Assembly (NCBI GenBank): GCA_903913865.1
Contig: CAIWMU010000214.1
Location: forward strand, 1-64,000
Length of the DNA stretch: 64,000 nucleotides
From: an uncultured Verrucomicrobia subdivision 3 bacterium
GTDB taxonomy: Bacteria; Verrucomicrobiota; Verrucomicrobiia; Limisphaerales; UBA8199
Direction of reading: 5' to 3'
Shown here: in pieces, positions 1-64,000 of the stretch
Position numbering within the stretch: the first letter of the stretch is position 1
How the letters are laid out: every line of letters begins with the position of its first letter
Notes under the pieces: generated by a model
Told to the model about the DNA's origin: nothing
Database searches by the model: none
Seen by the model: only the letters and a program-made list of their open reading frames with translations
Program-made: the position numbers and the translations under genes

Positions 1-119
1 AAGAAATGGGTGCGGAAGCCCTACCTTCCAGACAAAACCGAAAACGTCAGACCCCGAGGAAAGCCCTGTGGAATAAGGAGCGCAGAAGATTTATGTCGCG
101 CATATTATGCGCAGGTGTA

Positions 120-312
120 TAGCGTGTCAGAATTTCCTGCCAGATTCGCAACCGCCTCCGAGGTCCAATCCACCGCCACATCCAACAGTTCAGGAATGAC
201 TTAGCACCAGAAATCCTCCAAACCGCCAGGCCTTAGCGTCCCCCGGGTGGGTCATTACAAATCCGTGCGGCAACTGCAGGGTGCCCACAAGTTGCCCGTC
301 GTCCGAACTGTT
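120..312 (-). pseudogene. Remnant of a second TPR/glycosyltransferase gene (frameshifted)
   Basis: Read on the minus strand, this stretch closely matches the 3' part of the giant glycosyltransferase gene at 3648-10409 (the segment near 3970-4155). The encoded pieces DDGQL, THPGDAKAW, FGGF, ELLDVAVDWTSEAV and NLAGNSD mirror DGGQL, THPGDAEAW, FGGF, ELLDVAVDWTTEAV and NLAGNSD there. One extra T in the stretch reading CATTCCTGAACTG (CATCCTGAACTG in the intact copy) breaks the frame. Similarity fades on both sides, so this is an isolated fragment. Just left of it is the palindrome GCGCATATTATGCGC (98-112), absent from the intact copy. The likely origin is duplication or rearrangement in the glycosyltransferase locus. 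Confidence 0.75.
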
Positions 313-372
313 ACCGAATCCAAACATTTCATGGACGTCTTGAGCCAGCTAAGTTAATGTGAGTTTTAGCAT

Positions 373-1713
373 ATGTCCCAAGCCGATCTGACCATTGTGC
401 TAGTTCAAAGGTGCGGTCCAGAAGCAATCAACACCTGTCTGAAAGCGATTCTAGACGAATCGACCTCCGAGCCGTGCGAGGTCGTTTTGGTTACTCGCTG
501 TACCCCAACTTTTTCAACACCCTCAATCTTTAGCCAACACCTTAAAATACACCATGTCGCCAACTCTGGAAAAATCCTTCCGGCACACTTGAATGCCGCC
601 ACAGCATCCGCCAACTCCCAATACCTCATCTTCTTGGAGGATCACGTTTTGCCTACTCCGGGCTGGCTTCATAAATTGGTTGATTTTGCAAATACCAACC
701 CACATTTTAGCGCAGTGGGTATACATACGCTTGCCGACGACTGGACTGAACGGTCGGTTGGGGCCGGATTTGCAAGCCAAACACGCCTAGAGCGGATCAT
801 CCTTGACCTGGAGTCCCGTGGAATGTGCGAACTTAATCGAAGCAGCTTGCCGGTGATAGGTGATGGCGGTTTGCTGGTTCGTCGCCAGGACTTTCTGGAC
901 TTGGGAGGATTCGAAGAAAGATTTGGTTCGAGAGCCGCAACCCTCGATTTTTGCCTCCGTCTTATCGGGCGAGCCAAACGTATAGCCATGCATCCCGGTT
1001 GCGTCTTCTTCCAAAAGGCACCCCATCCAGATGACATGGACCGCACGGACGATATCCGGGCACTCCGAGAGCACTGGGGCGTCGCCAGCGGTAGTAGTGT
1101 CGATGCCCTTTGGGCGGATGGCCTATCAAGAGGATCGTTCGTCCCTCGATTTACCCATCGGAATGGACATTATCCCAAAGAGCCATGCAAGCTTCCTCCC
1201 CCTTACGTTGAGGTCGGGAATGGAACTTACTTCGGAGATGATGTTCGATTTCTCACATGGACAGCTGAGGAACAAATTCACATTGGAAGCTTCTGCTCCT
1301 TTGCTTCGAAAATATCCATTTTTACCGGCGGTGGACATAGCACTGCAACTGTTTCGACTTATCCTTTCGAGGGAATGATTGGTTGTAACGATCCTACCCG
1401 GAGCTATCGAACTACACGTGATACTAGAATCGGCAATGATGTTTGGGTAGGTGATGGCGCAGTTATAATGGGAGGTGTCCACATCGGCCACGGAGCAATC
1501 ATCGCAGCCTATTCCGTGGTTGGTCGGGATGTGCCCCCCTACGCGGTGATGGCGGGTAACCCAGCAGAAATTCTCCGATATCGATTCAGCAAGCCAACGG
1601 TAGAGGCCCTGCTACGAATTGCCTGGTGGGACTGGTCCGCCGATACGATCAGAAGCCGTCTAGAGTGGTTTTTTAAACCCGTTAATGAATTCATCCGTCA
1701 ATTTGAATCCTGA
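373..1713 (+). CDS. Glycosyltransferase 2-like / hexapeptide acyltransferase fusion
   Basis: A 446-residue protein with two parts. Residues 1-240 resemble a family-2 glycosyltransferase: a beta-strand start (LTIVLVQRC), LEDH in the position of the usual metal-binding acidic motif, and GGLLVRR...GGFEERFG typical of the acceptor side. Residues 270-430 are a left-handed beta-helix acyltransferase of the CatB/xenobiotic type: GNGTYFGDDV, IGSFCSFASKISI, IGNDVWVGDGAVIMGGVHIG and VMAGNPAEI. The likely role is to transfer a sugar and O- or N-acylate it, or to act on an acyl donor made by the next two genes, with which it forms an operon (29-base overlap with the carrier protein). Base composition is poorer in G+C than the housekeeping genes. 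Substrates are unknown. Confidence 0.8.
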   Translation: MSQADLTIVLVQRCGPEAINTCLKAILDESTSEPCEVVLVTRCTPTFSTPSIFSQHLKIHHVANSGKILPAHLNAATASANSQYLIFLEDHVLPTPGWLHKLVDFANTNPHFSAVGIHTLADDWTERSVGAGFASQTRLERIILDLESRGMCELNRSSLPVIGDGGLLVRRQDFLDLGGFEERFGSRAATLDFCLRLIGRAKRIAMHPGCVFFQKAPHPDDMDRTDDIRALREHWGVASGSSVDALWADGLSRGSFVPRFTHRNGHYPKEPCKLPPPYVEVGNGTYFGDDVRFLTWTAEEQIHIGSFCSFASKISIFTGGGHSTATVSTYPFEGMIGCNDPTRSYRTTRDTRIGNDVWVGDGAVIMGGVHIGHGAIIAAYSVVGRDVPPYAVMAGNPAEILRYRFSKPTVEALLRIAWWDWSADTIRSRLEWFFKPVNEFIRQFES

Positions 1714-1945
1714 AACATATCGTATGGATCACCTCCTCAATTTGCTCGAAACTGAAATTGGCCTACCAATCACCCCCGACACTCCTTTGGTAAGTTCGGG
1801 CTTGATCGACAGCCTGAAATTCTCGCGCCTGCTAATCTTGTTGGAAGAGTGTTATGGAGTTCCTATTGATTGCAGAGATGTTGGGACGGATAATTTCGAC
1901 ACCCCAAGACAGATTCTTCAGTTTCTACAACCGCGCCCTCAATGA
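1685..1945 (+). CDS. Acyl carrier protein
   Basis: An 86-residue carrier protein with the phosphopantetheine site SSGLIDSLKF; the serine after Asp is the attachment residue. The four-helix layout is visible, with an LLNLLETEIG first helix and an FSRLLILLEECYGVPI second helix. It overlaps the end of the preceding gene by 29 bases and shares ATGA with the following ligase, so translation is probably coupled. An alternative start is the in-frame ATG at 1724, just past the upstream stop codon. It probably holds an acyl group activated by the ligase for delivery to the acyltransferase domain encoded upstream. It is unlikely to be the fatty acid synthesis ACP, given its low-G+C surface-glycan setting. 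Confidence 0.88.
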   Translation: MNSSVNLNPETYRMDHLLNLLETEIGLPITPDTPLVSSGLIDSLKFSRLLILLEECYGVPIDCRDVGTDNFDTPRQILQFLQPRPQ

Positions 1946-3558
1946 AGCCAGCAAATGACAGTCTCTGGGCTAGAATCCACGACAGTCTACTGCTGCGAAA
2001 AGATCAGCCTGTCATAACCTTTCTTGGTGGCCGGACTGGAGATGTTACTTACGACGGGCGCACTCTTTTGGAGCGAGTAACGGAGATAGGATCCCGCCTC
2101 AGGGAGTTTGAATTCAGGAACCGTGGACCGCTAGGCATCCTGTCCTCGTCTCAGGAGGCCCAGTCACTACACTTTTTAGCAGCACTCTCTGTAGGCTTTC
2201 CTCCAGCGATCCTGACCCCCCCGAATCGTAAGATCCATCCTAAATACTATGCTTCCATGATGGCTTCGGTGACTCAACAGTGTCAATTTTCTGCGATTAT
2301 CTCTGATCAACTGATTGAACATTTGGGTGTAACAATACTAGAAACATGGACCTTGCAAATCTTACGTTCACAAGAGTCACCTAGAACGGTAGACTTGAGT
2401 GATGGCGCTTTTCTTCAATTTTCATCAGGCACAACAGGGATGAAGAGAGGAGTCTTGATCGACGATGCAAGCGCGTTATTACAGCTTGCTACTTATGCCA
2501 ACGCACTTCACATATCCAACGAAGACGTCGTTGTAGGGTGGCTGCCTTTATACCATGATATGGGTCTGATAGCCGATCTGGTTCTGCCGTTAACTCAGGG
2601 TTTACACACTGTTATGATCTCACCACTAGACTGGGTCTCATCACCTGTTGTGTATTTCGACGCCATCACTCGGTATCGTGGTTCTATCTCGTGGCATCCC
2701 AATTTTGCTTTCAGTTTTCTGGCCGATCGCATCCCTAACCTCTCCCCAAAGCGTATTGATCTCCGCTCCTTAAGATGCTTAGTGAACTGTTCTGAGCCGG
2801 TAACGAGCGATAGCCAAAATCGTTTCTTAACCCGATTTAGTTCACATGGATTGCGCACCGATGTGTTTTGTGGCTGCTACGCGATGGCTGAGACCGTCTT
2901 TGCCCTAACTCATGGGAAATCTAACGACCCCGGCTATTTCGACTACCTTGGCCCTATCCCTAATTCTCAAATTCGTGGGTCTTTTCCACTTATCTCCGTT
3001 GGAAAACCACTACCCGGCGTCACGATTGAGATTGTTGATGACAAAAAGCAGATACTCCCGGATAGGCACTTAGGGGAGATTCGTGTCCGCTCTCCCTACA
3101 GCTTTCGTTCATACTACAACAACCCTGAAGCGGCCGCTCAGGTCATCACTGAACATGGCTACTACACTGGTGATGTTGGTTATTTCTCGCTCGGTAGCCT
3201 GTTTGTTACTGGAAGAAAAAAGGAGATGCTGATTGTTGCAGGTATAAACGTCTGGCCACAAGATCTCGAGCATCTATGCTATCAGGTTGAAGGCATACAC
3301 GCTGGTCGTGCTGTCGCGTTTGGCACCTTTGATCATGAAACGCAGACCGACAGAATTTTCGTTCTTGCTGAATCGGATGCACCTCCGGTGAGCCATCAGA
3401 ACATCCAAACCACCATCCGGCAGCGTATTCTGGCCTCGTTCCAGATATCGAACTTCGAGGTTCACATCATGCCGCCCGGCTGGTTGACCAAGAGTTCCTC
3501 CGGGAAGATCGCTCGGCTACAAAACAGAGACCGCTGGCTCTTGGAAAGAGCTCTTTAA
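1942..3558 (+). CDS. Fatty-acyl-AMP ligase-like AMP-binding enzyme
   Basis: A 538-residue adenylate-forming enzyme. It has the P-loop-like core FSSGTTGMKRGV (near residue 155-166), GWLPLYHDMGLI typical of fatty-acyl-AMP ligases, the ATP-binding YYTGDVGY and the hinge region VTGRKKEMLIVAGINVWPQDLE. The last motif resembles the INVYPQDIE pattern of ligases that load acyl carrier proteins rather than CoA. The C-terminal lysine region (SSSGKIAR) is present. Its start codon overlaps the stop of the carrier-protein gene (ATGA), which strongly suggests that it loads that carrier. The gene ends convergently with the giant glycosyltransferase, with about 90 bases between stop codons. The acyl substrate cannot be read from the sequence. 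Confidence 0.85.
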   Translation: MKPANDSLWARIHDSLLLRKDQPVITFLGGRTGDVTYDGRTLLERVTEIGSRLREFEFRNRGPLGILSSSQEAQSLHFLAALSVGFPPAILTPPNRKIHPKYYASMMASVTQQCQFSAIISDQLIEHLGVTILETWTLQILRSQESPRTVDLSDGAFLQFSSGTTGMKRGVLIDDASALLQLATYANALHISNEDVVVGWLPLYHDMGLIADLVLPLTQGLHTVMISPLDWVSSPVVYFDAITRYRGSISWHPNFAFSFLADRIPNLSPKRIDLRSLRCLVNCSEPVTSDSQNRFLTRFSSHGLRTDVFCGCYAMAETVFALTHGKSNDPGYFDYLGPIPNSQIRGSFPLISVGKPLPGVTIEIVDDKKQILPDRHLGEIRVRSPYSFRSYYNNPEAAAQVITEHGYYTGDVGYFSLGSLFVTGRKKEMLIVAGINVWPQDLEHLCYQVEGIHAGRAVAFGTFDHETQTDRIFVLAESDAPPVSHQNIQTTIRQRILASFQISNFEVHIMPPGWLTKSSSGKIARLQNRDRWLLERAL

Positions 3559-3647
3559 TTGGTTTGGTGACGAGCACCTCACGCAACTCATCGCCGCTAA
3601 GAAGCTGGCCAGATTGCTGACACAACACCAAATCTTTGACGCGCGTT

Positions 3648-6600
3648 CTACGCAGTGTCTGCTTCTGCCATCGCCGTCCTGAGAACGCGGCTGGCGGTGG
3701 GCAGCGATACTTCCAATTTGGACATCGCCTGGTTCAATGTTAAAACCAGCTCAGTGCCACCATAGTGGAGAATCCGTTGATACCAGCGGATGAATTCCCG
3801 GCTGACCTCCTCCTCGCCGGTCTCCACAGGCCTCACGTCCTCACCCGAAGCCAGCTGGCATAGGATCCCGGCCGCCTTCCTGCTTGCCGTTGAAACCCCA
3901 GATTGCTGCCACAATGGCAGTGCCAGAGCGGGCTTGCCCGACAGGAGAAGCGCCTCAGCGTTTTGTGCCAGCACATCAGAATTTCCTGCCAGATTCCCAA
4001 CCGCCTCCGTGGTCCAATCCACTGCCACATCCAGCAGTTCAGGATGACTCAACGCAAGAAATCCCCCAAACTGCCAGGCCTCAGCATCCCCGGGATGGGT
4101 CGTGACAAGGCCGTGCAGCAACTGCAGGGCATCCCCCAGTTGCCCGCCATCCGCATGAAGGCGTGAACAATCAAACCGGATCGTCCGCGATTGGGGATCC
4201 TCCGCCATTGCCTCACGGCAAACCTCCAATGCCGCATCCTTCCTCCCCTGCCCGGACAGGCTCATGGCCAGACAGTGCCGGGGTCCACCCTTTCGAATAT
4301 CCCGGTTCACAGGTGCGAGGGATGGCTTGTCCCTTCCCGTCAGGCAGAGCCTCAGTTGCTCCTCAGCCTCGACAAACCGCTTCAGGCGCAAAAGTGCCAC
4401 ACCCAGCGAAAAGTGAAGCGAGGCATTAAGCCCCCCGCGACGGGCCAGGGGGGAAGTCAGGACCTCCACCAATTCCTCAAGCAGGTTGCCCGACATCAGT
4501 TGGGAGCAGATCTGGGACAGCAGCATCTCGCGGGTTTCCGGCACCAGTTGTGCATCCGGCAGGGCCGACATCTTTTCGACGGCCAGCCGGTATTGCTCCA
4601 GCGCCTCGACCGCACGTCCCGACCGCGACAACTCCAGCCCGTAGTTCATCAGCAGGTTGGATTCATCCGGCATCTCCTCCAGCGCCTTCTCCAGCAACTG
4701 CAGGTTGCGCTCCACTTTTTTGCGATCCTTGACCACCTCCGGCGCGTAACCGAAGTGCATCAGCACCGCATCCCCGATTTTGTTATCCAAACCCCATTCC
4801 TGACGCCGGACCTCTATGCTCGAAAACACCTGCTCATGCACCCGACCCACATAGAACAAAGCTGGCGCATTCCGGAACAGGCGCGGCACATAACTGCAGC
4901 CGTCCTCCTCACGACCGTGATCGATGATCGGGAGCCGCCAGGCCATTACCTTCGGGTTCCCTATCAAGCCCCTCAAGGCAGCATGGCTTGTCTCGGGCAC
5001 CGTCTCATCTGCATCCAGGATCAGCACCCAATCCCCCGTGGCATGTGCCAACGCCGCATTCCGCGCCGCACTGAAATCATCGCACCATGTGAAGTGATCC
5101 ACCCGGGCCCCATGTTCCTTCGCAATGTCCACGGTGCGATCGGTCGATCCGGTGTCCACCACGATAATCTCATCGGCCAGGCCCCGCACCGAGGCGAGGC
5201 AGGCCCCGAGGAACTTCTCTTCATTCCGTGCGATGAGGCAGACCGAAAGTCTCATCTTCTCAGAAACCAATCCTGGCGGCATCGTCAACCACGCGGGACT
5301 GTTCCGGTTCCCGAAGTTCTTCTTCGCAAACCGGCGCGCCTCCTTCAAACCGGGCGCAAGCACACTCGCCTTGTCCGCACAGCGGGTCGCCATTTTTCCA
5401 TCGCCAGCCTGTGCCGCGATTTGTGCCAGAAGCATGTAGGCCTCCGGATGGCATGGACGGATGGCGACTGCCACAAGCCCGGCTTCCCATGCCTGCCGCA
5501 ACTGGTTCTGCCGCAGCAATTCCCTCGCTCCGGCCAACCCTCCCAACCGGGCGCAGGGCGGGGCAACAATTGGCGCAGGCTTTCGGTCTGTAGCCGGGGC
5601 AGTTTTCGCCGCCCCTTTTTCCACATCCGCCTGAAGAGAATCCAGATACCGCCGCATCGTGCGGACCGCACATTCCCAGGTCCACTCCTGGCGGACACAA
5701 TCACTCGCTGCACGTCCCCGGGTCCTCGCTTCCTCCCGATTCTCAAAAACATGCCTCATTTGGGATGCGGTTTCAGGAATCGACGGCTCCAGCATCCACC
5801 CTTCCCCAGCCAGATCCATCCCGCTCACCTTCCGCCCAATACCCCGCACCTTCGAGGACACGCGGTAAACCAGATGTGCCGGCGCGAAGTCGTCCGCAGC
5901 GCCACCCCCGGTCACAATCACCGGCAGGCCGCAGGCCATTGCCTCGAGCACTGGCAAACCAAAACCCTCCCCCCGATACGGATGCACGAGACAATCGCAA
6001 GCCGTATAGAGTCCCGGCAGGCTCTCAGGTGGCAATTCATCGTTCAGATACAAAATCTCCGGTGCATCCGGACGCCCCTGGATCTCCTGAATCGCCTGTT
6101 CCATCGTCTGGCCAGCATAAAAACTCTTGCCACCGAAATCCTTGATCACAAGGCACACATCATCCTGGGCGCTGAAGCTCTTCAAGTAGGCCTCAAGCAG
6201 CACATCCGGCCCCTTGCGATGAATCGTCCCCCCCACAAACAAAAACTTGAAGGTCTTCCGAGTTCCCAACGGGAGTGGCTTTGCATCCGGCCGGAACTTC
6301 TCCGGCTCAATCCCATTCGGCACCACCTTCACCTTGGATTCCGGCACACCGGAACTCACATACACCTTGCGAACATGCTCTGAAGGCACCCAGAACTGCT
6401 GCACGTTCCGCGACTGCGATACCCACTCCACCGGCAGCGACCCATACTCCCAGGGCTGGATCACCACCAGCGCCCCCTGCTTCACAGGACTCCAATCCGG
6501 CGGCCACGCATGGCGCACTGTGATTTGGGAACCGGCGATGGGTCCTGATGCTAGAGTTGCAGCCAGTGCTTTCAACTCAGGCACAGCGGCACACCCTCCC

Positions 6601-9600
6601 GAAAGTGTGGAATCCCCCACTCGCGTCAACTGAACATTCGGCTGAGCAGCAAACTGCCTAGTGAACTCTCTATTTACATGGGAAAGACTGCCAAAATCCA
6701 GAAAGCTGCCTTGCCACGACAATTTGAGGGATTTTACAGCCTTGGATTGTCGGTTGCCGTCGAAACCTTTCGTGGAATCCACTTTTCGTGCAAATTTTCT
6801 AGCAAGGCATTCATCTATCGCTGCGATCATGGGTGGCAACGTCTTGGCTGGCCCAAATCCCTGCTCAACAGTTAACCGGGCAAGATTACCGCGATGGTGT
6901 CGCTGAGATTCCGGCAAGTCAAATGACGCTCGCAGGGTGTGCTTAACATCTTCAATGCATAGTAGGGGCATCGATTTTCCACGATGGTGTGGTTGGTAAA
7001 GGAGTTCACTCTCTGTTATTGGCCGGACCCTCGCCGAGGATACTGGAATAATGAACGATGATTCACTGCAAAACAAAACGGTTGGCAAAGCTTCGCCATA
7101 CCCGTCAGGGATAACCGCTATCTTTCCACGGGCAAAAGCTTCACCTACGGGGGCGGTAGCCGTGGTATCTGTCGAGACGTAAACATCACAACTGTCAATC
7201 AGTTCACAGATGCCACGGCGCGTGCCCAACACCTCATCAAGGACTAATTGGGCTTTTGAGCCGGTTTTCTCACGCAGACCCTCAATAAGCATCTGCAAAT
7301 CCCGCTTAGGCTGCTCTTGGTCCGGGTGCCATGATGGATAGTTAACCTTCAGATACAGCTCAACATTGAGGTCGTCCCTAAACTCTTCTAGATATGCTTC
7401 GATCAAAACATCCCAACGACGACGGGGAAGGAACATGGCTATGCTGAGAAACCTAAAAGGCCGCCCCCCTCGAAAAGAACCGATTCTCGGAAGTGAGAGA
7501 AGGGGATTATTGACCCACGGGTGAGGACAGTGGACCTCCCGCATCTTCTCGTGGTCAACACCGGCAACAGCAAAAATTTCGATTTCCTTCCGACTTCCCA
7601 ACCAAACCTGATCCATCTGCTGACATACAGAGATCCAATCCCGTGGGGGCTGATTTCCCTGAGCACTGCTGTCGAATGTGGTATACATAATGCGCACACT
7701 CTGAGCTGGAAGTTCGATTTTAAGCCAATTTGCGCTCGGCACGTGGAAAAAAATGGCGACAATTGGAAGCGATAATGGCGTCTGCTGAAGCTGTTTAAAG
7801 AGTTCCAAATCACAGTCATCGATGCCTTGCTCTACGTTATCGACTGGCACAATCCGGATCTTTAAACCCATCGCGACCAATCCAGCGACTAAAGCACGCG
7901 CAGAAACTCCATACCCGCTCCGGTTATAGAACGGCGCCACAATGAGCAAGGTTGGACTCGTGCCGGCTCTGCTCTGAACCCCTGCAAGACCCGGTTGTGA
8001 GCGCACTTCAATCACAGGACTATTCGTTCTCCTCTTAGATGGATGACCTAGCATTGCCGTCATCCGTGACTCCATTCGATCTACGGTATTTCTCCAAGTG
8101 TACTGCGCGTGCACACGCTCAGCAGCCGCTGCAGCACGTGTTGCAGCCGCTGCAGGGCGACGCACAGCCTCCCTCAATCGCTCCTGCAGATCTCCAATCT
8201 TAACCTCTGCGTGGAGTTGCTCTCCCGACACACGCCAGTGACCAACAAGTGTTGCTGGCCGACGGACTTCTTTAGCAGGTAAAAGACAGGCGGTATCTTG
8301 GTCACAAAACTCAGTGACACCCCCATAATTCGTCACGACCACTGGCAATCCACAGGCCATTGCTTCAAGCACGGCAAGCCCAAAGCTCGAGGCTCGAAAC
8401 GGCTGAACAAAACAGTCGCACGCCGTATATATCCCCGCTAATTCAGCCTCACTGATCATACCATCTAGGTATTCAATCTCCGGACAACTCGGCACCTTCG
8501 CACGGCAAAGATCTATCTGGCTTTTCCCGGCGCGAGGCACATAATAATCCTCGCAACTCATGTCTTTGACCACAAGACATACGTCGTCGTGCGAGCTGAA
8601 GGTCTTCAAATAGGCTATCAACAATTGGTCAAATCCCTTCCGAGCCGTAGCCTCTCCGATGAACAGGAATTTGAACCTCTTGCGCGTCTTTAGAGGAGTT
8701 AGTGGCGCTCTTGGGTGGTATACAGCGGGATCAAAGCCGATGGGTACGACGTGTACTTTATCCCCACAGGCGGCAGAAAAATTTTGCCTGACAAACTCGC
8801 TTGGCACCCAGACCTCGTCGACATACTCAGAAATCGGCCGAACCCAATCTATCGGTATCGAACCCGACCACCATGTATTGAACAGAACCTGCCTATCGGC
8901 TGGCTGCTCAATGTAACTCGGATGCCAGCGGCTGCTGATGTTAACATGGGCCTGACGTTGGAATTGCTCATAGAAACTCGCTGCAAGCTTTTTATACTTT
9001 GGTGAATGGGCGATATCGAACTCCTCGACATGGAAGGCACTACAGCCAGGCACTAGCGACAGGGTGTGCCCGCGTCGCATAAGTTCAAGGCACGATTCAC
9101 GATTTACCGTCCCGGGCCTTCCATGGAACAACTGAAGCCCACACCAAGAGATTTTTAGACCACCTTGCGGCTGGTCTACGGAATCCTCCAAATGGCCTAC
9201 CGAACCAGCGCTTGCAGTCAGCGACAGTCGGTGTCGTTTGGCTTCCCAACCTCTTTTGATACTCTCGATTACCGGAGGGGTTGTTGCAGCGAAAGAGTAG
9301 CGCTCATCCAAAAACTTATAGGCCGCATCTGTTAACTCACAGCGGGTGTCCTGCCCCATTTCGTAAGTTTGTCTCAACGCCCTGCGCATTTCTGCACGAT
9401 CCAAAGCTGGAAAGCTCGTACCTCGGATGTGTGGTGCATATTCTGCCATTTCTGGAGTCATTTGCACCTGCCCACCGCTGTGCGGGACGATAAGTGCCTG
9501 CGGTGGAAGTTCGACCCCCCATCCCTCCCCTATAATTACTGGACGTTTGCGAATGATTGCTTCGGCAACCGGTGCCGTGCACTCCAAGTCCGAGGATACA

Positions 9601-10409
9601 TAAGCGTCACAACTATCAAATAGCCTTACCATCCCCATCCTTGTTCCGAGTGCGTCATCAACAATTACCCTCGCTCGCGACCCTGTCTCCCCCCGTGCTT
9701 TCGAAATCAGTGTGGCTAGGTCGCTTTTGGCCTTGCCTATACCGCGCGGGTGCCAATTTGGGTACGTCACCTTTAGGTACAACTCAGCCTCATCCCCAGT
9801 TGGGAACGCATGGAAAAACGCGCACAGCAAGGCATCCAATCTTCTTCGAGGGAGAAACAACGACACATGAAGGAATCGAAAGGGCTTACTAGGTTTTGCC
9901 TTGTGGTGTGATAATGGTAGGAGGGGATTATTTAACCACTGGTGCGGCGTCCGGAACGAATGAATTCTAGCAGGGTCCGCCCCACTTCGCACCCATGAAC
10001 GCTCCTCAGCCTCATTTACAACCCAAGTCTGGTCCATCTGGTCACAAATGTAGATGTATCGTGACTGTGGCGGTGCTGGATTCACGTTACTGTCAAAGCT
10101 CGTGTACATTATGCGCAAACTTGGATTCGGTAGCGCCAATTTCGGCCACAAATACGTAGGAACATACATGAAGATTGCAGTAACAGGTGGCACCAGAGGA
10201 GTGGTCTCCAAACGACGAAGTAGGGTGAGGTCAGTATCGTCCAGTCCACCCATCATACCGGGATCGTCGCAATTGACCGGGGCAACTTTCACGTTCAAAC
10301 CCGCAGAATGCAACGCTAATGTCCAAACACGAGCCAGCGCACCGAAGCCTTCGCGTCGGTAGTGCGGACCATAAATGACAACAGTCCCAGGGATTTGAGT
10401 CTTCATCAC
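3648..10409 (-). CDS. Giant multi-domain glycosyltransferase with GT2 and TPR regions
   Basis: A 2253-residue protein. Residues about 1-390 and 818-1195 are related Rossmann-type glycosyltransferase-like domains (KPFRFLHVSLFLPRRR and RPFRFLSIAMFLPRRR). Residues about 416-780 and 1230-1610 are related GT4 domains (KFLFIGEATARKGF and KFLFVGGTIHRKGP). The protein therefore carries a tandem two-domain unit. Only the last GT4 domain keeps the E-X7-E motif (EGFGLPVLE); the earlier one reads SSFGLAVLE. A linker rich in Ala leads to a GT2 domain at 1718-1900 (LSVCLIARNEEKFLG, DTGSTDRT, LDADE), then TPR-like helices to the end. It probably builds a surface or flagellar glycan in the cytoplasm; the TPRs may bind the protein acceptor. 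Base composition changes sharply near 6600-6660. Confidence 0.85.
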   Translation of the reverse strand: MMKTQIPGTVVIYGPHYRREGFGALARVWTLALHSAGLNVKVAPVNCDDPGMMGGLDDTDLTLLRRLETTPLVPPVTAIFMYVPTYLWPKLALPNPSLRIMYTSFDSNVNPAPPQSRYIYICDQMDQTWVVNEAEERSWVRSGADPARIHSFRTPHQWLNNPLLPLSHHKAKPSKPFRFLHVSLFLPRRRLDALLCAFFHAFPTGDEAELYLKVTYPNWHPRGIGKAKSDLATLISKARGETGSRARVIVDDALGTRMGMVRLFDSCDAYVSSDLECTAPVAEAIIRKRPVIIGEGWGVELPPQALIVPHSGGQVQMTPEMAEYAPHIRGTSFPALDRAEMRRALRQTYEMGQDTRCELTDAAYKFLDERYSFAATTPPVIESIKRGWEAKRHRLSLTASAGSVGHLEDSVDQPQGGLKISWCGLQLFHGRPGTVNRESCLELMRRGHTLSLVPGCSAFHVEEFDIAHSPKYKKLAASFYEQFQRQAHVNISSRWHPSYIEQPADRQVLFNTWWSGSIPIDWVRPISEYVDEVWVPSEFVRQNFSAACGDKVHVVPIGFDPAVYHPRAPLTPLKTRKRFKFLFIGEATARKGFDQLLIAYLKTFSSHDDVCLVVKDMSCEDYYVPRAGKSQIDLCRAKVPSCPEIEYLDGMISEAELAGIYTACDCFVQPFRASSFGLAVLEAMACGLPVVVTNYGGVTEFCDQDTACLLPAKEVRRPATLVGHWRVSGEQLHAEVKIGDLQERLREAVRRPAAAATRAAAAAERVHAQYTWRNTVDRMESRMTAMLGHPSKRRTNSPVIEVRSQPGLAGVQSRAGTSPTLLIVAPFYNRSGYGVSARALVAGLVAMGLKIRIVPVDNVEQGIDDCDLELFKQLQQTPLSLPIVAIFFHVPSANWLKIELPAQSVRIMYTTFDSSAQGNQPPRDWISVCQQMDQVWLGSRKEIEIFAVAGVDHEKMREVHCPHPWVNNPLLSLPRIGSFRGGRPFRFLSIAMFLPRRRWDVLIEAYLEEFRDDLNVELYLKVNYPSWHPDQEQPKRDLQMLIEGLREKTGSKAQLVLDEVLGTRRGICELIDSCDVYVSTDTTATAPVGEAFARGKIAVIPDGYGEALPTVLFCSESSFIIPVSSARVRPITESELLYQPHHRGKSMPLLCIEDVKHTLRASFDLPESQRHHRGNLARLTVEQGFGPAKTLPPMIAAIDECLARKFARKVDSTKGFDGNRQSKAVKSLKLSWQGSFLDFGSLSHVNREFTRQFAAQPNVQLTRVGDSTLSGGCAAVPELKALAATLASGPIAGSQITVRHAWPPDWSPVKQGALVVIQPWEYGSLPVEWVSQSRNVQQFWVPSEHVRKVYVSSGVPESKVKVVPNGIEPEKFRPDAKPLPLGTRKTFKFLFVGGTIHRKGPDVLLEAYLKSFSAQDDVCLVIKDFGGKSFYAGQTMEQAIQEIQGRPDAPEILYLNDELPPESLPGLYTACDCLVHPYRGEGFGLPVLEAMACGLPVIVTGGGAADDFAPAHLVYRVSSKVRGIGRKVSGMDLAGEGWMLEPSIPETASQMRHVFENREEARTRGRAASDCVRQEWTWECAVRTMRRYLDSLQADVEKGAAKTAPATDRKPAPIVAPPCARLGGLAGARELLRQNQLRQAWEAGLVAVAIRPCHPEAYMLLAQIAAQAGDGKMATRCADKASVLAPGLKEARRFAKKNFGNRNSPAWLTMPPGLVSEKMRLSVCLIARNEEKFLGACLASVRGLADEIIVVDTGSTDRTVDIAKEHGARVDHFTWCDDFSAARNAALAHATGDWVLILDADETVPETSHAALRGLIGNPKVMAWRLPIIDHGREEDGCSYVPRLFRNAPALFYVGRVHEQVFSSIEVRRQEWGLDNKIGDAVLMHFGYAPEVVKDRKKVERNLQLLEKALEEMPDESNLLMNYGLELSRSGRAVEALEQYRLAVEKMSALPDAQLVPETREMLLSQICSQLMSGNLLEELVEVLTSPLARRGGLNASLHFSLGVALLRLKRFVEAEEQLRLCLTGRDKPSLAPVNRDIRKGGPRHCLAMSLSGQGRKDAALEVCREAMAEDPQSRTIRFDCSRLHADGGQLGDALQLLHGLVTTHPGDAEAWQFGGFLALSHPELLDVAVDWTTEAVGNLAGNSDVLAQNAEALLLSGKPALALPLWQQSGVSTASRKAAGILCQLASGEDVRPVETGEEEVSREFIRWYQRILHYGGTELVLTLNQAMSKLEVSLPTASRVLRTAMAEADTA

Positions 10410-10475
10410 ATTGTTTGTCGTGGGTGAGGTTTTAGGTCGCCTCGTTCCCTCAGTTTCTTACCATTTGTGTCCCTC

Positions 10476-11642
10476 TCATAGGCAGCGGCTATGCGGGATG
10501 GCGTATAGAACCAACTCCCAACAGTCTTCAGCATAGCGGCGCAGGTAGTAACGGTAGCCATCAGAGTGCGCTTTGAAAAACAGAGGAAGTTCCCATAGGT
10601 GGTTCCCCTCGTGGTATAGGCATATAGCCCAAACAGCTGTGGCACTTCCAATTAGCTTGCGTGCACCAGAAAGAGCGCCAGGTTCGGCACCTTCAATATC
10701 CATTTTGACATAAGAAGCGCACGCCTCTTGTAGAATTTCGTCCAGAGTGGCACAATCCACCTCTAAAATTCCACTGCTTGATATGCCGGATCCAGCATCC
10801 CCATTTGCAGAGAACTGAACCTTTTCCCTCCTCGCACCCACGGCAACATTATGAACCTGAATTTTCGCCCCTACATCTAAGGGCAGTGATGCTATTGACT
10901 GTCTCAGTTTAGCGCAATTCGACGGATCAGGTTCTAAGGGAATGATTTTTCGAAAAGAATTTCCCGTTAAGGATAGGAAATTCCGCATACTATCACCATC
11001 GAAGGCACCGCAGTCGATAAAGGTTTCATCCTTCGTCACCTCAACCAAATCGGAAGGAAAGTATGTTTCTACGACTGGCGATTGTGGTGGCAGCTGCTTT
11101 GAATCCATGGTTTGACGCCACTTCAATTGAGCCACAAACTCCTGGCGGGAAACCTCATCATCCCACAACTCAAAAGCCTTCAAGATTTGCTGGCTTTGTT
11201 CTCTTATAGTTTCTGGCAATTGTATTCCTCCATAGGGCAAGAATGTCTCTGGGTACTTCCAGAACAAGGTTGTATAGGGGACCACACGCAAGCATCCGAG
11301 GCCCGTAAGCTGGCCTACCAAAGCAGATGGGTTAAAAATTGTTGCTACGAATATCGCTCTATCACGAAAGTTGAGCGCAGCGGCTTCAGTTCGAACCACC
11401 GGCATACCTTCCACGACCTGCCCCGAGAGGTGCGGATTGTTGTCAGCCCACGCAATTGGATGAATTCCAAGTTGCCTGAGGCCACGCAAGGCCCTTTTTC
11501 CAAGAGGACCCGCGCCACAGAGAATTATCGGACAATCGTCCTCACCTGCGACCTTGTCCCATAGCGCCATGTTCCGTTCACTGTGCACAGATGGATTCTC
11601 ACCCAAAAGCACCTCCAATTCAGCTCTCAGCGTCTTGCTCAT
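10476..11642 (-). CDS. FkbM family methyltransferase with N-terminal nucleotide-binding domain
   Basis: A 388-residue protein. The N-terminal part (about 30-130) contains ILCGAGPLGKRALRGL and looks like a small Rossmann domain that often precedes FkbM methyltransferases in polysaccharide clusters. From about residue 195 follows the methyltransferase core: TFIDCGAFDGDS (SAM-binding motif I), IIPLEPDP (acidic residue for the ribose) and YVKMDIEGAEPGAL, the hallmark of the FkbM family. It would O-methylate a sugar hydroxyl on the glycan made by this locus. It lies 66 bases upstream of the giant glycosyltransferase on the same strand and has similarly low G+C content. The acceptor sugar is unknown. 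Confidence 0.85.
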   Translation of the reverse strand: MSKTLRAELEVLLGENPSVHSERNMALWDKVAGEDDCPIILCGAGPLGKRALRGLRQLGIHPIAWADNNPHLSGQVVEGMPVVRTEAAALNFRDRAIFVATIFNPSALVGQLTGLGCLRVVPYTTLFWKYPETFLPYGGIQLPETIREQSQQILKAFELWDDEVSRQEFVAQLKWRQTMDSKQLPPQSPVVETYFPSDLVEVTKDETFIDCGAFDGDSMRNFLSLTGNSFRKIIPLEPDPSNCAKLRQSIASLPLDVGAKIQVHNVAVGARREKVQFSANGDAGSGISSSGILEVDCATLDEILQEACASYVKMDIEGAEPGALSGARKLIGSATAVWAICLYHEGNHLWELPLFFKAHSDGYRYYLRRYAEDCWELVLYAIPHSRCL

Positions 11643-11874
11643 ATTTTACTTTATTCTGTTGTTATCCGATTCCTTTAGTTTCATCAAATTGGGTGTGTAC
11701 GCATCATCATTTCAAATCCCGCCCTTCCTGAGTGGGAAATCACGTCGACCTTCAGTCTAAGTCCAGTCACATTGGATATACACCCGATAACCCTGCCCTG
11801 CAGGGATCAACTCACGAGCATGACAGCGGACCAATCCGCCTCCGTAGCGGTCTCCTGTTGAAAGGGAGGACAAA

Positions 11875-13674
11875 CTATTCCGCCAGAATTGGCACTATCA
11901 TATTTTTCTCGAACTCCCTCCGCTCGAGAAATGGATACATATCCTCCAACGGCTTTGAAACAATCGATCCGTCCGACCGTTGTGCTGACGCAACGCGAGG
12001 CACTCTCGGTTCGTCAGCCATAACAATCACCTCGCATACCACTGGACCTTCCAGTTCTAGCACATCCCTTAGATCATCTCTCAATGTTTCCGGGTTGCTG
12101 AGCCGCCTCGCGCTGATTCCGTAAGACTCGGCCACCTTCACATAATCCGGTAGCGAGAGTCCGCTGGTCTCATCGGCCCCGGTTAGCCGTCCGAAGTAGG
12201 TTCGTTGTGAATTCCTAATCGAGGCATATCCACCGTTATTTATGACGAAAAACTTGATCGGTAATTTGAGGCGACGGACGGTTTCCAACTCCTGGATGTT
12301 CATTGTGAACCCCCCATCTCCATCAATGGCAATCGTCCGGCAGTTTCCACCCGCAAGACAGGCTCCAATCGCCGCCGGTTGGGAAAGCCCCATCGAGCCG
12401 GTCCCCTTGTTATGGAAAACCCTCTGGCGGGGCTTGCACTTGAATGCGGTGAGGAAAATCTCCGCCACAAATCCCGCACTGCCGGGCAGGACAATGTCCC
12501 CTTCTACCAGTTCCTCTGCCAAAATATCGGAAAATGCATAGAGACTGATCCCTCGTCGCTCTGCCAGATGCTCCGGACTCACGAAAGGATACCGGACTTG
12601 CCAATCGCGACAGCGGCTTATCCAGTGTTCCCGGTTTCGGGTTTGAACTTCATTGGAAAGCGTCTGAATCGACTCCAAAAACAGGTTTGCATCCCCCTCC
12701 ACAGCGACATCAATGATCGGACCGAGTTTCCTAATCTCCGCAGGATCAATGTTTACCATGACCTTTTTGGCACCACGCGCCAGCCTCTCAGGTGCATAGG
12801 CAATTAGCGCCATGTCCAACCTGGCTCCCAAAATTAAAAGGAAGTCACAATTCTGAAGCGTGAAGTTTGCCGCCCTTGAAGCGATGCCCCCGGGCATTCC
12901 AAAGCAGAGCGGATGATTCGCAGGCAACAAGTCAACCCCGAGTCTTGTTGTCAAAACCGGTATGTTCAGCTGGTCCACCAGATTCTGAAAGAGTGCCTCG
13001 CCACCTGCCAGGCGAAGTCCGTTCCCCACCAGAATCACAGGCCGCTCGGAATCGTTCAGGAGCCGAATCGCCTGCCGTGCCAGCGCGAGCATGGGAACGT
13101 GTTCCCACGGTCTCTTAAGCTCATTTGGAATGAAAGCCGCCAGTTGCGAGGGTTCAATCTCAGCGACTTGCACATCAAGCGGCACATCAATCCACACCGG
13201 GCCCGGACGTCCAATCCGCGCAAGATAAGCCGCCTTCTCCAAGTGGTAACGAATGGTGGCCGGCTCCACAACCGTCACTGCATATTTTGTGATGGGCGTC
13301 ACGATGGAAACGATGTCCGTTTCCTGCACGCCCAATTGGCGCAAGCCCGTTCCCCCCTTCAGGTCCGGCCTTTTGACCTGGCCTGAAAGAAACAGCACGG
13401 GGGTGGAGTCTAACCAGGCTGCCGACACCCCGGTTACCGCGTTGGTTCCACCAGGTCCGGTCGTAACCAGGCACGCTGAGAGCCTGTTTGTGACGCGGGC
13501 ATGAGCCTCAGCAGCGATGGCCGCAGCTTGTTCGTGCTGCATCGCCACAAATTCCAAACCGGGGCAACGGCCGAGCGAATCATTCAGATGCATGGCCCCT
13601 CCACCCGGGAGCATGAACACATGCTTGACCCCCTGGTCGGCAAGAAACGCCATGGTGTAGTCAGACAATTTCAT
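11875..13674 (-). CDS. Thiamine-diphosphate enzyme, acetolactate synthase / YerE-like
   Basis: A 599-residue enzyme with all three ThDP-family domains. The N-terminal part has the catalytic glutamate in QHEQAAAIAAEAHAR, and TGPGGTNAVTG. The central part matches the cofactor domain (PVILVGNGLRLAGG, LGARLDM). The C-terminal GDGGFTMNIQELETV with INNGGYASI gives the GDG...NN thiamine-binding signature. It resembles acetolactate synthase large subunits, but its operon partners are CDP-sugar genes. YerE, a relative, adds a two-carbon unit from pyruvate to a CDP-4-keto-3,6-dideoxyhexose to give a branched sugar; that role fits here but is inferred from context. Its ATG overlaps the stop of the phosphatase gene (ATGA). 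The alternative is true acetolactate synthesis, which is less likely without a regulatory subunit gene. Confidence 0.82.
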   Translation of the reverse strand: MKLSDYTMAFLADQGVKHVFMLPGGGAMHLNDSLGRCPGLEFVAMQHEQAAAIAAEAHARVTNRLSACLVTTGPGGTNAVTGVSAAWLDSTPVLFLSGQVKRPDLKGGTGLRQLGVQETDIVSIVTPITKYAVTVVEPATIRYHLEKAAYLARIGRPGPVWIDVPLDVQVAEIEPSQLAAFIPNELKRPWEHVPMLALARQAIRLLNDSERPVILVGNGLRLAGGEALFQNLVDQLNIPVLTTRLGVDLLPANHPLCFGMPGGIASRAANFTLQNCDFLLILGARLDMALIAYAPERLARGAKKVMVNIDPAEIRKLGPIIDVAVEGDANLFLESIQTLSNEVQTRNREHWISRCRDWQVRYPFVSPEHLAERRGISLYAFSDILAEELVEGDIVLPGSAGFVAEIFLTAFKCKPRQRVFHNKGTGSMGLSQPAAIGACLAGGNCRTIAIDGDGGFTMNIQELETVRRLKLPIKFFVINNGGYASIRNSQRTYFGRLTGADETSGLSLPDYVKVAESYGISARRLSNPETLRDDLRDVLELEGPVVCEVIVMADEPRVPRVASAQRSDGSIVSKPLEDMYPFLERREFEKNMIVPILAE

Positions 13675-14132
13675 TCTTCTATTCTGTCCAGCAACTCCCG
13701 TACCGCTCCCTGTCCACCCCCTTTGCTGGCAACGAACTTCGCAACAGCCAGCACGGATCGGTGTGCATCCGCAGGTGCCGCTGCCAACCCGGCCAGATTA
13801 AGGGCACCCAGATCGTTGATATCATCGCCCATAAACGCAATTTCCGAAAGTTCAATCCCGAGCTCACCTGCAAACCCATGAAGCGCGGATGCTTTGTCTT
13901 TGCATCCCTGATAAACATTGACGATGTTCATCTTCTCGGCAAAGCGTGTGATCAGCGGGTTGGCCTCGCCCGAAATCAACGCAAAAACCAAACCCCGCTT
14001 GCTTGCACGCGAAATCCCCATCACGTCCCGAAAGCAGAACCTCTTGAATTCCGCACCTTCGGGGCCCCACCAGAACGCACCATCAGTGAGCACCCCATCA
14101 ACATCCAGGGCAACAGCCTTTATGGGAGTCAT
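13671..14132 (-). CDS. KdsC-type HAD phosphatase
   Basis: A 153-residue C0-type HAD phosphatase without a cap. Visible motifs are ALDVDGVLTDG (nucleophile Asp and acid/base Asp), ALISGEAN (motif II) and AFMGDDINDLGAL (metal-binding acidic pair). The length equals that of KdsC, the 3-deoxy-octulosonate 8-phosphate phosphatase. In this operon it directly follows the NeuB-type synthase with a four-base overlap, so it probably removes the phosphate from a sugar-acid phosphate made by that enzyme, as in pathways to KDN or sialic acid that go through a 9-phosphate. Cytoplasmic. Confidence 0.85.
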   Translation of the reverse strand: MTPIKAVALDVDGVLTDGAFWWGPEGAEFKRFCFRDVMGISRASKRGLVFALISGEANPLITRFAEKMNIVNVYQGCKDKASALHGFAGELGIELSEIAFMGDDINDLGALNLAGLAAAPADAHRSVLAVAKFVASKGGGQGAVRELLDRIEE

Positions 14133-15022
14133 GCCGGTGTCAGCGCAGGGGTTGCATTCCCATTGCGACGCAGCTTCTTCAAGATGGGCTTCTCCCGCTC
14201 AATGACCCGCTTCACACCATTGCCCATCGCACTCTCAACAAGGCGGATATCACGAACAAGTCGGGTGATGCCATTCGGCTCAAGCGACGCGGCATGATCC
14301 GAGCCCCACATCGACCGGTCCAGAGTGATGTGCCTCTCCACAACGCACGCCCCGAGGCAGGCAGCGGCGACTGACGATGGGATTCCCGTTTCGTGGCCGG
14401 AATAGCCCACTGGAACACCGTAGCGCTGGCGAAGCGCGGGAATGACGCGCAAGTTGAGTTCACCGTAGTGCGCAGGGTAGGTGCTCATGGCGTGCATGAC
14501 AATCAACCCACGCTTGCCGAGGAGTTCAACCGCATGGTCGATCTGCTCCAGGGTGCTCATGCCGGTCGCCAGTAGAATAGGCCGACCCACTGCACGGGTA
14601 TGACGCAGAAGGTTGTCATCCGTCAGGCTTGCCGAAGCAATCTTGAAGCATGGAACATCAAACTGGGCGATGAAATCCACTGATGCCTCGTCCCAGCAGG
14701 ACGCAAACCACTGAATGCCGCGCTCCTTGCAATAACGATCAATATCCTGATATTCGGCGAGACCGAACTCCAACCCCCGTTTCAGGTCACCATTTGTTGA
14801 ACCGAAAGGATTTTCGCGCGGCTTTGCCAATTCCTCAGCCGTATACACGACGTCAATTGTGCGCTTCTGGAATTTGACCGCGTTACACCCGGCAGCCTGT
14901 GCCACATCAATCAGCTTCTTGGCCAGATCAATGTCCCCGTTGTGGTTGATGCCTATCTCGGCGATGATGTAGCAGGGATGGGATTCGCCCACCAGAGTGC
15001 TGCCAATTTTGACTTCTTGCAT
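14129..15022 (-). CDS. NeuB-type nonulosonic acid (phosphate) synthase, short form
   Basis: A 297-residue TIM-barrel enzyme that condenses phosphoenolpyruvate with a sugar aldehyde. Key family segments are IIAEIGINHNGD, NAVKFQKRT, WFASCWDEASVDF, CFKIASASLTD, LLATGMST and PVGYSGHE, ending with ERHITLDRSMWGSDHAASL. The chosen ATG at 15022 is preceded by AAGGAGAAAAC, a clear ribosome site; the frame is open further upstream but without support. The C-terminal antifreeze-like (SAF) domain of standard NeuB (about 340-350 residues) is missing: the protein stops shortly after the barrel. The product could be a sialic, legionaminic or KDN-like acid. No CMP-transferase gene is in the window. Confidence 0.85.
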   Translation of the reverse strand: MQEVKIGSTLVGESHPCYIIAEIGINHNGDIDLAKKLIDVAQAAGCNAVKFQKRTIDVVYTAEELAKPRENPFGSTNGDLKRGLEFGLAEYQDIDRYCKERGIQWFASCWDEASVDFIAQFDVPCFKIASASLTDDNLLRHTRAVGRPILLATGMSTLEQIDHAVELLGKRGLIVMHAMSTYPAHYGELNLRVIPALRQRYGVPVGYSGHETGIPSSVAAACLGACVVERHITLDRSMWGSDHAASLEPNGITRLVRDIRLVESAMGNGVKRVIEREKPILKKLRRNGNATPALTPA

Positions 15023-15062
15023 GTTTTCTCCTTGTTGGTTTTCTGTCGTTTCTACTGGTCGT

Positions 15063-16130
15063 TCAGGGCTTATCGCAAGCAGCTCTGGCATGCCAGGCGG
15101 CCGTTCGTTGCAGGGATTGCGCCAGCCCGATCGTAGGGCGCAGTCCCAATTCTGTGGTGGCTCGTTTCGTCGATGGCACATAGCGCTGAGCAGGACAATC
15201 CCGCTGAGGCGTGCAGGCGGTCACAACTTTGGCCTGCGGGTTCAAGGCGCTGCACACCGCTTCGGCCAGGCCGGAAATGCTGATGGCATCTTCAGATCCG
15301 ACATTGTACGGGTGGCAGGATTGACCACGCAAAAGTATGGTCCAGAGCCACACAGCCAGATCTGCTGCGTAAAGGTAGGACCGCTGCGGGGTTCCATCCC
15401 CGGTTATCTTCAAAGTGTTCCCAGCCAGTGCGTCCCGAACAAAGTTGCCAATGGCAAAATGAGCATCCAGAGGAAGATGGGGGCCAACAAAAGCAAATCC
15501 ACGCGCGATCTTTGCGTTCAGTCCGTATTCCCGGTGATACAGAGCGCACAACAACTCAGCAACGCGCTTCCCCTCAGCATAGGCACTCGCCGGGCTCATC
15601 AGATCAGGTGCGCCGCTAAAGGTCTCCGGCATGTGCGTCATCTCAGGGGGCTGTTTTCCATAAACAGCTCCCGAGCTTGTAAGTAAAAAGTTCCTTGCAC
15701 CGCCTTGCACAGCAAATTGCAGAGCACGACGCGTGCCATCCACAGCCACCTCTAACATCCGCAGCGGTGATTCCTCATTCAAATGGGTTGCCGATTCTGT
15801 AGCCGCATGAATCACATGGGAAAAGGTTCCGCCGGGAAACTCAAACGAGCACACATCTCCAGCGTGAAGTCTGATGGCAGGGTCTGAAGCAAGGTGTGGT
15901 GCTTTTCGCCGGAACGCTTCCGGGTCACGGGATAGCGCCACAATCCGGGCTCCAAGTCCATATCTGCGGTTGGCCTCGGCAAAACTTTCCAGCAACCATC
16001 TGCCAAAAAAGCCAGTGCCCCCTGTGATGAAAATCGATTCCCCACGCAACTCTTCCCACAAGCCTTCAGTATGGGCCATGATGTGGTCCAGATCCTCCTT
16101 GGGACAGGTAGATGCGTGGTTCAGGTTCAT
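15063..16130 (-). CDS. NAD-dependent nucleotide-sugar epimerase/reductase
   Basis: A 355-residue extended short-chain dehydrogenase. It shows the nucleotide-binding FITGGTGFFGRWLLE, VIHAATES, the catalytic serine region LTSSGAVYGKQP and the catalytic Tyr-Lys pair in SAYAEGKRVAELL. It belongs to the NAD-dependent epimerase/dehydratase family. Its start overlaps the stop of rfbH (TGATG), so it is translationally coupled to the CDP-3,6-dideoxyhexose genes. The likely step is reduction or epimerisation of the keto sugar made by RfbH, for example giving CDP-abequose, -paratose or -tyvelose. In a yersiniose-type route it would be the reductase acting after the thiamine enzyme. The exact product cannot be told from the sequence. 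Confidence 0.8.
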   Translation of the reverse strand: MNLNHASTCPKEDLDHIMAHTEGLWEELRGESIFITGGTGFFGRWLLESFAEANRRYGLGARIVALSRDPEAFRRKAPHLASDPAIRLHAGDVCSFEFPGGTFSHVIHAATESATHLNEESPLRMLEVAVDGTRRALQFAVQGGARNFLLTSSGAVYGKQPPEMTHMPETFSGAPDLMSPASAYAEGKRVAELLCALYHREYGLNAKIARGFAFVGPHLPLDAHFAIGNFVRDALAGNTLKITGDGTPQRSYLYAADLAVWLWTILLRGQSCHPYNVGSEDAISISGLAEAVCSALNPQAKVVTACTPQRDCPAQRYVPSTKRATTELGLRPTIGLAQSLQRTAAWHARAACDKP

Positions 16131-17554
16131 CAGTGCTGGCGTCTGCAGAAGGTTTGAATGGTCTCCACCATGTAAGCCAGCATCTGCCCGGTCAAACCGG
16201 GGTAAACACCAATGAACAAGCTGTCTTTCATGATCTGGTCAGCTCCTGCCAGATCGCCGACCACCCGGAAGGCATCGGGTCGTTGTCGGATCAGGTTGGT
16301 GAATGCGGGTTGTCGCACAAGGTTGCCACCGAAGAGCATCCTGTTACCAATTCGGGCCGCATCCAGACACTCCACCAGTTCCCTTCTGCCAAATGGGGCT
16401 GTGGACTTGACTCGCATCATAAAACCGAACCAGGAACAATCTGACCGGTGGCCTGTGGAGTCCCACTCGAAGCCGTTCGGTGTCCATGCAGTCGCATGGG
16501 TTGGAAGCATGAAATCCAGATATTCCCCCAAGTCAGCCAGCTGTGTCCGCAGGATCTCCCAATTTTCTCTCCGTGCCTGGACAAAACCGGGCAGTTTTTT
16601 CAACTGCTGCCGACCTATGGCAGCCTGAATGTCCAACGGCTTCAGATTATAGCCGAGATGGTTGTAAACGTATTTGTGATCGTAACCTTCCGGCAGATCC
16701 CCAAGTTTCCACCCATACCGCTTGTGGCAGGTGTTGTCCCTGCCGCTGGGGCACCAGCATGCACGCCCCCAGTCGCGAAAACTCTCTGCCAGCTTTCCAA
16801 GATCTGATCTGGCTGGGATGTTCACGGCCCCACCCTCCCCCAAAGTCATGTGGTGGGGGGGATAGAAGGATTGTGTGGATAGATCCCCGAAACTGCCCGT
16901 AGGCTTGTTGTCATAGAAGCTCCCAAGTGCATCACAATTGTCTTCAATGAGCCAGAGTCCGTGACGTTTGCAAAATTCAACAACGCTCGAGAGGTCAAAC
17001 GGGTTGCCCAGTGTGTGAGCCAGCATGACCGCCTTGGTGATCCCCGGCCGGTATGCCTCTTCCAATGATCCCACACAAATGTTCAAGGTGGCAGGATCGC
17101 TATCCAGGAAGACCGGCACACACCCCTGTTGGAGAATGGGGGCAACAGTTGTGGGAAAGCCTGCTGCTGCGGTGATCACCTCATCGCCGGGGCGGAGTTG
17201 TCTCTCCCCCAGGCTGGGACTTGTGAGAGCGGAGATTGCCAAAAGATTTGCCGATGACCCGGAGTTGACCAGCAACGAGGATGAAACCCTCAGGCATTTC
17301 GCCAACTCACGCTCGAATTGTTGGCCCTCCGGACCCAGCGTGAGCCAGAAATCGAGGGTCGCACCAACGGCAGCCTCGACCTCATCTTCATCAAAAACCC
17401 GCCCGGCATAGGGAATCGTTGTTTGGCCGGGAAGAAATGGGCCAGCGACCCCCCTCTTTGGATCGGATGCCGGCAGGTGACTCGAGTGGACTTTGGAAGC
17501 GTAAAGGCGGGTCAACCGAAGAATTTCTGACTTAAGCTGTTGGGTATCATCCAT
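16130..17554 (-). CDS. rfbH: CDP-4-keto-6-deoxy-D-glucose 3-dehydrase (E1)
   Basis: A 474-residue PMP-dependent and iron-sulfur enzyme that removes the C3 hydroxyl of CDP-4-keto-6-deoxyglucose. It has the aminotransferase fold (NSGSSANLLAIS, PTTVAPILQQG, LIEDNCDALGS). The usual PLP-binding lysine is replaced by histidine in FYPPHHMTLGEGGAV, exactly as in characterised E1 enzymes. The cysteines for its [2Fe-2S] cluster are present in ACWCPSGRDNTC. The partner reductase E3 (rfbI/ascD/ddhD) is not in the window and must be encoded elsewhere or replaced. It sits 13 bases downstream of rfbG in the same operon. Strong assignment. Confidence 0.93.
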   Translation of the reverse strand: MDDTQQLKSEILRLTRLYASKVHSSHLPASDPKRGVAGPFLPGQTTIPYAGRVFDEDEVEAAVGATLDFWLTLGPEGQQFERELAKCLRVSSSLLVNSGSSANLLAISALTSPSLGERQLRPGDEVITAAAGFPTTVAPILQQGCVPVFLDSDPATLNICVGSLEEAYRPGITKAVMLAHTLGNPFDLSSVVEFCKRHGLWLIEDNCDALGSFYDNKPTGSFGDLSTQSFYPPHHMTLGEGGAVNIPARSDLGKLAESFRDWGRACWCPSGRDNTCHKRYGWKLGDLPEGYDHKYVYNHLGYNLKPLDIQAAIGRQQLKKLPGFVQARRENWEILRTQLADLGEYLDFMLPTHATAWTPNGFEWDSTGHRSDCSWFGFMMRVKSTAPFGRRELVECLDAARIGNRMLFGGNLVRQPAFTNLIRQRPDAFRVVGDLAGADQIMKDSLFIGVYPGLTGQMLAYMVETIQTFCRRQH

Positions 17555-17567
17555 GATATTGTTTCCT

Positions 17568-18677
17568 TTAGCCTCTCGCCCAAGGCAGTTCCCTGAGTTT
17601 GGCTTGGCGGCAATAGGTGTCGATTTGCGAGAGGGTCAGGTTGTGGATGGCATCGGTCTGCTGTGCGACCTCCGCCTGCTTATACCACGAGACGGTTTGA
17701 GCCACAGTCTCCTCAAAGCTCCAGACCGGAGTCCAAGCCAGTTCCTGGCGGGCTTTGTCTGTGCAGAGTTGAAGCAGTCTTGCCTCGTGGACGGCTTTGG
17801 CACTCGTAACCGTTTCCCATCTGCCCTCCCAATGGCGAAGAACTTCCTCCACCAGATTTGAAACAGGGCGATTGGACTCATTACCGGGACCAAAATTAAA
17901 GGCACTGCAGGGCTCGACTCCGTTCAGGTGCTGTCGTCCCCTCCCCGCCATGACTGCTCCCAGCCAAAGGTAACCGCTGAGCGGTTCCAAAACATGCTGC
18001 CATGGCCGAGTTGCGATCGGGTTTCTCACTGGCACAACATCGCCCCGGCTCAGATGGCGGATGCAATCCGGCACGATCCTGTCCATGGCCCAATCACCAC
18101 CGCCGATGACATTCCCCGCACGGGCACTTGCAATTTTTACGGGGTGGTCTGCAAAGAAGGACTGGCGGTAGGCCTGAATCACCAGTTCGGCAGCGGCCTT
18201 GCTCGAGCTGTAAGGGTCACACCCGCCGAGGGGATCCCCCTCCCTGTATCCATAAACCCACTCCCGATTCTCGTAACACTTGTCGGTCGTGATGAATACA
18301 GCTGCGCAGGGCTGGCGGAGGTTGCGAAGTGACTCCATCACATGGACTGTTCCCAGAACATTCGTGGCATAGGTCTCCACCGGTCTGGTGTAACTCTCAC
18401 GCACCAGAGGCTGGGCCGCGAGATGAAAGACAAAATCTGGCTGGGCGGCGTTAATCGATCGCTGGACTGAAGCCAGATCACGCACGTCACCCATCTCGTT
18501 TACAACCCGATCCGACAGGCCCACCTGTTCAAACAAAGCGGGTTGTGTTGGGGCTGGCAGGGAAAACCCGTGAACCTTCGCCCCCATTTTGACCAGCCAC
18601 TCGGCCAGCCAGGAGCCTTTGAATCCCGTGTGGCCGGAGAGCCATACAACCTTGCTGTCATAGGCACCGTCGAACAT
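17568..18677 (-). CDS. rfbG: CDP-glucose 4,6-dehydratase
   Basis: A 369-residue extended short-chain dehydrogenase. The N-terminal VVWLSGHTGFKGSWLAEWL is the NAD-binding motif and is characteristic of RfbG. Also seen are FHLAAQPLVRESY, ETYATNVLGTVHVM, VFITTDKCYEN and the catalytic YSSSKAAAEL. It converts CDP-glucose to CDP-4-keto-6-deoxyglucose, the substrate of RfbH. The ATG at 18677 comes two bases after the rfbF stop; the frame is open upstream into rfbF, but that extension has no family similarity. Part of the rfbFGH operon; cytoplasmic. Confidence 0.93.
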   Translation of the reverse strand: MFDGAYDSKVVWLSGHTGFKGSWLAEWLVKMGAKVHGFSLPAPTQPALFEQVGLSDRVVNEMGDVRDLASVQRSINAAQPDFVFHLAAQPLVRESYTRPVETYATNVLGTVHVMESLRNLRQPCAAVFITTDKCYENREWVYGYREGDPLGGCDPYSSSKAAAELVIQAYRQSFFADHPVKIASARAGNVIGGGDWAMDRIVPDCIRHLSRGDVVPVRNPIATRPWQHVLEPLSGYLWLGAVMAGRGRQHLNGVEPCSAFNFGPGNESNRPVSNLVEEVLRHWEGRWETVTSAKAVHEARLLQLCTDKARQELAWTPVWSFEETVAQTVSWYKQAEVAQQTDAIHNLTLSQIDTYCRQAKLRELPWARG

Positions 18678-18679
18678 AT

Positions 18680-19453
18680 TCACCACACCTTCCAGGGCGG
18701 CCGGCCGGAGAGATACATTTTCTCCAATTGCTGCTGCTCCCGGTATGTGTCCATGCACTGCCAGAATCCGGCGTGTGCAAAGGCATGAACCCGTCCTTCC
18801 GACGCCATTCGCGTCAACGGTTCTTGTTCGAGAACCGTCTCGTCGTTTTCCAGATAATCGCCGACGCCCTTGCTGAAGACGAAAAAGCCCCCGTTAATGT
18901 ACTGGTCATCTGCTTGAGGCTTCTCCTTGAAGGCGGTCACGCGCGTTTGCTCAACCTTTATGTCGCCAAAGCGCGAGGCAGGCCTGACACCAGTGATGGT
19001 CGCAAGGCCTCCGTGCTGCTTGTGAAAGGCTATCGACTCGTTGATGTTGCTATTGATGAGCCCGTCACCATACGTTGCAAGAAAGGTGTCAGAATCAATG
19101 TATGGAAGCGCCCGAAGCAGTCGCCCCCCGGTTTGCGTTTCCTGCCCGGTATCAAGCAGGGTCACATTCCAATCCTCTTCCGAGTGGTGGGTGTGATAGG
19201 TAACCCGGGGGTTGGACCCCAGGCTCAAAGTCACATCGCTCGTGTTCCAGTGGTAGTGCCGGAAGTAGTCCTTGATTACCTCCCCCTTGTAACCGAGGCA
19301 GAGGATGAAATCCTTGTGCCCGTAATGGGCATAGATTTTCATGATATGCCACAAGATCGGCCGGTTGCCCACTGGCACCATCGGCTTCGGCCGGAATTCC
19401 GTCTCTTCGCGCAGACGGGTTCCCAGGCCACCGCAAAAAATCACCACCTTCAT
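18680..19453 (-). CDS. rfbF: Glucose-1-phosphate cytidylyltransferase
   Basis: A 257-residue nucleotidyltransferase making CDP-glucose from CTP and glucose-1-phosphate. The start MKVVIFCGGLGTRLREET...RPKPMVPVGNRPILWHIMK is diagnostic, followed by FILCLGYKGEVIKDYF and FLATYGDGL. The length is right for RfbF. A ribosome site (AGGAAGG) lies about 12 bases before ATG. It is the first sugar gene after flagellin (138 bases downstream of it on the same strand), so the CDP-sugar pathway begins right behind the flagellin gene. No convincing terminator was seen in that gap, so read-through from the flagellin promoter is possible. Confidence 0.93.
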   Translation of the reverse strand: MKVVIFCGGLGTRLREETEFRPKPMVPVGNRPILWHIMKIYAHYGHKDFILCLGYKGEVIKDYFRHYHWNTSDVTLSLGSNPRVTYHTHHSEEDWNVTLLDTGQETQTGGRLLRALPYIDSDTFLATYGDGLINSNINESIAFHKQHGGLATITGVRPASRFGDIKVEQTRVTAFKEKPQADDQYINGGFFVFSKGVGDYLENDETVLEQEPLTRMASEGRVHAFAHAGFWQCMDTYREQQQLEKMYLSGRPPWKVW

Positions 19454-19591
19454 GATTCCACCAATCCTTCCTGGATTTTCATTTCGCCGTCCTGGTGCCT
19501 CAGATTCCTTCGTGGAACCCGGCTGTTATAGCCTCGGGTGGACATTGGTCCGGCGACTTTCATGGTATTCAGGAGTCTATGGGTTCACCTG

Positions 19592-20404
19592 TTACTGGAG
19601 GAGGCGCAGCACGCTTTGCGGGAGCTGGTTTGCCTGGGCCAGCATCGCTGTGCCGGATTGGGAAAGAATGTTCTGTTTCGCAAACTCGGTGGATTCCTCG
19701 GCCACGTCTGTGTCCTGGATCCGGGAGCTGGCAGCGGAGAGATTCTCCTTGCTGACAGTGAGTTGCTCGGATGTGTAATTCAGGCGGGTCTGGAAGGCAC
19801 CAATGTTCGCGCGGTCCTTCGAAAGTTGGGTGATCACGTTCTTGATCTCCGTGAGGGCGGCAGCGGCTGCACCAGTCGTCGACACATTCACCGAACCGGA
19901 ATTGACGACAGTCGAGTAGGGAACGGCAGCCATGTCGAGGCCCGCCATGGCAAAGGTGGTGCCGTCGGAATCAATCGCCACCTCAAGATTGGAGGGGGAG
20001 AACAGGCTGACGCCGTTGAAATCCTTCGTGGCGGCGGAGCTGATGTAGCTCTGGAGCTGGGAGAATTCCTTGTTATACAGGTCGCGGTCGGAATCGGTCT
20101 TCGTGCCGTCCTGTGCCAGGATGGAAAGTTCGCCCATGCGGTCCAGGGCCTTGCCGATCTTCTGCACATACCCATGCTGGGTCTGGACGAAGGAGACGGC
20201 GTTGTTGACGTTGTATTTCGCGGCCTGGATGCGGTTGATCTGGGCATCGATCCGCGAGGCGACTGCCAGTCCGGCAGCATCGTCGGAAGGCTGGATGATT
20301 CTGGTGCCGGAACTCAGGCGGGCCAGGGACTTGCTCAACCGGGTCTGCGTGGTTTGCAGGTTGTCCGAGTTGATTTGGGCTTGAATGTTCGTATTAATGA
20401 CCAT
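19592..20404 (-). CDS. fliC: Flagellin
   Basis: A 270-residue flagellin of the short type. The N-terminal D0/D1 region (MVINTNIQAQ, LSKSLARLSSGTRI, DDAAGLAVASRID) and C-terminal region (IGAFQTRLNYT, ESTEFAKQNILSQSG, ANQLPQSVLRLLQ) are intact. The central part is short, so the outer D2/D3 domains are essentially absent. That region is rich in Ser/Thr (STVVNSGSVNVSTTG), which are candidate O-glycosylation positions. It follows csrA by 47 bases and precedes the sugar operon. No normal Shine-Dalgarno sequence is seen before the ATG. It assembles into the extracellular filament. Confidence 0.95.
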   Translation of the reverse strand: MVINTNIQAQINSDNLQTTQTRLSKSLARLSSGTRIIQPSDDAAGLAVASRIDAQINRIQAAKYNVNNAVSFVQTQHGYVQKIGKALDRMGELSILAQDGTKTDSDRDLYNKEFSQLQSYISSAATKDFNGVSLFSPSNLEVAIDSDGTTFAMAGLDMAAVPYSTVVNSGSVNVSTTGAAAAALTEIKNVITQLSKDRANIGAFQTRLNYTSEQLTVSKENLSAASSRIQDTDVAEESTEFAKQNILSQSGTAMLAQANQLPQSVLRLLQ

Positions 20405-20439
20405 GGTAGTTTATTATTTTATAGGTTTGAACATGACGG

Positions 20440-20444
20440 TCCGT
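20440..20444 (-). promoter_or_regulatory. Possible CsrA-binding ACGGA in flagellin leader
   Basis: The 47-base leader between csrA and flagellin contains ACGGA about 35 bases before the ATG, in the loop of a short GAC/GTC stem. CsrA recognises ANGGA in loops, and CsrA represses flagellin translation in Bacillus-type FliW/CsrA systems. The leader otherwise is A/T-rich, with no second GGA at a ribosome site, so a classic two-site arrangement is not visible. Confidence 0.3.
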
Positions 20445-20451
20445 GTCTGAG

Positions 20452-20718
20452 CTAAGCCGGCGTTCCTGCCGGCAAAGGGGTGGCGGGCGCCTCTGTGGGG
20501 CGCGCAGCCGAAAGTTTTGGTACAATCCGCGGGCCCTTCGTGAGCGCCGCCTTGTTATTGAGCTGGATTTCCTCGTACACTTCCTGACGGTGAATGGGCA
20601 CCTCTGTCGGGGCGGAGATGCCAAGCTTCACCGTGTCTCCATCGACGCGCACCACCTTCACAATGATGCGTCCATCAATTACGATGCTCTCGTTCAGCTT
20701 GCGGGATAAAATCAACAT
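20452..20718 (-). CDS. csrA: Carbon storage / flagellin translational regulator CsrA
   Basis: An 88-residue RNA-binding protein. The first 60 residues are a standard CsrA: MLILSRKLNESIVIDG, VVRVDGDTVKLGISAPTEVPIHRQEVYEEI. The RNA-binding Arg near position 6 and the VPIHRQEVY strand are present. A Pro/Ala-rich tail of about 25 residues follows, longer than in enteric CsrA. It lies between fliW and flagellin. In this arrangement CsrA blocks flagellin mRNA translation and FliW, when not bound to flagellin, releases it. Its gene is 11 bases from fliW, so they are probably cotranscribed. Confidence 0.95.
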   Translation of the reverse strand: MLILSRKLNESIVIDGRIIVKVVRVDGDTVKLGISAPTEVPIHRQEVYEEIQLNNKAALTKGPRIVPKLSAARPTEAPATPLPAGTPA

Positions 20719-20729
20719 AAATCCTTATG

Positions 20730-21146
20730 TTATGCCACCGATGTGGACAGCGGATGGCACACAGAATACTGGGCGGCATTGGTCGGAATGACCTGCCTGC
20801 CCACCTGGGTGTGGCGGTTCACCACAATCGGCCCCTTCAGGTTCAGGGTGGCCTGCCCCATGCCGGTCATGGTGACAATATTAAAGACCACTGCATCCTC
20901 CGGGCCCTTCAGCTTCAGGAATGCAATCTCGCCCTCCGGGAGGTCGGGCCGGTAATCCGGAATCACCGTGAAAGGGGAAAGAACCAGAAACGCCAGGTTC
21001 GGGTCATCCTTCACCTGCAGCCATTGGAACGGCTCCTCCCCGGGATTCGCCACCAGCACGAAATCCAGAATTTGCTCAAACCCCAGTAACCCGTAGGGCA
21101 ACCGGATCTGACTCTCACACGCTCCTAGAACTGCGGACGGCTCCAT
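20730..21146 (-). CDS. fliW: Flagellar assembly factor FliW
   Basis: A 138-residue FliW with IRLPYGLLGFEQILDFVLV, FQWLQVKDDPNLAFLVLSP and a VFNIVTM segment typical of the family. It binds flagellin and CsrA allosterically, coupling flagellin supply to translation. The start at 21146 leaves 14 residues before LPYG, as in known FliW proteins. In-frame ATGs at 21164 and 21200 also exist, but the first leaves almost no leader and the second lies upstream of a sigma-54 promoter at 21179-21194, so it could not be used from that transcript. First gene of the fliW-csrA-flagellin unit. Confidence 0.9.
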   Translation of the reverse strand: MEPSAVLGACESQIRLPYGLLGFEQILDFVLVANPGEEPFQWLQVKDDPNLAFLVLSPFTVIPDYRPDLPEGEIAFLKLKGPEDAVVFNIVTMTGMGQATLNLKGPIVVNRHTQVGRQVIPTNAAQYSVCHPLSTSVA

Positions 21147-21178
21147 GCTTTCAGCGACATTCATTCTGGGAGCCAGAT

Positions 21179-21194
21179 AGCAACGCCCGTGCCA
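21179..21194 (-). promoter_or_regulatory. Sigma-54 promoter of fliW-csrA-flagellin
   Basis: The minus strand reads TGGCACGGGCGTTGCT, an essentially perfect match to the sigma-54 consensus TGGCACG-N4-TTGCW with correct -24 GG and -12 GC spacing. Transcription would begin near 21168 and run into fliW, csrA and flagellin. An NtrC-type activator with an intact GAFTGA loop is encoded at 57967-59454 beside flagellar/chemotaxis genes and is a candidate activator. Confidence 0.82.
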
Positions 21195-21294
21195 AACCAA
21201 AATCCGGGCTGGAATCGCCCTCCAAATTCCCTTTTTGCCCTTGGAACCTCCCGATTACCCCTTTAATACCGTGCCCGGGCGGAAGTTTTTGACC

Positions 21295-21313
21295 CTCCCG
21301 CAGGGAGTTTTTT
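21295..21313 (+). terminator. Short hairpin with T-run upstream of purC
   Basis: CTCCC-GCA-GGGAG followed by six T, about 115 bases before the purC start. The stem is only five pairs (slightly more if flanking C/G pairs), so a role as a terminator or attenuator in the purC leader is tentative. A separate CCCCCCGGGGGG palindrome lies at 21355-21366. Confidence 0.35.
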
Positions 21314-21428
21314 GCCCCTCCGCCCATTTTGGGTGGCCATTCAAGCCCTCCCTCCCCCCCGGGGGGCACCCTGCTCCCACTCCCATTTCCGCTTTGACCT
21401 TTTTCATCCCCTCCCCATATTTCTCCAC

Positions 21429-22319
21429 ATGGCGAATGAACCTCTGCTTCAATTGGAATTGCCCGGCCTCAAAAAGGTGAAGAGTGGCAAGGTGCGGGAA
21501 GTTTTTGATCTCGGCGACCGTCTGCTCTTTGTTGCAACGGACCGGATCTCGGCTTTTGACTGCATCATGCCCAACGGCATCCCGCGCAAAGGGGAGGTGC
21601 TGACCCAGATTTCCCACTTCTGGTTTGAGCAGACAGCCTCCTTCCAGCCCAATCACCTCCTGGCCCGATCCAGTGATCCCCTGCCGCCTGCCTTGCAGCC
21701 CTTTGCCTCCCAGTTGCAGGGGCGCAGCATGATTGTTAAAAAGGCCCAACCCCTTGCTATTGAATGTGTTGTTCGCGGATACCTCGCCGGTTCAGGATGG
21801 AAAGAATACCGCCAGAGCGGCACAGTCTGCGGAATCAAACTGCCAGCCGGGCTGCAGGAATCTTCACCCCTGCCTGAACCCATCTTCACCCCTGCCACTA
21901 AGGCGGAAACCGGCCATGACGAAAACATTTCCTTTGAACAGGCCGCCAATATAGTAGGGGCCGGGATCGCCCAGGCCGCCCGCGACGCGAGCCTGAAGAT
22001 CTACAAGTTCGCCCGGGACTACGCCAGAATGCGGGGCATCATCATCGCAGACACCAAGTTCGAATTCGGCATCATGGATGGCCAGCTGATCCTCATCGAT
22101 GAGGTCTTGACCCCGGACTCCTCAAGATTCTGGCCCGCCGATGTCTATGCCCCCGGCAAGGGTCAACCCAGCTTCGACAAACAGTTCGTTCGGGATTACC
22201 TGGAAACCTTGGATTGGGACAAAACTCCCCCTGCCCCCCCCTTGCCACCCGAGGTGGTGGCCAAATCCCAGGCGAAATACCTTGAGGCCTACGAGCGCCT
22301 GACCGGGAAGCCCCTCTAA
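21429..22319 (+). CDS. purC: SAICAR synthase
   Basis: A 296-residue phosphoribosylaminoimidazole-succinocarboxamide synthase of purine synthesis. Family segments include [70 protein letters not shown] and [12 protein letters not shown]. The start at 21429 gives [13 protein letters not shown], as in other long-form PurC proteins; the upstream open frame has no similarity. No strong ribosome site precedes it. The gene is divergent from fliW. Cytoplasmic, housekeeping. Confidence 0.95.
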
Positions 22320-22481
22320 AAAGGGGTCAGTCCTCACTTTTGACAGTGAGCCTACCCAGCCCTGCTCAGGCATCGCACGTCTTCGTGTGTGTGGCCGCAT
22401 GGGTTCAAGGTTTAGAGTTCCAGAACGGCGACCGGGCAAGGCGTATTTGTTTGCTCTTTAGTTACTGCGGTTGAAGGTTTT

Positions 22482-23399
22482 ATGGAATCTCTTGTTGAGG
22501 ATTTCCTCCAGCATCTGCGGCATGAGAAAGGGCAGGCGCAGCACACGCAGCGCACCTATTCGGCCCTTCTAGGGGCATTTGTTGCCTGGGCCGGACAACA
22601 GGGAATCACAAGTTGGGAATCCGTGGGTCTGCCGGAATTAATGCGCTATCTCGAAACGGAGCGGGAGCGGACCCTCAAAGGCCCAAAGCCCCGCAAGGGT
22701 CGGCTGAGCAGCGAGAGCCTCTACCTTGAGATCGCCGCCTTGCGGGCCTTCTTCCGGTTTGCCGAAAGCGAGAAACTCCTGCCGGGCAACCCCGCGGAGC
22801 ATCTCTCCCTCCCGCGGCGTTGGAAACGGGTCCCAAAAGCACTCTCCGAACTGGAGATTGAGAAACTCCTTCTACCCGAGCCGGAGCAGACCCCTGCCAG
22901 CCTATGTGATCAGGCTGTGCTCGAGGTCGCCTATGCATCGGGCCTGCGCCTGGCAGAGTTGCGCACCCTTCGCCTCGAGCAGCTGCAACTTGAGGCCTCC
23001 TTCATGACGGTCATTGGCAAGGGTAACAAGGAGCGGGTCGTCCCTTTGGGCGAAAAGGCCATCGAGGCCCTGCGCCGTTACCTTCAGGCGGGGCGTCCCC
23101 ATCTCGTCACCCCCAGGTCCCCTGCAACGGTATTCCTTACCAGGCGCGGCACCGCTTTCGCCCCCGTCACCCTGTGGCTCCGCATCAAGCAGCGGGTCGG
23201 GCGTGCCGGGATCGAACGAAATGTCACGCCCCACATGCTCCGCCACAGCTTCGCCACACACCTGCTGGAGCATGGGGCAGATCTGCGGGTCATCCAGGAA
23301 CTGCTTGGCCATTCAAACATCAGCACCACGGAGGTTTACACACACGTTTCCGGGCAACGCCTCCGGGAAGTTCATCAAAAATTCCATCCGCGACCCTGA
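22482..23399 (+). CDS. xerC: Tyrosine recombinase XerC/XerD
   Basis: A 305-residue tyrosine recombinase. The N-terminal SAM-like core-binding domain (1-105) precedes the catalytic domain with Arg in YASGLRLAEL, Lys in IGKGNKERVVPL, HMLRHSFATHLL (H-x-x-R), LLGHSNISTTEVYTHV (His and nucleophile Tyr). All catalytic residues are present and the length is that of XerC/XerD, which resolve chromosome dimers. No att-like repeats or other phage genes are nearby, so it is probably the housekeeping enzyme rather than an integrase. Whether it is XerC or XerD cannot be settled by eye. Confidence 0.9.
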   Translation: MESLVEDFLQHLRHEKGQAQHTQRTYSALLGAFVAWAGQQGITSWESVGLPELMRYLETERERTLKGPKPRKGRLSSESLYLEIAALRAFFRFAESEKLLPGNPAEHLSLPRRWKRVPKALSELEIEKLLLPEPEQTPASLCDQAVLEVAYASGLRLAELRTLRLEQLQLEASFMTVIGKGNKERVVPLGEKAIEALRRYLQAGRPHLVTPRSPATVFLTRRGTAFAPVTLWLRIKQRVGRAGIERNVTPHMLRHSFATHLLEHGADLRVIQELLGHSNISTTEVYTHVSGQRLREVHQKFHPRP

Positions 23400-23576
23400 T
23401 TCATTCGCCCCCCGGGGCTTCATAACGTCCTTCCTGCGAAATCCTTCGCTCGTAAAGGTGCGTTTCATGGTTGAAATGAAAGCCCATGCTTTTTATGCTC
23501 CGCTCTTGGACGGCATGGTCCGCAAAAATTAAACCATCGGTGAACGAATAAACAACACTCGACAGGATAAAGACTT

Positions 23577-24767
23577 ATGTCCAATAGACCCCTGAATGTC
23601 GGTTTGGTCGGAGGCGGCAAAGGCGCCTTCATTGTGCATCCCCATCAGAAAGCCATTCACTTTGACGGCACGCGCCGTGTGGTGGCGGGGGCGCTGTTTC
23701 CGGATCCTAAAATCGCCTTGGAAGAGGCCGCAAACTGGCCCTACCCCATCAAAGGCTACGGCTCCTACGATGAGATGATCAAGGCAAACGCCACCCTCCC
23801 GGAGGCCGAAAAGCTCGACTACATCCTCATCGTCACCCCGAACTTCGTGCATTATGATCCCGCGATGAAGGCCATGAAGGCCGGAATCGCCGTGTTCTGC
23901 GAGAAGCCCCTCTGCCTGAACCTTAAAGAGGCCAACGACCTCGTAAAGGCCTCCCGCAAGCTGAACGTGCCCTTCTGCGTGGCGCACACCTACCTCGGCC
24001 ACTGGACCAGCCGGTTGAGCCGTTACATCGTCCGCAGCGGCCTTCTCGGGGATATCCGCTGGGTGGACAGCTATTACATCCAGGGCTGGCTCGCCACCAA
24101 ACTGGAAGCCACAGGCCAGCAGCAGGCCACTTGGCGTGTCGATCCCAAGCGCGCCGGCGGGTCCGGATGCGGTGGCGATATCGGCACACACGCCCTCATG
24201 CAGTTGCGCTATGTGACCGGCCTCGAGATCTCCCAACTCAGCGCACAGCTGGAGACCTTCGTGGAAGGGCGCATGCTGGATGATCATTTCACCATCTATT
24301 GCAAGCTGAACAACGGTGCCCGGGCCCTCGTTCGCGCTTCACAGGTGTGCATCGGACACAAAAACGACCTCGGTATCGAAGTTGCCGGAACCAAGGGCAC
24401 CCTCCGCTGGCGCCAGGAGGATCCCGAATGCGTCACCATACATCTGCCCAACCAGCCGGATCGCGTCTATTGGCGCGGTGCCGTCTCCGCCGGGGATGGA
24501 TTCCTGCCCAAGGACATGCCTGCGGATCTGCTCGCGGAGCCCACCATCCCGGCGGGACATCCCGAAGCGTTCCATGATGCCTTCGCACGCCTGCACCGGT
24601 GCTTTGAGGCCGATGTGCGCAAGTGGAAGGATGGCAAGGCGTTCGACACGGATGGCGCCAAATACGCCACCGTCGCCGATGGATGGAGCGGCATCGCCTT
24701 CATCGAGACCTGCGTCAAGAGCAGCCAGAAGAAGGGTGCCTGGACCAACATGCCAAAGGGCATCTGA
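23577..24767 (+). CDS. Gfo/Idh/MocA family oxidoreductase
   Basis: A 396-residue NAD(P)-dependent oxidoreductase. The N-terminal Rossmann fold (NVGLVGGGKGAFIVHPHQKA), the IVTPNFVHYDPAMKAMKAG helix and the family signature VFCEKPLCLNLKEA, with its catalytic Lys, are clear. The second half has GGSGCGGDIGTHALMQLRYVTG, typical of dehydrogenases acting on inositols or sugars. It is a single gene closed by a strong terminator at 24806-24836. Such genes are abundant in Verrucomicrobia and Planctomycetes; the sugar substrate cannot be predicted. Confidence 0.9.
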   Translation: MSNRPLNVGLVGGGKGAFIVHPHQKAIHFDGTRRVVAGALFPDPKIALEEAANWPYPIKGYGSYDEMIKANATLPEAEKLDYILIVTPNFVHYDPAMKAMKAGIAVFCEKPLCLNLKEANDLVKASRKLNVPFCVAHTYLGHWTSRLSRYIVRSGLLGDIRWVDSYYIQGWLATKLEATGQQQATWRVDPKRAGGSGCGGDIGTHALMQLRYVTGLEISQLSAQLETFVEGRMLDDHFTIYCKLNNGARALVRASQVCIGHKNDLGIEVAGTKGTLRWRQEDPECVTIHLPNQPDRVYWRGAVSAGDGFLPKDMPADLLAEPTIPAGHPEAFHDAFARLHRCFEADVRKWKDGKAFDTDGAKYATVADGWSGIAFIETCVKSSQKKGAWTNMPKGI

Positions 24768-24805
24768 GGGTAAGGTCGCACCGGCCTGAACCGGTTTTCA
24801 ACACA

Positions 24806-24836
24806 CGGGATGACCCATTCGGGTCATCCCGTTTTT
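24806..24836 (+). terminator. Rho-independent terminator
   Basis: CGGGATGACCC-ATTC-GGGTCATCCCG is a perfect 11-pair stem with a 4-base loop, followed directly by TTTTT. It ends the oxidoreductase transcript 39 bases after the stop codon. Confidence 0.95.
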
Positions 24837-24902
24837 GTTGTTTGACCCTGGTTTGGACCGTTTTTGATTGTAATTTACCCCCGGGCTTCGTATGCAAGAG
24901 TG

Positions 24903-27116
24903 ATGCCCGTTGACTCTGCAACCCCGGCCACCCAGAACATGGTTCAGTTGGCCCGCGAACACCTCAAGATTGGCCCAGTGCCAGACTGGGTGTTAGCAGG
25001 GGCACATGATGCCACGGTGCCCGCTCGCCCCGGGGCACCGCTCACCTACCTATATTACAGTCGGCAGATGCACGCCGAGACTGCAGAGATCCACACACGC
25101 AGCGTTGTGAGGCTCGACACCATGGACGCCGTCCAGCACGAGTCCCAGTGGCGTCTCCCCCTCGAGCCAAACACCCAGACCCTCGTCATCCACTGGATCC
25201 GCATCATCCGGGGCGAAACGGTTCGCGAGCATGCAGATCTTGACCGCCTTCGCATCCTCCAGCGGGAAGAGGGGCTTGAAGGCTTCATCATCGATGGGTG
25301 GTTCACCCTCCTGCTCCTGCTTGAAGATGTCCGTCCGGGCGATATTCTCGATTCCTGCTTCACGATCCGGAGCCAACCCAAACTGCTGCCCGAGCGCTTC
25401 TCCGCCTTCTTCAGCCTGCCCGCCGCCCTCCCGGTGGCTAAATATTGTTTTCTAGCCCGTTTTGCGGAGTCCCGGCCACTGGAATGGAAGTCATCAAGTC
25501 CCACACTCTCCCCCGCCAAATCACAAACCGGCACGGAGTCCATCTGGATCTGGTCCGGCAAGGATTATTCCGGTGTCCCGGCCGAACCGGACACACCCGA
25601 ATGGCACATGCCCTATCCGTGGGTTCAAGTCTCTGATTTTGCCGGATGGGGTCCTATCGCCGCCGCTGTGGCAGGAGCCTGGCAGGAAACACCGGAAGAC
25701 CCGGATGTCGTCGCAGCCATAAAGGAGATCAGCGAAAAAGGGGAGGATACTTCCTCACGCGCAGGCGCGGCCATCCGGTTCATTCAGGATGAATACCGCT
25801 ATCTCAGCGTCGATCTTGAACTCGGCGGGCATGTCCCAGCCCCTCCGGGCACTGTGGCACGGCGCCGCTATGGCGATTGCAAAGATGTCTCCTTCCTGCT
25901 GGTCCACATCCTTCGGGGCCTCGGGGTCGTCGCCCGTCCGGTTCTGGTGAACACCCGGCTCAGGAAGTCCCTGCAGCACCTCCTGCCGGCCCCCGGACTG
26001 TTCAACCATGTCATTGTCGAATACGTTCTGGACGGCCAGACACACTGGGTGGATGCCACCTCTCGCGGGCAGGGTGGCAGCCCCCTGAACCCGCTGATTC
26101 CCGACTTCGGAACCGGTCTGCCGGTGGACCCGCAGGCTCAAAATCTGGCCAACGCCCCCCGGGCCGATTACCTCCAGAGCGTTTACGAACTGCGTGAGTC
26201 CATCCTGCTGGACACCCTCGGCCGCCCATCCCTCCTCGGGGTGGTTCTCCGGGCCACAGGGTTCTATGCCGAAGCGCTCCGCCAGCAATTCAGCTCCGTC
26301 CCTCTTCAGGAACTGGAGAAGGAGCACCTTCAGGCCTGCAACACCCGCTTCGGCCACGCCGAACGGGTCGGCGAGCTCAAACACAGGGATGATCGCAACG
26401 CAAACGAGTTCTGCCTCGCCGAGACTTTCGAGATTCGAAACTTTCTGGTCCGGACCGACGACCCCCAGACTCAACTCGTCGTCCTCACCAGCCATCTGCT
26501 CGGAACCACCTTTGCCGTTCCCGACCACCAACCCCGCACCGCACCGCTGGCCCTGCCCTATCCCTGCAACCTCATCCACATCATGGAGGTGCAGATCAAG
26601 GGCTTGCAGATGACCAGTCCTCCCCGGCAGAATATTGTCAGTTCACACCTCAAGTATTCCAGAACACACAAGGCCCTCACCAATTTCTGGTCCGTCACCC
26701 TCTCCCTCACCGTCACGCAGGACTCGGTCGCTCCCGCCGAACTGGTCCGTTACCACAGCCTCGTGGAGACCATCCGGAGCGAATCCTCCTGGCAGGTGCC
26801 CGTCCCCGCAGGAGTTCCCCGGTCGCTCAAGCGGCCGGACTTCGGCTCCCTGCCAGCCCCCACAAGAAAGATACCCATCACACCAGGTGTCTCCTTCGGC
26901 ACACCTCCGCCAAGGGACACTCCGGATCCATCCAAGGGATTCCTCCTCAGCACATCCGCCGTGGTCGCCAAATCCAACGCCACTGCGATTGCCGCCAACA
27001 AGGCGCGCCGCAACGAAAGACGGCGTGATAAGAAGATTCAGCAGATCCTTTGGATCGTCATACTCATCGCGACCATTCTCGGGCTCGTGGGCATTTTCTA
27101 CCTCGCCACACGGTGA
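24903..27116 (+). CDS. DUF3857/transglutaminase-like protein, C-terminal membrane anchor
   Basis: A 737-residue protein. Residues 50-210 resemble the DUF3857 domain (RSVVRLDTMDAVQ, PGDILDSCF). The central part is a transglutaminase-like domain: ARRRYGDCKDVSFLLVHILRGLGV carries the catalytic Cys, FNHVIVEYVLDGQTHWVDAT the His and Asp. The last 25 residues (QILWIVILIATILGLVGIFYL) form one membrane segment after a basic stretch, giving a tail anchor. No signal peptide is evident at the start, so the catalytic part may be cytoplasmic, unlike most relatives, which are exported. ATG at 24903 is chosen over an upstream in-frame start at 24864 with no support. Function unknown. It converges on the next gene with seven bases between stops. 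Confidence 0.78.
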   Translation: MPVDSATPATQNMVQLAREHLKIGPVPDWVLAGAHDATVPARPGAPLTYLYYSRQMHAETAEIHTRSVVRLDTMDAVQHESQWRLPLEPNTQTLVIHWIRIIRGETVREHADLDRLRILQREEGLEGFIIDGWFTLLLLLEDVRPGDILDSCFTIRSQPKLLPERFSAFFSLPAALPVAKYCFLARFAESRPLEWKSSSPTLSPAKSQTGTESIWIWSGKDYSGVPAEPDTPEWHMPYPWVQVSDFAGWGPIAAAVAGAWQETPEDPDVVAAIKEISEKGEDTSSRAGAAIRFIQDEYRYLSVDLELGGHVPAPPGTVARRRYGDCKDVSFLLVHILRGLGVVARPVLVNTRLRKSLQHLLPAPGLFNHVIVEYVLDGQTHWVDATSRGQGGSPLNPLIPDFGTGLPVDPQAQNLANAPRADYLQSVYELRESILLDTLGRPSLLGVVLRATGFYAEALRQQFSSVPLQELEKEHLQACNTRFGHAERVGELKHRDDRNANEFCLAETFEIRNFLVRTDDPQTQLVVLTSHLLGTTFAVPDHQPRTAPLALPYPCNLIHIMEVQIKGLQMTSPPRQNIVSSHLKYSRTHKALTNFWSVTLSLTVTQDSVAPAELVRYHSLVETIRSESSWQVPVPAGVPRSLKRPDFGSLPAPTRKIPITPGVSFGTPPPRDTPDPSKGFLLSTSAVVAKSNATAIAANKARRNERRRDKKIQQILWIVILIATILGLVGIFYLATR

Positions 27117-27123
27117 GGATGAC

Positions 27124-28125
27124 CTACCTGAGGATTTTTCTATAGACCTCGATGTAGGCTCTTGCCACTTCCGGCCAGGACATCGGTCTGTCCGGGCACG
27201 GCAGGGTCGGAGCCGCATCATAAAAGCGACGAAGCGCCGTGGCGGTGGTATCCGTTCCGGCGCTGATGGAGCAATAGCAGGCCTTCGCCCCGAAAACAGA
27301 TCTCGCCCAGGGCAGATCCCCCAGCAACAGCGGCGTTTCGCACGCAGCCGCCTCCAGTGCGGAGAGGCTTAGGGACTCCATCGTGCTCAGAAGCACAAAA
27401 CCCCGTGCGGAGCGGTAGGCTTCCGCTAGTTGCTGGCGGTCACTCATCGGTCCTTGGTAGCGCACAAGCTCAGGATGCGCCTTCGCCAACGCCTCGAACT
27501 CCTGGCCGTAGGCATCCCTCTCGTCGTAGGGCCGCCCCAGAACCCACAGCGGCGTCCGCGCCGCCACAGCGGCCTGCGCCGTTTCCAGCACCCGTTTCCG
27601 GGGAGTCACGGTTGCTGTGCAAATCAACCAGGGCCCCCGCTGCACGGCGGGAGCCCGGAAAAACACATCCTCAACCCCATTCGGCACCACATGAACGCGC
27701 CCGGCCGGGGTATCGTAAAGGTATCGGATCAAGTGCGCCTCCCAGGCCGTGAGGGCGGTGCAGGCGTCCGCGAGCGGGTAGGTATCCCAGTTCAACGGTG
27801 AAATCAACTGGCCGGGAAGAGCCTTTTTAACTGCCAGCATCATCCACCGGTGCAGCCGGATTTTCCAGATCGGGCGGGAGCCCATCGCCGTCAGCAGGTC
27901 CGCCACCACCACCTTCATCCCCTTGCTCTGGGCCAGCTTCAGGATATGGGCCGGGAGCCTGCCAAAATGCTGCAGCACATCCCCACGCTGCGTATCCTCC
28001 CACCACTGGAGCGGCTCCACAACCACCCCCTCCAACTCCAACGCCCGCCGGGTCTGCTCGATCTGGATCTGGGCACCCCCGTGGGCCAGGCTGAACGGAA
28101 CATGGCAGTTGAACAAAACTTTCAT
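27124..28125 (-). CDS. GT4 family glycosyltransferase
   Basis: A 333-residue glycosyltransferase. The N-terminal half begins MKVLFNCHVPFSLAHGGAQIQ, a typical acceptor domain. The C-terminal half has HVVPNGVEDVFF, LICTATVTPRKRV and the E-X7-E motif ESLSLSALE for nucleotide-sugar binding. It lies six bases downstream of an acetyltransferase gene on the same strand; together they look like a small polysaccharide-modification pair. G+C content is high like the surrounding housekeeping genes, unlike the flagellar glycan region. Donor and acceptor are unknown. Confidence 0.85.
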   Translation of the reverse strand: MKVLFNCHVPFSLAHGGAQIQIEQTRRALELEGVVVEPLQWWEDTQRGDVLQHFGRLPAHILKLAQSKGMKVVVADLLTAMGSRPIWKIRLHRWMMLAVKKALPGQLISPLNWDTYPLADACTALTAWEAHLIRYLYDTPAGRVHVVPNGVEDVFFRAPAVQRGPWLICTATVTPRKRVLETAQAAVAARTPLWVLGRPYDERDAYGQEFEALAKAHPELVRYQGPMSDRQQLAEAYRSARGFVLLSTMESLSLSALEAAACETPLLLGDLPWARSVFGAKACYCSISAGTDTTATALRRFYDAAPTLPCPDRPMSWPEVARAYIEVYRKILR

Positions 28126-28131
28126 CGGCCC

Positions 28132-28572
28132 TCAGTCGATCGCATATTCACTCTTCCCGGGTAGCAGCCGGTTCGCCCCGACCACCGTCCGCCCCGCGGG
28201 CACATCCTTCGTCACCACGGCATTGGCACCCACCGTCGCCCCCCGACCCACGGTGACCCCGCCCAAAATTTTCGCCCCGGCACCAATATAAACCCCCTGC
28301 CCGATCACCGGTGCGGCGTTCGTCAGATCACGCCCGCCGAGCGTCACCTGGTGCCCGATCACCACATCATCCTCCAGCCGGGTCCCGCTGTGAATCACGA
28401 TGCCCATGGGATGCGGCAGGAAAACTGTCTCCGGCAGGGGCCTGCCAATCTCGCAACCGAGCAGGTACATGAAGAGCCTGCTCACACCCGGAATGCGGTG
28501 GCGCGTGAAAAAGATCAGCGCCCTCGCCGCCGAGCCGTTTCGAATATAGGGATTCTTCGGATGCGCTCGCAT
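28132..28572 (-). CDS. Hexapeptide acetyltransferase (serine acetyltransferase-like)
   Basis: A 146-residue left-handed beta-helix acetyltransferase. [27 protein letters not shown] holds the catalytic His of the CysE family; hexapeptide repeats follow ([31 protein letters not shown]), then [10 protein letters not shown]. It lacks the N-terminal helical domain of true serine acetyltransferases. Similar short forms acetylate sugars in polysaccharide clusters. It is paired with the GT4 gene downstream. A separate full-length cysE lies at 29459, supporting a non-cysteine role here. Confidence 0.82.
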
Positions 28573-28712
28573 GAGTGGCAGATTATGCCAACGAACCAGA
28601 AAAGGGCACCCCTAAATTTGCCCCCCGGCGCGGGCGCTTTCAAAACCAGATGCCGCTTGACCACCTCCCTCCCGCATCCCCACAGTGGACGAGCGGCGCG
28701 ACATATCACCAC

Positions 28713-29159
28713 ATGAGCTATTTCATGACCATCTCAGGCGAACTGCCCCTGCAATCGTTCCCACCGCTTGAATTTCTCCCCATTTCCAAAGGCCAAAGAT
28801 ATGTCGCGAACTTGGAGGCGGAATTCGCCGCAGCAGATGGCTCCCCTGTCTGGTTTGTCCATGACGGGCAGACCGGGACAAGCCACGCCTTCGTTTCAGA
28901 GGCACGGGATTACTATGGTGGCAGCGGGAACATAGATGGCACGCAACTGCTCCTGCTGATCAAGGCCTGCATCGATGCCGACTGCGGATTCCGCATCTGG
29001 TGGCCCACCCACAAGCCCGGGGCACCGGAGGAACTCGCCGAGTTTACCACTATCGAAGAACTCCCGGCAGTGCTCGCCCGACTCTTCGGCGAGGGCTGGG
29101 ATGTCTGCCTGCGCCGGAAGAGAATCGGTAAAACAACCGCGCTCAAACCCGATCTGTGA
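28713..29159 (+). CDS. Conserved-looking protein of unknown function
   Basis: I do not recognise this 148-residue protein. It is probably soluble, with no signal peptide or membrane segment, and is acidic with aromatic residues (YFMTISGELPLQ, VWFVHDGQTGTSHAFVSEARDYY, CGFRIWWPTHKPG). The frame is open back to 28575, where another ATG lies, but that N-terminal part is Pro-rich and would overlap the divergent promoter of the acetyltransferase, so 28713 is preferred. It overlaps the following small gene by GTGA, pointing to a two-gene operon. Confidence 0.55.
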   Translation: MSYFMTISGELPLQSFPPLEFLPISKGQRYVANLEAEFAAADGSPVWFVHDGQTGTSHAFVSEARDYYGGSGNIDGTQLLLLIKACIDADCGFRIWWPTHKPGAPEELAEFTTIEELPAVLARLFGEGWDVCLRRKRIGKTTALKPDL

Positions 29160-29392
29160 GTCAGAAAAGCACCAACCCTGAACCCGATCCGTTCGAGAAT
29201 CGGGTGCGATTCGGCTGCGGATTTGTCTTCGGCGCGATGATCAGCGCCCTGCTGATTGGCCGGATGGTCGCATCCTTCACAGGCACATTTTGGGCTTTGG
29301 TCGTGGCGATCGCAGTGATCACAGGACTCCTGGCCAGGCGCTACGGTGATGACTTCTGGCACGCAATCATGGATCTGTTTCCCTGGTGGTAA
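29156..29392 (+). CDS. Small membrane protein, unknown
   Basis: A 78-residue protein with two predicted membrane segments: FGCGFVFGAMISALLIGRMV and FWALVVAIAVITGLLA, ending DDFWHAIMDLFPWW. It starts at GTG, overlapping the stop codon of the preceding gene. No family is recognised. Coding is supported by the coupled start, clear membrane helices and high G+C at third positions. It probably works with the upstream protein at the inner membrane. Confidence 0.6.
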   Translation: MSQKSTNPEPDPFENRVRFGCGFVFGAMISALLIGRMVASFTGTFWALVVAIAVITGLLARRYGDDFWHAIMDLFPWW

Positions 29393-29458
29393 CCCCCTGA
29401 ATCCCTACACCATCTGGTAGGGTGTTCGACGCCCTCCACGGCACCCGCTGCAGAGTCT

Positions 29459-30406
29459 CTAAATCGCGTAATCGATCACGTTCTTATCCCGCTTGCGCTT
29501 GCTCACGATCCGCACCTTGGCCTCCTCCTGCACCACGATGGATTGCGGCGGAACACTGGATGTCAAAAACACATTCGCCCCGATCGTGCTCCCCTCCCCC
29601 ACCACGGTGTCCCCGCCCATGATCGTCGCCCCGGCATAGATCGTCACGTGGTCCTCAATCGTCGGGTGCCGCTTCTGCCCGCGCAACTGCTGGCCCGCTG
29701 CGAGCGATTTCGCCACCAAACCGACCCCCTGATACATTTTGACATGGTTCCCGATCACGGTCGTCTCCCCCACCACGGTTCCAGTGCAGTGGTCCACAAA
29801 AAAGTGCGAGCCGATCTGCGCACCCGGATGCAGATCCATGCCAGTGCGGGCGTGGGCCCACTCGGTCATGATGCGGGGGATCAGGGGGATGTTCTTCAAA
29901 TACAGCTCATGCGCCAGGCGCTGAGCGGCCACCCCCTCCACGAATGGATAGGCCACAATCACCTCCTCGCGGCTTAGCGCGGCCGGATCCCCGTTGAATG
30001 CGGCCTCGACATCCGTCTGCAACAACTCCCGCAGGCGCGGCAGGCTCGCAAGAAATTCCAGAGTCAACGATTCCGCCACAGGCCTGAGATCCTTCTTTGG
30101 GTATTCAGCCGGGGGATGATACTCCAGACTCTTGTGCATCTCGCCCGCCAGATCCGAGTTGATCGAGGCCAGCAGGGCCGCCGTTTCGGTGCGGATCGCC
30201 GAACTGTGGCTGAGCCGCTCATCGAAAAAGCCGGGGAAAAGCAACCGCAGCAGGTCCAGCGTGATGGCCCCGATCGCCTGCTTCGAGGGCAGGTTCTTCC
30301 CATCGATGTGGTTGATGCCTCCCGCATTTGCATACGAGGCGGTCAATTGATCTGTCAGCGTGTTGAGCTTATGTTCCACTTCCTGAATTATCAAACAAGT
30401 CACCCA
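29459..30406 (-). CDS. cysE: Serine O-acetyltransferase, long form
   Basis: About 315 residues. The N-terminal half is a helical domain (KQAIGAITLDLLRLLFPGFF, VAESLTLEFLASLP); the C-terminal half is the CysE catalytic core: ARTGMDLHPGAQIGSHFFVDHCTGTVVGETTVIG with the catalytic His, then KRHPTIEDHVTIYAGATIMGG hexapeptides. It makes O-acetylserine for cysteine synthesis. The start is uncertain: the reading frame is open to 30652, but that part overlaps the divergent gene and has no similarity. GTG at 30406 (or 30382) fits best because family similarity begins at EVEHKLNTLTDQL. Confidence 0.85.
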   Translation of the reverse strand, partial: WVTCLIIQEVEHKLNTLTDQLTASYANAGGINHIDGKNLPSKQAIGAITLDLLRLLFPGFFDERLSHSSAIRTETAALLASINSDLAGEMHKSLEYHPPAEYPKKDLRPVAESLTLEFLASLPRLRELLQTDVEAAFNGDPAALSREEVIVAYPFVEGVAAQRLAHELYLKNIPLIPRIMTEWAHARTGMDLHPGAQIGSHFFVDHCTGTVVGETTVIGNHVKMYQGVGLVAKSLAAGQQLRGQKRHPTIEDHVTIYAGATIMGGDTVVGEGSTIGANVFLTSSVPPQSIVVQEEAKVRIVSKRKRDKNVIDYAI

Positions 30407-30554
30407 AACTGGCAAGTTCCGCCAATGGCCTTCCCCTTCTGCGGAAACCTGCGGATAATTCCCTGATGCAGCCCTGCCCGAACCGCCAAACGCCCTGCGA
30501 GCGGAGTTGACCCCGCCCCGCACACCCCATACGTTGTGCCCGGGCAGCAATCCC

Positions 30555-31208
30555 ATGAGCATTTGGTTTAACCAGCGCCGGAAGTTCTTTTTCGTCCAGG
30601 CCCTTACACTGGGCCGGGTGCCCCTCATCCTCCTTTTCCTCGCTGTCACCATCTACTTCGGGATTGAGACTCCCGAGCCGTGGTTCGCCGTCGCCTTTTT
30701 TGCGATGATCCTGTCGGCCGTCACCGACATGTTTGATGGTTACTTCGCCCGCCGCTTCAAGGTCACCTCCAACCTCGGCAGCTATGCTGACCCACTGACC
30801 GACAAAATCTTTTATCTCACCACCTTCCCAACCCTGGTTTACCTCGCCTCCTGCCGTGACCAGCACGCCCATGCCAGATCCCTGATCATCCTGGCCATCC
30901 TTTTCCTGCTCCGGGATCAGTGGGTCTCGTTCCTCCGCTCCCTCGGCGCCCTCCACAACCTCAGTGCCAAGGCCAATTGGTCCGGCAAGGCCCGCACCAT
31001 CATCTCCTTCCCGATGATCTGCGCCATCTACTACTATCTCGCCGCGCCCGGATCCTGGCCCATCCACCTCCCGCCCCTGCTGATTCATGGATTTGAACTG
31101 GCCGGAATGATCATCAATCTCATATCCATTTTTGTTTATACCGCCTTTTACTGGCCTGCCCTGCGCGCCGAATTGCGCGTTCCCGGCGAGAAGGATACCC
31201 CCCCCTAA
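30555..31208 (+). CDS. CDP-alcohol phosphatidyltransferase (PgsA/PssA family)
   Basis: A 217-residue membrane enzyme of phospholipid synthesis. The complete signature D-x2-DG-x2-AR-x8-G-x3-D-x3-D is present in DMFDGYFARRF...GSYADPLTD. Several membrane helices surround it (FFFVQALTLGRVPLILLFLAV, SLIILAILFLL, IISFPMICAIYYYLA, GMIINLISIFVYTAFYW). It most likely makes phosphatidylglycerol phosphate from CDP-diacylglycerol, though phosphatidylserine synthase is possible. ATG at 30555 gives MSIWFNQRRKFF; an upstream in-frame ATG at 30507 is less likely. Divergent from cysE. Confidence 0.87.
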   Translation: MSIWFNQRRKFFFVQALTLGRVPLILLFLAVTIYFGIETPEPWFAVAFFAMILSAVTDMFDGYFARRFKVTSNLGSYADPLTDKIFYLTTFPTLVYLASCRDQHAHARSLIILAILFLLRDQWVSFLRSLGALHNLSAKANWSGKARTIISFPMICAIYYYLAAPGSWPIHLPPLLIHGFELAGMIINLISIFVYTAFYWPALRAELRVPGEKDTPP

Positions 31209-31230
31209 AACCAGTGCCGGTCTGTTATGA

Positions 31231-32181
31231 ATGCGGGATGCCCCTGAGCAGTCCCCATGTTCCAGTGTGCGGACATGCGGTGAGCGGACCCGCAATCTCC
31301 CTCCCCCAAACCGCTCCAAGGCGTTGAACAGCGTGCCCACCTCCCCCCTGATCACCTGGTTGCAGCGCCTGAAATGGCGTGGTGCCCTGCTTTCCCTGGT
31401 GTCCTCCCTTCTCTGCCTCGTGGCGGGGGGCGGGTTGGTGGCATTGATCTTCATTGGGTTTTACGCCGCCTCCCTTCTATTTGCCCCGGCACTTATGGCC
31501 CGGTCCCCTCTTCCATTGTTGCCGGCCGGGTTGACCGTTGCTTTCTGCGGCGTGCTGTTCGTCGATATGCTGCGGAGCCGCCGGGACGACCTCTCCATCC
31601 CGGCCCTCTGGCTCATCCGGGAACTGGTCGGTCTGGGACCCCGGTTGCTTCTGGAATCCGCCAGATGCCTTTCCCGCGCCCGCTCCTTCGGCCAATTCGA
31701 CCCCGCGCTGGTTGCACAGGTCCTCTTCTGGCTCTGCAACCGCAGGAAATCCGCAGCCTGGACTGAGCTTCTCCAGGAATTTCCCGCCATCGAAAACATC
31801 CGGTTCCGTGATCATCTGCGGCTGATTGATGGAGTGCTTTTCCTGAACGCCGATTTTTCCCGGGTCACGCTTTCCCAGCCGCTGCGCCTCTGGATCGCCC
31901 GATTGACCTTTCAAACCGCCCCCAAGGCCGAGCTTCCCCCCGCCCAGCCGCCGGAAGAATCGGAACCTCTCGCCCCGCACGAGATCCTCGGAGTCCAGCA
32001 AAATGCCACCCTTGCGGAAATCAAATCCGCCTACCGGCAGCAAATCAAACAGTGCCACCCGGACCACTTTTTGCACAGGGATCCCGGCGCCCGGGAAGAG
32101 GCGGAGGAGTGGACGAAAATCCTGAACGCAGCATACGCAACCCTGTGCGCCGAGCGGGGACGCGGCCGCAACCGCCCGTGA
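31231..32181 (+). CDS. Membrane protein with C-terminal J domain
   Basis: Up to 316 residues. Two hydrophobic stretches near the N-terminus (LLSLVSSLLCLVAGGGLVALIFIGFYA and LPAGLTVAFCGVLFVDML) are followed by a helical cytoplasmic part, then a J domain over the last 65 residues: PHEILGVQQNATLAEIKSAYRQQ with the Hsp70-stimulating HPD in CHPDHF. A membrane-anchored DnaJ-like cochaperone resembling DjlA in layout. The start is uncertain: ATG 31231 or GTG 31333, the latter removing a poorly conserved-looking leader. It ends convergently nine bases from the methyltransferase. Confidence 0.82.
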   Translation: MRDAPEQSPCSSVRTCGERTRNLPPPNRSKALNSVPTSPLITWLQRLKWRGALLSLVSSLLCLVAGGGLVALIFIGFYAASLLFAPALMARSPLPLLPAGLTVAFCGVLFVDMLRSRRDDLSIPALWLIRELVGLGPRLLLESARCLSRARSFGQFDPALVAQVLFWLCNRRKSAAWTELLQEFPAIENIRFRDHLRLIDGVLFLNADFSRVTLSQPLRLWIARLTFQTAPKAELPPAQPPEESEPLAPHEILGVQQNATLAEIKSAYRQQIKQCHPDHFLHRDPGAREEAEEWTKILNAAYATLCAERGRGRNRP

Positions 32182-32190
32182 TCAACAAGC

Positions 32191-32774
32191 TCAGGCACCC
32201 CGGCTCTGCCACCAGAACATCCGTTCCAAGCCCGTGCGGTTGGGGTAGGATCGCGGCACCCAATCCTCAATCAGTTCGAAATCCGGGGAGAACCGGCCGA
32301 TCAATTCCTCCCGGGTGGTGCCGAACGGAGGGCCATCCTCATCAGGGATCAGGTAATTGACGGCAAGATAAACTCCGCCCGGCTTGAGCCAGCGCAACAA
32401 CGCCCGGCAATAGTCATCCCGTTGCACCGGTTGGATGGCGCAAAACAGGGTGTGCTCAAAAAAATAATCGAACCGGGCCGGAGGCTCGCTACTGAGAAAA
32501 TCCGCCAGTGTGAAAGTGGCATTCAACCCCGCCGCACGGGTCTTCTCACAGGCCAGGCGGATCGCACTTGGGGCGATGTCATAGCCGTGGGTTTCAAATC
32601 CAGCCGCAGCCCACACGCGTGCATCATGGCCCGTGCCGCATCCCGGCACGCACACGGTGCCTTTGCCCAGAGACGGGTGGGAGCCCAGAAAATCCACGAG
32701 CCCGGGCGAGGGTTCCCCCTTTTCCCATGGCATGTCACCGGATTGATACCGCCCCTCCCAGAATTCCGTATCGT

Positions 32775-32778
<4 letters not shown>
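32191..32778 (-). CDS. Thiopurine S-methyltransferase-like SAM methyltransferase
   Basis: A 195-residue class I methyltransferase. FWEGRYQSGDMPWEKGEPSPGLVDFL and VCVPGCGTGHDARVWAAAGFETHGYDIAPSAI are typical of the TPMT/YfiE-like family, and FDYFFEHTLFCAIQP is the family signature. It starts at GTG 32778, overlapping the stop of lolD (GTGA), with GGAGGG as a ribosome site. The substrate may be a small thiol, selenium or halide compound, but nothing here decides it. Cotranscription with lipoprotein-transport genes appears incidental. Confidence 0.85.
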
Positions 32779-33504
<726 letters not shown>

Positions 33505-33512
<8 letters not shown>

Positions 33513-34782
33513 GGCGAAGGGCCTCCACCGGCTTCAGTCGGGCGGCACGCCAGGCAGGGATCACCCCGCCGAGAATGCAGATCACCAGCGCACTCCCGCA
33601 GATGAGGATCACATCCCGCGGAATGATCAGCGCCGGCAACTCGACGAAATTGTAAACCGACCGGGGAAACAGCTCGAACCCGGTGATCCTATTCATCAGG
33701 TGCAGAAATTCGTTGCGATAGGCCAGGGCCAGCATCCCCAGGCCAAATCCCGCAACCACCCCGGCCACACCCACAAAACCGCCCTGGCTCAAAAACAGCA
33801 GGCCCACCTGGGTATCCGTTGCCCCCAGAGCTTTCAGCACCCCGATCTCCCGCGTCTTCTGCACCACAAAGGTGATCAACGCGCTCAAAATGCACAGGGC
33901 CGCCACCAGCATGATGAAAAACAACAGGTAGAACATCACGTTCTTCTCTACCACAAGGGCGTTGATAATTCCGGCGTTCTCCTCCATCCAGGTGATCAAC
34001 CGGTAATCAGGCCCCAGCACCCGCTCCAACTGCCCCTGCACCACCGCAGCCTGGTCGGGATCATGCAGCATGACCAGCAACCCGTGCACGTTGTCCTCCA
34101 GCAGGTAAAGCTCCTGGGCATCCTCCAGGGAGGTCATGATCATCGACATGTTGTATTCATAATACCCCACATCAAAAATGCCCCGCACCTCATACTCGTC
34201 CGGCGGCCGCACCGTTGTCGGCTCCCCACCCTTGCGCTGCTGTTCCCGAATCTTCTTCAACTCCTCCGGCGAATAAATCGTCAGCACATCCCCCACATCC
34301 AGCCCCATCGACCGTGCAAACTCGCTCCCAATCAACAATCCCCTGTTCCGCACCTCGAACGTCCCGGAAATGATGCTCTCCGGAACCACGGTGATGTTTG
34401 TTTCCAGCAGCGGATCAATGCCCCTCAGGTAGGGGGTGTCCACGCGGCCCTTTCCATCCCGGGACGGCGTCTCCACCAGCACCCGACCCAGCACAAACGG
34501 GGCCGTCGCCTTCACGAGGGGATTGGTCTTCAGTATGCCCATCAACCGCTGATGCTCCCCTGTGAAGCCCTCCCTGGGCAAAACCTTCAGATGGGTGTTG
34601 AAACCAAGAATCTTGTCATGCAACTGCCGGTCAAACCCGCTCATCACGCTGATCACAATGATCAACACCGCAACCCCCAGCGTGACGCCCAGCACGGAGA
34701 TCAGGGTGATCACCGAGACGAACGTCCGTTTGGGCCGGAGGTAACGCAGCGCGAGCAGCAGTTCGAACGGTAAACCGGACAT
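33505..34782 (-). CDS. Lipoprotein-releasing permease LolC/LolE family
   Basis: A 425-residue inner-membrane protein with one N-terminal membrane helix (FVSVITLISVLGVTLGVAVLIIVISVMSGF), a large periplasmic domain, and three C-terminal helices (VMFYLLFFIMLVAALCILSALITFVV, GVAGVVAGFGLGMLALAY, VILICGSALVICILGGVIPAW). This is the FtsX/LolCE layout, and ELLLALRYLRPKR at the start is typical. A single permease pairs with LolD, suggesting a homodimer (LolF-like) rather than separate LolC and LolE. First gene of a three-gene operon with lolD and the methyltransferase. Confidence 0.88.
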
Positions 34783-35190
34783 GCGCCCGAAAGCTAACCA
34801 CCCCTCCGCACGATGTCAACGCAACCCCAAGACGATTCAAGCCCGCCGATGCAGGAACCGCTCAAAACCGTTAGCACACCCCACGAGCCAACCCAAGGCA
34901 CTGCTGTCGACCTGAACACATCAAAGGCCCCTACTCGGAGTCTCGGCTCCCGCCTCCCCTTCAATTGATCGAGTTCAACCTACGCTCCATTCACCACTCC
35001 AAAGCACCGGATCTTTTACCCACGAGCTTGCCACACGGGCAAACTGAACGGCACCAGGGTGGCGTTATCGTTACAGCAGGTGCGCTACCGTCGAGGATTT
35101 TTCAGAGGCCGCTACTCAGCGCCAGAATAGTCACGATCGGTCACGAATTATGTAAAGATTTCCTTCCAGAGTCTTTATAAGTAGTGAGGT
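34783..35190. other. Noncoding divergent region between lol operon and LRR gene
   Basis: 408 bases with no convincing gene. It must hold promoters for both flanking units. A small inverted repeat TTGCC-ACACG-GGCAA lies near 35028-35042, and TCACGA occurs twice, ten bases apart, near 35131-35146. TATAAG at 35176-35181 could be a -10 element for the LRR gene, but no good -35 is seen. Confidence 0.4.
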
Positions 35191-37830
35191 ATGGACGGGT
35201 TCAGTTCGTCTGAGCGGAATCATTTTAGCGTAGTCATGAAACTATGGAACAGCCTCCCTGGAATTCGATGTATGGCGTCCTTTGCTAACATCGCCCTGCT
35301 AACTGCGTCCAATCGGACTCGAACCAATCATTCGAGTGGTCCATGGGGATTACGAAACGAGTCCGGGATCCACGCGAGCTTAACATCCCTCATCTTTTGG
35401 TCCCTCTTGGGGATCCTGTTGATTACCTGCACGCCAGCGAAAGCACAGTTCGAATATGTGATAAGGAGTGGAGCGTGCACGATCACGGGCTACACCGGTT
35501 TGAACAACGTCGTCACGATCCCGGATCATCTTGGTGGTCGACCTGTAACTGCTATAGGGAGTTTTGCATTTTCGGATAACTGGAATCTCACGAGCATATT
35601 TGTCCCAGCAACAATTACCAACCTGGAGCCTTATGCGTTAGGAGCTACCTATTACCTTGAAACGATAGTGGTGGATCCACTAAACCCAGCCTACTCCAGC
35701 TTTGATGGTGCCTTGTTCAATAAAAGCCGAACGACCTTGATTCAACTCCCAGACACGAAGACTGCAAATTATACAATTCCAAACGGTGTCACAAACATTT
35801 TGGAGTCTGCGCTCGGCGGTTCTGTGCTGACCAACATCACACTTCCATCATCGATCACCAGTGTCGGGAATTTATTCTCCGGCTGGCCAAATGAACTGGA
35901 ATCGATAGCTGTCGATCCGCTGAACCCAAACCTCTCCAGCCTCGATGGGGTCTTGTTTACAAAAGATCGAACCACACTTCTCAAATGTCCCGCAGGAAAG
36001 CAGGGAAATTACAAAATTCCGAGCAGCGTGCTTGTGGTCGCCTCAGATGCCTTCAATGGCACCGCTTTGACCAACATCACCATCTCGAGCAGGGTTGGAA
36101 ATATTGGAGAACAGGCTTTTGGGGGAACAAGCCTTGAAGGGATCACGGTGGAACCCGCGAATGAGGACTTCAGCAGCATCAACGGAGTTCTATTCAACAA
36201 GGCTGGGACTACGTTGATCTACTACCCTCGAACTCGGAGCGGCTCCTATGATGTTCCCTCAGGAGTCACGAACATTGGAAACTATGCCTTTTATGAGTCC
36301 TCCGACTTCACAGGTGCATCGCTCCCAAGCACCTTGCAGAGTATTGGGGACCACGCTTTTGGGCTTTGCCGGAGGATGACCGATGTCACTATTCCTGATA
36401 GCGTCAATACCATTGGGAACCGTGCCTTCTACGGTTGCTCCGAACTCCAGAGCATAATTTTTGGGGATCACCTTGCAAGCCTGGGGGAATCGGCATTCGC
36501 TTTTTGTCCGAGTTTGGCTCTTGTGGAACTTTCAAAAGGCACCACCAACATAGGCGTCAGAGCCTTCTATGAATGTAGTGGTCTCCAGAACATGGCAATC
36601 CCTGCCAATGTTTCCAGCATAGGCGAGGGAGCCTTCAGTCGATGCACCAGTCTAAAACAGTTCAGTGTGGAGACCAACAGCAATACATTTATCACACACA
36701 ATGGCGTCTTATTTTCTAATTCGCAGACGTCTCTGGTGGCCTATCCGGGTGCCAGAGGCGGTGCCTACGCAATCGGGACCAACGTACACACTATTTGTGC
36801 TTCCGCCTTCATGTTTTGTTCGAAGATGGATTCCATTACCATTCCAAACAGTGTCACCAACATCGATTACGATGCCTTCCGGGATTGCAGTTTCAATACC
36901 GTTTCAATTCCTAATAGCGTCAGTCACATTGGCAGGGGAGCTTTTAGCGGCTGCCTGAACCTCTCGATATTAATCTTGCCTGATAGCATCTCCCAGATTG
37001 AACAGTACGCATTTAGCTCTTGCTACAGCCTGCGTAGTGTCACCGTCCCTCCGAGCGTAACCAATATTGCCCACGGTGCGTTTTCAGATTGTCCATCGCT
37101 CGAGGAGATTTACTTTTTGGGGGACGCACCAACTCTAGGATACGATGTCTTCCTCCATTCACCCGTGACTGTCCATTACCAACCACACTCCACTGGCTGG
37201 GGGGCAACATTCGGTGACCGCCCTGCAGTCCCCTGGTTGCCCCAGGTCCCGTATACCTACATCACGATCAATGGCACGATTTTCATAACATCCTACACCG
37301 GTTTTGGAGGATCTGTCGCTGTTCCTGCTACCATCTCGGGTTTACCCGTCACCCAAATTGGAGACCGGACTTTTGCTTCCTGCACCAATCTCAGTTCCCT
37401 GGTGGTCCCAGGATCTGTCACCAACATTGGTGATGGAGCCTTTCTGGGTTGCAGCAGCCTTGCAGCAGTTTACTTCCTCGGCACGCCGCCCGCGACTGGC
37501 CCAAATGCATTCTATGGGGACACCGATACAGCCATCTACTATATGCCAGGAGCGGCTGGATGGGGTTCCTCATTCTCCGGCAGGCCAGCCGGGCTTTGGA
37601 ACCCACAAATCCAATCCACCGGCGGCACTTTTGGGGTTAGAAATGGTCACTTCGGGTTTACCATCACCTCCAGCACAAGTCTCACCGTTTTGGTTGAGGC
37701 AACCACTAATCTGCTAAGCCCGGTTTGGGTGCCGGTCGGCACCAACACCGTTTCCACTGGATCCTCCTACTTTTCCGATCCAGGATGGTCAACTCGCTCA
37801 GCAAGGTTTTATCGCCTTCGATCTCCTTGA
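35191..37830 (+). CDS. Secreted BspA-type leucine-rich-repeat protein
   Basis: An 879-residue protein. A signal-like hydrophobic stretch at residues 63-85 (LIFWSLLGILLITCTPAKA, cleaved before QFEYV) follows an unusually long N-region, so the true start may be internal. From about 90 to 800 it consists of BspA-type repeats with cores such as VTIPDSVNTIGNRAFYGCSEL and ITIPNSVTNIDYDAFRDCS. The last 70 residues form a beta domain ending SARFYRLRSP, a tail seen on many exported verrucomicrobial proteins. Probably surface-bound or secreted adhesin; ligand unknown. It is less G+C-rich than its neighbours and stands alone. Confidence 0.82.
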   Translation: MDGFSSSERNHFSVVMKLWNSLPGIRCMASFANIALLTASNRTRTNHSSGPWGLRNESGIHASLTSLIFWSLLGILLITCTPAKAQFEYVIRSGACTITGYTGLNNVVTIPDHLGGRPVTAIGSFAFSDNWNLTSIFVPATITNLEPYALGATYYLETIVVDPLNPAYSSFDGALFNKSRTTLIQLPDTKTANYTIPNGVTNILESALGGSVLTNITLPSSITSVGNLFSGWPNELESIAVDPLNPNLSSLDGVLFTKDRTTLLKCPAGKQGNYKIPSSVLVVASDAFNGTALTNITISSRVGNIGEQAFGGTSLEGITVEPANEDFSSINGVLFNKAGTTLIYYPRTRSGSYDVPSGVTNIGNYAFYESSDFTGASLPSTLQSIGDHAFGLCRRMTDVTIPDSVNTIGNRAFYGCSELQSIIFGDHLASLGESAFAFCPSLALVELSKGTTNIGVRAFYECSGLQNMAIPANVSSIGEGAFSRCTSLKQFSVETNSNTFITHNGVLFSNSQTSLVAYPGARGGAYAIGTNVHTICASAFMFCSKMDSITIPNSVTNIDYDAFRDCSFNTVSIPNSVSHIGRGAFSGCLNLSILILPDSISQIEQYAFSSCYSLRSVTVPPSVTNIAHGAFSDCPSLEEIYFLGDAPTLGYDVFLHSPVTVHYQPHSTGWGATFGDRPAVPWLPQVPYTYITINGTIFITSYTGFGGSVAVPATISGLPVTQIGDRTFASCTNLSSLVVPGSVTNIGDGAFLGCSSLAAVYFLGTPPATGPNAFYGDTDTAIYYMPGAAGWGSSFSGRPAGLWNPQIQSTGGTFGVRNGHFGFTITSSTSLTVLVEATTNLLSPVWVPVGTNTVSTGSSYFSDPGWSTRSARFYRLRSP

Positions 37831-38019
37831 ACCCGTCACTTGAGAGCTCAACAACGCATCTCCGGTCCACTACGAGCCAGAATTTTGCCCCTTGATTCAA
37901 AAAAACTTCCCGGTTGACAGTTCCGTTCCGCCACGTAGTCTTTCACGTCCTGACCGATGAGGCACTGGCCGTCCCAAAAAGACCGCCGGGCTGAGGTCGC
38001 TGGAAGGAAGTGATACTGA

Positions 38020-38217
38020 TTGACCGAAATCAAACTTAAAAAAGGCGAGTCCGTGGATAAAGCGCTCCGGCGCTTGAAGAAGAAGATTGATCGCGAAGGC
38101 ACCTTGAAGATCGTGCGTGGTCACCGGCATTTTGAAAAGCCGAGTGAGAAACGCCGCCGCAAGGAAAAGGCAGCGCGGTTCTCTGCCATGCTCACCGCAC
38201 GTTACGCGGACCTCTGA
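38020..38217 (+). CDS. rpsU: 30S ribosomal protein S21
   Basis: A 65-residue basic protein matching bS21: IKLKKGESVDKALRRLKKKIDREG, HFEKPSEKRRRKEKAA. It starts with TTG, preceded by GGAAGGAAG nine bases upstream, a good ribosome site; no ATG fits the conserved N-terminus. A strong terminator follows at 38239-38275, so it is a monocistronic gene. The rare start codon on a ribosomal protein gene may tune its level. Confidence 0.9.
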   Translation: MTEIKLKKGESVDKALRRLKKKIDREGTLKIVRGHRHFEKPSEKRRRKEKAARFSAMLTARYADL

Positions 38218-38238
38218 TCCGCACAACTGCGATTTCAG

Positions 38239-38275
38239 CGGCGGGCGCGATTTAAAACCGCGCCCGCCGGTTTTT
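38239..38275 (+). terminator. Rho-independent terminator of rpsU
   Basis: CGGCGGGCGCG pairs with CGCGCCCGCCG across a nine-base loop (ATTTAAAAC), followed by GTTTTTG. A perfect 11-pair, all-G/C-rich stem 22 bases after the rpsU stop codon. Confidence 0.93.
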
Positions 38276-38373
38276 GTTCATTTTCAGCAAGGCGGGTGGT
38301 GTTCCACCCGGTTTCAGTATAAAGCGCGAAGTGCTTTCCAAGCAGCCCTTCCGAACATCCTGACATTCCACCC

Positions 38374-39288
38374 ATGTATTCCCTCTCCACCTGTTGGAAC
38401 TCCAACCGCCACACGGATGGCCGCGCCATGCTCCGCGAAATCCGCGATCTCGGCTTTGAATACGCCGAACTGAGCCACGGAACACGCATCAGCCTGGTGC
38501 CCGGCATCATGGAAGCCGTCGATGCCGGGGAGATCAAGATTTCCACCCTCCACAATTTCTGCCCCCTGCCGATGGGGGTGAATCATGCCGCCCCGAACCT
38601 GTTCAAGTTTTCGGCTGAAAACGATCGCGAACGCGAACTCGCGCACCGGCACACTCTCAAGACCCTGGACTTTGCAGTCCGGATGAAGGCCAAACTGGTC
38701 GTTCTCCACCTCGGAAGCATCGAGATGAAGGATTACAACGACAAACTCCTGGCCCTGGTTGAGCGCAAGGAGACCGATACCCCCAAATACCGCAAGCTTT
38801 GCCAGGAGATGGAGGAGAAGCGGGAGGCGAAGAAGGAGGCCTATTTCGAGCGGATGAAGGAATCCCTCAAAAAGCTGGTTCCCGAGGCGGAGTCCCGGGG
38901 ATTGCTCCTCGGGGCCGAAAACCGGGAGGCACTGGAGGAATTGCCCATCGAGAGCGATTATCCGTTCATGTTCCGGGAGATCAACAGCCCCAGCCTGCGC
39001 TACTGGCACGACACAGGCCATGCCCAGATCAAGGAAAACCTCGGGTTCATCAACCACGCAGCACATCTCCAGTCCCTGGCAGACCGTCTTGCGGGTTTCC
39101 ACATCCACGATGTGCAGTTCCCGGGCCGGGACCACTGCACCCCCGGCTCCGGCATGATCGATTTCGCCGGACTGAAGCCGATGGTGAAGCCGGAGCACAT
39201 CAAGGTGTTTGAACTCAGCCCCGGCCTGACTGTGGAACAGGTGCGGCAGGGGGTCGCCCATGTGAAGGGAATCTGGGGGGAGGATTGA
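38374..39288 (+). CDS. Sugar phosphate isomerase/epimerase-like TIM-barrel protein
   Basis: A 304-residue xylose-isomerase-like/AP-endonuclease-2 family protein. Metal-site segments are visible: VVLHLGS, LLLGAENREALEELP, YWHDTGHAQIKENLG, GFHIHDVQFPGRDHCTPGSGMIDFAGL and KVFELSPG. A charged helical insertion (REAKKEAYFERMKESLKKLVPE) precedes the fourth strand. Cytoplasmic, no signal peptide. The precise substrate is unknown. Its stop overlaps the open frame leading into cca, so the two may be cotranscribed. Confidence 0.83.
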   Translation: MYSLSTCWNSNRHTDGRAMLREIRDLGFEYAELSHGTRISLVPGIMEAVDAGEIKISTLHNFCPLPMGVNHAAPNLFKFSAENDRERELAHRHTLKTLDFAVRMKAKLVVLHLGSIEMKDYNDKLLALVERKETDTPKYRKLCQEMEEKREAKKEAYFERMKESLKKLVPEAESRGLLLGAENREALEELPIESDYPFMFREINSPSLRYWHDTGHAQIKENLGFINHAAHLQSLADRLAGFHIHDVQFPGRDHCTPGSGMIDFAGLKPMVKPEHIKVFELSPGLTVEQVRQGVAHVKGIWGED

Positions 39289-39350
39289 CCGGGCGGGCGG
39301 ACCCGCCCCTTCCAAAGGGTTTGGAGCTGAATCCACAAACCGGATACCGC

Positions 39351-40694
39351 ATGACCCTCCAGCCCGACAGCGAGTTGGCACAAGCTGCCACAAGAATCGC
39401 CCGCCGATTGCAGGAGGCCGGGTTTCAGGCATTCTGGGTTGGCGGCTCCGTGCGGGACCTTCTTCTTGGGCAGGAGCCCGGCGACTACGACATTGCCACC
39501 TCCGCCCTCACAGACCAGGTGGAAAGCCTGTTTCCCAAGACCATTCCCGTGGGCAAAAAATTCGGCGTGGTGATCGTGCGGGAACCCCCCTTCGAATTTC
39601 AGGTTGCCACCTTCCGTGCGGAATCCGATTACCGTGATGGACGCCGCCCTGAAGAGGTCCAATTCGGCGATCCCCGGGCCGACGCAGTCCGGCGGGATTT
39701 CACGGTCAACGGTCTGTTCTACGATCCGGTGGCCGGCGAACTCCGGGACTGGGTGGGAGGCGGTCCGGATCTGAAGGCGCAGATCCTGAGAACGATCGGA
39801 AATCCCGACGAGCGGTTTGGTGAGGATTACTTGCGGATGCTGCGTGCCGTGAGGCTCGCCGCCCGGCTCGGTTTTGCAATTGAGGAGGGAACGATGGCAT
39901 CCGTCCAGCGAAACGCCCGGCTGATCACCCGCACCAGTCCGGAGCGCATCCGGGATGAACTGATCAAACTGCTCCGCCCGCCCCATGCGGCCAGGGGCCT
40001 CGAACTGTTGCGGGAAAGCGGATTGATCGGCCATGTCCTGCCGGAGATTGCCGCCACCATCACCTGCGAACAGTCGCCCGATTTCCATCCCGAGGGCAGC
40101 GTCTTCAACCACATCAAACTGATGTTGCAGCATCTCCCTGCGGATGCCGACCCCTCCCTGCCGTGGGCCGCCCTGCTCCACGATGTCGCCAAACCCCTCA
40201 CCGCCTCCCGGGATCCCCTCACAGGAACCATCCACTTCTACACCCACGAACGGGTGGGGGCTGAGATGACTGAGGTGATCCTCACCCGGCTCCGGTTTCC
40301 GCGACGGCAGATTGATGAGATCGTCACCGCCGTGCGCGGCCACATGCGGTTCAAGGATGCTCCACAAATGCGGCAGTCAACCCTCCGCCGGATGCTTCTG
40401 GAACCTACCTTCCCCCTGGAACTGCAGTTGCACCGGCTGGACTGCCTCGGTTCGCATGGCCGTCTGGGAATTTACGATTATCTCATCGAGCAGAAGCTCC
40501 AACTCGAGCAGCAACCCGCCCTGCTTCCGCTACTCGTCACAGGAAGGGACCTGATGGATCAGGGGGTTGCACCGGGGCCCGAAATGGGCAGGCTGCTCTC
40601 CCGGATCCGCGATCTGCAACTTCAGGAGGAACTCCACACCAGTGAGCAGGCCCTCGCCTGGTTGCGGAAAGAACTCGGAAGCGGCCCCCGGTAG
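39351..40694 (+). CDS. cca: CCA tRNA nucleotidyltransferase
   Basis: A 447-residue class II nucleotidyltransferase. The head domain has FWVGGSVRDLLLGQEPGDYDIATSA (G-S and D-x-D), then RRDFTVNGLFYDP, EDYLRMLRAVRLAARLGF and RTSPERIRDELIKLL. An HD domain follows (PEGSVFNHIKLMLQHLP, WAALLHDVAKP) as in bacterial CCA enzymes with phosphohydrolase activity. It adds or repairs the tRNA 3' CCA end. ATG at 39351 begins just before the conserved head; an upstream in-frame start at 39285 is less likely. It converges on hisD across a hairpin-rich gap. Confidence 0.92.
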   Translation: MTLQPDSELAQAATRIARRLQEAGFQAFWVGGSVRDLLLGQEPGDYDIATSALTDQVESLFPKTIPVGKKFGVVIVREPPFEFQVATFRAESDYRDGRRPEEVQFGDPRADAVRRDFTVNGLFYDPVAGELRDWVGGGPDLKAQILRTIGNPDERFGEDYLRMLRAVRLAARLGFAIEEGTMASVQRNARLITRTSPERIRDELIKLLRPPHAARGLELLRESGLIGHVLPEIAATITCEQSPDFHPEGSVFNHIKLMLQHLPADADPSLPWAALLHDVAKPLTASRDPLTGTIHFYTHERVGAEMTEVILTRLRFPRRQIDEIVTAVRGHMRFKDAPQMRQSTLRRMLLEPTFPLELQLHRLDCLGSHGRLGIYDYLIEQKLQLEQQPALLPLLVTGRDLMDQGVAPGPEMGRLLSRIRDLQLQEELHTSEQALAWLRKELGSGPR

Positions 40695-41102
40695 GGTAGG
40701 CGCTCCGCACCCGCAGCGGCCCGGCACCTCCCCCAAAGCCCAGCCGGGTTGCGCCATCCTCGGCGTTACCCTGGGTATATGTGGGAGAATCGCAACAACC
40801 ACAACGTGGAAAGGGGAATCTCGCGCGGAGACGCGGAGGAAGGGATGAGATCAGGGGTCTTCTCTGCGCCTCCGGGCCTCTGCGCGCGGTATGCCGGGTG
40901 GTGCAACGGCACAACACATCCGGTGTTGTTTGGTTGTACTTTATGTGCCAACGATAATACCTCGACGGCGCAACCCCTGCGCTTCGGCGCAGAATCCCTT
41001 GGGATTCCCGGAGAGGAAAAACCCGACTGGTTCATGGCCGGCTCCCGCGTCCCGTTCGGTTTGCAAACCGGCGCCCAACCGGACACCAAACAGCTGCACC
41101 GC
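40695..41102. other. Hairpin-rich noncoding region between cca and hisD
   Basis: 408 bases between convergent stop codons contain at least five inverted repeats. An imperfect repeat is at 40821-40888. At 40911-40929 ACAACAC pairs with GTGTTGT. At 40977-40992 CTGCGC-TTCG-GCGCAG is a UUCG tetraloop stem. At 40993-41006 AATCCC-TT-GGGATT follows immediately. At 41057-41070 lies the perfect palindrome CGGTTTGCAAACCG. None has a T-run, so they are not ordinary intrinsic terminators. No open frame here looks real. Confidence 0.6.
40821..40888. repeat. REP-like imperfect inverted repeat
   Basis: The left arm TCGCGCGGAGACGCGGAGGA resembles the reverse complement of the right arm CGCCTCCGGGCCTCTGCGCG, separated by about 28 bases. 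The GCGGAGACGCGGAGG theme is a common interspersed palindromic repeat in several bacterial phyla; no second copy was noticed in this window. Confidence 0.5.
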
Positions 41103-42392
41103 TCAACCCCGGATCTCGGCGCTCGCCCCGTGGGCGTCCAAGCCTTCCATTTTGGCAAAGGTCTTCACGGCGGGAAGGGCCTTTTTAAGGCCGCTGCGGC
41201 TGTATTCGACAACACTGGTCCGGCGTTGGAACTGGTCCACGCTCAACCCGGGGAAGGAAACTCCGGCCCCGCCTGTTGGCAGGGTATGGCTCGGGCCCGC
41301 GACATAATCCCCAAGCACCGTTGGCGACCATGGCCCGAGGAAAAGGGCCCCGGCGGTCACGATCTTTTCGCTAACCTTGCGGGCGTTGCGGGTCATCACC
41401 TCGCAATGCTCGGGCGCGAGGGCATTCGTCAACTCCACCCCCTGCTCAAGCGACTTCACAAGAATCAGCGAGGTTCCATTTTCGAGAACCTTTGCGATGT
41501 ATTCCTTGCGCTCACAGGTTTTGATCTGAACCCCGATCTCCTGCTCCACAGCGGAAAGAAAGTTGGCCGAGGTTGTGACCAGCCAGACCCGCTCATGGCC
41601 GGATCCGTGCTCGGCCTGGGCCAGAATGTCGGCAGCGGCATGGCGCGGATTGGCAGTGTCATCTGCAAGCACCAGAACCTCACTGGGCCCCGGCAGCAGG
41701 TCGATCGCCACATGCCCCACCACCAGCCGTTTGGCCGCGACCACATACGCGTTGCCGGGTCCGAAAATCTTCTGCACACGGCGGATGGTCTGAGTGCCAA
41801 ACGCCATCGCCCCGATCGCCTGGGCCCCTCCCACACGATAGATCTCCGTCGCACCCGCGATCCGTGCCGCGTAAAGCAGGGCCGGATTCACAGATCCATC
41901 CTTGCCACATGGAGTGCATACCACGATCTCGCTACATCCCGCCACGCGGGCAAGACTGGCCGTCATGAGTGCAGTCGAGACCAGAGGGGCTGTCCCGCCG
42001 GGAATGTAAACGCCCACCCGCTGGAACGGGTCAAACTTCTCCCCGACCAGCGCCCCGTGCGAATTGCGGATCTGCCATGCCTTGCGGCGGCTGCGCCGGG
42101 CAAACCTGGCAATGTTGCCGTCCGCCTCGGCAACGGCTGTGCGTAGTTCAGGATCGGCTTTGAGCGACGCTGCCATGAGTTCAGACCGTGTGACAGCCAG
42201 ATGGCCGGCAGTAAGCTTTGCCCCGTCGAATTTCGCAGTGTATTTGATCAGCGCCGCATCCCCCCCGCTCCGCACGGACTCAAGTATCCGCCGGGCGGCG
42301 GTCTCAATCTCCGGGTTGAACAAACTCGAGGCCGCAGCCAGCGCGCTGCACCTGGCGGCAAAATCGGGATCGGAATGTCGGATGACGTTCAT
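41103..42392 (-). CDS. hisD: Histidinol dehydrogenase
   Basis: A 429-residue zinc and NAD enzyme catalysing the last two steps of histidine synthesis. Clear segments are RVGVYIPGGTAPLVSTALMTA, RVGGAQAIGAMAFGT, KIFGPGNAYVVAAKR, DLLPGPSEVLVLAD and ALAPEHCEVMTRNA, with GDYVAGPSHTLPTGG near the end. Length is normal. ATG at 42392 is preferred to an upstream ATG at 42416, because MNVIRHSD fits the family N-terminus. It lies 62 bases after hoxW on the same strand, with no other his genes nearby. Confidence 0.94.
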   Translation of the reverse strand: MNVIRHSDPDFAARCSALAAASSLFNPEIETAARRILESVRSGGDAALIKYTAKFDGAKLTAGHLAVTRSELMAASLKADPELRTAVAEADGNIARFARRSRRKAWQIRNSHGALVGEKFDPFQRVGVYIPGGTAPLVSTALMTASLARVAGCSEIVVCTPCGKDGSVNPALLYAARIAGATEIYRVGGAQAIGAMAFGTQTIRRVQKIFGPGNAYVVAAKRLVVGHVAIDLLPGPSEVLVLADDTANPRHAAADILAQAEHGSGHERVWLVTTSANFLSAVEQEIGVQIKTCERKEYIAKVLENGTSLILVKSLEQGVELTNALAPEHCEVMTRNARKVSEKIVTAGALFLGPWSPTVLGDYVAGPSHTLPTGGAGVSFPGLSVDQFQRRTSVVEYSRSGLKKALPAVKTFAKMEGLDAHGASAEIRG

Positions 42393-42454
42393 AGCCCGGC
42401 AGGGTATGGGATCCAACAGGCAAAGTCAAAAAGGGTCGGGAAGCCGGAAACCCG

Positions 42455-42955
42455 TCAACCCGCCTGACCGGGGGACCCGGCCAACTGCTTCTGATGGAAT
42501 TCAAGGATCAGCTGGACGGCCTGATCCAGCCCGGCTTGGGCGCTTGCGGTAATCTCCTCGGTGAAGCCCAGGCTTTCTGCCGGAATGGTGAGCCACCACC
42601 CGGTCGGGGCATGACCAAACACATCCCGGGCAAGGGCAAGAATGGTGCGCGGGTTCGCGGCGTGGGCCATGATCTGGGAGGTCTCGGCCGGCTCCAACTC
42701 GCGGAACTGCACCTCGCGTGGAGCATCCACGGCGGCATCCGCAAAAATGACGACATCCGCATTTGATACCGGATCGGCCACCTCGGGTGTGAGAAGACCG
42801 CATTCAAGGGTCGTCAATCCCGGAAGATTCATCGGCTCCAATTTGGCCACAAGACGGGGTCCAAGACTGTCATCACCCCGGAGGGTGTTTCCGTAGCCGA
42901 TGACGAGCAATCTTGTTCGGGCGGGAGAGGTTGTTGGCACTGGCATCTCAGGCAT
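42455..42955 (-). CDS. hoxW: Hydrogenase maturation protease
   Basis: A 166-residue endopeptidase that cuts the C-terminal extension of the NiFe large subunit after nickel insertion. LLVIGYGNTLRGDDSLGPRLV contains the first metal-binding Asp; DVVIFADAAVDA holds the second. The family His is probably in the MAHAANPRTILALA region. It lies about 100 bases behind hoxH, its expected substrate, whose C-terminus carries a tail beyond DPCLSCSTH. The start is one of three close ATGs; 42955 is chosen. Confidence 0.85.
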   Translation of the reverse strand: MPEMPVPTTSPARTRLLVIGYGNTLRGDDSLGPRLVAKLEPMNLPGLTTLECGLLTPEVADPVSNADVVIFADAAVDAPREVQFRELEPAETSQIMAHAANPRTILALARDVFGHAPTGWWLTIPAESLGFTEEITASAQAGLDQAVQLILEFHQKQLAGSPGQAG

Positions 42956-43051
42956 GTGTTTCGCAGGCATCCAAATTCGGGGCCAGCATGACGCCGACAT
43001 GGGAGGGACACAAGTCCTCTCCCAACCCGGTCACTGTGGAGATTTCCCGAT

Positions 43052-44476
43052 TCAGCCCCGGGTCACCCGGTTCAGAAGCGCCCCATCCGGGCCCAGCAAC
43101 CGGACTTCAAGGGGCATCTGGCCGACCGCGTGGGTCGAACAACTCAAGCATGGATCATAGCAGCGGATGCCATGCTCCACACGATTGAGCATCGCCTCGG
43201 GGATGTCCGTCCCGCGAACGTAGTGCCGGGCAATCTGTGCCACGGTCTGGTTCATCGCCAGATTATTTTGGCCGGTGGCGACAATCAGGTTCACCTTACG
43301 CAGCAGCCCATCCCGGTCCACGGTATAATCATGGAACAGGGTCCCGCGTGGCGCCTCGCTCACCCCAACGCCCCGCAGGCTGTTGATGCCCGCATCAGCC
43401 CGAAGATAATCACTGCCCAGCTCCGGATCGTCCATGAGCTGTTCCACCCGCTCAATGCAGGTCAGAATCTCGATCAGGCGGGCGTAATGGTAAAGGAAGG
43501 AGGATGTCACCGCACCCCTGCCCAATCCCTTGAACAACTTCAGCTCGGCATCCGCCAGCGGGGTTCCCATCCGCTCCGCAACATTTAAGCGGGCCAGCGG
43601 CCCGACACGATACATGCCATCCGGACAGCCCAGAGGCGAGTAGTATGGGGATTTGAGATAAGATCCGGGGTGTGCAGCCTCCGCGATGTAATCGGCATAC
43701 TTCGATGGCTCCAACTGGTCCGCAATGATGCAGCCACTCGAATCCGTGAACCGCAACTTGCCACCATGATGTTCCCACGTGCCATCCGGCTCAACAAGCC
43801 CCATGAAGAGTGAGGGGAAGTTGCCGAAGAACTGGACCTCCCGCTTGTGGGTTTCCATGGTGTGCTTGAAAAGGTCAAACGCCACCCGGGTTGTCGCATG
43901 GGCCTCAGGCAGCCAGGCGCGGATCTTGGCCCGTCCCGCCTCCGAAAGAGCACTGCGCACACCGCCCGGAACCGCCCAGGCTGGATGCACCTTCTGACCG
44001 CCCAAAATCTGTATGACCTCCTGGCCAAACTGACGGAGCCGGATCCCCGCACGCGCCAGCTCCTTGTTGGCGGCAATCAGCCCGAACACGTTCCGCTGGG
44101 CCGGAGGTGTGTCCCACCCCAGAAGAAAATCAGGGGCGCTCAGGTGGAAAAAGCTCAAGGCGTGGCTCTGGATGAACTGGCCGAGATTCATCAAGCGGCG
44201 CAGCTTGTCGGCCGCCGGGGGAATGTTCACAGCCATGATCGCATCCCCCGCCTTGGCGGAGGCCAGAAGATGGCTTACAGGGCAGATGCCGCAAATGCGC
44301 GGGGTGATGCCGGGCATCTCCGAGTAGGGGCGCCCTTCACAGAATTTCTCAAATCCACGAAACTCCACAACGTGGAATTCCGCGTCGGAAACATTTCCGG
44401 CATCGTCCAGATGGATGCTGATCTTGGCGTGACCCTCGATGCGTGTGACCGGGTCAATGATGATACGTTGTGCCAT
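43052..44476 (-). CDS. hoxH: NAD-linked [NiFe] hydrogenase large subunit
   Basis: A 474-residue large subunit. The N-terminal nickel site is [10 protein letters not shown] and the C-terminal site is DPCLSCSTH, followed by about 24 residues ([14 protein letters not shown] and on) likely removed by Hox[22 protein letters not shown] is the standard start; the open frame upstream overlaps hoxY and is ignored. Together with HoxY and the diaphorase HoxEFU it forms a bidirectional group 3d-type cytoplasmic hydrogenase coupling H2 to NAD(H). All four nickel-ligating cysteines are present. Confidence 0.94.
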
Positions 44477-44493
44477 AGGGTGGACTCGGGGGG

Positions 44494-45042
44494 TTAACCA
44501 AATTTCAACTGGGCGCCCGTCAGGCGCGGCTCTGTGCCCGCCAGCAATTGGGCGAGAACGGCCTTGATGCGGTCCGCCGGTGGCGGGCATCCCGGCAGGT
44601 AGTATTCGATATGAACAGCCTCCTGCACCGGCATGACGCGGGGCAGTAGCGCGGGAACAATCCCCGGCTCGCGGGGAATGCCCGGGTTGGATTGGGCCCC
44701 TTCAAGGTAAGCCCGCTGCAGCACGCTCTCGCCGTTCTTCAGGCCCAGCTGGTTCCGGATGGCCGGGACGTTGCCTGTGATGGCACAATCGCCAAAGGCC
44801 ACGAGCACCCGCGTGCGCCTGCGGATCTTGTGCAAAATCTCAAGGTTGTCCTCATTACAGACGGCCCCCTCGATGAGGCAGACATCCACTCCGTGCGGAT
44901 ACTCCTTCACATCAATCACAGGGCTGTAAACAAGCTCGATGTGATCGGCGATATCGATCAGGAACTCATCCAGATCCATAAAGGACATGTGGCAGCCGGC
45001 GCATCCGCCCAGCCATACCGTGGCAAATTTTAAGCGATCCAT
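44494..45042 (-). CDS. hoxY: NAD-linked [NiFe] hydrogenase small subunit
   Basis: A 182-residue small subunit. The proximal [4Fe-4S] ligands are in [30 protein letters not shown] and [12 protein letters not shown], with [11 protein letters not shown] also conserved. It lacks a Tat signal and the C-terminal cluster domain of membrane hydrogenases, as expected for a cytoplasmic HoxY. It overlaps hoxU by 13 bases and precedes hoxH by 17, so the subunits are made together. Confidence 0.93.
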
Positions 45043-45746
45043 TGTTTTTTCTCCCGGGCAGTGACGATGAATTCCAGTTTCGTGCGGTCCCGTTCCATTT
45101 CAGACACGGTGACCCCCTTGGCAAAGAGCGCGCCAGTGGGGCAGCCCATCACACACTTGCCGCAGCGGGTGCAGGTTTCCGAGGAGCCCCAGGACTGGTT
45201 GAGGTCGGAAATGATGTGGGAATGTGACCCGCGGCCGGAAACGTTCTTCGTCCCGGCCCCTTCGATATGCCAGCACACCCTGACACACCGCGTGCAAAGG
45301 ATGCAACGGTTGTGATCCATCCCGAACAGGGTATGTGTGTTGTCCACACTCCAGCGCGGGAAGGTGTAATCGTAGCGGACGTGGTCCATGCCCAGCCGGC
45401 AGGCAAGCGCCTGCAGCTCGCAATGGCTGTTGGCCACGCACACCGCACAGACGTGGTTCCGCTCGGCGAACAGGAGTTCGATGGTCATCCGCCGGTATTT
45501 GCGCAGCCGCTCGGAATCGGTCTTGATCTCCATACCCTCCGCCACACGGGTGGTGCAGGCGGGAAGCAATTTGCCGATGCCGGTGACCTCCACCAGACAG
45601 AGCCGGCAGGCCCCCACATCATAAACCCCCTCCAGATGGCAGAGGGTGGGAATGTCGATGCCAGCCTCGGTGGCGGCGTCCAGGACGGTCGCGTTTTCCT
45701 CCGCGGTGACAAGTTTGCCGTCGATTGTGAATGTTCTTGCTGCCAT
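45030..45746 (-). CDS. hoxU: Hydrogenase diaphorase iron-sulfur subunit
   Basis: A 238-residue NuoG-like subunit. A plant-type [2Fe-2S] domain (TLCHLEGVYDVGACRLCLVEV, LLPACTTRV) is followed by a His/Cys cluster motif (HVCAVCVANSHCELQ) and two [4Fe-4S] ferredoxin motifs (CILCTRCVRVCWH and CTRCGKCVMGCPTGAL). It carries electrons between HoxF and HoxY. Length matches HoxU from cyanobacterial-type enzymes. Fourteen bases separate it from hoxF. Confidence 0.93.
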   Translation of the reverse strand: MAARTFTIDGKLVTAEENATVLDAATEAGIDIPTLCHLEGVYDVGACRLCLVEVTGIGKLLPACTTRVAEGMEIKTDSERLRKYRRMTIELLFAERNHVCAVCVANSHCELQALACRLGMDHVRYDYTFPRWSVDNTHTLFGMDHNRCILCTRCVRVCWHIEGAGTKNVSGRGSHSHIISDLNQSWGSSETCTRCGKCVMGCPTGALFAKGVTVSEMERDRTKLEFIVTAREKKQWIA

Positions 45747-45760
45747 AGGTCAGTGAATTC

Positions 45761-47446
45761 TCAGTTCGCGGCCGGAACGGTTTTCTGTGGCGGGTTTGTG
45801 GCACCCGGCCCGAGTGTGTCCTCCTGCAGGAGATCCAGGTATTCCTGCCGGAAAAAGCGGAGGGTGCTCATCACCGGGTTCGGCGCCGTCTGCCCCAACC
45901 CGCAAAGACTGGTATTCCGCACCATGTCGCACAACTCCTCCAACTGCTCCAGATCCCGGATCGTTGCCTTTCCGGCCAGAATCTTCGTGAGCATGTGATG
46001 CATCTGGACGGTGCCCGCCCGGCACGGAATGCACTTCCCGCAGGACTCGTCCATGCAGAATTCCATGAAGAACCGCGCCACATCCACCATGCGGGTTCCC
46101 TCGTCCATGACAATCATGCCGCCGGAACCCATGATGGAGCCCAGCTTGGAAAGGGACTCGTAGTCCACCGGCGTGTCCAGCGCATGCGCCGGTATGCAGC
46201 CGCCGGAGGGACCCCCTGTCTGAACAGCCTTGATGGTCCCGCCATCCGGAGCGCCTCCGCCCATCTCCTCCACTATTCTGCGCAACGGCGTACCCATCGG
46301 CACTTCGATCAAGCCGGTGTTTGTGATTTTTCCGGCCAGTGCAAAAACCTTTGTTCCCTTGCTTTTCTCAGTGCCTATGGATGCAAACCATTCCGCACCC
46401 TTCCTGATAATCGGCGCGACATTTGCAAACGTCTCAACATTGTTGATCAGCGTCGGGCTGTTGTAGAGGCCGCTTTCCGCAGGGAACGGTGGACGGGGCC
46501 GCGGGGTTCCCCGCTTCCCTTCAACGGAGGCCATGAGCGCCGTCTCCTCACCGCAGACAAATGCACCGGCGCCAATCCGCAGATCAATGTTGAAGTTGAA
46601 CGGCGATTCAAAGATGCCGCTGCCCAGCAACCCAAGCTGCTTGGCCTGCTTGATGGCGGTGTGCAGACGGGAAATGGCCAGGGGATACTCCGCCCGCACA
46701 TAGATGAACCCCTGATTAGCCCCCACCGCATATGCGCCGATCGCCATCCCCTCCAGCACGCTGTGCGGGTCGCTTTCCAGCACGCTGCGGTCCATGAACG
46801 CGCCGGGATCACCCTCGTCCGCGTTGCAGATCACATATTTCTGAGCGCTCGGCGTCTTCGCGACGGTGGCCCACTTCAGCCCCGTGGGATACCCCGCCCC
46901 GCCCCTGCCTCTCAGGCCGCTCTTGATCATGGTGTCCAAGACCTCCTTCGGGGTCATTTCCCGGAGAACGTGATGCAGGCCATCGTAGCCATCAAGGGAA
47001 ATGTAGGACTCGATCCTTTCCGGGTCCACGATGCCGCTGTTCGCGAGAACAATCGACATCTGTCCGGTGAAAAATGGCTGGTTCGGGTCGGCGCTCTCAA
47101 CACTCGTCTTCCCGCCTTTGAGCGTCCCTATCAGGGAAGCTGCGTCCTCAGGAGTGACCTTTTCATAAAGCGGACTATGATCCACGGAGGTCACTTCCAC
47201 GGTCGCACCCGGCTTCTCGTTGTCGATCTGAACCAGGGGTCCCTGGCAGCAGAGCTTCATGCAACCCACTCCGCGCACCTCCACCTCCGACTCCATCCCG
47301 GCCTCCTTCACGGCCCGATCAAGCGCCTCTTTCACCCCACGGGAATTGGAGGACATGCAACCCGCCGCCATGCAGCAGCGAACCACCCAGGGCTTTCTGG
47401 CCGCCTTTTCTTTGGCGGCGATTTCCATCAAATCATCAATGACCAT
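45761..47446 (-). CDS. hoxF: Hydrogenase diaphorase flavin subunit
   Basis: A 561-residue NuoF-like subunit. The first 100 residues form a thioredoxin-like [2Fe-2S] domain ([27 protein letters not shown]). The flavin/NAD core has [30 protein letters not shown] and [18 protein letters not shown]. The C-terminal [4Fe-4S] site is [11 protein letters not shown] with the fourth Cys in NTSLCGLGQ. It oxidises NADH or reduces NAD+. With two partner subunits a bifurcating (ferredoxin-using) mode is conceivable but not shown. Overlaps hoxE by 11 bases. Confidence 0.94.
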
Positions 47447-47969
47447 GGCTAGTCCATCCTTTCACATGTTCCACCACACTTTCCGGCGTCTGCCGGGGCG
47501 TGACGGTTCCGTCATACACAACTGCCGGGGCGATTCCACACGCACCGATGCACCGCGCGGTCAGCAATGAAAGTTCGTTGTCCTCCGTCGTCTCCCCGGC
47601 CTTGATCCCGGCACTGGCCTCAACGGCCGCGAGAAGCTTGTCCGCCCCTTTCACATAGCAGGCCGTCCCCATGCACACCACACAGGTGTGCCGCCCCTTC
47701 GGCTTGAGCGTGAAAAAGTGGTAGAATGTCGCCACACCATAAACCCGGCTCGTGGGGAGCTTGAGCTTATGCGCGATGAACAGGAGCAGGTCGTCCTCCA
47801 GATACCCGAACAGCTCCTGCGCCTTGTGCAGAATTTCAATCAGGGCATCCTGTTTGAACTGGTGCTTCTTCATGTGCGCTTCCAAAATCTTGAAGCGCTT
47901 GTCGCCGCTGGCGTGCTCCAGCACCCGGCCCAGCCGGTCATCTTTTTTGCTCGAAAGAGTCGCAATCAT
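47436..47969 (-). CDS. hoxE: Hydrogenase diaphorase small subunit, NuoE-like
   Basis: A 177-residue thioredoxin-like [2Fe-2S] protein. The four cluster cysteines appear in [14 protein letters not shown] and [14 protein letters not shown], and [13 protein letters not shown] is a NuoE/HoxE hallmark. The N-terminal helical part ([21 protein letters not shown]) is normal. It is the first gene of the hoxEFUYHW operon, divergent from the acyl-CoA synthetase gene across 392 bases. Only a weak ribosome site (GAACGACAG) precedes its ATG. Confidence 0.92.
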
Positions 47970-48361
47970 ATCTGTCGTTCAGTGAACCTGCCTGCCGGAC
48001 CTCGGCGCCCGGCTTCTGTTCCTGATGCAACATTACCACCCCCGGTGGCTAGGGCTTTCCCATATTTGTCATTTGATTTACTTTTTTTGTTGTTTGGCCT
48101 GATTTGCCACGTTAATGCTATACCACTGTCGCTAATGGCATCTGCCAACCTGAATCCGATGGCATGTTCCCGCAATTGCACTGGCCACGGCAAAAAAGGG
48201 TGAGCATTTGGCAAGGCGTGAGAAGTCTTGCGAATGCTTGCAGTCCACAATGATAAGGTGCAAATGAGGCACCTCCGCGTTGCGTGGGGGCCACTTCGGC
48301 ACGCTTGGAGCAGATTATACAATAAACAAAACAGTTTTTGACCGATAACACAGGCACTCAC
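47970..48361. other. Divergent intergenic region, hox operon / acyl-CoA synthetase
   Basis: 392 bases without a credible gene. It should hold both promoters. The motif at 48191-48214 is shared with the nifJ upstream region. A small CCACCCCCGGTGG repeat lies near 48034-48046. TATACAAT near 48316 resembles a -10 box for the plus-strand gene, but no matched -35 was found. Confidence 0.5.
48191..48214 (+). promoter_or_regulatory. Shared 24-base motif, copy 1
   Basis: CAAAAAAGGGTGAG then CATTTGGCAA, 148 bases before the acyl-CoA synthetase start. The same sequence with two changes (AG for CA after GGGTGAG) occurs at 51284-51307 before nifJ. Downstream bases remain similar (GTGAGAAGT against GTGAAGT). 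Both copies have the same orientation relative to their gene. Likely an activator or repressor site; the protein is unknown. Confidence 0.6.
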
Positions 48362-51109
48362 ATGCAAAACAGCACTACGCCCCAACGGGTTGAACACGCC
48401 CACGACATTCTCCACCAGACCCGGCCTCATCCTCTCGATGCCATCTTCAGCCCCAAATCGGTGGCCGTCATCGGCGCCACGGAAAACGTGGGCAGCGTCG
48501 GCCGCACCGTATTCCAGAATCTCGGCCGTGGCGGATTTGCCGGGGTTGTTTACCCGGTCAATCCCAAGCGCTCAAGCGTTCTCTCCGTCAAGGCTTATCC
48601 TTCCATCGGTTCACTTCCTGAGAAGGTGGACCTCGCTGTCATCACCACCCCCGCCACCTCCGTGCCGGGACTGATCAAGGAATGTGTCGCCGCCGGAGTC
48701 AAAGGAGCCGTGATCATTTCGGCAGGTTTCAAAGAGGTCGGCCCGGCCGGTGTCGAACTCGAACGTCAGGTGCTTGAGGAGGCCCGCAAGGGCGGCATGC
48801 GCCTCATCGGCCCGAACTGCCTTGGCGTGATGAACCCCGCCAACGGCCTGAACGCCACTTTCGCCACCACCATCGCCCGTCCCGGCAATGTAGGCTTCAT
48901 CAGCCAGTCCGGCGCTCTCTGCACCGCCATTCTTGACTGGAGCCTTCGTGAAAATGTCGGCTTCAGCTCATTCGTCTCCATCGGATCCATGCTCGATGTG
49001 GATTGGGGTGATCTCATTTACTATCTGGGCGATGACCCCAACACCAAGAGCATTGTAATCTACATGGAGTCCATCGGGGATGCCCGGTCGTTCCTTTCGG
49101 CCGCACGGGAGGTCGCCCTTACAAAGCCCATCATTGTCATCAAGGTCGGCCGGACCGAGGCCGCAGCCAAGGCGGCAGCCTCCCACACCGGATCCCTCAC
49201 CGGGAGCGATGAGGTGCTGCAGGCAGCTTTCCGCCGGGTGGGTGTGCTGCGGGTTGAAACGATCGCTGAGTTGTTCCACATGGCCGAGGTGCTTGCCAAG
49301 CAGCCGCGCACCCAGGGACCCAGGCTCACCCTTGTGACCAACGCGGGCGGTCCGGGCGTTCTCGCCACCGACATGCTGATCAGCAGCGGCGGCACCCTCG
49401 CAGAACCGTCCGCGGAGACCATTGCCCAGCTCAATACGTTCCTGCCAGCCGCCTGGAGCCATAACAACCCCATCGACATTCTCGGCGATGCCGGCCCCGA
49501 CCGCTATGCCAAGGCCGTCAAGATTGCGGCGGAAGATCCCGCAAGCGATGGGTTGCTGGTCATCCTGACCCCGCAGGCGATGACAGACCCCACGGCGACC
49601 GCCGAGGAACTGAAGCCCTACGCCAAACTGCCAGGCAAACCGCTCCTCGCCTGCTGGATGGGTGGCCAGGAAGTGGAAAAGGGTGAGGACATCCTCAACA
49701 AGGCCGGTATTCCCACCTATAAATACCCCGACACCGCAGCCCGCGCCTTCTATTATATGTGGCGCTACACCCTCAGCCTGCGGGCTCTTTATGAGACTCC
49801 GGCCCTCATGGCGGATCAGGCGGATGCCTCCGCCAAGACCAAGGCTGAGGCGATCATCCAGGTCGCCCGCAAGGCGGGACGGACAATCCTGACCGAATTC
49901 GAATCCAAGCAACTCCTCAGCGCCTACGGCATCCCCACTGTGGATACCCGAATCGCGACCACCGAGGATATGGCGGTCAAGCTGGCGGGAGAGATCGGCT
50001 ACCCGATCGTCATCAAGCTCTATTCCGAAACCATCACCCACAAGACGGATGTCGGCGGGGTTCAGTTGAACCTTAAGAATGCTGTCGCTGTCCGCAAGGC
50101 CTACAAGGCCATCGAAGCCGCCGTCACCAAACACGCCGGCAAGGAGCACTTCCTTGGAGTCACCGTCCAGCCGATGATTAGCCTGGATGGCTACGAGCTC
50201 ATCATCGGAAGCAGTCTCGATGCCCAGTTCGGCCCTGTTCTGCTGTTCGGCACCGGTGGTCAGCTCGTGGAGGTTTACAAGGACCGCGCACTCGCGCTGC
50301 CACCCTTGAACGGGACCCTCGCCCGGCGCATGATCGAGCAGACCCGCATTTTCGAGGCTCTCAAAGGCGTGCGGGGTCGCGACCCGGTGAACATCGCCGC
50401 CCTGGAGGAGTTGCTCGTCCGGTTCAGCCAGCTCGTTGTCGAGCAGCCCTGGATATCCGAAATCGACATCAACCCCCTGCTGGCCTCCCCTGAGCGCCTG
50501 CTCGCGCTGGATGCCCGGGTGGTGATCCACGGCAAGGGCATGACCGAGGCCCGCCTGCCAAAGCCGGCGATCCGCCCCTATCCAAGCCAATACGTCGCCA
50601 ACTGGAAGACGAAGGGCGGCACCCAAATCACTGTCCGCCCCATCCGCCCTGAGGATGAGCCGATGCTGGTTAAATTCCATACAACCCTTTCTGAGGAAAG
50701 CGTTTACTACCGTTACTTCAGCCAGTTGAAGCTCGATCAGCGGATCGCCCATGAACGGCTCACCCGGATGTGCTTCAACGATTACAATCGCGAGATTGCC
50801 CTCGTGGCCGAAGCCAAAACCACGACTGAGGGCGAATCCCAGATCCTCGGAGTCGGCCGCCTCAGCAAGGCCCACGGGCTCAATGAGGCCGAGTTCTCCC
50901 TCATCGTCAGCGACAAATTCCAAGGCCAGGGTCTGGGCACTGAACTGCTCAAGCGCCTCGTCCAGATCGGCCGCGATGAGAAGCTCGAACGGATCACCGC
51001 CACCATTCTGGCGGAAAACCACGCCATGCATCATGTGAGCAAGAAGGTCGGCTTCAAACTCCGCCGGAACGCCACCAATCAGGAGTTCCGCGCCGAGATC
51101 AAGCTCTGA
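48362..51109 (+). CDS. ADP-forming acyl-CoA synthetase fused to GNAT acetyltransferase
   Basis: A 915-residue fusion. Residues 20-460 are the CoA-binding and ligase part ([44 protein letters not shown]); SHTGSLTG with His275 is near the expected phosphohistidine region. Residues 500-725 form the ATP-grasp part ([31 protein letters not shown]). Residues 755-915 are a GNAT domain ([26 protein letters not shown]). This layout is shared by ADP-forming acetyl-CoA synthetases, which make ATP from acetyl-CoA, and by Pat-type protein acetyltransferases, in which the synthetase part may be inactive. Next to nifJ, acetate formation with ATP gain is the natural reading. ATG 48362 is chosen; a TTG at 48338 is possible. 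Confidence 0.88.
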
Positions 51110-51117
51110 CAATTCAG

Positions 51118-51194
51118 GGCTTCGAGGGGGATCGAGTCCACCCCCTCGAAGCCACCCTGCAACCGGCACCCCCGTGCGGGGTCCGGTTTGCAGG
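51118..51194 (+). terminator. Two consecutive stem-loops after the acyl-CoA synthetase gene
   Basis: GGCTTCGAGGGGG (51118-51130) pairs perfectly with CCCCCTCGAAGCC (51141-51153). Directly after it, CCTGCAACCGGCACCCC pairs with GGGGTCCGGTTTGCAGG with one bulge and one mismatch (51156-51194). Neither is followed by a T-run, so they may protect the 3' end or act with Rho rather than terminate intrinsically. Confidence 0.55.
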
Positions 51195-51283
51195 CGGTTC
51201 AAGCCCTGCCTGGACCCGCCCCCCTGCTCACCGGGAGGACACCTTCCAAGGCTTCGGCCACTCATTTTTGACAATGCCCCGGA

Positions 51284-51307
51284 CAAAAAAGGGTGAGAGT
51301 TTGGCAA
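51284..51307 (+). promoter_or_regulatory. Shared 24-base motif, copy 2
   Basis: CAAAAAAGGGTGAG then AGTTTGGCAA, 212 bases before the nifJ start. It matches 48191-48214 at 22 of 24 positions, in the same orientation. TTGTGAAG immediately follows and resembles half of a Rex operator, but no inverted partner is present. Confidence 0.6.
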
Positions 51308-51375
51308 CCGTTGTGAAGTGAAGCCGGGCTGGAACGGGCAAAATATCACCGTGCGGGGATACCCGAAAGAGGTTG

Positions 51376-51420
51376 GTCCTTTGTATTGCCATTGGTCGTC
51401 CTGAAAGGAATACAAAGGAC
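51376..51420. promoter_or_regulatory. Perfect 12-base inverted repeat upstream of nifJ
   Basis: GTCCTTTGTATT at 51376-51387 and its exact reverse complement AATACAAAGGAC at 51409-51420 are separated by 21 bases. The arm centres are 33 bases apart, close to three helical turns. It ends 98 bases before the nifJ start. It may be a paired operator, or in RNA a leader hairpin. Confidence 0.6.
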
Positions 51421-51518
51421 TGCCCTCAAACCGGGGCTGGTTCCGGATAGTTAATGGATTTTTTTGGATAGTATCTGATCAAGTTTTAACACGAAAAACG
51501 TCAACCAACTCTTCGCCT

Positions 51519-54500
51519 ATGTCTGATCCTATGTCATCCACCACGGCACCTCTGGCCCCTGCGGCTCAGGGAGGGGTAAAAACCGCCACCTTCAAGACCC
51601 TTGATGGCAACGAGGCCGCCGCCTACGTCGCCTACAGGCTCAACGAGGTCATGGCCATCTACCCCATCACCCCATCATCCCCCATCGCCGAGTGGTGCGA
51701 CCAGTGGGCTTCCGAAGGGAAGCGCAACCTGTGGGACACGATCCCCTCAATCGTCGAGATGCAAAGCGAAGGCGGTGCCGTGGGCGCCGTGCATGGAGCG
51801 CTGCAGACCGGCACACTGAGCACCACCTTCACCGCCTCCCAGGGGCTCCTGCTCATGATCCCCAACATGTTCAAGATCGCCGGCGAATTGCTGCCGACCG
51901 TCTTCCATGTCACCGCCCGCACTGTTGCGGCGCATGCCCTCTCGATTTTTGGCGACCACAGCGATGTCATGGCCTGCCGGACCACCGGCTGGAGCATGCT
52001 GGCCGCAGCCTCCGTTCAGGAAACCATGGACATGGCCCTGATCTCGCAGGCGGCATCCCTCCGCTCCCGCATCCCGTTCATCCATTTCTTCGATGGGTTC
52101 CGCACATCCCATGAAGTTTGTAAAATCGAGGTGCTTTCAAAGGCCGACATGGCCGCACTCATCGATGACAACCTCATCGCCGAGCATCGCTCCCGCGCGA
52201 TGACCCCGGACAGCCCGGTCCTCCGGGGCACCGCCCAGAACCCTGACGCCTTCTTCCAGGCACGCGAGACCTGCAACCCCTTCTACGCCAAGTGCGCCGA
52301 CATCACCCAGCAGGTCATGGATGAGTTCACGAAGCAGGTCGGGCGCGAATACCACCTGTTTGATTATGTCGGGGCGAAGGACGCCGACAATGTGGTCGTG
52401 CTGATGGGCTCAGGCTGCGAAGCCGCCCACGAAGCCGTGGATTACCTTGTCTCCAAAGGCTCGAAGATCGGCATCCTCAAGGTGCGCCTCTACAGGCCGT
52501 TTGATGGCAAACGGTTCATGGAAGCACTGCCGGCCTCTTTGAAGACCCTGACGGTGCTGGACCGCACCAAGGAACCCGGAGCTGCGGGTGAGCCGCTCTA
52601 TCAGGATATCGTCACTTCGCTTGTCGAAGGTCTTTCGCTGGGTTGGGGCAGCATCAAGACGATGCCCAAGCTCCTCTGTGGTCGCTATGGACTTTCCTCC
52701 AAGGAATTCACCCCGGCCATGGTCAAGTCCGTCTTCGAAAACGCGGCCTCCACCACTCCGAAGAACCACTTCACGGTCGGCATCAACGACGATGTGACCC
52801 ACACCAGCCTGACCTGGGATGATGCATTTTCAACGGAACCGGACTCGGTCATTCGGGCCATGTTTTACGGCCTGGGTGCCGACGGCACAGTCGGTGCCAA
52901 CAAGAACTCCATCAAGATCATCGGCGAGGAGACTCCGAACTTCGCCCAGGGTTACTTCGTTTACGATTCGAAGAAATCCGGGTCCATGACGGTCTCCCAC
53001 CTGCGGTTCGGCCCGCAGCAGATCCGCTCCACCTACCTGATCACAAAGGCCAATTTTGTGGCCTGCCATCTGCCGGGCTTCCTGGATCGCTACGACATGG
53101 TGAAGAACCTGGTCCCGGGCGGCACATTCCTCCTCAATACCCCCTCCTCCCGCGACGAGATCTGGTCCCGCCTGCCAACCCCGGTGCAGAAGGCCATGCT
53201 CGAGAAGCAGGTGAAGTTCTATGTGATCGATGCAACCAAAGTCGCCCGGGAAAGCGGCATGGGCGGGCGCATCAACACGATCATGCAGGTCTGCTTCTTC
53301 GCCCTCTCCGGCGTTCTGCCAAAACAGGAGGCGATCGATGCCATCAAGGAATCCATCCGCAAGACCTACGGCAAGAAGGGCGAGGACATCGTCCGCATGA
53401 ACCTTCAGGCCGTGGACAACACACTGGCGCACCTGTTCGAGGTTTCCCTGACCTCCAAGGTCAACGGCACCGGCGATCTCCTGCCGGCCATCACCTCGAA
53501 CGCCCCCGAATATGTCCGCACAGTCCTCGGCAAGCTCGCCGCCGGATTGGGGGATGAGCTGCCCGTCAGCGCCTTCTCCTGCGATGGCACATTCCCCACC
53601 GCCACCGCCCAGTATGAGAAGCGGAATCTGGCGATGGACATCCCCGTGTGGGATGAGTCCGTCTGTATCCAATGCATGAAGTGCGTCGCCATCTGCCCGC
53701 ACGCCACCATCCGAGCCAAGGTTTACGAGCCGAAGGATCTCGTCGGCGCTCCGCCCACCTTCAAGGCCACCGATGCCCGCGCCCCGGAATGGAAGGGCAT
53801 GAAGTGGTCCCTCCAGGTCGCCGCCGAGGATTGCACCGGCTGCACCATCTGCGTGGAGGTGTGCCCCGCCCGCAACAAGACCGAGGCCAAACTCAAAGCC
53901 ATCAATATGCGCCCGCAGGCCCCGCTGCGGGATCAGGAGCGCGCCAATTGGGACTTCTTCCTCAAGCTGCCTGAGTTCGACCGGCGCAAACTGAAGCTCG
54001 GATCACTCCGCCAGCAGCAGATCATGCAGCCGCTCTTCGAGTTCTCCGGTGCCTGCTCAGGTTGCGGCGAGACCCCTTATATCAAGCTGCTCACCCAGCT
54101 GTATGGGGATCGCGCCGTCATCGCCAATGCAACCGGCTGCTCCTCCATCTACGGCGGCAACCTGCCCACCACACCTTACGCCAAAAATAACGACGGCCGC
54201 GGCCCGACCTGGTGTAATTCCCTCTTCGAGGACAACGCGGAGTTCGGTCTCGGTTTCCGTGTCTCTCTCGACAAGCAGTTTGAGTTCGCCCTGGAACTGG
54301 TCCGCAAGCTGGGCGCAATCATCGGCCAGGATCTGGCGGATGGCATCCTCACCGCCAACCAGTCGGATGAGGCCGGGATTTATGAGCAGCGCGAACGCGT
54401 TGCCGCCCTCAAGTCGAAACTCGTGGGCCAGACCACGGCTGAGGCCCGACTCCTCCTCACCCTCGCCGACAAGCTGGTGAAGAAGAGCGTCTGGATCCTC

Positions 54501-55190
54501 GGCGGGGACGGCTGGGCATACGACATCGGCTACGGCGGCCTCGACCACGTCCTCGCCACCGGCCACAAGGTCAACGTCCTCGTGATGGACACCGAGGTCT
54601 ATTCCAACACCGGCGGACAATGCTCCAAGGCCACCCCGCGCGGCGCTGTGGCAAAATTCGCAGCCGGCGGCAAACCCGGTGGCAAGAAGGATCTTGGCCT
54701 GATCGCCATGACCTACGGCCACATCTACGTGGCCAGCGTCGCCATGGGTTACAAGGATGAACACACCCTCAAGGCCTTCCTCGAGGCGGAATCCTACCCC
54801 GGACCCTCCCTCATCATCGCCTACAGCCATTGCATCGCCCACGGCATCAATCTTGACGCGGGTGTCGGCGCGAAGCAGCAGAAGCTCGCGGTCGAATCCG
54901 GCCAGTGGCTCCTCTACCGCTTCGACCCGCGCCGGGCGGACCGCGGTGAAAACCCGCTCCAGCTCGATTCCGCCGCACCGAAGGGCAAGGTTCAGGACTA
55001 TCTCATGTCCGAAAACCGGTTCAAGATGCTCACCAAGAGCAAGCCGGAGGACGCAAAACGCTTCTTCGCGCAGGCACAACAGGACGCGGACCGCCGCTGG
55101 CGCCATTACCAGTTCCTCGCCGGACGGGATGCCAGCGCGCCAGCCGCAACACCTGCCAAACCCGCCGCGTCGGTGGATCAACAGCCATAA
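51519..55190 (+). CDS. nifJ: Pyruvate:ferredoxin (flavodoxin) oxidoreductase
   Basis: A 1223-residue single-chain enzyme that converts pyruvate and CoA to acetyl-CoA and CO2, reducing ferredoxin or flavodoxin. It shows all domains in order: the pyruvate site region AYRLNEVMAIYPITPSSP at about 30-50; the central domain; two [4Fe-4S] motifs at about 715-800 (CIQCMKCVAICPH, CTGCTICVEVCPARN); CSGCGETPY; and the thiamine site GDGWAYDIGYGG with DTEVYSNTGGQ at about 990-1045. The 1223-residue length is standard. A clear ATG begins it, with an alternative at 51531. Together with the upstream synthetase and the hydrogenase it forms a fermentative route. Confidence 0.96.
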   Translation: MSDPMSSTTAPLAPAAQGGVKTATFKTLDGNEAAAYVAYRLNEVMAIYPITPSSPIAEWCDQWASEGKRNLWDTIPSIVEMQSEGGAVGAVHGALQTGTLSTTFTASQGLLLMIPNMFKIAGELLPTVFHVTARTVAAHALSIFGDHSDVMACRTTGWSMLAAASVQETMDMALISQAASLRSRIPFIHFFDGFRTSHEVCKIEVLSKADMAALIDDNLIAEHRSRAMTPDSPVLRGTAQNPDAFFQARETCNPFYAKCADITQQVMDEFTKQVGREYHLFDYVGAKDADNVVVLMGSGCEAAHEAVDYLVSKGSKIGILKVRLYRPFDGKRFMEALPASLKTLTVLDRTKEPGAAGEPLYQDIVTSLVEGLSLGWGSIKTMPKLLCGRYGLSSKEFTPAMVKSVFENAASTTPKNHFTVGINDDVTHTSLTWDDAFSTEPDSVIRAMFYGLGADGTVGANKNSIKIIGEETPNFAQGYFVYDSKKSGSMTVSHLRFGPQQIRSTYLITKANFVACHLPGFLDRYDMVKNLVPGGTFLLNTPSSRDEIWSRLPTPVQKAMLEKQVKFYVIDATKVARESGMGGRINTIMQVCFFALSGVLPKQEAIDAIKESIRKTYGKKGEDIVRMNLQAVDNTLAHLFEVSLTSKVNGTGDLLPAITSNAPEYVRTVLGKLAAGLGDELPVSAFSCDGTFPTATAQYEKRNLAMDIPVWDESVCIQCMKCVAICPHATIRAKVYEPKDLVGAPPTFKATDARAPEWKGMKWSLQVAAEDCTGCTICVEVCPARNKTEAKLKAINMRPQAPLRDQERANWDFFLKLPEFDRRKLKLGSLRQQQIMQPLFEFSGACSGCGETPYIKLLTQLYGDRAVIANATGCSSIYGGNLPTTPYAKNNDGRGPTWCNSLFEDNAEFGLGFRVSLDKQFEFALELVRKLGAIIGQDLADGILTANQSDEAGIYEQRERVAALKSKLVGQTTAEARLLLTLADKLVKKSVWILGGDGWAYDIGYGGLDHVLATGHKVNVLVMDTEVYSNTGGQCSKATPRGAVAKFAAGGKPGGKKDLGLIAMTYGHIYVASVAMGYKDEHTLKAFLEAESYPGPSLIIAYSHCIAHGINLDAGVGAKQQKLAVESGQWLLYRFDPRRADRGENPLQLDSAAPKGKVQDYLMSENRFKMLTKSKPEDAKRFFAQAQQDADRRWRHYQFLAGRDASAPAATPAKPAASVDQQP

Positions 55191-55211
55191 ACTGCAACAG
55201 GTTTCCAGCCC

Positions 55212-55229
55212 TCCCCGCAGCAGCGGGGA
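55212..55229 (+). repeat. Stem-loop between nifJ and the pyrD-like gene
   Basis: TCCCCGC-AGCA-GCGGGGA is a perfect seven-pair stem 21 bases after the nifJ stop. No T-run follows, so it may set relative mRNA levels in a bicistronic nifJ-pyrD-like transcript. Confidence 0.5.
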
Positions 55230-55279
55230 TGGGCCGGGAACCGGCAAACACACTTTTAACCTACCAAAATATCAGTCTT

Positions 55280-56281
55280 ATGGATCTTTCTACAACATAC
55301 CTCGGCCTGCCACTCCGAACACCGCTGCTCCCGGCTGCCTCCCCCATGTCGGAGGAAATCGACACCATCAAGGAAATGGAGGATGCCGGCGCTCCGGCAG
55401 TTGTGCTCTATTCCCTTTTCGAGGAACAGCTCCGCCAGGATAGCAAGGAACTGGACCAGAATATGGAGCAGGGCACAAACAGCTTCGCCGAGGCCCTCAG
55501 CTACTTCCCGGATGCCTCCGATTTCCGGCTCGGCCCGGAGGAATACCTCGCCCATATCGCCAAGGCCAAGGCCGCCACCAGGATCCCCATCATCGCCAGC
55601 CTCAACGGCTCCTCAGCCGGTGGGTGGACCCAATATGCGAAGGCCATCCAGCAGGCCGGAGCCGATGCCCTGGAGTTGAACATCTATTACATCCCCACCG
55701 ACATGAGCCTCACCTCGGCTCAGATCGAGCAGACCTATCTGGACATCCTGACCTCGGTGAAGTCCTCCGTCACCATTCCGGTGGCCGTCAAGTTGAGCCC
55801 GTTCTTTACGAACTTTGCCAACATGGCCAGCCGCCTGGATAAAGCCGGTGCCAACGGGCTCGTCCTGTTCAACCGCTTCTATCAGCCGGATATCGACCTC
55901 GAGAGCCTTGAGGTCAAACCCAACATCCTCCTCAGCACTCCCATGGCAATGCGCGTGCCGCTCCGCTGGATCGCCCTGCTTCATGGCAAACTGCAGGCCA
56001 GCCTCGCCGCAACAAGCGGCATCCACCGCGCCTCCGACGTCCTCAAGATGCTCATGGCCGGGGCCGATGCCACCATGCTCTGTTCCACCCTCATCCGCCA
56101 CGGCGCACGTCAGATCTCCGTGATTGAACGCGACCTGGTTGCCTGGATGGAGGAGCACGAATATTCATCCGTCTCGCAACTCAAGGGCAGCTTGAGCCAG
56201 CGCAAATGTGCCGAACCCAGCGCCTTCGAGCGTGCGCAATACATGAAGGCGATATCCCAGTTCCCGGCCGCCCAGAGCTGA
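55280..56281 (+). CDS. Dihydroorotate dehydrogenase-like protein
   Basis: A 333-residue flavin TIM-barrel protein similar to class 1 dihydroorotate dehydrogenases. The start MDLSTTYLGLPLRTPLLPAASPMS is typical, followed by IIASLNGSSAGGWTQYAKAIQQAGADALELNIYY and VAVKLSPFF, where catalytic Lys and Asn residues are retained. The Cys base region of true DHODs is not evident; the FMN phosphate loop (ATSGIHRASDVLKMLMAGAD) is present. Such genes recur next to nifJ in several bacteria, so it may have a role linked to PFOR rather than pyrimidine synthesis. ATG 55280 is chosen because the upstream frame lacks similarity. A strong terminator follows. Confidence 0.85.
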   Translation: MDLSTTYLGLPLRTPLLPAASPMSEEIDTIKEMEDAGAPAVVLYSLFEEQLRQDSKELDQNMEQGTNSFAEALSYFPDASDFRLGPEEYLAHIAKAKAATRIPIIASLNGSSAGGWTQYAKAIQQAGADALELNIYYIPTDMSLTSAQIEQTYLDILTSVKSSVTIPVAVKLSPFFTNFANMASRLDKAGANGLVLFNRFYQPDIDLESLEVKPNILLSTPMAMRVPLRWIALLHGKLQASLAATSGIHRASDVLKMLMAGADATMLCSTLIRHGARQISVIERDLVAWMEEHEYSSVSQLKGSLSQRKCAEPSAFERAQYMKAISQFPAAQS

Positions 56282-56351
56282 CCGGCCCCACTTTGCAGGG
56301 AATTCCAACCGGGCCGGGGCCCGGGGTTGTGAATCACCCGGCTAAAAGTCA

Positions 56352-56391
56352 AAGGACTGACTTCCCGCGAGGGAGCCAGTCCTTATTTTTT
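56352..56391 (+). terminator. Rho-independent terminator after the pyrD-like gene
   Basis: AAGGACTGACTTCCC and GGGAGCCAGTCCTT pair around a GCGA loop with one internal mismatch, followed by ATTTTTT. It ends the nifJ unit about 70 bases after the last stop codon. Confidence 0.93.
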
Positions 56392-56435
56392 GCGCGGAGC
56401 AATAACCACAGACTGGCGGCGATCCCCACTCCAAT

Positions 56436-56810
56436 CTACCGACTGGAAGCCTTGCTCACACTGACGAGCACCGCCCGGGATTCATGCGATACCTCGCTCG
56501 CAAACTGGGATTGACCCGGATTCCACCCCGTGATCTCGGGCCATGAACGGGAACTCACCCCTGGCACCGACTGCTTCGCCTCCGCTTTGACGGGTGCAAA
56601 GGGGTTTATCGCCTGAAACATCTTTTTGGGAACCTGTGAAAACTTCTTCGACTTCAGGGTTGGAGCCAGCGCCCCGCCCACCTGCACCCCCGGCTTCTGA
56701 GTGGCTCCCGTCGAAAGGCTGGTCGCAACGCCACCACCAGCCACCGGTGATTCTGCCAGAACAGAACACAGCGACACCACGCTGAAGACAAGTCGAACAA
56801 GAAGTTTCAC
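56436..56810 (-). CDS. Small exported protein, unknown
   Basis: About 124 residues with a hydrophobic N-terminus (KLLVRLVFSVVSLCSVLA) that looks like a signal peptide cut before ESPVAGGG. The rest is Ser/Ala/Pro-rich with FSQVPKKMFQAINPFAPVKAE. No family is recognised. The start is uncertain: GTG at 56810 or TTG at 56840, neither with a good ribosome site. It is divergent from the Tat-exported protein gene. Supported only by its signal-like start and open frame, so possibly not a gene. Confidence 0.42.
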   Translation of the reverse strand: MKLLVRLVFSVVSLCSVLAESPVAGGGVATSLSTGATQKPGVQVGGALAPTLKSKKFSQVPKKMFQAINPFAPVKAEAKQSVPGVSSRSWPEITGWNPGQSQFASEVSHESRAVLVSVSKASSR

Positions 56811-56958
56811 ACACAAAATAGAATCCAACCAACCAGCCAAGTCAAGGTCCGGCCTCCCTCATGCAGAACGCACCGCACACCGCACCCGGAATCGGCCGAT
56901 TGCATGCAGCTCCATCTTCCCTTTTGACAGCTGCGCCCTCCTCGTTCAACCTCCCCGG

Positions 56959-57924
56959 ATGATGAATCGACGCTCTTTCCTTGCCGGGGCCGCCGCCTCC
57001 GGTGCTCTGGCTATGGCATCCCAACTGCCGGCGGCCGACGCGAAATCCAAACCCGCCCCGCACAAGCGGATCAAACTCGGAATCGCCTCCTACTCCTACT
57101 GGCACTTCAAGACCGAAAAAGTCTCGATCGAGACGGTCATCGACAAGGCTGCAACCATCGGTGTTGAGGGTGTGGACGTCCTGCACCGCCAGATGGATGT
57201 GCCCGAAAAGGAACCACTGACTCCGGAGCACCGCTCCTACTTTCAAAAACTGAAGCGCCATGCCTTCAGGGCCGGGATTGATCTCGTCTGCCTCTCGACC
57301 CACCAGAACTTTGTCCAGGCGGATCCCGCTGAACGGCAAAAACAGATCGACCACACCATCAAGTGCATCGAAATCGCCTACGAGCTGGGCATTCCCTCCA
57401 TCCGCCTCAACTCCGGCCGCTGGAATACGATCAAGGATTTTGACGATCTGATGAAGGCCCGCGGAATTGAACCGGTCCTCCCCGGCCATCAGGAGGATGA
57501 AGGATTTGCCTGGTGCATCGAATCGATCGAAAAATGCCTGCCAAAGGCCGAGCAGTGTGGCGTGATACTCGCCTTGGAGAATCATTGGGGGCTAAGCCGC
57601 ACTCCGGAGGGCCACCTCCGCCTGCTTAATGCCATTCAATCCCCGTGGCTGGGTGCCCTGGTGGATACCGGCAACTACATGGAAAACCCCTACGACAAGC
57701 TCGAAAAGGTTGCCCCCAGGGCGGTTTACGTCCAGGCCAAAACCTATTACGGCGGCGGTGAGTGGTATACGCTCGATCTGGATTACCCGAGGATCGCCAA
57801 AATCTTCGAGAAGGCCGGCTACTCGGGGTATGTCTCCCTGGAGTTTGAGGGTAAGGAAAACCCGGATGTGGCAGTGCCGAAGAGCATTGAAGTCCTTCGC
57901 AAGGCCTTCAAGACTCACGCCTGA
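56959..57924 (+). CDS. Tat-exported sugar phosphate isomerase/epimerase-like protein
   Basis: A 321-residue protein. The N-terminus MMNRRSFLAGAAASGALAMASQLPAA is a twin-arginine signal. The mature part is a TIM barrel of the xylose isomerase-like family: LGIASYSYWHF, GVEGVDVLHRQM, LVCLSTHQNF, IRLNSGRWN, ILALENHWGLSRTPEGHLRLL, LGALVDTGNY, YVQAKTYYGGG and VSLEFEGKENP. The Glu, Asp and His metal ligands are plausible in these strands. Periplasmic action on a sugar is likely, a theme common in Verrucomicrobia and Planctomycetes. The substrate is unknown. Confidence 0.85.
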   Translation: MMNRRSFLAGAAASGALAMASQLPAADAKSKPAPHKRIKLGIASYSYWHFKTEKVSIETVIDKAATIGVEGVDVLHRQMDVPEKEPLTPEHRSYFQKLKRHAFRAGIDLVCLSTHQNFVQADPAERQKQIDHTIKCIEIAYELGIPSIRLNSGRWNTIKDFDDLMKARGIEPVLPGHQEDEGFAWCIESIEKCLPKAEQCGVILALENHWGLSRTPEGHLRLLNAIQSPWLGALVDTGNYMENPYDKLEKVAPRAVYVQAKTYYGGGEWYTLDLDYPRIAKIFEKAGYSGYVSLEFEGKENPDVAVPKSIEVLRKAFKTHA

Positions 57925-57966
57925 TCCCGGGACGTCAGGCTTTCCCAACCGATTGCGGGGAGTGTC

Positions 57967-59454
57967 CTACTCCCCCTCGGCAACATCCTCGAGTCCCTCG
58001 ACAGGGGCTCCGTTTGCCTTGTATTCCTGAAGCTTGTTGCGCAGCGTCCGAATGCTGATCCCCAGCAACCGGGCCGCCTGGGTGCGGTTGTTTCCCGTCT
58101 TTTCCAACGACGCAAGGATATGCCGCTGCTCCAGTTCCGAAAGACTTGGAAACGGTTGGGTGGATGGCGCGGCTGCCACGGCAGGCGGGGCCACCGGCAC
58201 AGTGACTGATGCCGGCGGACTGGCCGATTCGATCACCACCCCCACAGGAACAGCCACAATCGGAGCCGCATGGGGATGTGGAGCGGGGGGCAGGGCAAGG
58301 CCGAAATGTTCCGGATCCAAAACGGGCGAATCCGTTGAGAGGATCACGGCCCGCTCAATCACATTCTGAAGTTCCCGCACATTCCCGGGCCAGGGGTGCC
58401 GCTGCAGAAGATCAAGGCTCTCAGCAGAAATACTTCGGGGTCCAACACCATGCTTCCGGGCAAACCGGCCCACAAAACTCTCGGCCAGACAGGGGATGTC
58501 CTCACGCCGGTCTCGCAGGGGCGGAACAGATATGGGAACCACGTTGAGCCGGAAAAACAGGTCCTGCCGGAATTCCTTCTTCTCCACACTTTGCTCCAAC
58601 TGGCGGTTTGTGGTCGCGATGACCCGCACATCCACCTTGAGCGTGCGGCTCCCTCCCACCCGCTCAAACTCCCGCTCCTGCAAAACCCGTAGCAACTTGG
58701 CCTGAACACTGGGGGAAATCTCACTGATTTCATCCAGCAGAATCGTCCCTCCGTGGGCCAGCTCGAACCTGCCCTCCCGCTTGTTCATCGCCCCGGTAAA
58801 GGCCCCTTTTTCATGTCCAAAAAATTCACTCTCAATCAGGTTCTCCGGGACGGCGGCACAGTTGATCTTGATGAACGGCGCATCCGCACGGGGACTTTCC
58901 AGATAGAGAGACCGGGCCACCACTTCCTTGCCGGTGCCACTTTCCCCCTGAATCAGAACAGTCGCCTGGGTCCGGCCCACCTTGCGGATGAGCTGGCGAA
59001 GGTTCTCCATCGCGGGGCTGCGCCCGAGCAACTCCCCGCCAGCGCTGGCCTCCTCCTGGCTAAGGAACTGGTTGACCTTCAAAATCCGGGTGAAGGACTC
59101 AGCCTTTTTCAGAACGATGTCGATCTGCTCGGTCGAAAAGGGCTTGATCAGGTAGTCAAAAGCCCCGTTGCGCATACATTCCACGGCAGATTCAACAGAA
59201 CCGAAACCGGTGATCATCACTGCCAGCGGTTTCTGCGGACGGGCTTGAAGCAACTTCAGAAGATCGGTCCCCTCCCCATCGGGCAGGCGGACATCGAGGA
59301 AAATCAGGTCGAAATTGTCTTTGGCCAGGTATTCCTGGGCGGCGGCAATGGTGGAGGCGGAGGCAACGTCATACCGCCGCTGCCGAAGCTGCTGCTCCAG
59401 ATTTTTTCGGACGATCAGGTCATCTTCCAGAACGATGATTTTCTCTATGGGCAT
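57967..59454 (-). CDS. NtrC-family sigma-54 response regulator
   Basis: A 495-residue activator. The receiver domain (1-120) has acidic residues ED/D at 10-12, phosphoacceptor Asp54 (FLDVRLPDG) and Lys104. The AAA+ domain (140-375) has Walker A GESGTGKE near 170, the sigma-54 contact loop GAFTGA at 217-222, and GGTILLDEIS. A Pro/Val/Ala-rich linker leads to a Fis-type DNA-binding helix (NNRTQAARLLGISIRTLRNKLQEY). It lies last in the flagellar/chemotaxis-type operon and is a good candidate for the activator of the sigma-54 promoter before fliW. No partner histidine kinase is in the window. Confidence 0.93.
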   Translation of the reverse strand: MPIEKIIVLEDDLIVRKNLEQQLRQRRYDVASASTIAAAQEYLAKDNFDLIFLDVRLPDGEGTDLLKLLQARPQKPLAVMITGFGSVESAVECMRNGAFDYLIKPFSTEQIDIVLKKAESFTRILKVNQFLSQEEASAGGELLGRSPAMENLRQLIRKVGRTQATVLIQGESGTGKEVVARSLYLESPRADAPFIKINCAAVPENLIESEFFGHEKGAFTGAMNKREGRFELAHGGTILLDEISEISPSVQAKLLRVLQEREFERVGGSRTLKVDVRVIATTNRQLEQSVEKKEFRQDLFFRLNVVPISVPPLRDRREDIPCLAESFVGRFARKHGVGPRSISAESLDLLQRHPWPGNVRELQNVIERAVILSTDSPVLDPEHFGLALPPAPHPHAAPIVAVPVGVVIESASPPASVTVPVAPPAVAAAPSTQPFPSLSELEQRHILASLEKTGNNRTQAARLLGISIRTLRNKLQEYKANGAPVEGLEDVAEGE

Positions 59455-59462
59455 GGTTGGGA

Positions 59463-59900
59463 TTAACCGGTCTGGGTCCGCCGGTAGAGTTCCGTCACGA
59501 AATGGGGCCGCTGCCGGTTGGCTGGCGGCAGATGGACTGGCGGCAGGAGGCCGCGACGCAGCAATAGTTGTTCATTTTCACGATCCAGCAAAACAATCCT
59601 CATGATCAGGTCCGTGTTCGAGCGCAGCAAGGCAGGCACCTGAATATCTCGGGCCCGCTCTTCAGGGGTCAACCGACCCCATGCCAGACGGTGTGTTCGA
59701 AGGCACTTTACCAGAGTATCAAGCTCCGTCAGCAAGTCTTTTCTTTTCTCGCGAAAGGATTCCCAGGCTGGCTCGCAGCCGGTCGCAAGCTCCGCATTCT
59801 CCCGGGTGACCATTTCCAGAGCACGGTAGCACCACTGCAAATGCGCCGTAAGGCTTGCGGCCAGTGTCCGTGCGGGATCTGATTCAATGGGATTTGTCAT
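59463..59900 (-). CDS. FlgN-like helical protein
   Basis: A 145-residue, mostly helical, charged protein. It has the layout of the flagellar export chaperone FlgN: a first helix pair (LTAHLQWCYRALEMVTRENAELATG), a central KRKDLLTELDTLVKCLRTHR, and a last helix (LLRSNTDLIMRIVLLDRENEQLLLRRGL) in the position that binds hook-associated proteins. Similarity is structural and weak in sequence. It starts at ATG 59900 (MTNPIESD), 22 bases after the TPR gene and eight before the regulator. Context supports a flagellar role. Confidence 0.5.
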   Translation of the reverse strand: MTNPIESDPARTLAASLTAHLQWCYRALEMVTRENAELATGCEPAWESFREKRKDLLTELDTLVKCLRTHRLAWGRLTPEERARDIQVPALLRSNTDLIMRIVLLDRENEQLLLRRGLLPPVHLPPANRQRPHFVTELYRRTQTG

Positions 59901-59922
59901 ATTGTTACTGCAAAAATCAGGA

Positions 59923-61302
59923 TTAAGGCTTGGGGGTTGTGGTGGCAAACTTGGGATCCTCAGCTGAATCGCTCAGGCTCTGCCGGGCCTCTTCAGCCTT
60001 CACCTGCCAACCCAAAAACCGGGCGCGCCACCGCGCCATGTCCAGCACGGTCTTCAGACTGGCCTTCGCCCCACTGCCAATTTCCTTTTCACGATCCAAA
60101 ATCTTTTGATAGGTTTCCACCGCTTTCGCCGGCTGCTCCAGCCGCTCATAAATCAGACCCACCTGATAAAACACGGGGCATTGCCATTCCGGTGTCGATC
60201 CCAACGCACTCAGAGCGAGGTATATGTCCAGAGCTTGGAGATAATCGCCCTCTTTGTAAAGTTGGTTGGCAATGTCGTTACCGGCTTTGTGCTTCCAATA
60301 AGCAGCTGTTGCCGGGTTTCCACCCTGCTGCTCCAGCAGAAGTTGTACCTGACGGATGGAATCCTCCTTTCTGCCCAGATCCTTCATCGCCGCACCCACA
60401 AGGAAACGAATCTCCAGGCTCTCATCCGCCTCTGGAAAATGCTTCAGATAATCCAACCCCTGCACCACCAACTCTTCCAAAAGCTTCAACTCCCCAAGGC
60501 ATCGCACCAGCTTGATCTGCACCTGGGAGCGGTTCAGCATGGGCGCATTCTGTTTCAATAACCGTGCCAACGACTCCCGCGCCGGGGCAAACTTGCCGGC
60601 CAGATATTGGGTTTCCGCAATCTCCACCTGCGCCTGCAGAACCAACCGTTGGTAATGCTCCAGACGATCCCCCTGAACCACAAGTGCGCTCGTCATGACT
60701 GCATAAAACTTGGACACTGCTGCCTGGGTGAGTCCCATCTCGCGGAAGATCAACCCCTGACGAAGGAGCAACTCCGGCACATTCGGATCCTGCGGCCAGC
60801 GGGACACATATTGTGCATACACCTGTTGAGCCTTGCCCAAATCCCCCTCGTCCTGTGCCAGCAGGGCCAATTCAATCAGTGCCGATTTCCATATCTCCTG
60901 TGGCGCATCCTCCTCCATGACCCCGGCCAGATTTAAACGCGCCTCATTGTAGAGCTTGTTCTCCCTCTGCTTTCGCCCCATCTCAAGGCGCTCCCTCAAC
61001 ATCTGTCGCGCCTTCGCCTGGATGTCCCCCCCGGCAGCAGCCATCAGGTTTGTTGTTCCAAACCGTCCCTGTGAATGGGCAAGAACCCCGGCCACAAGAC
61101 TGTTTGTGGTATCAACCTCCGCATTCGCCTTCACCGGAGCCGCCCCATCCGCCATCGCCACAACTGGGATCAACAGGCAGAACACCAGAATTGACCCCCA
61201 GTAACTCCTCCCCACACCCCTCCGGGTCGGGTTGGCAGATGCCCCTTCGCCGCTGCGAACAGCCGGCTGACCTGCTGAATCTTGCTGGATGGCTGCCTTC
61301 AT
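59923..61302 (-). CDS. Exported TPR-repeat protein
   Basis: A 459-residue protein. After a basic, polar first 33 residues a hydrophobic segment (GSILVFCLLIPVVAMA) ends at a probable signal cleavage site before DGAAPV. The mature part is a series of tetratricopeptide-like helix pairs (LIELALLAQDEGDLGKAQQVYAQYVSRWP, IAETQYLAGKFAPARESLARLL, YQVGLIYERLEQPAKAVETYQKIL). Probably periplasmic or membrane-anchored, a protein-protein scaffold. It overlaps the lipoprotein gene upstream (ATGA) and may act with it. Its place in a flagellar/chemotaxis operon suggests a role in motor or envelope assembly, but no specific function is evident. Confidence 0.75.
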   Translation of the reverse strand: MKAAIQQDSAGQPAVRSGEGASANPTRRGVGRSYWGSILVFCLLIPVVAMADGAAPVKANAEVDTTNSLVAGVLAHSQGRFGTTNLMAAAGGDIQAKARQMLRERLEMGRKQRENKLYNEARLNLAGVMEEDAPQEIWKSALIELALLAQDEGDLGKAQQVYAQYVSRWPQDPNVPELLLRQGLIFREMGLTQAAVSKFYAVMTSALVVQGDRLEHYQRLVLQAQVEIAETQYLAGKFAPARESLARLLKQNAPMLNRSQVQIKLVRCLGELKLLEELVVQGLDYLKHFPEADESLEIRFLVGAAMKDLGRKEDSIRQVQLLLEQQGGNPATAAYWKHKAGNDIANQLYKEGDYLQALDIYLALSALGSTPEWQCPVFYQVGLIYERLEQPAKAVETYQKILDREKEIGSGAKASLKTVLDMARWRARFLGWQVKAEEARQSLSDSAEDPKFATTTPKP

Positions 61303-61799
61303 CGTGGAACGGGTGCCGAACGGTAGCTCGAACTGCTTGAGGGCGCCCGGGTCTGGGCTGGTGGAATAAACGCCGGAAGCACCACTGTGCTGGAACCTGC
61401 GTTGGTGCCGGAGGCACGAAGAAGCATCAGAACATTGTCGGGCGTCAGCAGATTTCTCGCCGGACGCGCACCACCCACTTCCTGACCGGGCACAACTCCC
61501 TCCTGTTGGGTTGGAAGGGACAGAAAATCAGGCATTGAGAAGCCCTCCCCGGGTCCTGGCGTATCTACCGAAAGGGGTAGGATGGGTTGCTCCCGGCCGC
61601 TCTTGGGAATGACCGGATTGGTCATCTGAAGCGGGGGAAGCAGCGGGGTGGTGGAGGGGACAACCGGTCTGGCAAAGCGGAGCGCCGGTGGGCCAAGCCA
61701 TGGAAGGTAGCCGTTCCCCACAGCAGCAGCGGTGGCCCCGGCGCAGCCGGCCAGAACCACCGCCACAAGAAAGTCAGACAAGCGTGGGAGTCTTTGCAT
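61299..61799 (-). CDS. Predicted lipoprotein, unknown
   Basis: A 166-residue protein. From ATG 61799 it starts MQRLPRLSDFLVAVVLAGCAGATAA, in which LAGC is a lipobox with the modified Cys at about position 20. The rest is low-complexity and Pro/Ser-rich (VPSTTPLLPPLQMTNPVIP, PAQTRAPSSSSSYRSAPVP), suggesting an extended envelope tether. It begins inside the last codons of the receiver/STAS gene (26-base overlap) and overlaps the TPR gene by four bases, so it is certainly in the operon. No family is recognised. Confidence 0.62.
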   Translation of the reverse strand: MQRLPRLSDFLVAVVLAGCAGATAAAVGNGYLPWLGPPALRFARPVVPSTTPLLPPLQMTNPVIPKSGREQPILPLSVDTPGPGEGFSMPDFLSLPTQQEGVVPGQEVGGARPARNLLTPDNVLMLLRASGTNAGSSTVVLPAFIPPAQTRAPSSSSSYRSAPVPR

Positions 61800-62919
61800 T
61801 GAGCACTCCGATCGCCTCCTCGAAGGTTGCCACAAACTGCCAGTCTTTCGTTTCCTCGTAGTTCTTGCACTCACTGCACACCACATCAGACCCGATCAGG
61901 ATGAACTTCATGTCCAACTCCTGACACAACTGGATTGCACCCAACCCGAGCTTGATAAGATTCACATCCGCCGACCGCAACTGACCCATGTTGATGACAA
62001 GGCGGTTGATACCCGAATCCACAGCTTCGCAAACCTTGGCGCGAAGGTGCGTCGAAACATCATTTGCGACAGCCGGACTGAAGTTTGCCGGCAGGCTCAT
62101 GACCAGAAGGCCGTCCCGGCGCTCAAAATATCTGTAGGAGGTGTCCAGATTCAGCGCCCGGGTGATCTTGTGCTTCAAATCCTCAACATCGATCGGCTTG
62201 GTGATGATCCCGGTGAACCCGAACTGCTGCGCCCGGGCATGCTCCTCAGTTGCCGTCTTTACTGCCATCGCCAGAATCGGGAGACCTTTCGTTTTTACAC
62301 TGGCCCGGAACATCTGGAACAGCATGTAACCGGAGTTTTCAGGCAAAGAAAGGCTGACGAGGATGACATCCGGTAAACGCTGACTGCAATAATCAACCGC
62401 CTGCCCCGCCTGGGCCAGGCCATGAACCGTCCACTTCGTATCGGTGAATCCAGAGGTGATCTGGTCCAGAATGGCGGGTTTATCATCCACCACGAGCACA
62501 TGCAGGGGATCGTCATACCGCTTGGCCTTGGCCTGCACTTCCGTGCGGGCCTTCAGATCGATGATGCGCCCGACGCGCTCCACAATCAGATCCTCCTTGA
62601 ACGGCTTGATCAGGTAGTCACGCACCCCCAGCTTGGCGATCCGCAGCACATTTTCCCGGCCAGACTCGGCGGTCAGCATCACAACAGGTATGGTGCGGGC
62701 CTCCGCATCAGACTTGAGCTTGGTGAGCATCTCCACCCCGTCCATGATCGGCATTGTGAAATCCAGAATGATGATGTCCGGCTTTTCACGTTTTACAACA
62801 GCCAACCCCTCAACCCCATCCGCTGCTTCCAGAATCTCGCAGGCAAAGGGGCGGAACGCCCGGGCAACGATCATCCGGATGGTCTTGCTATCGTCAACAG
62901 TTAGAATCTTTGGTCCCAT
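61774..62919 (-). CDS. Double-receiver protein with C-terminal STAS-like domain
   Basis: A 381-residue signalling protein. Receiver 1 (1-122) is complete: Asp9/Asp10, phosphoacceptor Asp53 in IIILDFTMP, Thr83 and Lys105. Receiver 2 (139-258) has VLVVDDKP and Lys241, but the phosphoacceptor position reads Ser (Ser189 in VILVSLSLP), so it is probably a pseudo-receiver. Residues 265-378 resemble a STAS or anti-sigma-antagonist fold (GLLVMSLPANFSP, INRLVINMGQLRSADVNLIKLG). It probably relays a chemotaxis-like phosphate signal by protein contacts. It lies ten bases after cheX, which encodes a likely phosphatase for receiver 1. Confidence 0.85.
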   Translation of the reverse strand: MGPKILTVDDSKTIRMIVARAFRPFACEILEAADGVEGLAVVKREKPDIIILDFTMPIMDGVEMLTKLKSDAEARTIPVVMLTAESGRENVLRIAKLGVRDYLIKPFKEDLIVERVGRIIDLKARTEVQAKAKRYDDPLHVLVVDDKPAILDQITSGFTDTKWTVHGLAQAGQAVDYCSQRLPDVILVSLSLPENSGYMLFQMFRASVKTKGLPILAMAVKTATEEHARAQQFGFTGIITKPIDVEDLKHKITRALNLDTSYRYFERRDGLLVMSLPANFSPAVANDVSTHLRAKVCEAVDSGINRLVINMGQLRSADVNLIKLGLGAIQLCQELDMKFILIGSDVVCSECKNYEETKDWQFVATFEEAIGVLNAKTPTLV

Positions 62920-62929
62920 ACGCTATTTG

Positions 62930-63433
62930 CTAGGCTTCAGCCTTTGTGGGTTTCATGAGAAATTCGACGAACAGGTATTGCTCCCGGCAGCTGAACATGT
63001 GGAGACTACCCTTGGTGGAGCTGACCGCCTCAATACTAAAATTGGTGCCCCTCACAACGGAGGGAATCGTGAGAACACACGGCATGCCACGATCGGCAAG
63101 CCTTGACTTCATGTGGCCCACGATCATGTTGGCCATCTCACCCATGGCATCGTTCACCATTTCCTGCCCCTGGACTTCCTCGGGAGAAAGCCCCAGCAGG
63201 GTGGTGGTGATTCGCCGGGCAAACGGCTCACTGGCGTGGATGTAAACAACGCCGGTCAGCCTGCCGATGAACCCCACGGCACCTGCCACATGAGATTCGC
63301 CGTTGGCTGCTATGGCTGTGTCGAAGGGTTTCGTCTCCATGTTCATGTTGAGCATGGTTTGGAACACCTCGCAAACCGCGGATTTTATCAATTCATCAAA
63401 TTCCTGAATCATCTCAGCCCCTACATCGACCAC
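62930..63433 (-). CDS. cheX: CheX-type receiver phosphatase
   Basis: A 167-residue CheC/CheX/FliY-family protein. The catalytic motif is NDAMGEMANMIVGHMK with Glu99 and Asn102, the residues that dephosphorylate CheY-type receivers. GAVGFIGRLTGVVYIH and FSIEAVSSTKG fit the two-lobed CheX fold. A start at 63412 (MIQEFDEL) is an alternative to ATG 63433. First gene of the operon that continues into the double-receiver gene, its probable target. Confidence 0.87.
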   Translation of the reverse strand: MVDVGAEMIQEFDELIKSAVCEVFQTMLNMNMETKPFDTAIAANGESHVAGAVGFIGRLTGVVYIHASEPFARRITTTLLGLSPEEVQGQEMVNDAMGEMANMIVGHMKSRLADRGMPCVLTIPSVVRGTNFSIEAVSSTKGSLHMFSCREQYLFVEFLMKPTKAEA

Positions 63434-63481
63434 TTGGAAGAAAACTTAAATTGTTTTCCCTGAAAAAGACCCCCAATGAAT

Positions 63482-63508
63482 TCAAGTCTTCCCGTAAGCT
63501 GCCGATAT
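63482..63508 (+). promoter_or_regulatory. Possible sigma-28 (FliA) promoter
   Basis: TCAAGTCT at 63482-63489 and GCCGATAT at 63501-63508 with an 11-base spacer resemble the flagellar consensus TAAAGTTT-N11-GCCGATAA (6/8 and 7/8). Transcription would begin only a few bases before the HDOD start codon, an unusually short leader, which lowers confidence. Confidence 0.4.
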
Positions 63509-63519
63509 GGGTGCAGGAT

Positions 63520-64000
63520 ATGGAAGTATTGACCAGACCAACTGCCCTGGCCCGACTAAACAGCGCCCAGATTGAGCTGCAATTACACAACTGCGCCCGG
63601 CTCCCTTCTCTGGGGAGCATCGACCGCGTCCTGCGCGAACTCGTCAACGCCGAACAATGCTTCACATCACAGGTGGCCGATGTCATCCGCCGGGACCCCA
63701 GTATGACCACCCGCCTGCTGCGTCTGGTCAACTCTGTCTACTTTGGTCTCACCCTCCCCGTGACAAGCATTGAGGAGGCCGTTTTCTATCTGGGCGTAAG
63801 ACAGGTCCGCCAGCTTGCGATGGTCACCCCGGTCGTCGAGGATCTCCAGAGATTCGCCGGAAAAGACAGCTTCCCGTGGCACGCCTTCTGGCAGCACTGC
63901 GTCGGCACCGCCATCCTGACTCCCGAGATCATGGGAGATGTCCAATCCTCCCAGGATGAGACCGATTATGTGGCTGGATTGCTCCATGATGTGGGCAAGA
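63520..64000 (+). CDS. HDOD-domain signalling protein (partial, runs off the window)
   Basis: The first 160 residues are in the window, open to the edge. The HDOD core is visible: LPSLGSIDRVLRELV, VADVIRRDPSMTTRLLRLVNSVYFG, SIEEAVFYLGVRQVRQLAMV and YVAGLLHDVGK near the edge. HDOD proteins act in signal transduction, often with chemotaxis or cyclic-di-GMP systems. It is divergent from cheX with 86 bases between starts. ATG 63520 is chosen; a GTG three codons upstream is possible. The C-terminal output region cannot be seen. Confidence 0.85.
   Translation, partial: MEVLTRPTALARLNSAQIELQLHNCARLPSLGSIDRVLRELVNAEQCFTSQVADVIRRDPSMTTRLLRLVNSVYFGLTLPVTSIEEAVFYLGVRQVRQLAMVTPVVEDLQRFAGKDSFPWHAFWQHCVGTAILTPEIMGDVQSSQDETDYVAGLLHDVGK

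Follow-up and report, generated by a model that had tools for sequence, protein, structure and literature searches.

A giant modular glycosyltransferase beside flagellin, probably an assembly line whose front half was acquired by recombination

How flagellin glycans, which vary widely among bacteria, can change while flagellum assembly stays intact is a puzzle. This question is raised by a locus of an uncultured bacterium of the Verrucomicrobiota (order Limisphaerales), in which a giant glycosyltransferase gene, a set of sugar nucleotide genes and a flagellin gene lie on the same strand (Table 1) within a 64,000-nucleotide stretch of DNA, which was analysed as a whole and is called the window here. 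The giant gene is a single unbroken frame of 2,253 codons (3648-10409, minus strand) that starts with GTG. What does such a protein do, and how did it come to be built in this way? The evidence discussed below suggests that it is probably a cytoplasmic flagellin glycosyltransferase organised as a modular assembly line, with an attachment core and a front that was acquired by recombination inside domain 4.

The N-terminal part of the protein contains four glycosyltransferase modules. The initial annotation had described domains 1 and 2 as a tandem repeat of domains 3 and 4, and this was borne out when the protein segments were compared with each other by BLAST (residues 1-810 versus 811-1640, 36% identity over 796 residues, E=1e-161). 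In segment alignments, domains 1 and 3 share 39% identity (E=2e-94) and domains 2 and 4 share 36% (E=6e-69), and only a distant likeness was observed between domains 1 and 2 or between domains 3 and 4. Domains 2 and 4 are above the cut-off for Pfam GT4 models; domains 1 and 3 are GT4-like and akin to the module that stands before domain 4 in relatives. For domain 3, a complete GT-B fold was predicted (pLDDT 81, pTM 0.80) with GT4 enzymes as the nearest PDB folds, and the identity between the two domains supports the same fold for domain 1. Sequence and structural model together place domains 1 and 3 in the same kind of domain as the GT4 modules and not in a separate kind. The GT2 domain and TPRs that had been noticed after the repeats were both recovered by Pfam (PF00535 at residues 1721-1822, E=2e-24; TPR matches around residues 1895-2120), and a TPR-like stretch also lies N-terminal of the GT2 domain, so the C-terminal part is arranged as TPR-GT2-TPR.

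Table 1. Features of the giant glycosyltransferase gene and its neighbours in the window
Feature	Positions	Strand	Remarks
Domain 1 (residues 1-395)	9225..10409	-	GT4-like GT-B module; ECTAPVAE; RRR in place of RKG at the phosphate site
Domain 2 (residues 409-795)	8025..9185	-	GT4, same type as domain 4; SSFGLAVLE; RKG retained
Domain 3 (residues 819-1212)	6774..7955	-	Paralogue of domain 1; TTATAPVGE; complete GT-B fold predicted
Domain 4 (residues 1223-1615)	5565..6743	-	GT4; EGFGLPVLE and RKGPD intact
Core (residues 1641-2253)	3651..5489	-	Short TPR-like part, GT2, TPR superhelix, C-terminal tail
GT2 (GT-A), residues 1721-1911	4677..5249	-	GmaR/SunS-like; DADE motif
TPR superhelix and C-terminal tail	3651..4727	-	Putative flagellin-binding part, by analogy with GmaR and FlmG
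Junction inside domain 4 (residues 1281-1316)	6462..6569	-	GC3 change point and similarity border
FkbM-family methyltransferase	10476..11642	-	Belongs to the foreign segment
ThDP enzyme, acetolactate-synthase superfamily	11875..13674	-	YerE-like candidate, role suggested by genomic context
KdsC-like phosphatase and NeuB-type synthase	13671..15181	-	
SDR, RfbH, CDP-glucose 4,6-dehydratase (RfbG), glucose-1-phosphate cytidylyltransferase (RfbF)	15063..19453	-	CDP-3,6-dideoxyhexose route
Flagellin	19592..20404	-	81% identity to the flagellin at the corresponding site of sister species G001

The core provides the first indication of function. Its structure (residues 1641-2253) was predicted with high confidence as TPR-GT2-TPR (pLDDT 91), and the DADE motif of the GT2 domain, which is of the DxD type, is invariant in 18 sequences. 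When the core profile was compared with solved structures, the best match was the flagellin glycosyltransferase GmaR (E=1e-47); SunS and TPR proteins, among them O-GlcNAc transferase (OGT), came next, and the core resembles GmaR, SunS and the OGT-type TPRs in both sequence and fold. A TPR region C-terminal to GT2, as GmaR-type flagellin glycosyltransferases require, is present. Distant GT2-TPR relatives were found in many phyla by a scan of genome contigs.

The distribution of the core is closely associated with that of flagellin. Among 320 genomes of the order, the core profile was found in 121 and flagellin in 163; both occur in 118 genomes, the core alone in three, flagellin alone in 45 and neither in 154. 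Flagellin is therefore present in 118 of 121 genomes with the core versus 45 of 199 without it (Fisher p=3.6e-45, an optimistic value because related genomes are not independent). Two of the three genomes with only the core have partial core matches, and the third is a genome that is 59% complete. In addition, flagellin was detected in 21 of 68 loci of relatives (loci of at least 9 kb), nearly always on the same strand as the core; a single query was used, and contig ends account for part of the 47 loci without it. Flagellin also adjoins GT2-TPR genes in many loci of other phyla. Thus, flagellin as the substrate, which had been suggested from the window alone, is strongly backed by context, namely by co-occurrence, adjacency and GmaR as the nearest solved relative. 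Chain-like enzymes with several glycosyltransferase domains are known in capsule synthesis, which lends something to the view that the glycan is built for another target, such as capsule or O-antigen, and that flagellin is adjacent by chance; RfbF/G/H and YerE-like enzymes are likewise best known from O-antigens (PMC12247030). However, such a target is very improbable, considering that the core is GmaR-like and nearly confined to flagellated genomes and that the adjacency to flagellin recurs.

A comparison of relatives reveals how these proteins are composed. The core usually lies at the C-terminal end of a giant ORF in genomes of the order (63 complete frames of 657-4,401 residues, median 2,013), and the fronts of relatives hold GT4, GT2, HAD and WbsX domains as well as FkbM and other methyltransferases. 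An assembly join of separate genes, which had been raised as a possible objection to the long frame in the window, is not needed to explain its length, since relatives from many families of the order share the C-terminal layout in equally long frames; the long frame is a natural recombinant. In 15 of 41 pairs whose cores share at least 65% identity, the fronts are unrelated (less than 25% detectable similarity, with none in 12), and similarity between relatives begins right at the N-terminal edge of the core, of domain 4 or of a domain-3-type module. These alignments indicate that front halves are exchangeable while the core stays conserved, and exchange of half a gene is probably enough to alter the flagellar sugar chain. 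In other phyla, the GT4 module and the GT2-TPR part are encoded separately by two adjacent genes next to flagellin (Gemmatimonas loci L051 and L069, Desulfacinum locus L097), which is evidence that the fused parts work together.

Several other arrangements were observed among the relatives. Free-standing cores occur in two genomes (G045 and G019), and another locus (L209, 1511-5489, plus strand) has two free-standing cores in tandem with no front modules. The open and incomplete frame of locus L187 (1-15348, plus strand) has at least 5,116 residues, with the core at its end and two consecutive domain-4-type modules. One front, consisting of a HAD domain followed by approximately 600 residues without a Pfam match, is recurrent (L031, 5187-11063, plus strand; also L036, L039 and L041).

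An exchange of this kind can be located in the window itself. Sister species G001 has the same gene order (purine gene, flagellin, giant gene), and its DNA is similar to positions 19592-22319 and 4002-6529 of the window, with an interruption of 13 kb in the window versus 4.8 kb in G001, where an unrelated HAD-type front is encoded. At the protein level, the C-terminal ~960 residues are similar between the two species, and identity changes from 0.46 to 0.80 at residue 1301. Composition changes at nearly the same place: GC3 is 0.51 up to residue 1289 and 0.70 beyond it (interval of support for the change point 1281-1316; 2lnLR 79 versus at most 19 in 300 permutations). By composition and homology alike, the join therefore lies inside domain 4, and some 70 residues at the start of this domain are part of the foreign segment. 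A GC3 jump as a general trait of the family was considered and rejected: across 72 relatives, the difference between front and core averages 0.03, with three values above 0.1, and the steep change in the window therefore reflects a recent event. GC3 of the genes from FkbM to RfbF is 0.48-0.71 and increases towards flagellin, with 0.69-0.81 in flagellin and the genes sampled beyond, and no close RfbG was found in G001, implying that the front and the sugar genes probably arrived together. The source was probably another bacterium.

Other parts of the genome also carry traces related to this locus. Downstream of the giant gene, an AMP-binding enzyme (1942-3558, plus strand) and a fusion of GT2 with a hexapeptide acetyltransferase (373-1713, plus strand) have a GC3 of 0.49 and may represent a further foreign segment, which possibly serves to acylate the glycan. 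At the start of the contig, a broken fragment with stops (108-306, minus strand) matches residues 2086-2151 of the giant protein at 67-69% identity, which identifies it as the remnant of a second TPR tail. On another contig of the same genome (L009, 342-3956, minus strand), a protein of 1,204 residues is AMP-binding at its N-terminus and has a C-terminal tail that resembles residues 2005-2252 of the giant protein, and a second flagellin is present on that contig; the common tail may be a portable flagellin-targeting part.

The genes of the foreign segment suggest which sugar might be supplied. RfbF, RfbG and RfbH exceed the NCBIfam cut-offs, and the product of their pathway is presumably CDP-4-keto-3,6-dideoxyhexose. 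The neighbouring ThDP enzyme contains three TPP domains and is below the cut-offs of the acetolactate synthase equivalogs; its genomic context makes it a candidate YerE-like enzyme. Enzymes of this type extend CDP-4-keto-3,6-dideoxyhexose with a carbon branch, for which an alpha-keto acid is the donor (PMC12247030). A complete route to sialic, pseudaminic or legionaminic acid was also considered and rejected, as the NeuB, PseI, LegB and LegC models remained below their cut-offs. No SAF domain was detected in the NeuB-type synthase and no linked CMP-sugar synthetase was found, the only CTP_transf_3 protein of this genome being encoded elsewhere and of KdsB size; as the genome is ~95% complete, a further one may have escaped the assembly. 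One speculation is that the NeuB-type synthase and the KdsC-like phosphatase supply a 2-keto-3-deoxy acid as the branch donor, which would explain the absence of a linked CMP-sugar synthetase.

How many of the modules transfer sugars depends on their active sites. The E-X7-E motif had been read as EGFGLPVLE in domain 4 and SSFGLAVLE in domain 2 and as lacking from domains 1 and 3. Alignment with relatives confirmed the first two readings (phosphate sites RKGPD and RKGFD, respectively); for domains 1 and 3 the claim holds for the first Glu, which is gone, but not for the second, which is retained (-ECTAPVAE with RRRLD in domain 1, TTATAPVGE with RRRWD in domain 3). Consequently, the second Glu is present in all four domains and the first is missing in domains 1, 2 and 3. 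In relatives, the first Glu was found in all 54 domain-4-type modules and all 28 scorable weaker modules, the latter mostly of the domain-3 type with EGWGRPQHE or EGWGRPHHE, indicating that the loss is peculiar to the giant protein and not a habit of the family. In the model of the GT4 enzyme GumH, the first Glu is near the anomeric carbon and the second touches the ribose (PMC13104830). Residues on the ribose and phosphate sides are retained in domain 2 and partly in domains 1 and 3, and the Glu pattern of domains 1-3 is what one might see if catalysis were weakened or altered while nucleotides were still bound. As these three domains have no Glu near the anomeric carbon, the sugars added may be fewer than the domains.

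Within the main explanation, two alternatives can be considered for domains 1-3, and the balance between dead scaffolds and divergent enzymes appears about even. They are possibly, although with less than even probability, pseudo-glycosyltransferases that serve as a scaffold binding nucleotide sugar, acceptor or flagellin, in which case domain 4 and GT2 alone would catalyse and the product would be a disaccharide. The loss of the first Glu in all three domains against its constancy in relatives, the additional change from RKG to RRR in domains 1 and 3, and the retention of the ribose-side Glu, which is expected where nucleotide binding survives, are consistent with this. However, the unit has been duplicated with both copies in frame, undecayed and predicted to have a complete GT-B fold, RKG is retained in domain 2, many invariant residues are common to domains 1 and 3, and the cassette carries its own donor-sugar genes, which argues for a need of new transfers. 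An equally tentative view is that domains 1 and 3 represent a divergent catalytic GT-B group with an active site altered for the CDP-branched/dideoxy sugar of the linked genes. Both depart from domain-3-type modules at the same places, with TAPVxEA, RRR and other residues in common, and co-occur with RfbF/G/H and the ThDP enzyme, and searches of the order (320 genomes), the phylum (388 genomes) and plasmids found no close relative of either; yet these are two sequences of one protein, in which conservation is inseparable from recent common descent, and donor specificity cannot be inferred from them.

Taken as an assembly line, the giant protein probably works as follows. The C-terminal TPR part would hold flagellin and the GT2 domain of the core would attach the first sugar to it, as suggested by GmaR and FlmG; domain 4, as an intact GT4, would then add a following sugar, and the outer portion of the glycan would be built or held by the N-terminal GT-B modules. 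A short oligosaccharide assembled by one polypeptide, as proposed initially, fits this anatomy. Domains 1-3, the beginning of domain 4 and ~9 kb of sugar-nucleotide genes probably form one foreign cassette, which replaced a different front, such as the HAD-containing front of the sister species, by recombination inside domain 4. It is a more doubtful extension that the line is colinear, i.e., that the order of modules from the C- to the N-terminus is the order of sugars outward, and that the outer glycan changes by recombination of front and donor genes while flagellin and core are kept. If module order does set sugar order, the sequence of such a protein would reveal its glycan, much as a polyketide can be deduced from its synthase, and defined glycoproteins could be made by recombining modules. 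What the first Glu does in GT4 enzymes could also be tested directly on this protein, three of whose four modules lack it. More generally, the order appears to contain a widespread family in which exchangeable modules for chain building are joined to a conserved attachment core; no prior description of such modular proteins was found in the open-access literature, subscription journals being outside the scope of the search.

The individual parts of this protein are of known kinds. SunS and ThuS are peptide S-glycosyltransferases whose acceptors are small bacteriocin peptides, modified on Cys. They share the GT2 fold and sequence similarity with the core (PDB 7msp, 7msn, 7msk), whereas they have about 420 residues and no GT4 modules. 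GmaR of Listeria monocytogenes is a flagellin GlcNAc transferase composed of GT2 and a TPR part that is thought to recognise flagellin (PMC9638930, PDB 22ao); it has the same sequence of GT2 and TPR region and the same flagellin context and is the top solved match to the core, but it has 637 residues, no GT4 modules, and a linker and MogR antirepressor domain, and no match to a GmaR-type antirepressor domain appeared in a general Pfam search of the giant protein. In FlmG of Caulobacter crescentus, the TPR part alone binds flagellin, apart from the sugar-transferring part, and O-glycosylation is cytoplasmic (PMC7591256), which resembles the arrangement proposed here; however, FlmG has 596 residues, an N-terminal TPR part, a GT-B catalytic domain that uses pseudaminic acid, and no series of glycosyltransferase modules. 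With regard to CAZy family GT4 (GT-B, E-X7-E), domains 2 and 4 match its Pfam models, and domains 1-3 differ by the missing first Glu. The flagellin glycosylation islands of Aeromonas and Geobacillus also place a changing set of sugar genes next to flagellin; the heptasaccharide of Aeromonas needs a separate GT2 enzyme (Fgi-1), and group II islands have an AMP-dependent synthetase (PMC7874193, PMC5109656). Those islands vary gene by gene, whereas in the giant gene half a polypeptide was exchanged with the join inside a domain. For this combination, in which a conserved attachment core received a new front and its donor genes through recombination within a catalytic domain, no earlier account was found in the open-access papers.

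Follow-up and report, generated by a model that had tools for sequence, protein, structure and literature searches.

The DNA analysed here, a 64 kb stretch referred to as the window, carries the genes for FliW, CsrA and flagellin (fliC) together on the minus strand (Table 1), and thus all three partners of the FliW-CsrA-flagellin control unit. The host is related to subdivision 3 Verrucomicrobia; the relatives identified through its FliW protein are Verrucomicrobia, the nearest (68 % identity) being the subdivision 3 metagenome-assembled genome UBA693. purC, upstream of fliW, is transcribed in the opposite direction from about 21429.

Table 1. Features of the window relevant to transcription of fliW, csrA and fliC
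Feature	Position	Strand	Evidence or remark
Flagellin gene (fliC)	19592..20404	minus	Pfam Flagellin_N and Flagellin_C
csrA	20452..20718	minus	Pfam CsrA E 1.8e-23; NCBIfam csrA above cut-off
fliW, 144 aa, start ATG 21164-21162	20730..21164	minus	Pfam FliW E 3.6e-33
Predicted transcription start (+1)	21168	minus	12 nt past the -12 GC, counted from its C (21180); predicted from usual spacing
Sigma-54 core promoter TGGCACG-GGCG-TTGCT (-26 to -11)	21179..21194	minus	Exact consensus; same place in 133/142 fliW loci of the order
Candidate enhancer 1, centre about -119	21278..21296	minus	12.8 bits, moderate match; p 0.027 versus random stretches
Candidate enhancer 2, centre about -142	21301..21319	minus	12.6 bits, same fliW-derived matrix
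Candidate flagellar enhancer-binding protein	57967..59454	minus	Receiver, sigma-54 AAA+ with GAFTGA, Fis-type HTH; co-occurrence and linkage with fliW

Read on the minus strand from 21194 to 21179, the sequence TGGCACGGGCGTTGCT matches TGGCACG-N4-TTGCW with 0 mismatches, with the GG and GC pairs at their fixed spacing and a TGGCAC-N5-TTGC core. The original prediction of a near-perfect sigma-54 site at this position, within an open frame and directed toward fliW, csrA and flagellin, therefore describes the sequence correctly, except that the upstream ATG it placed at 21200 is a TTG codon (21200-21198). In the congeneric loci L034 and L038, a TAG immediately before the site closes the equivalent upstream frame, with no start codon in between; hence, the open frame in the window is incidental.

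This is the single exact match in the window, where 0.015 are expected from the base composition (59 % G+C), as against 1.4 per genome and 1.7e-5 for the 150 nt upstream of a given gene. When up to three mismatches were allowed, the window contained 106 matches with 115 expected, and these loose matches are the product of chance; the exact match alone stands out. The whole genome (6.27 Mb) includes five exact matches, but when the ORFs were read by eye only two of them, the one before fliW and one at C67:415-430 (locus L004 of the window's genome, G000), were found directly before a correctly oriented gene. The latter precedes a 188-aa secreted-type ORF that begins 73 nt past the core and, thus, not every such site in this genome is close to a start codon. 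The remaining three, two in contig C15 and one in C119, lie inside or antisense to long ORFs and were set aside on reading. At one mismatch or fewer there were 50 sites in the genome compared to 70 for a reversed-pattern control, indicating that most matches of this quality are background, and the broader pattern TGGC-N8-TGCW-N10-16-ATG (104 genome matches versus 21 reversed) was too unspecific to be of use. Hence, the exact match by itself is modest evidence and would not prove a promoter; it is the conservation of the site that does so.

Of the 320 genomes in the order, 133 have FliW, at 142 places in all. Only sites conforming to a rule that was fixed after the first loci had been inspected were counted: GG at -25/-24 and GC at -13/-12 were required, no more than three mismatches in total were allowed, and the site had to start 60-135 nt before the FliW domain match. 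A site was present at the same position in 133 of the 142 places (125 of 133 genomes). Three of the nine exceptions (L118, L173 and L237) are cut by contig ends, leaving 133 of 139 testable loci with a site and six without (L087, L098, L099, L139, L141 and L231). Using the same rule, no site was found in 140 reverse-complemented stretches, and first-order shuffles gave a mean of 4.65 and a maximum of 10 of 140, the search stretch behind the count of 133 being slightly narrower than that used for the 140 stretches (134 matches). Stretches further upstream yielded 1 of 136 and 0 of 137, and the interior of fliW 1 of 142. Beyond the required GG and GC, T -26, A -22 (100 %), T -14 and T -11 (99 %) are near-invariant, and these bases are merely favoured, not required, by the three-mismatch limit. 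When one locus per genus was considered, the site precedes fliW in 60 of the 61 genera that have the gene; kinship is reduced in this way here and in the learning of the palindrome described below, and by taking one position per genus in the phasing analysis, but it is still present. In the same class outside the order, only four of 51 fliW loci (L264, L285, L290 and L293) have the site, the sample being 51 of the 52 listed fliW places with G382 left out. Judged by its sequence, the site before fliW is a real promoter-like element that has been kept across the order, and it marks this order plus a few relatives.

A search for rpoN, proposed as a check on the original prediction, revealed one gene in the window's genome (PF04552, E 2.2e-58, C79:2905-3378), and rpoN is found in 292 of the 320 genomes of the order. 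No rpoN match was obtained for eight of the 133 fliW genomes (G029, G058, G086, G132, G136, G143, G205 and G298, with the list compared by eye for the last two), some of which still carry the promoter site, and assembly gaps likely lie behind the missing matches.

The site is shared with other flagellar genes. A matrix built from the fliW promoters of other genomes was used to scan the window's contig and six other genomes (approximately 512 kb in seven stretches), and 20 of the 22 sites of at least 14 bits fall at four flagellar positions, before fliW, flgB, fliK(-flgD) and flgF. The stretch from G055, which covers the activator region only, included no site of at least 14 bits. FlgB is above its own NCBIfam cut-off, FliK, encoded before FlgD, matches Pfam at a sub-threshold level (E 8.8e-5), and FlgF was assigned from matches to the FlgE/F/G families. 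The other two sites, C214:15738 and C214:88610, occur in the window's genome only. C214:15738 was rejected, being unconserved and having no palindrome in the 250 nt upstream. C214:88610 precedes a small ORF and a FliA-type gene and has an enhancer-like palindrome of 17.3 bits, and sigma-54 control of fliA is not claimed because the site has no 14-bit counterpart in four relatives with those genes. The small membrane-type ORF between flhF and the FliA/WhiG-type sigma factor gene (83 aa, C214:88640-88891, corresponding to L227:6640-6891) is kept at 35-40 % identity in four relatives, and its place resembles that of FlgV, as far as FlgV is described in the available part of PMC11607428, a likeness by gene position only.

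A palindrome, cGGcAAAatTtgCCg, was learned from the regions upstream of fliW using one sequence per genus (59 sequences). It scored 13.6 bits, while six shuffled learning runs gave 7.1-8.8 bits; the seed was taken from an enrichment scan and the matrix was learned on fliW upstream regions only. Applied to 15 other flagellar promoters, the fliW-learned palindrome gave a combined p of 1.4e-8. All five genomes have it before flgB, with its centre 60-62 nt from the core, and four of five have it before flgF at p 0.06 or better. Before fliK it is clear in one of five (p 0.01), reaches p 0.10 in another, and is weak or absent in the other three, including the window's own. Palindrome positions relative to the fliW core recur with a period of 10.5-10.75 bp (105 positions were collected, of which those beyond -200 were dropped; p about 4e-9 for the best of 25 periods), and this phasing argues against the palindrome being a terminator. 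A copy of 11 bits is missing from 37 of 129 fliW promoters. The palindrome is, thus far, a candidate enhancer for the flagellar activator. A strong copy (15.9 bits) also lies at 15975-15993, within the epimerase gene among the sugar genes and near the weak site at 15738.

The NtrC-type activator gene that had been put forward as a candidate in the original prediction fits this role, given its GAFTGA motif and its co-occurrence with and linkage to fliW. At a threshold of E 1e-140, set beyond the 7e-117 reached by the best paralogue in ten test genomes, an orthologue is present in 131 of the 320 genomes of the order, 110 with fliW and 21 without, while 23 fliW genomes lack one at this threshold and 166 genomes have neither (Fisher p 4.6e-40, uncorrected for kinship). 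The two genes lie on one contig and no more than 55 kb apart in at least 11 genomes, including that of the window; this is a minimum obtained by comparing 57 activator places with most of the fliW places, and for G060 the linkage relies on a split match. In G055, a genome of one contig, the two genes are 389 kb apart. Outside the order but within the class, an activator homologue was found in 51 of 52 fliW genomes at E 1e-120 (compared by eye; this threshold may admit paralogues), although 47 of 51 fliW loci there are without the promoter site. Hence, the activator is not specific to the fliW promoter. It looks like an older flagellar regulator, to which the fliW promoter would have been added in the order.

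Among the loci with at least 1.1 kb of sequence downstream of fliW, csrA follows in 129 of 130 and fliC comes after fliW and csrA in 107 of 130, so that the gene unit named in the original prediction is borne out, nearly everywhere for csrA and in most loci for flagellin. The extension of sigma-54 control to the sugar genes behind it was not upheld, as a homologue of the first sugar gene comes after flagellin in only three of the same 130 loci, and the congeneric locus L038 has no sugar gene homologue within 2.9 kb downstream of flagellin. A scan of the minus strand from 21500 to 18600 found nothing resembling a terminator, so that transcription may read through into the sugar genes of the window. 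These genes encode a glucose-1-phosphate cytidylyltransferase and a CDP-glucose 4,6-dehydratase (17568-19453, both above NCBIfam cut-offs), followed by DegT-type and epimerase genes, and perhaps make a glycan for the cell surface or flagellin. The minus strand at 20405-20475, covering the flagellin leader and the end of csrA, includes two potential hairpins with GGA loops, GCCGGC-AGGAAC-GCCGGC and GACACGGACCGTC, that are candidate CsrA sites. The second has a counterpart in the congeneric locus L034 and in L152, and potential GGA-loop hairpins were found in the flagellin leader of 21 of 109 loci compared to 8.65 expected. The 51-nt flagellin leader alone folds no better than shuffles.

The original prediction also held that the site fixes the fliW start downstream. 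The start is indeed downstream, at the ATG at 21164, but the site itself says nothing on start codons; the placement comes from the stop codon in the congeners and the conserved N-terminus, with homology to the FliW of L038 beginning at residue 1. Transcription is predicted to begin at 21168, using the usual sigma-54 spacing of 12 nt past the C of the -12 GC. The promoter would then abut the gene, and with only about 4 nt before the ATG the mRNA should be almost leaderless. For comparison between loci, n was defined as the number of bases separating the -11 T from the start codon, and the predicted leader is n minus 10. As start codon we took the first ATG in frame that lay 9 nt or more beyond the core or, failing that, a GTG. 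In the 133 fliW loci, n was 12-17 in 67 (predicted leader 2-7 nt), 18-22 in nine, at least 23 in 49, and 9 or 11 in eight, where the start was probably wrongly assigned. By genus, n is short in 31 of 60 and at least 18 in 33. For flgF, n is 12-15 in all five genomes (leader 2-5 nt), with N-termini homologous from residue 1, and for fliK an n of 15 (leader 5 nt) was found in three of five with ATG, or five of five if GTG is accepted in two genomes, while n for flgB is 22-30. Thus, fliK, flgF and half of the fliW genes would give almost leaderless messages.

Shine-Dalgarno-like cores are rare in these genes, being found before eight of 61 internal flagellar genes and five of 13 promoter-proximal genes, and a short leader may be tolerated rather than selected, given that internal genes are mostly without such a core too. 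In 13 of the 67 short-n fliW loci, a Shine-Dalgarno-like core overlaps the promoter and lies outside the predicted transcript. In one family, f56 (L073, L093, L120, L136, L140 and L142), the promoter overlaps with a good Shine-Dalgarno sequence directly behind its -12 element. This sequence is also outside the predicted transcript, which hints at a second, upstream promoter there; perhaps it serves read-through from an upstream gene. We tentatively propose, at somewhat less than an even chance, that the flagellar sigma-54 genes of the order as a whole are expressed from nearly leaderless mRNAs, with transcription starting 2-7 nt before the fliK, flgF and, in about half of the genera, fliW start codons. 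If it is true, the spacing would be a kept design, FliW, the CsrA antagonist, would be immune to leader-binding repressors such as CsrA, and its translation would be independent of Shine-Dalgarno pairing.

Sigma-54 promoters are silent until an enhancer-binding ATPase acts. In the model we favour, fliW, csrA and fliC form an operon whose -24/-12 promoter is this site; RNA polymerase with sigma-54 (RpoN) would read it, and it would be silent in the same way until activated. The likely activator is the response regulator encoded at 57967-59454, which may bind the palindromes some 85-165 bp upstream of the transcription start, all on the same helical face. The flgB and flgF operons would have the same arrangement and the fliK operon the same core promoter, so that FliW, CsrA and flagellin would be switched on together with the rod and hook genes. 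Taken as a whole, including the shared flagellar promoters and the phased palindromes, we consider this model highly probable.

The possibility that the site is a chance match without function, simply one of five matches to the 16-base consensus in the genome, would fit the positions of the three exact matches inside or antisense to genes and the lack of any excess at three mismatches in the window. It is refuted by the conservation before fliW, unless the loci share this stretch for another reason: the site has the same strand and distance in 133 of 142 loci while the controls gave 0-10, and the same core precedes flgB, fliK and flgF. We regard it as extremely improbable. A functional sigma-54 promoter could instead be driven mainly by another activator, one responding to nitrogen, stress or other signals. 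The genome contains 13 Sigma54_activat matches, ten of them strong, and the 21 genomes in which the orthologue of the 57967-59454 activator is found without a fliW match are also consistent with this reading. Set against it are the co-occurrence and linkage of that activator with fliW, an association assessed for this activator only, and control mainly by a different protein seems decidedly unlikely.

Two further alternatives concern the ends of the transcript. Flagellin may be expressed mainly from its own sigma-28-type promoter, with the sigma-54 transcript covering only fliW and csrA. A FliA/WhiG-type sigma factor is encoded in the genome at C214:88888, and the late flagellar genes of Campylobacter are FliA-dependent according to the accessible portion of PMC4894983. 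However, in the gap between csrA and fliC neither sigma-28-like nor sigma-70-like boxes were in excess in 111 loci, with sigma-28-like boxes (no more than three mismatches) in 14 compared to about 24 per shuffle set. This favours a shared transcript, and a separate main promoter for flagellin appears rather unlikely; another sigma-54-like match falls between the two genes in nine of the 111 loci. At the other end, fliW might be translated from the next in-frame ATG, present in the window at 21146, giving a 22-nt leader and a message that is not near-leaderless. However, the homology to the FliW of L038 already begins at the first ATG, the second one is missing from L034, and no Shine-Dalgarno sequence precedes 21146, making this reading very improbable. 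We retain the start at 21164 and a flagellin gene that is probably read from the fliW promoter.

The elements of the proposed regulon have counterparts elsewhere. It is well established that flagellar rod and hook genes can be under sigma-54 control, and CsrA-FliW-flagellin homeostasis is known from Bacillus subtilis and Campylobacter jejuni. The same three partners are found here, adjacent in what would be one operon, which, unlike in those systems, would be led by a sigma-54 promoter. A parallel in way of working is offered by Caulobacter FlbD and its ftr sites, where an activator of the NtrC type is likewise paired with an A-rich, GC-flanked site close to sigma-54 flagellar promoters; the ftr consensus may resemble cGGcAAA, a likeness that the texts searched do not mention. 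Identity with FlbD is not implied, as the window's activator is below the NCBIfam cut-offs for both FlbD (389.9 of 750 bits) and FlgR (323 of 750).

Middle (class 2) flagellar genes depend on RpoN in Campylobacter, Helicobacter, Vibrio, Pseudomonas and Caulobacter, with FlgR, FlrC, FleR and FlbD as activators. Sigma-54 promoters at rod and hook genes and an activator of the response-regulator type are features in common with these class 2 systems (PMC3930126 and PMC7064773), while a sigma-54 operon of fliW, csrA and fliC, as predicted here, and an activator under the FlbD and FlgR cut-offs are differences. In a 2025 survey of sigma-54 promoters, such promoters were predicted for motility genes in Opitutia (Verrucomicrobiota) and for csrA in Planctomycetia; its text makes no mention of fliW, and an order-wide fliW promoter, an enhancer and start-codon spacing are absent from the portion available (PMC12316311). 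Likewise, neither fliW nor Verrucomicrobi- occurs in the review PMC3930126, and terms for a fliW promoter or fliW mRNA are absent from the Campylobacter paper PMC4894983. Searches for fliW together with sigma-54, Verrucomicrobia or leaderless found no paper on the operon, in a scope that mostly left aside subscription papers and preprints. As far as the literature was searched, the order-wide sigma-54 promoter of fliW-csrA-fliC, the candidate pair of activator and enhancer and the short start-codon spacing are new.

To our knowledge, flagellar control is poorly known outside the Proteobacteria, Firmicutes and spirochaetes. The arrangement described here would define a flagellar regulon, concrete enough to be tested, in a verrucomicrobial order represented mainly by metagenome-assembled genomes; it is made up of sigma-54, one conserved activator, a helically phased enhancer candidate and four target operons. 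Sigma-54 would also govern the feedback loop of FliW, CsrA and flagellin, whose first gene may be translated from a near-leaderless message.
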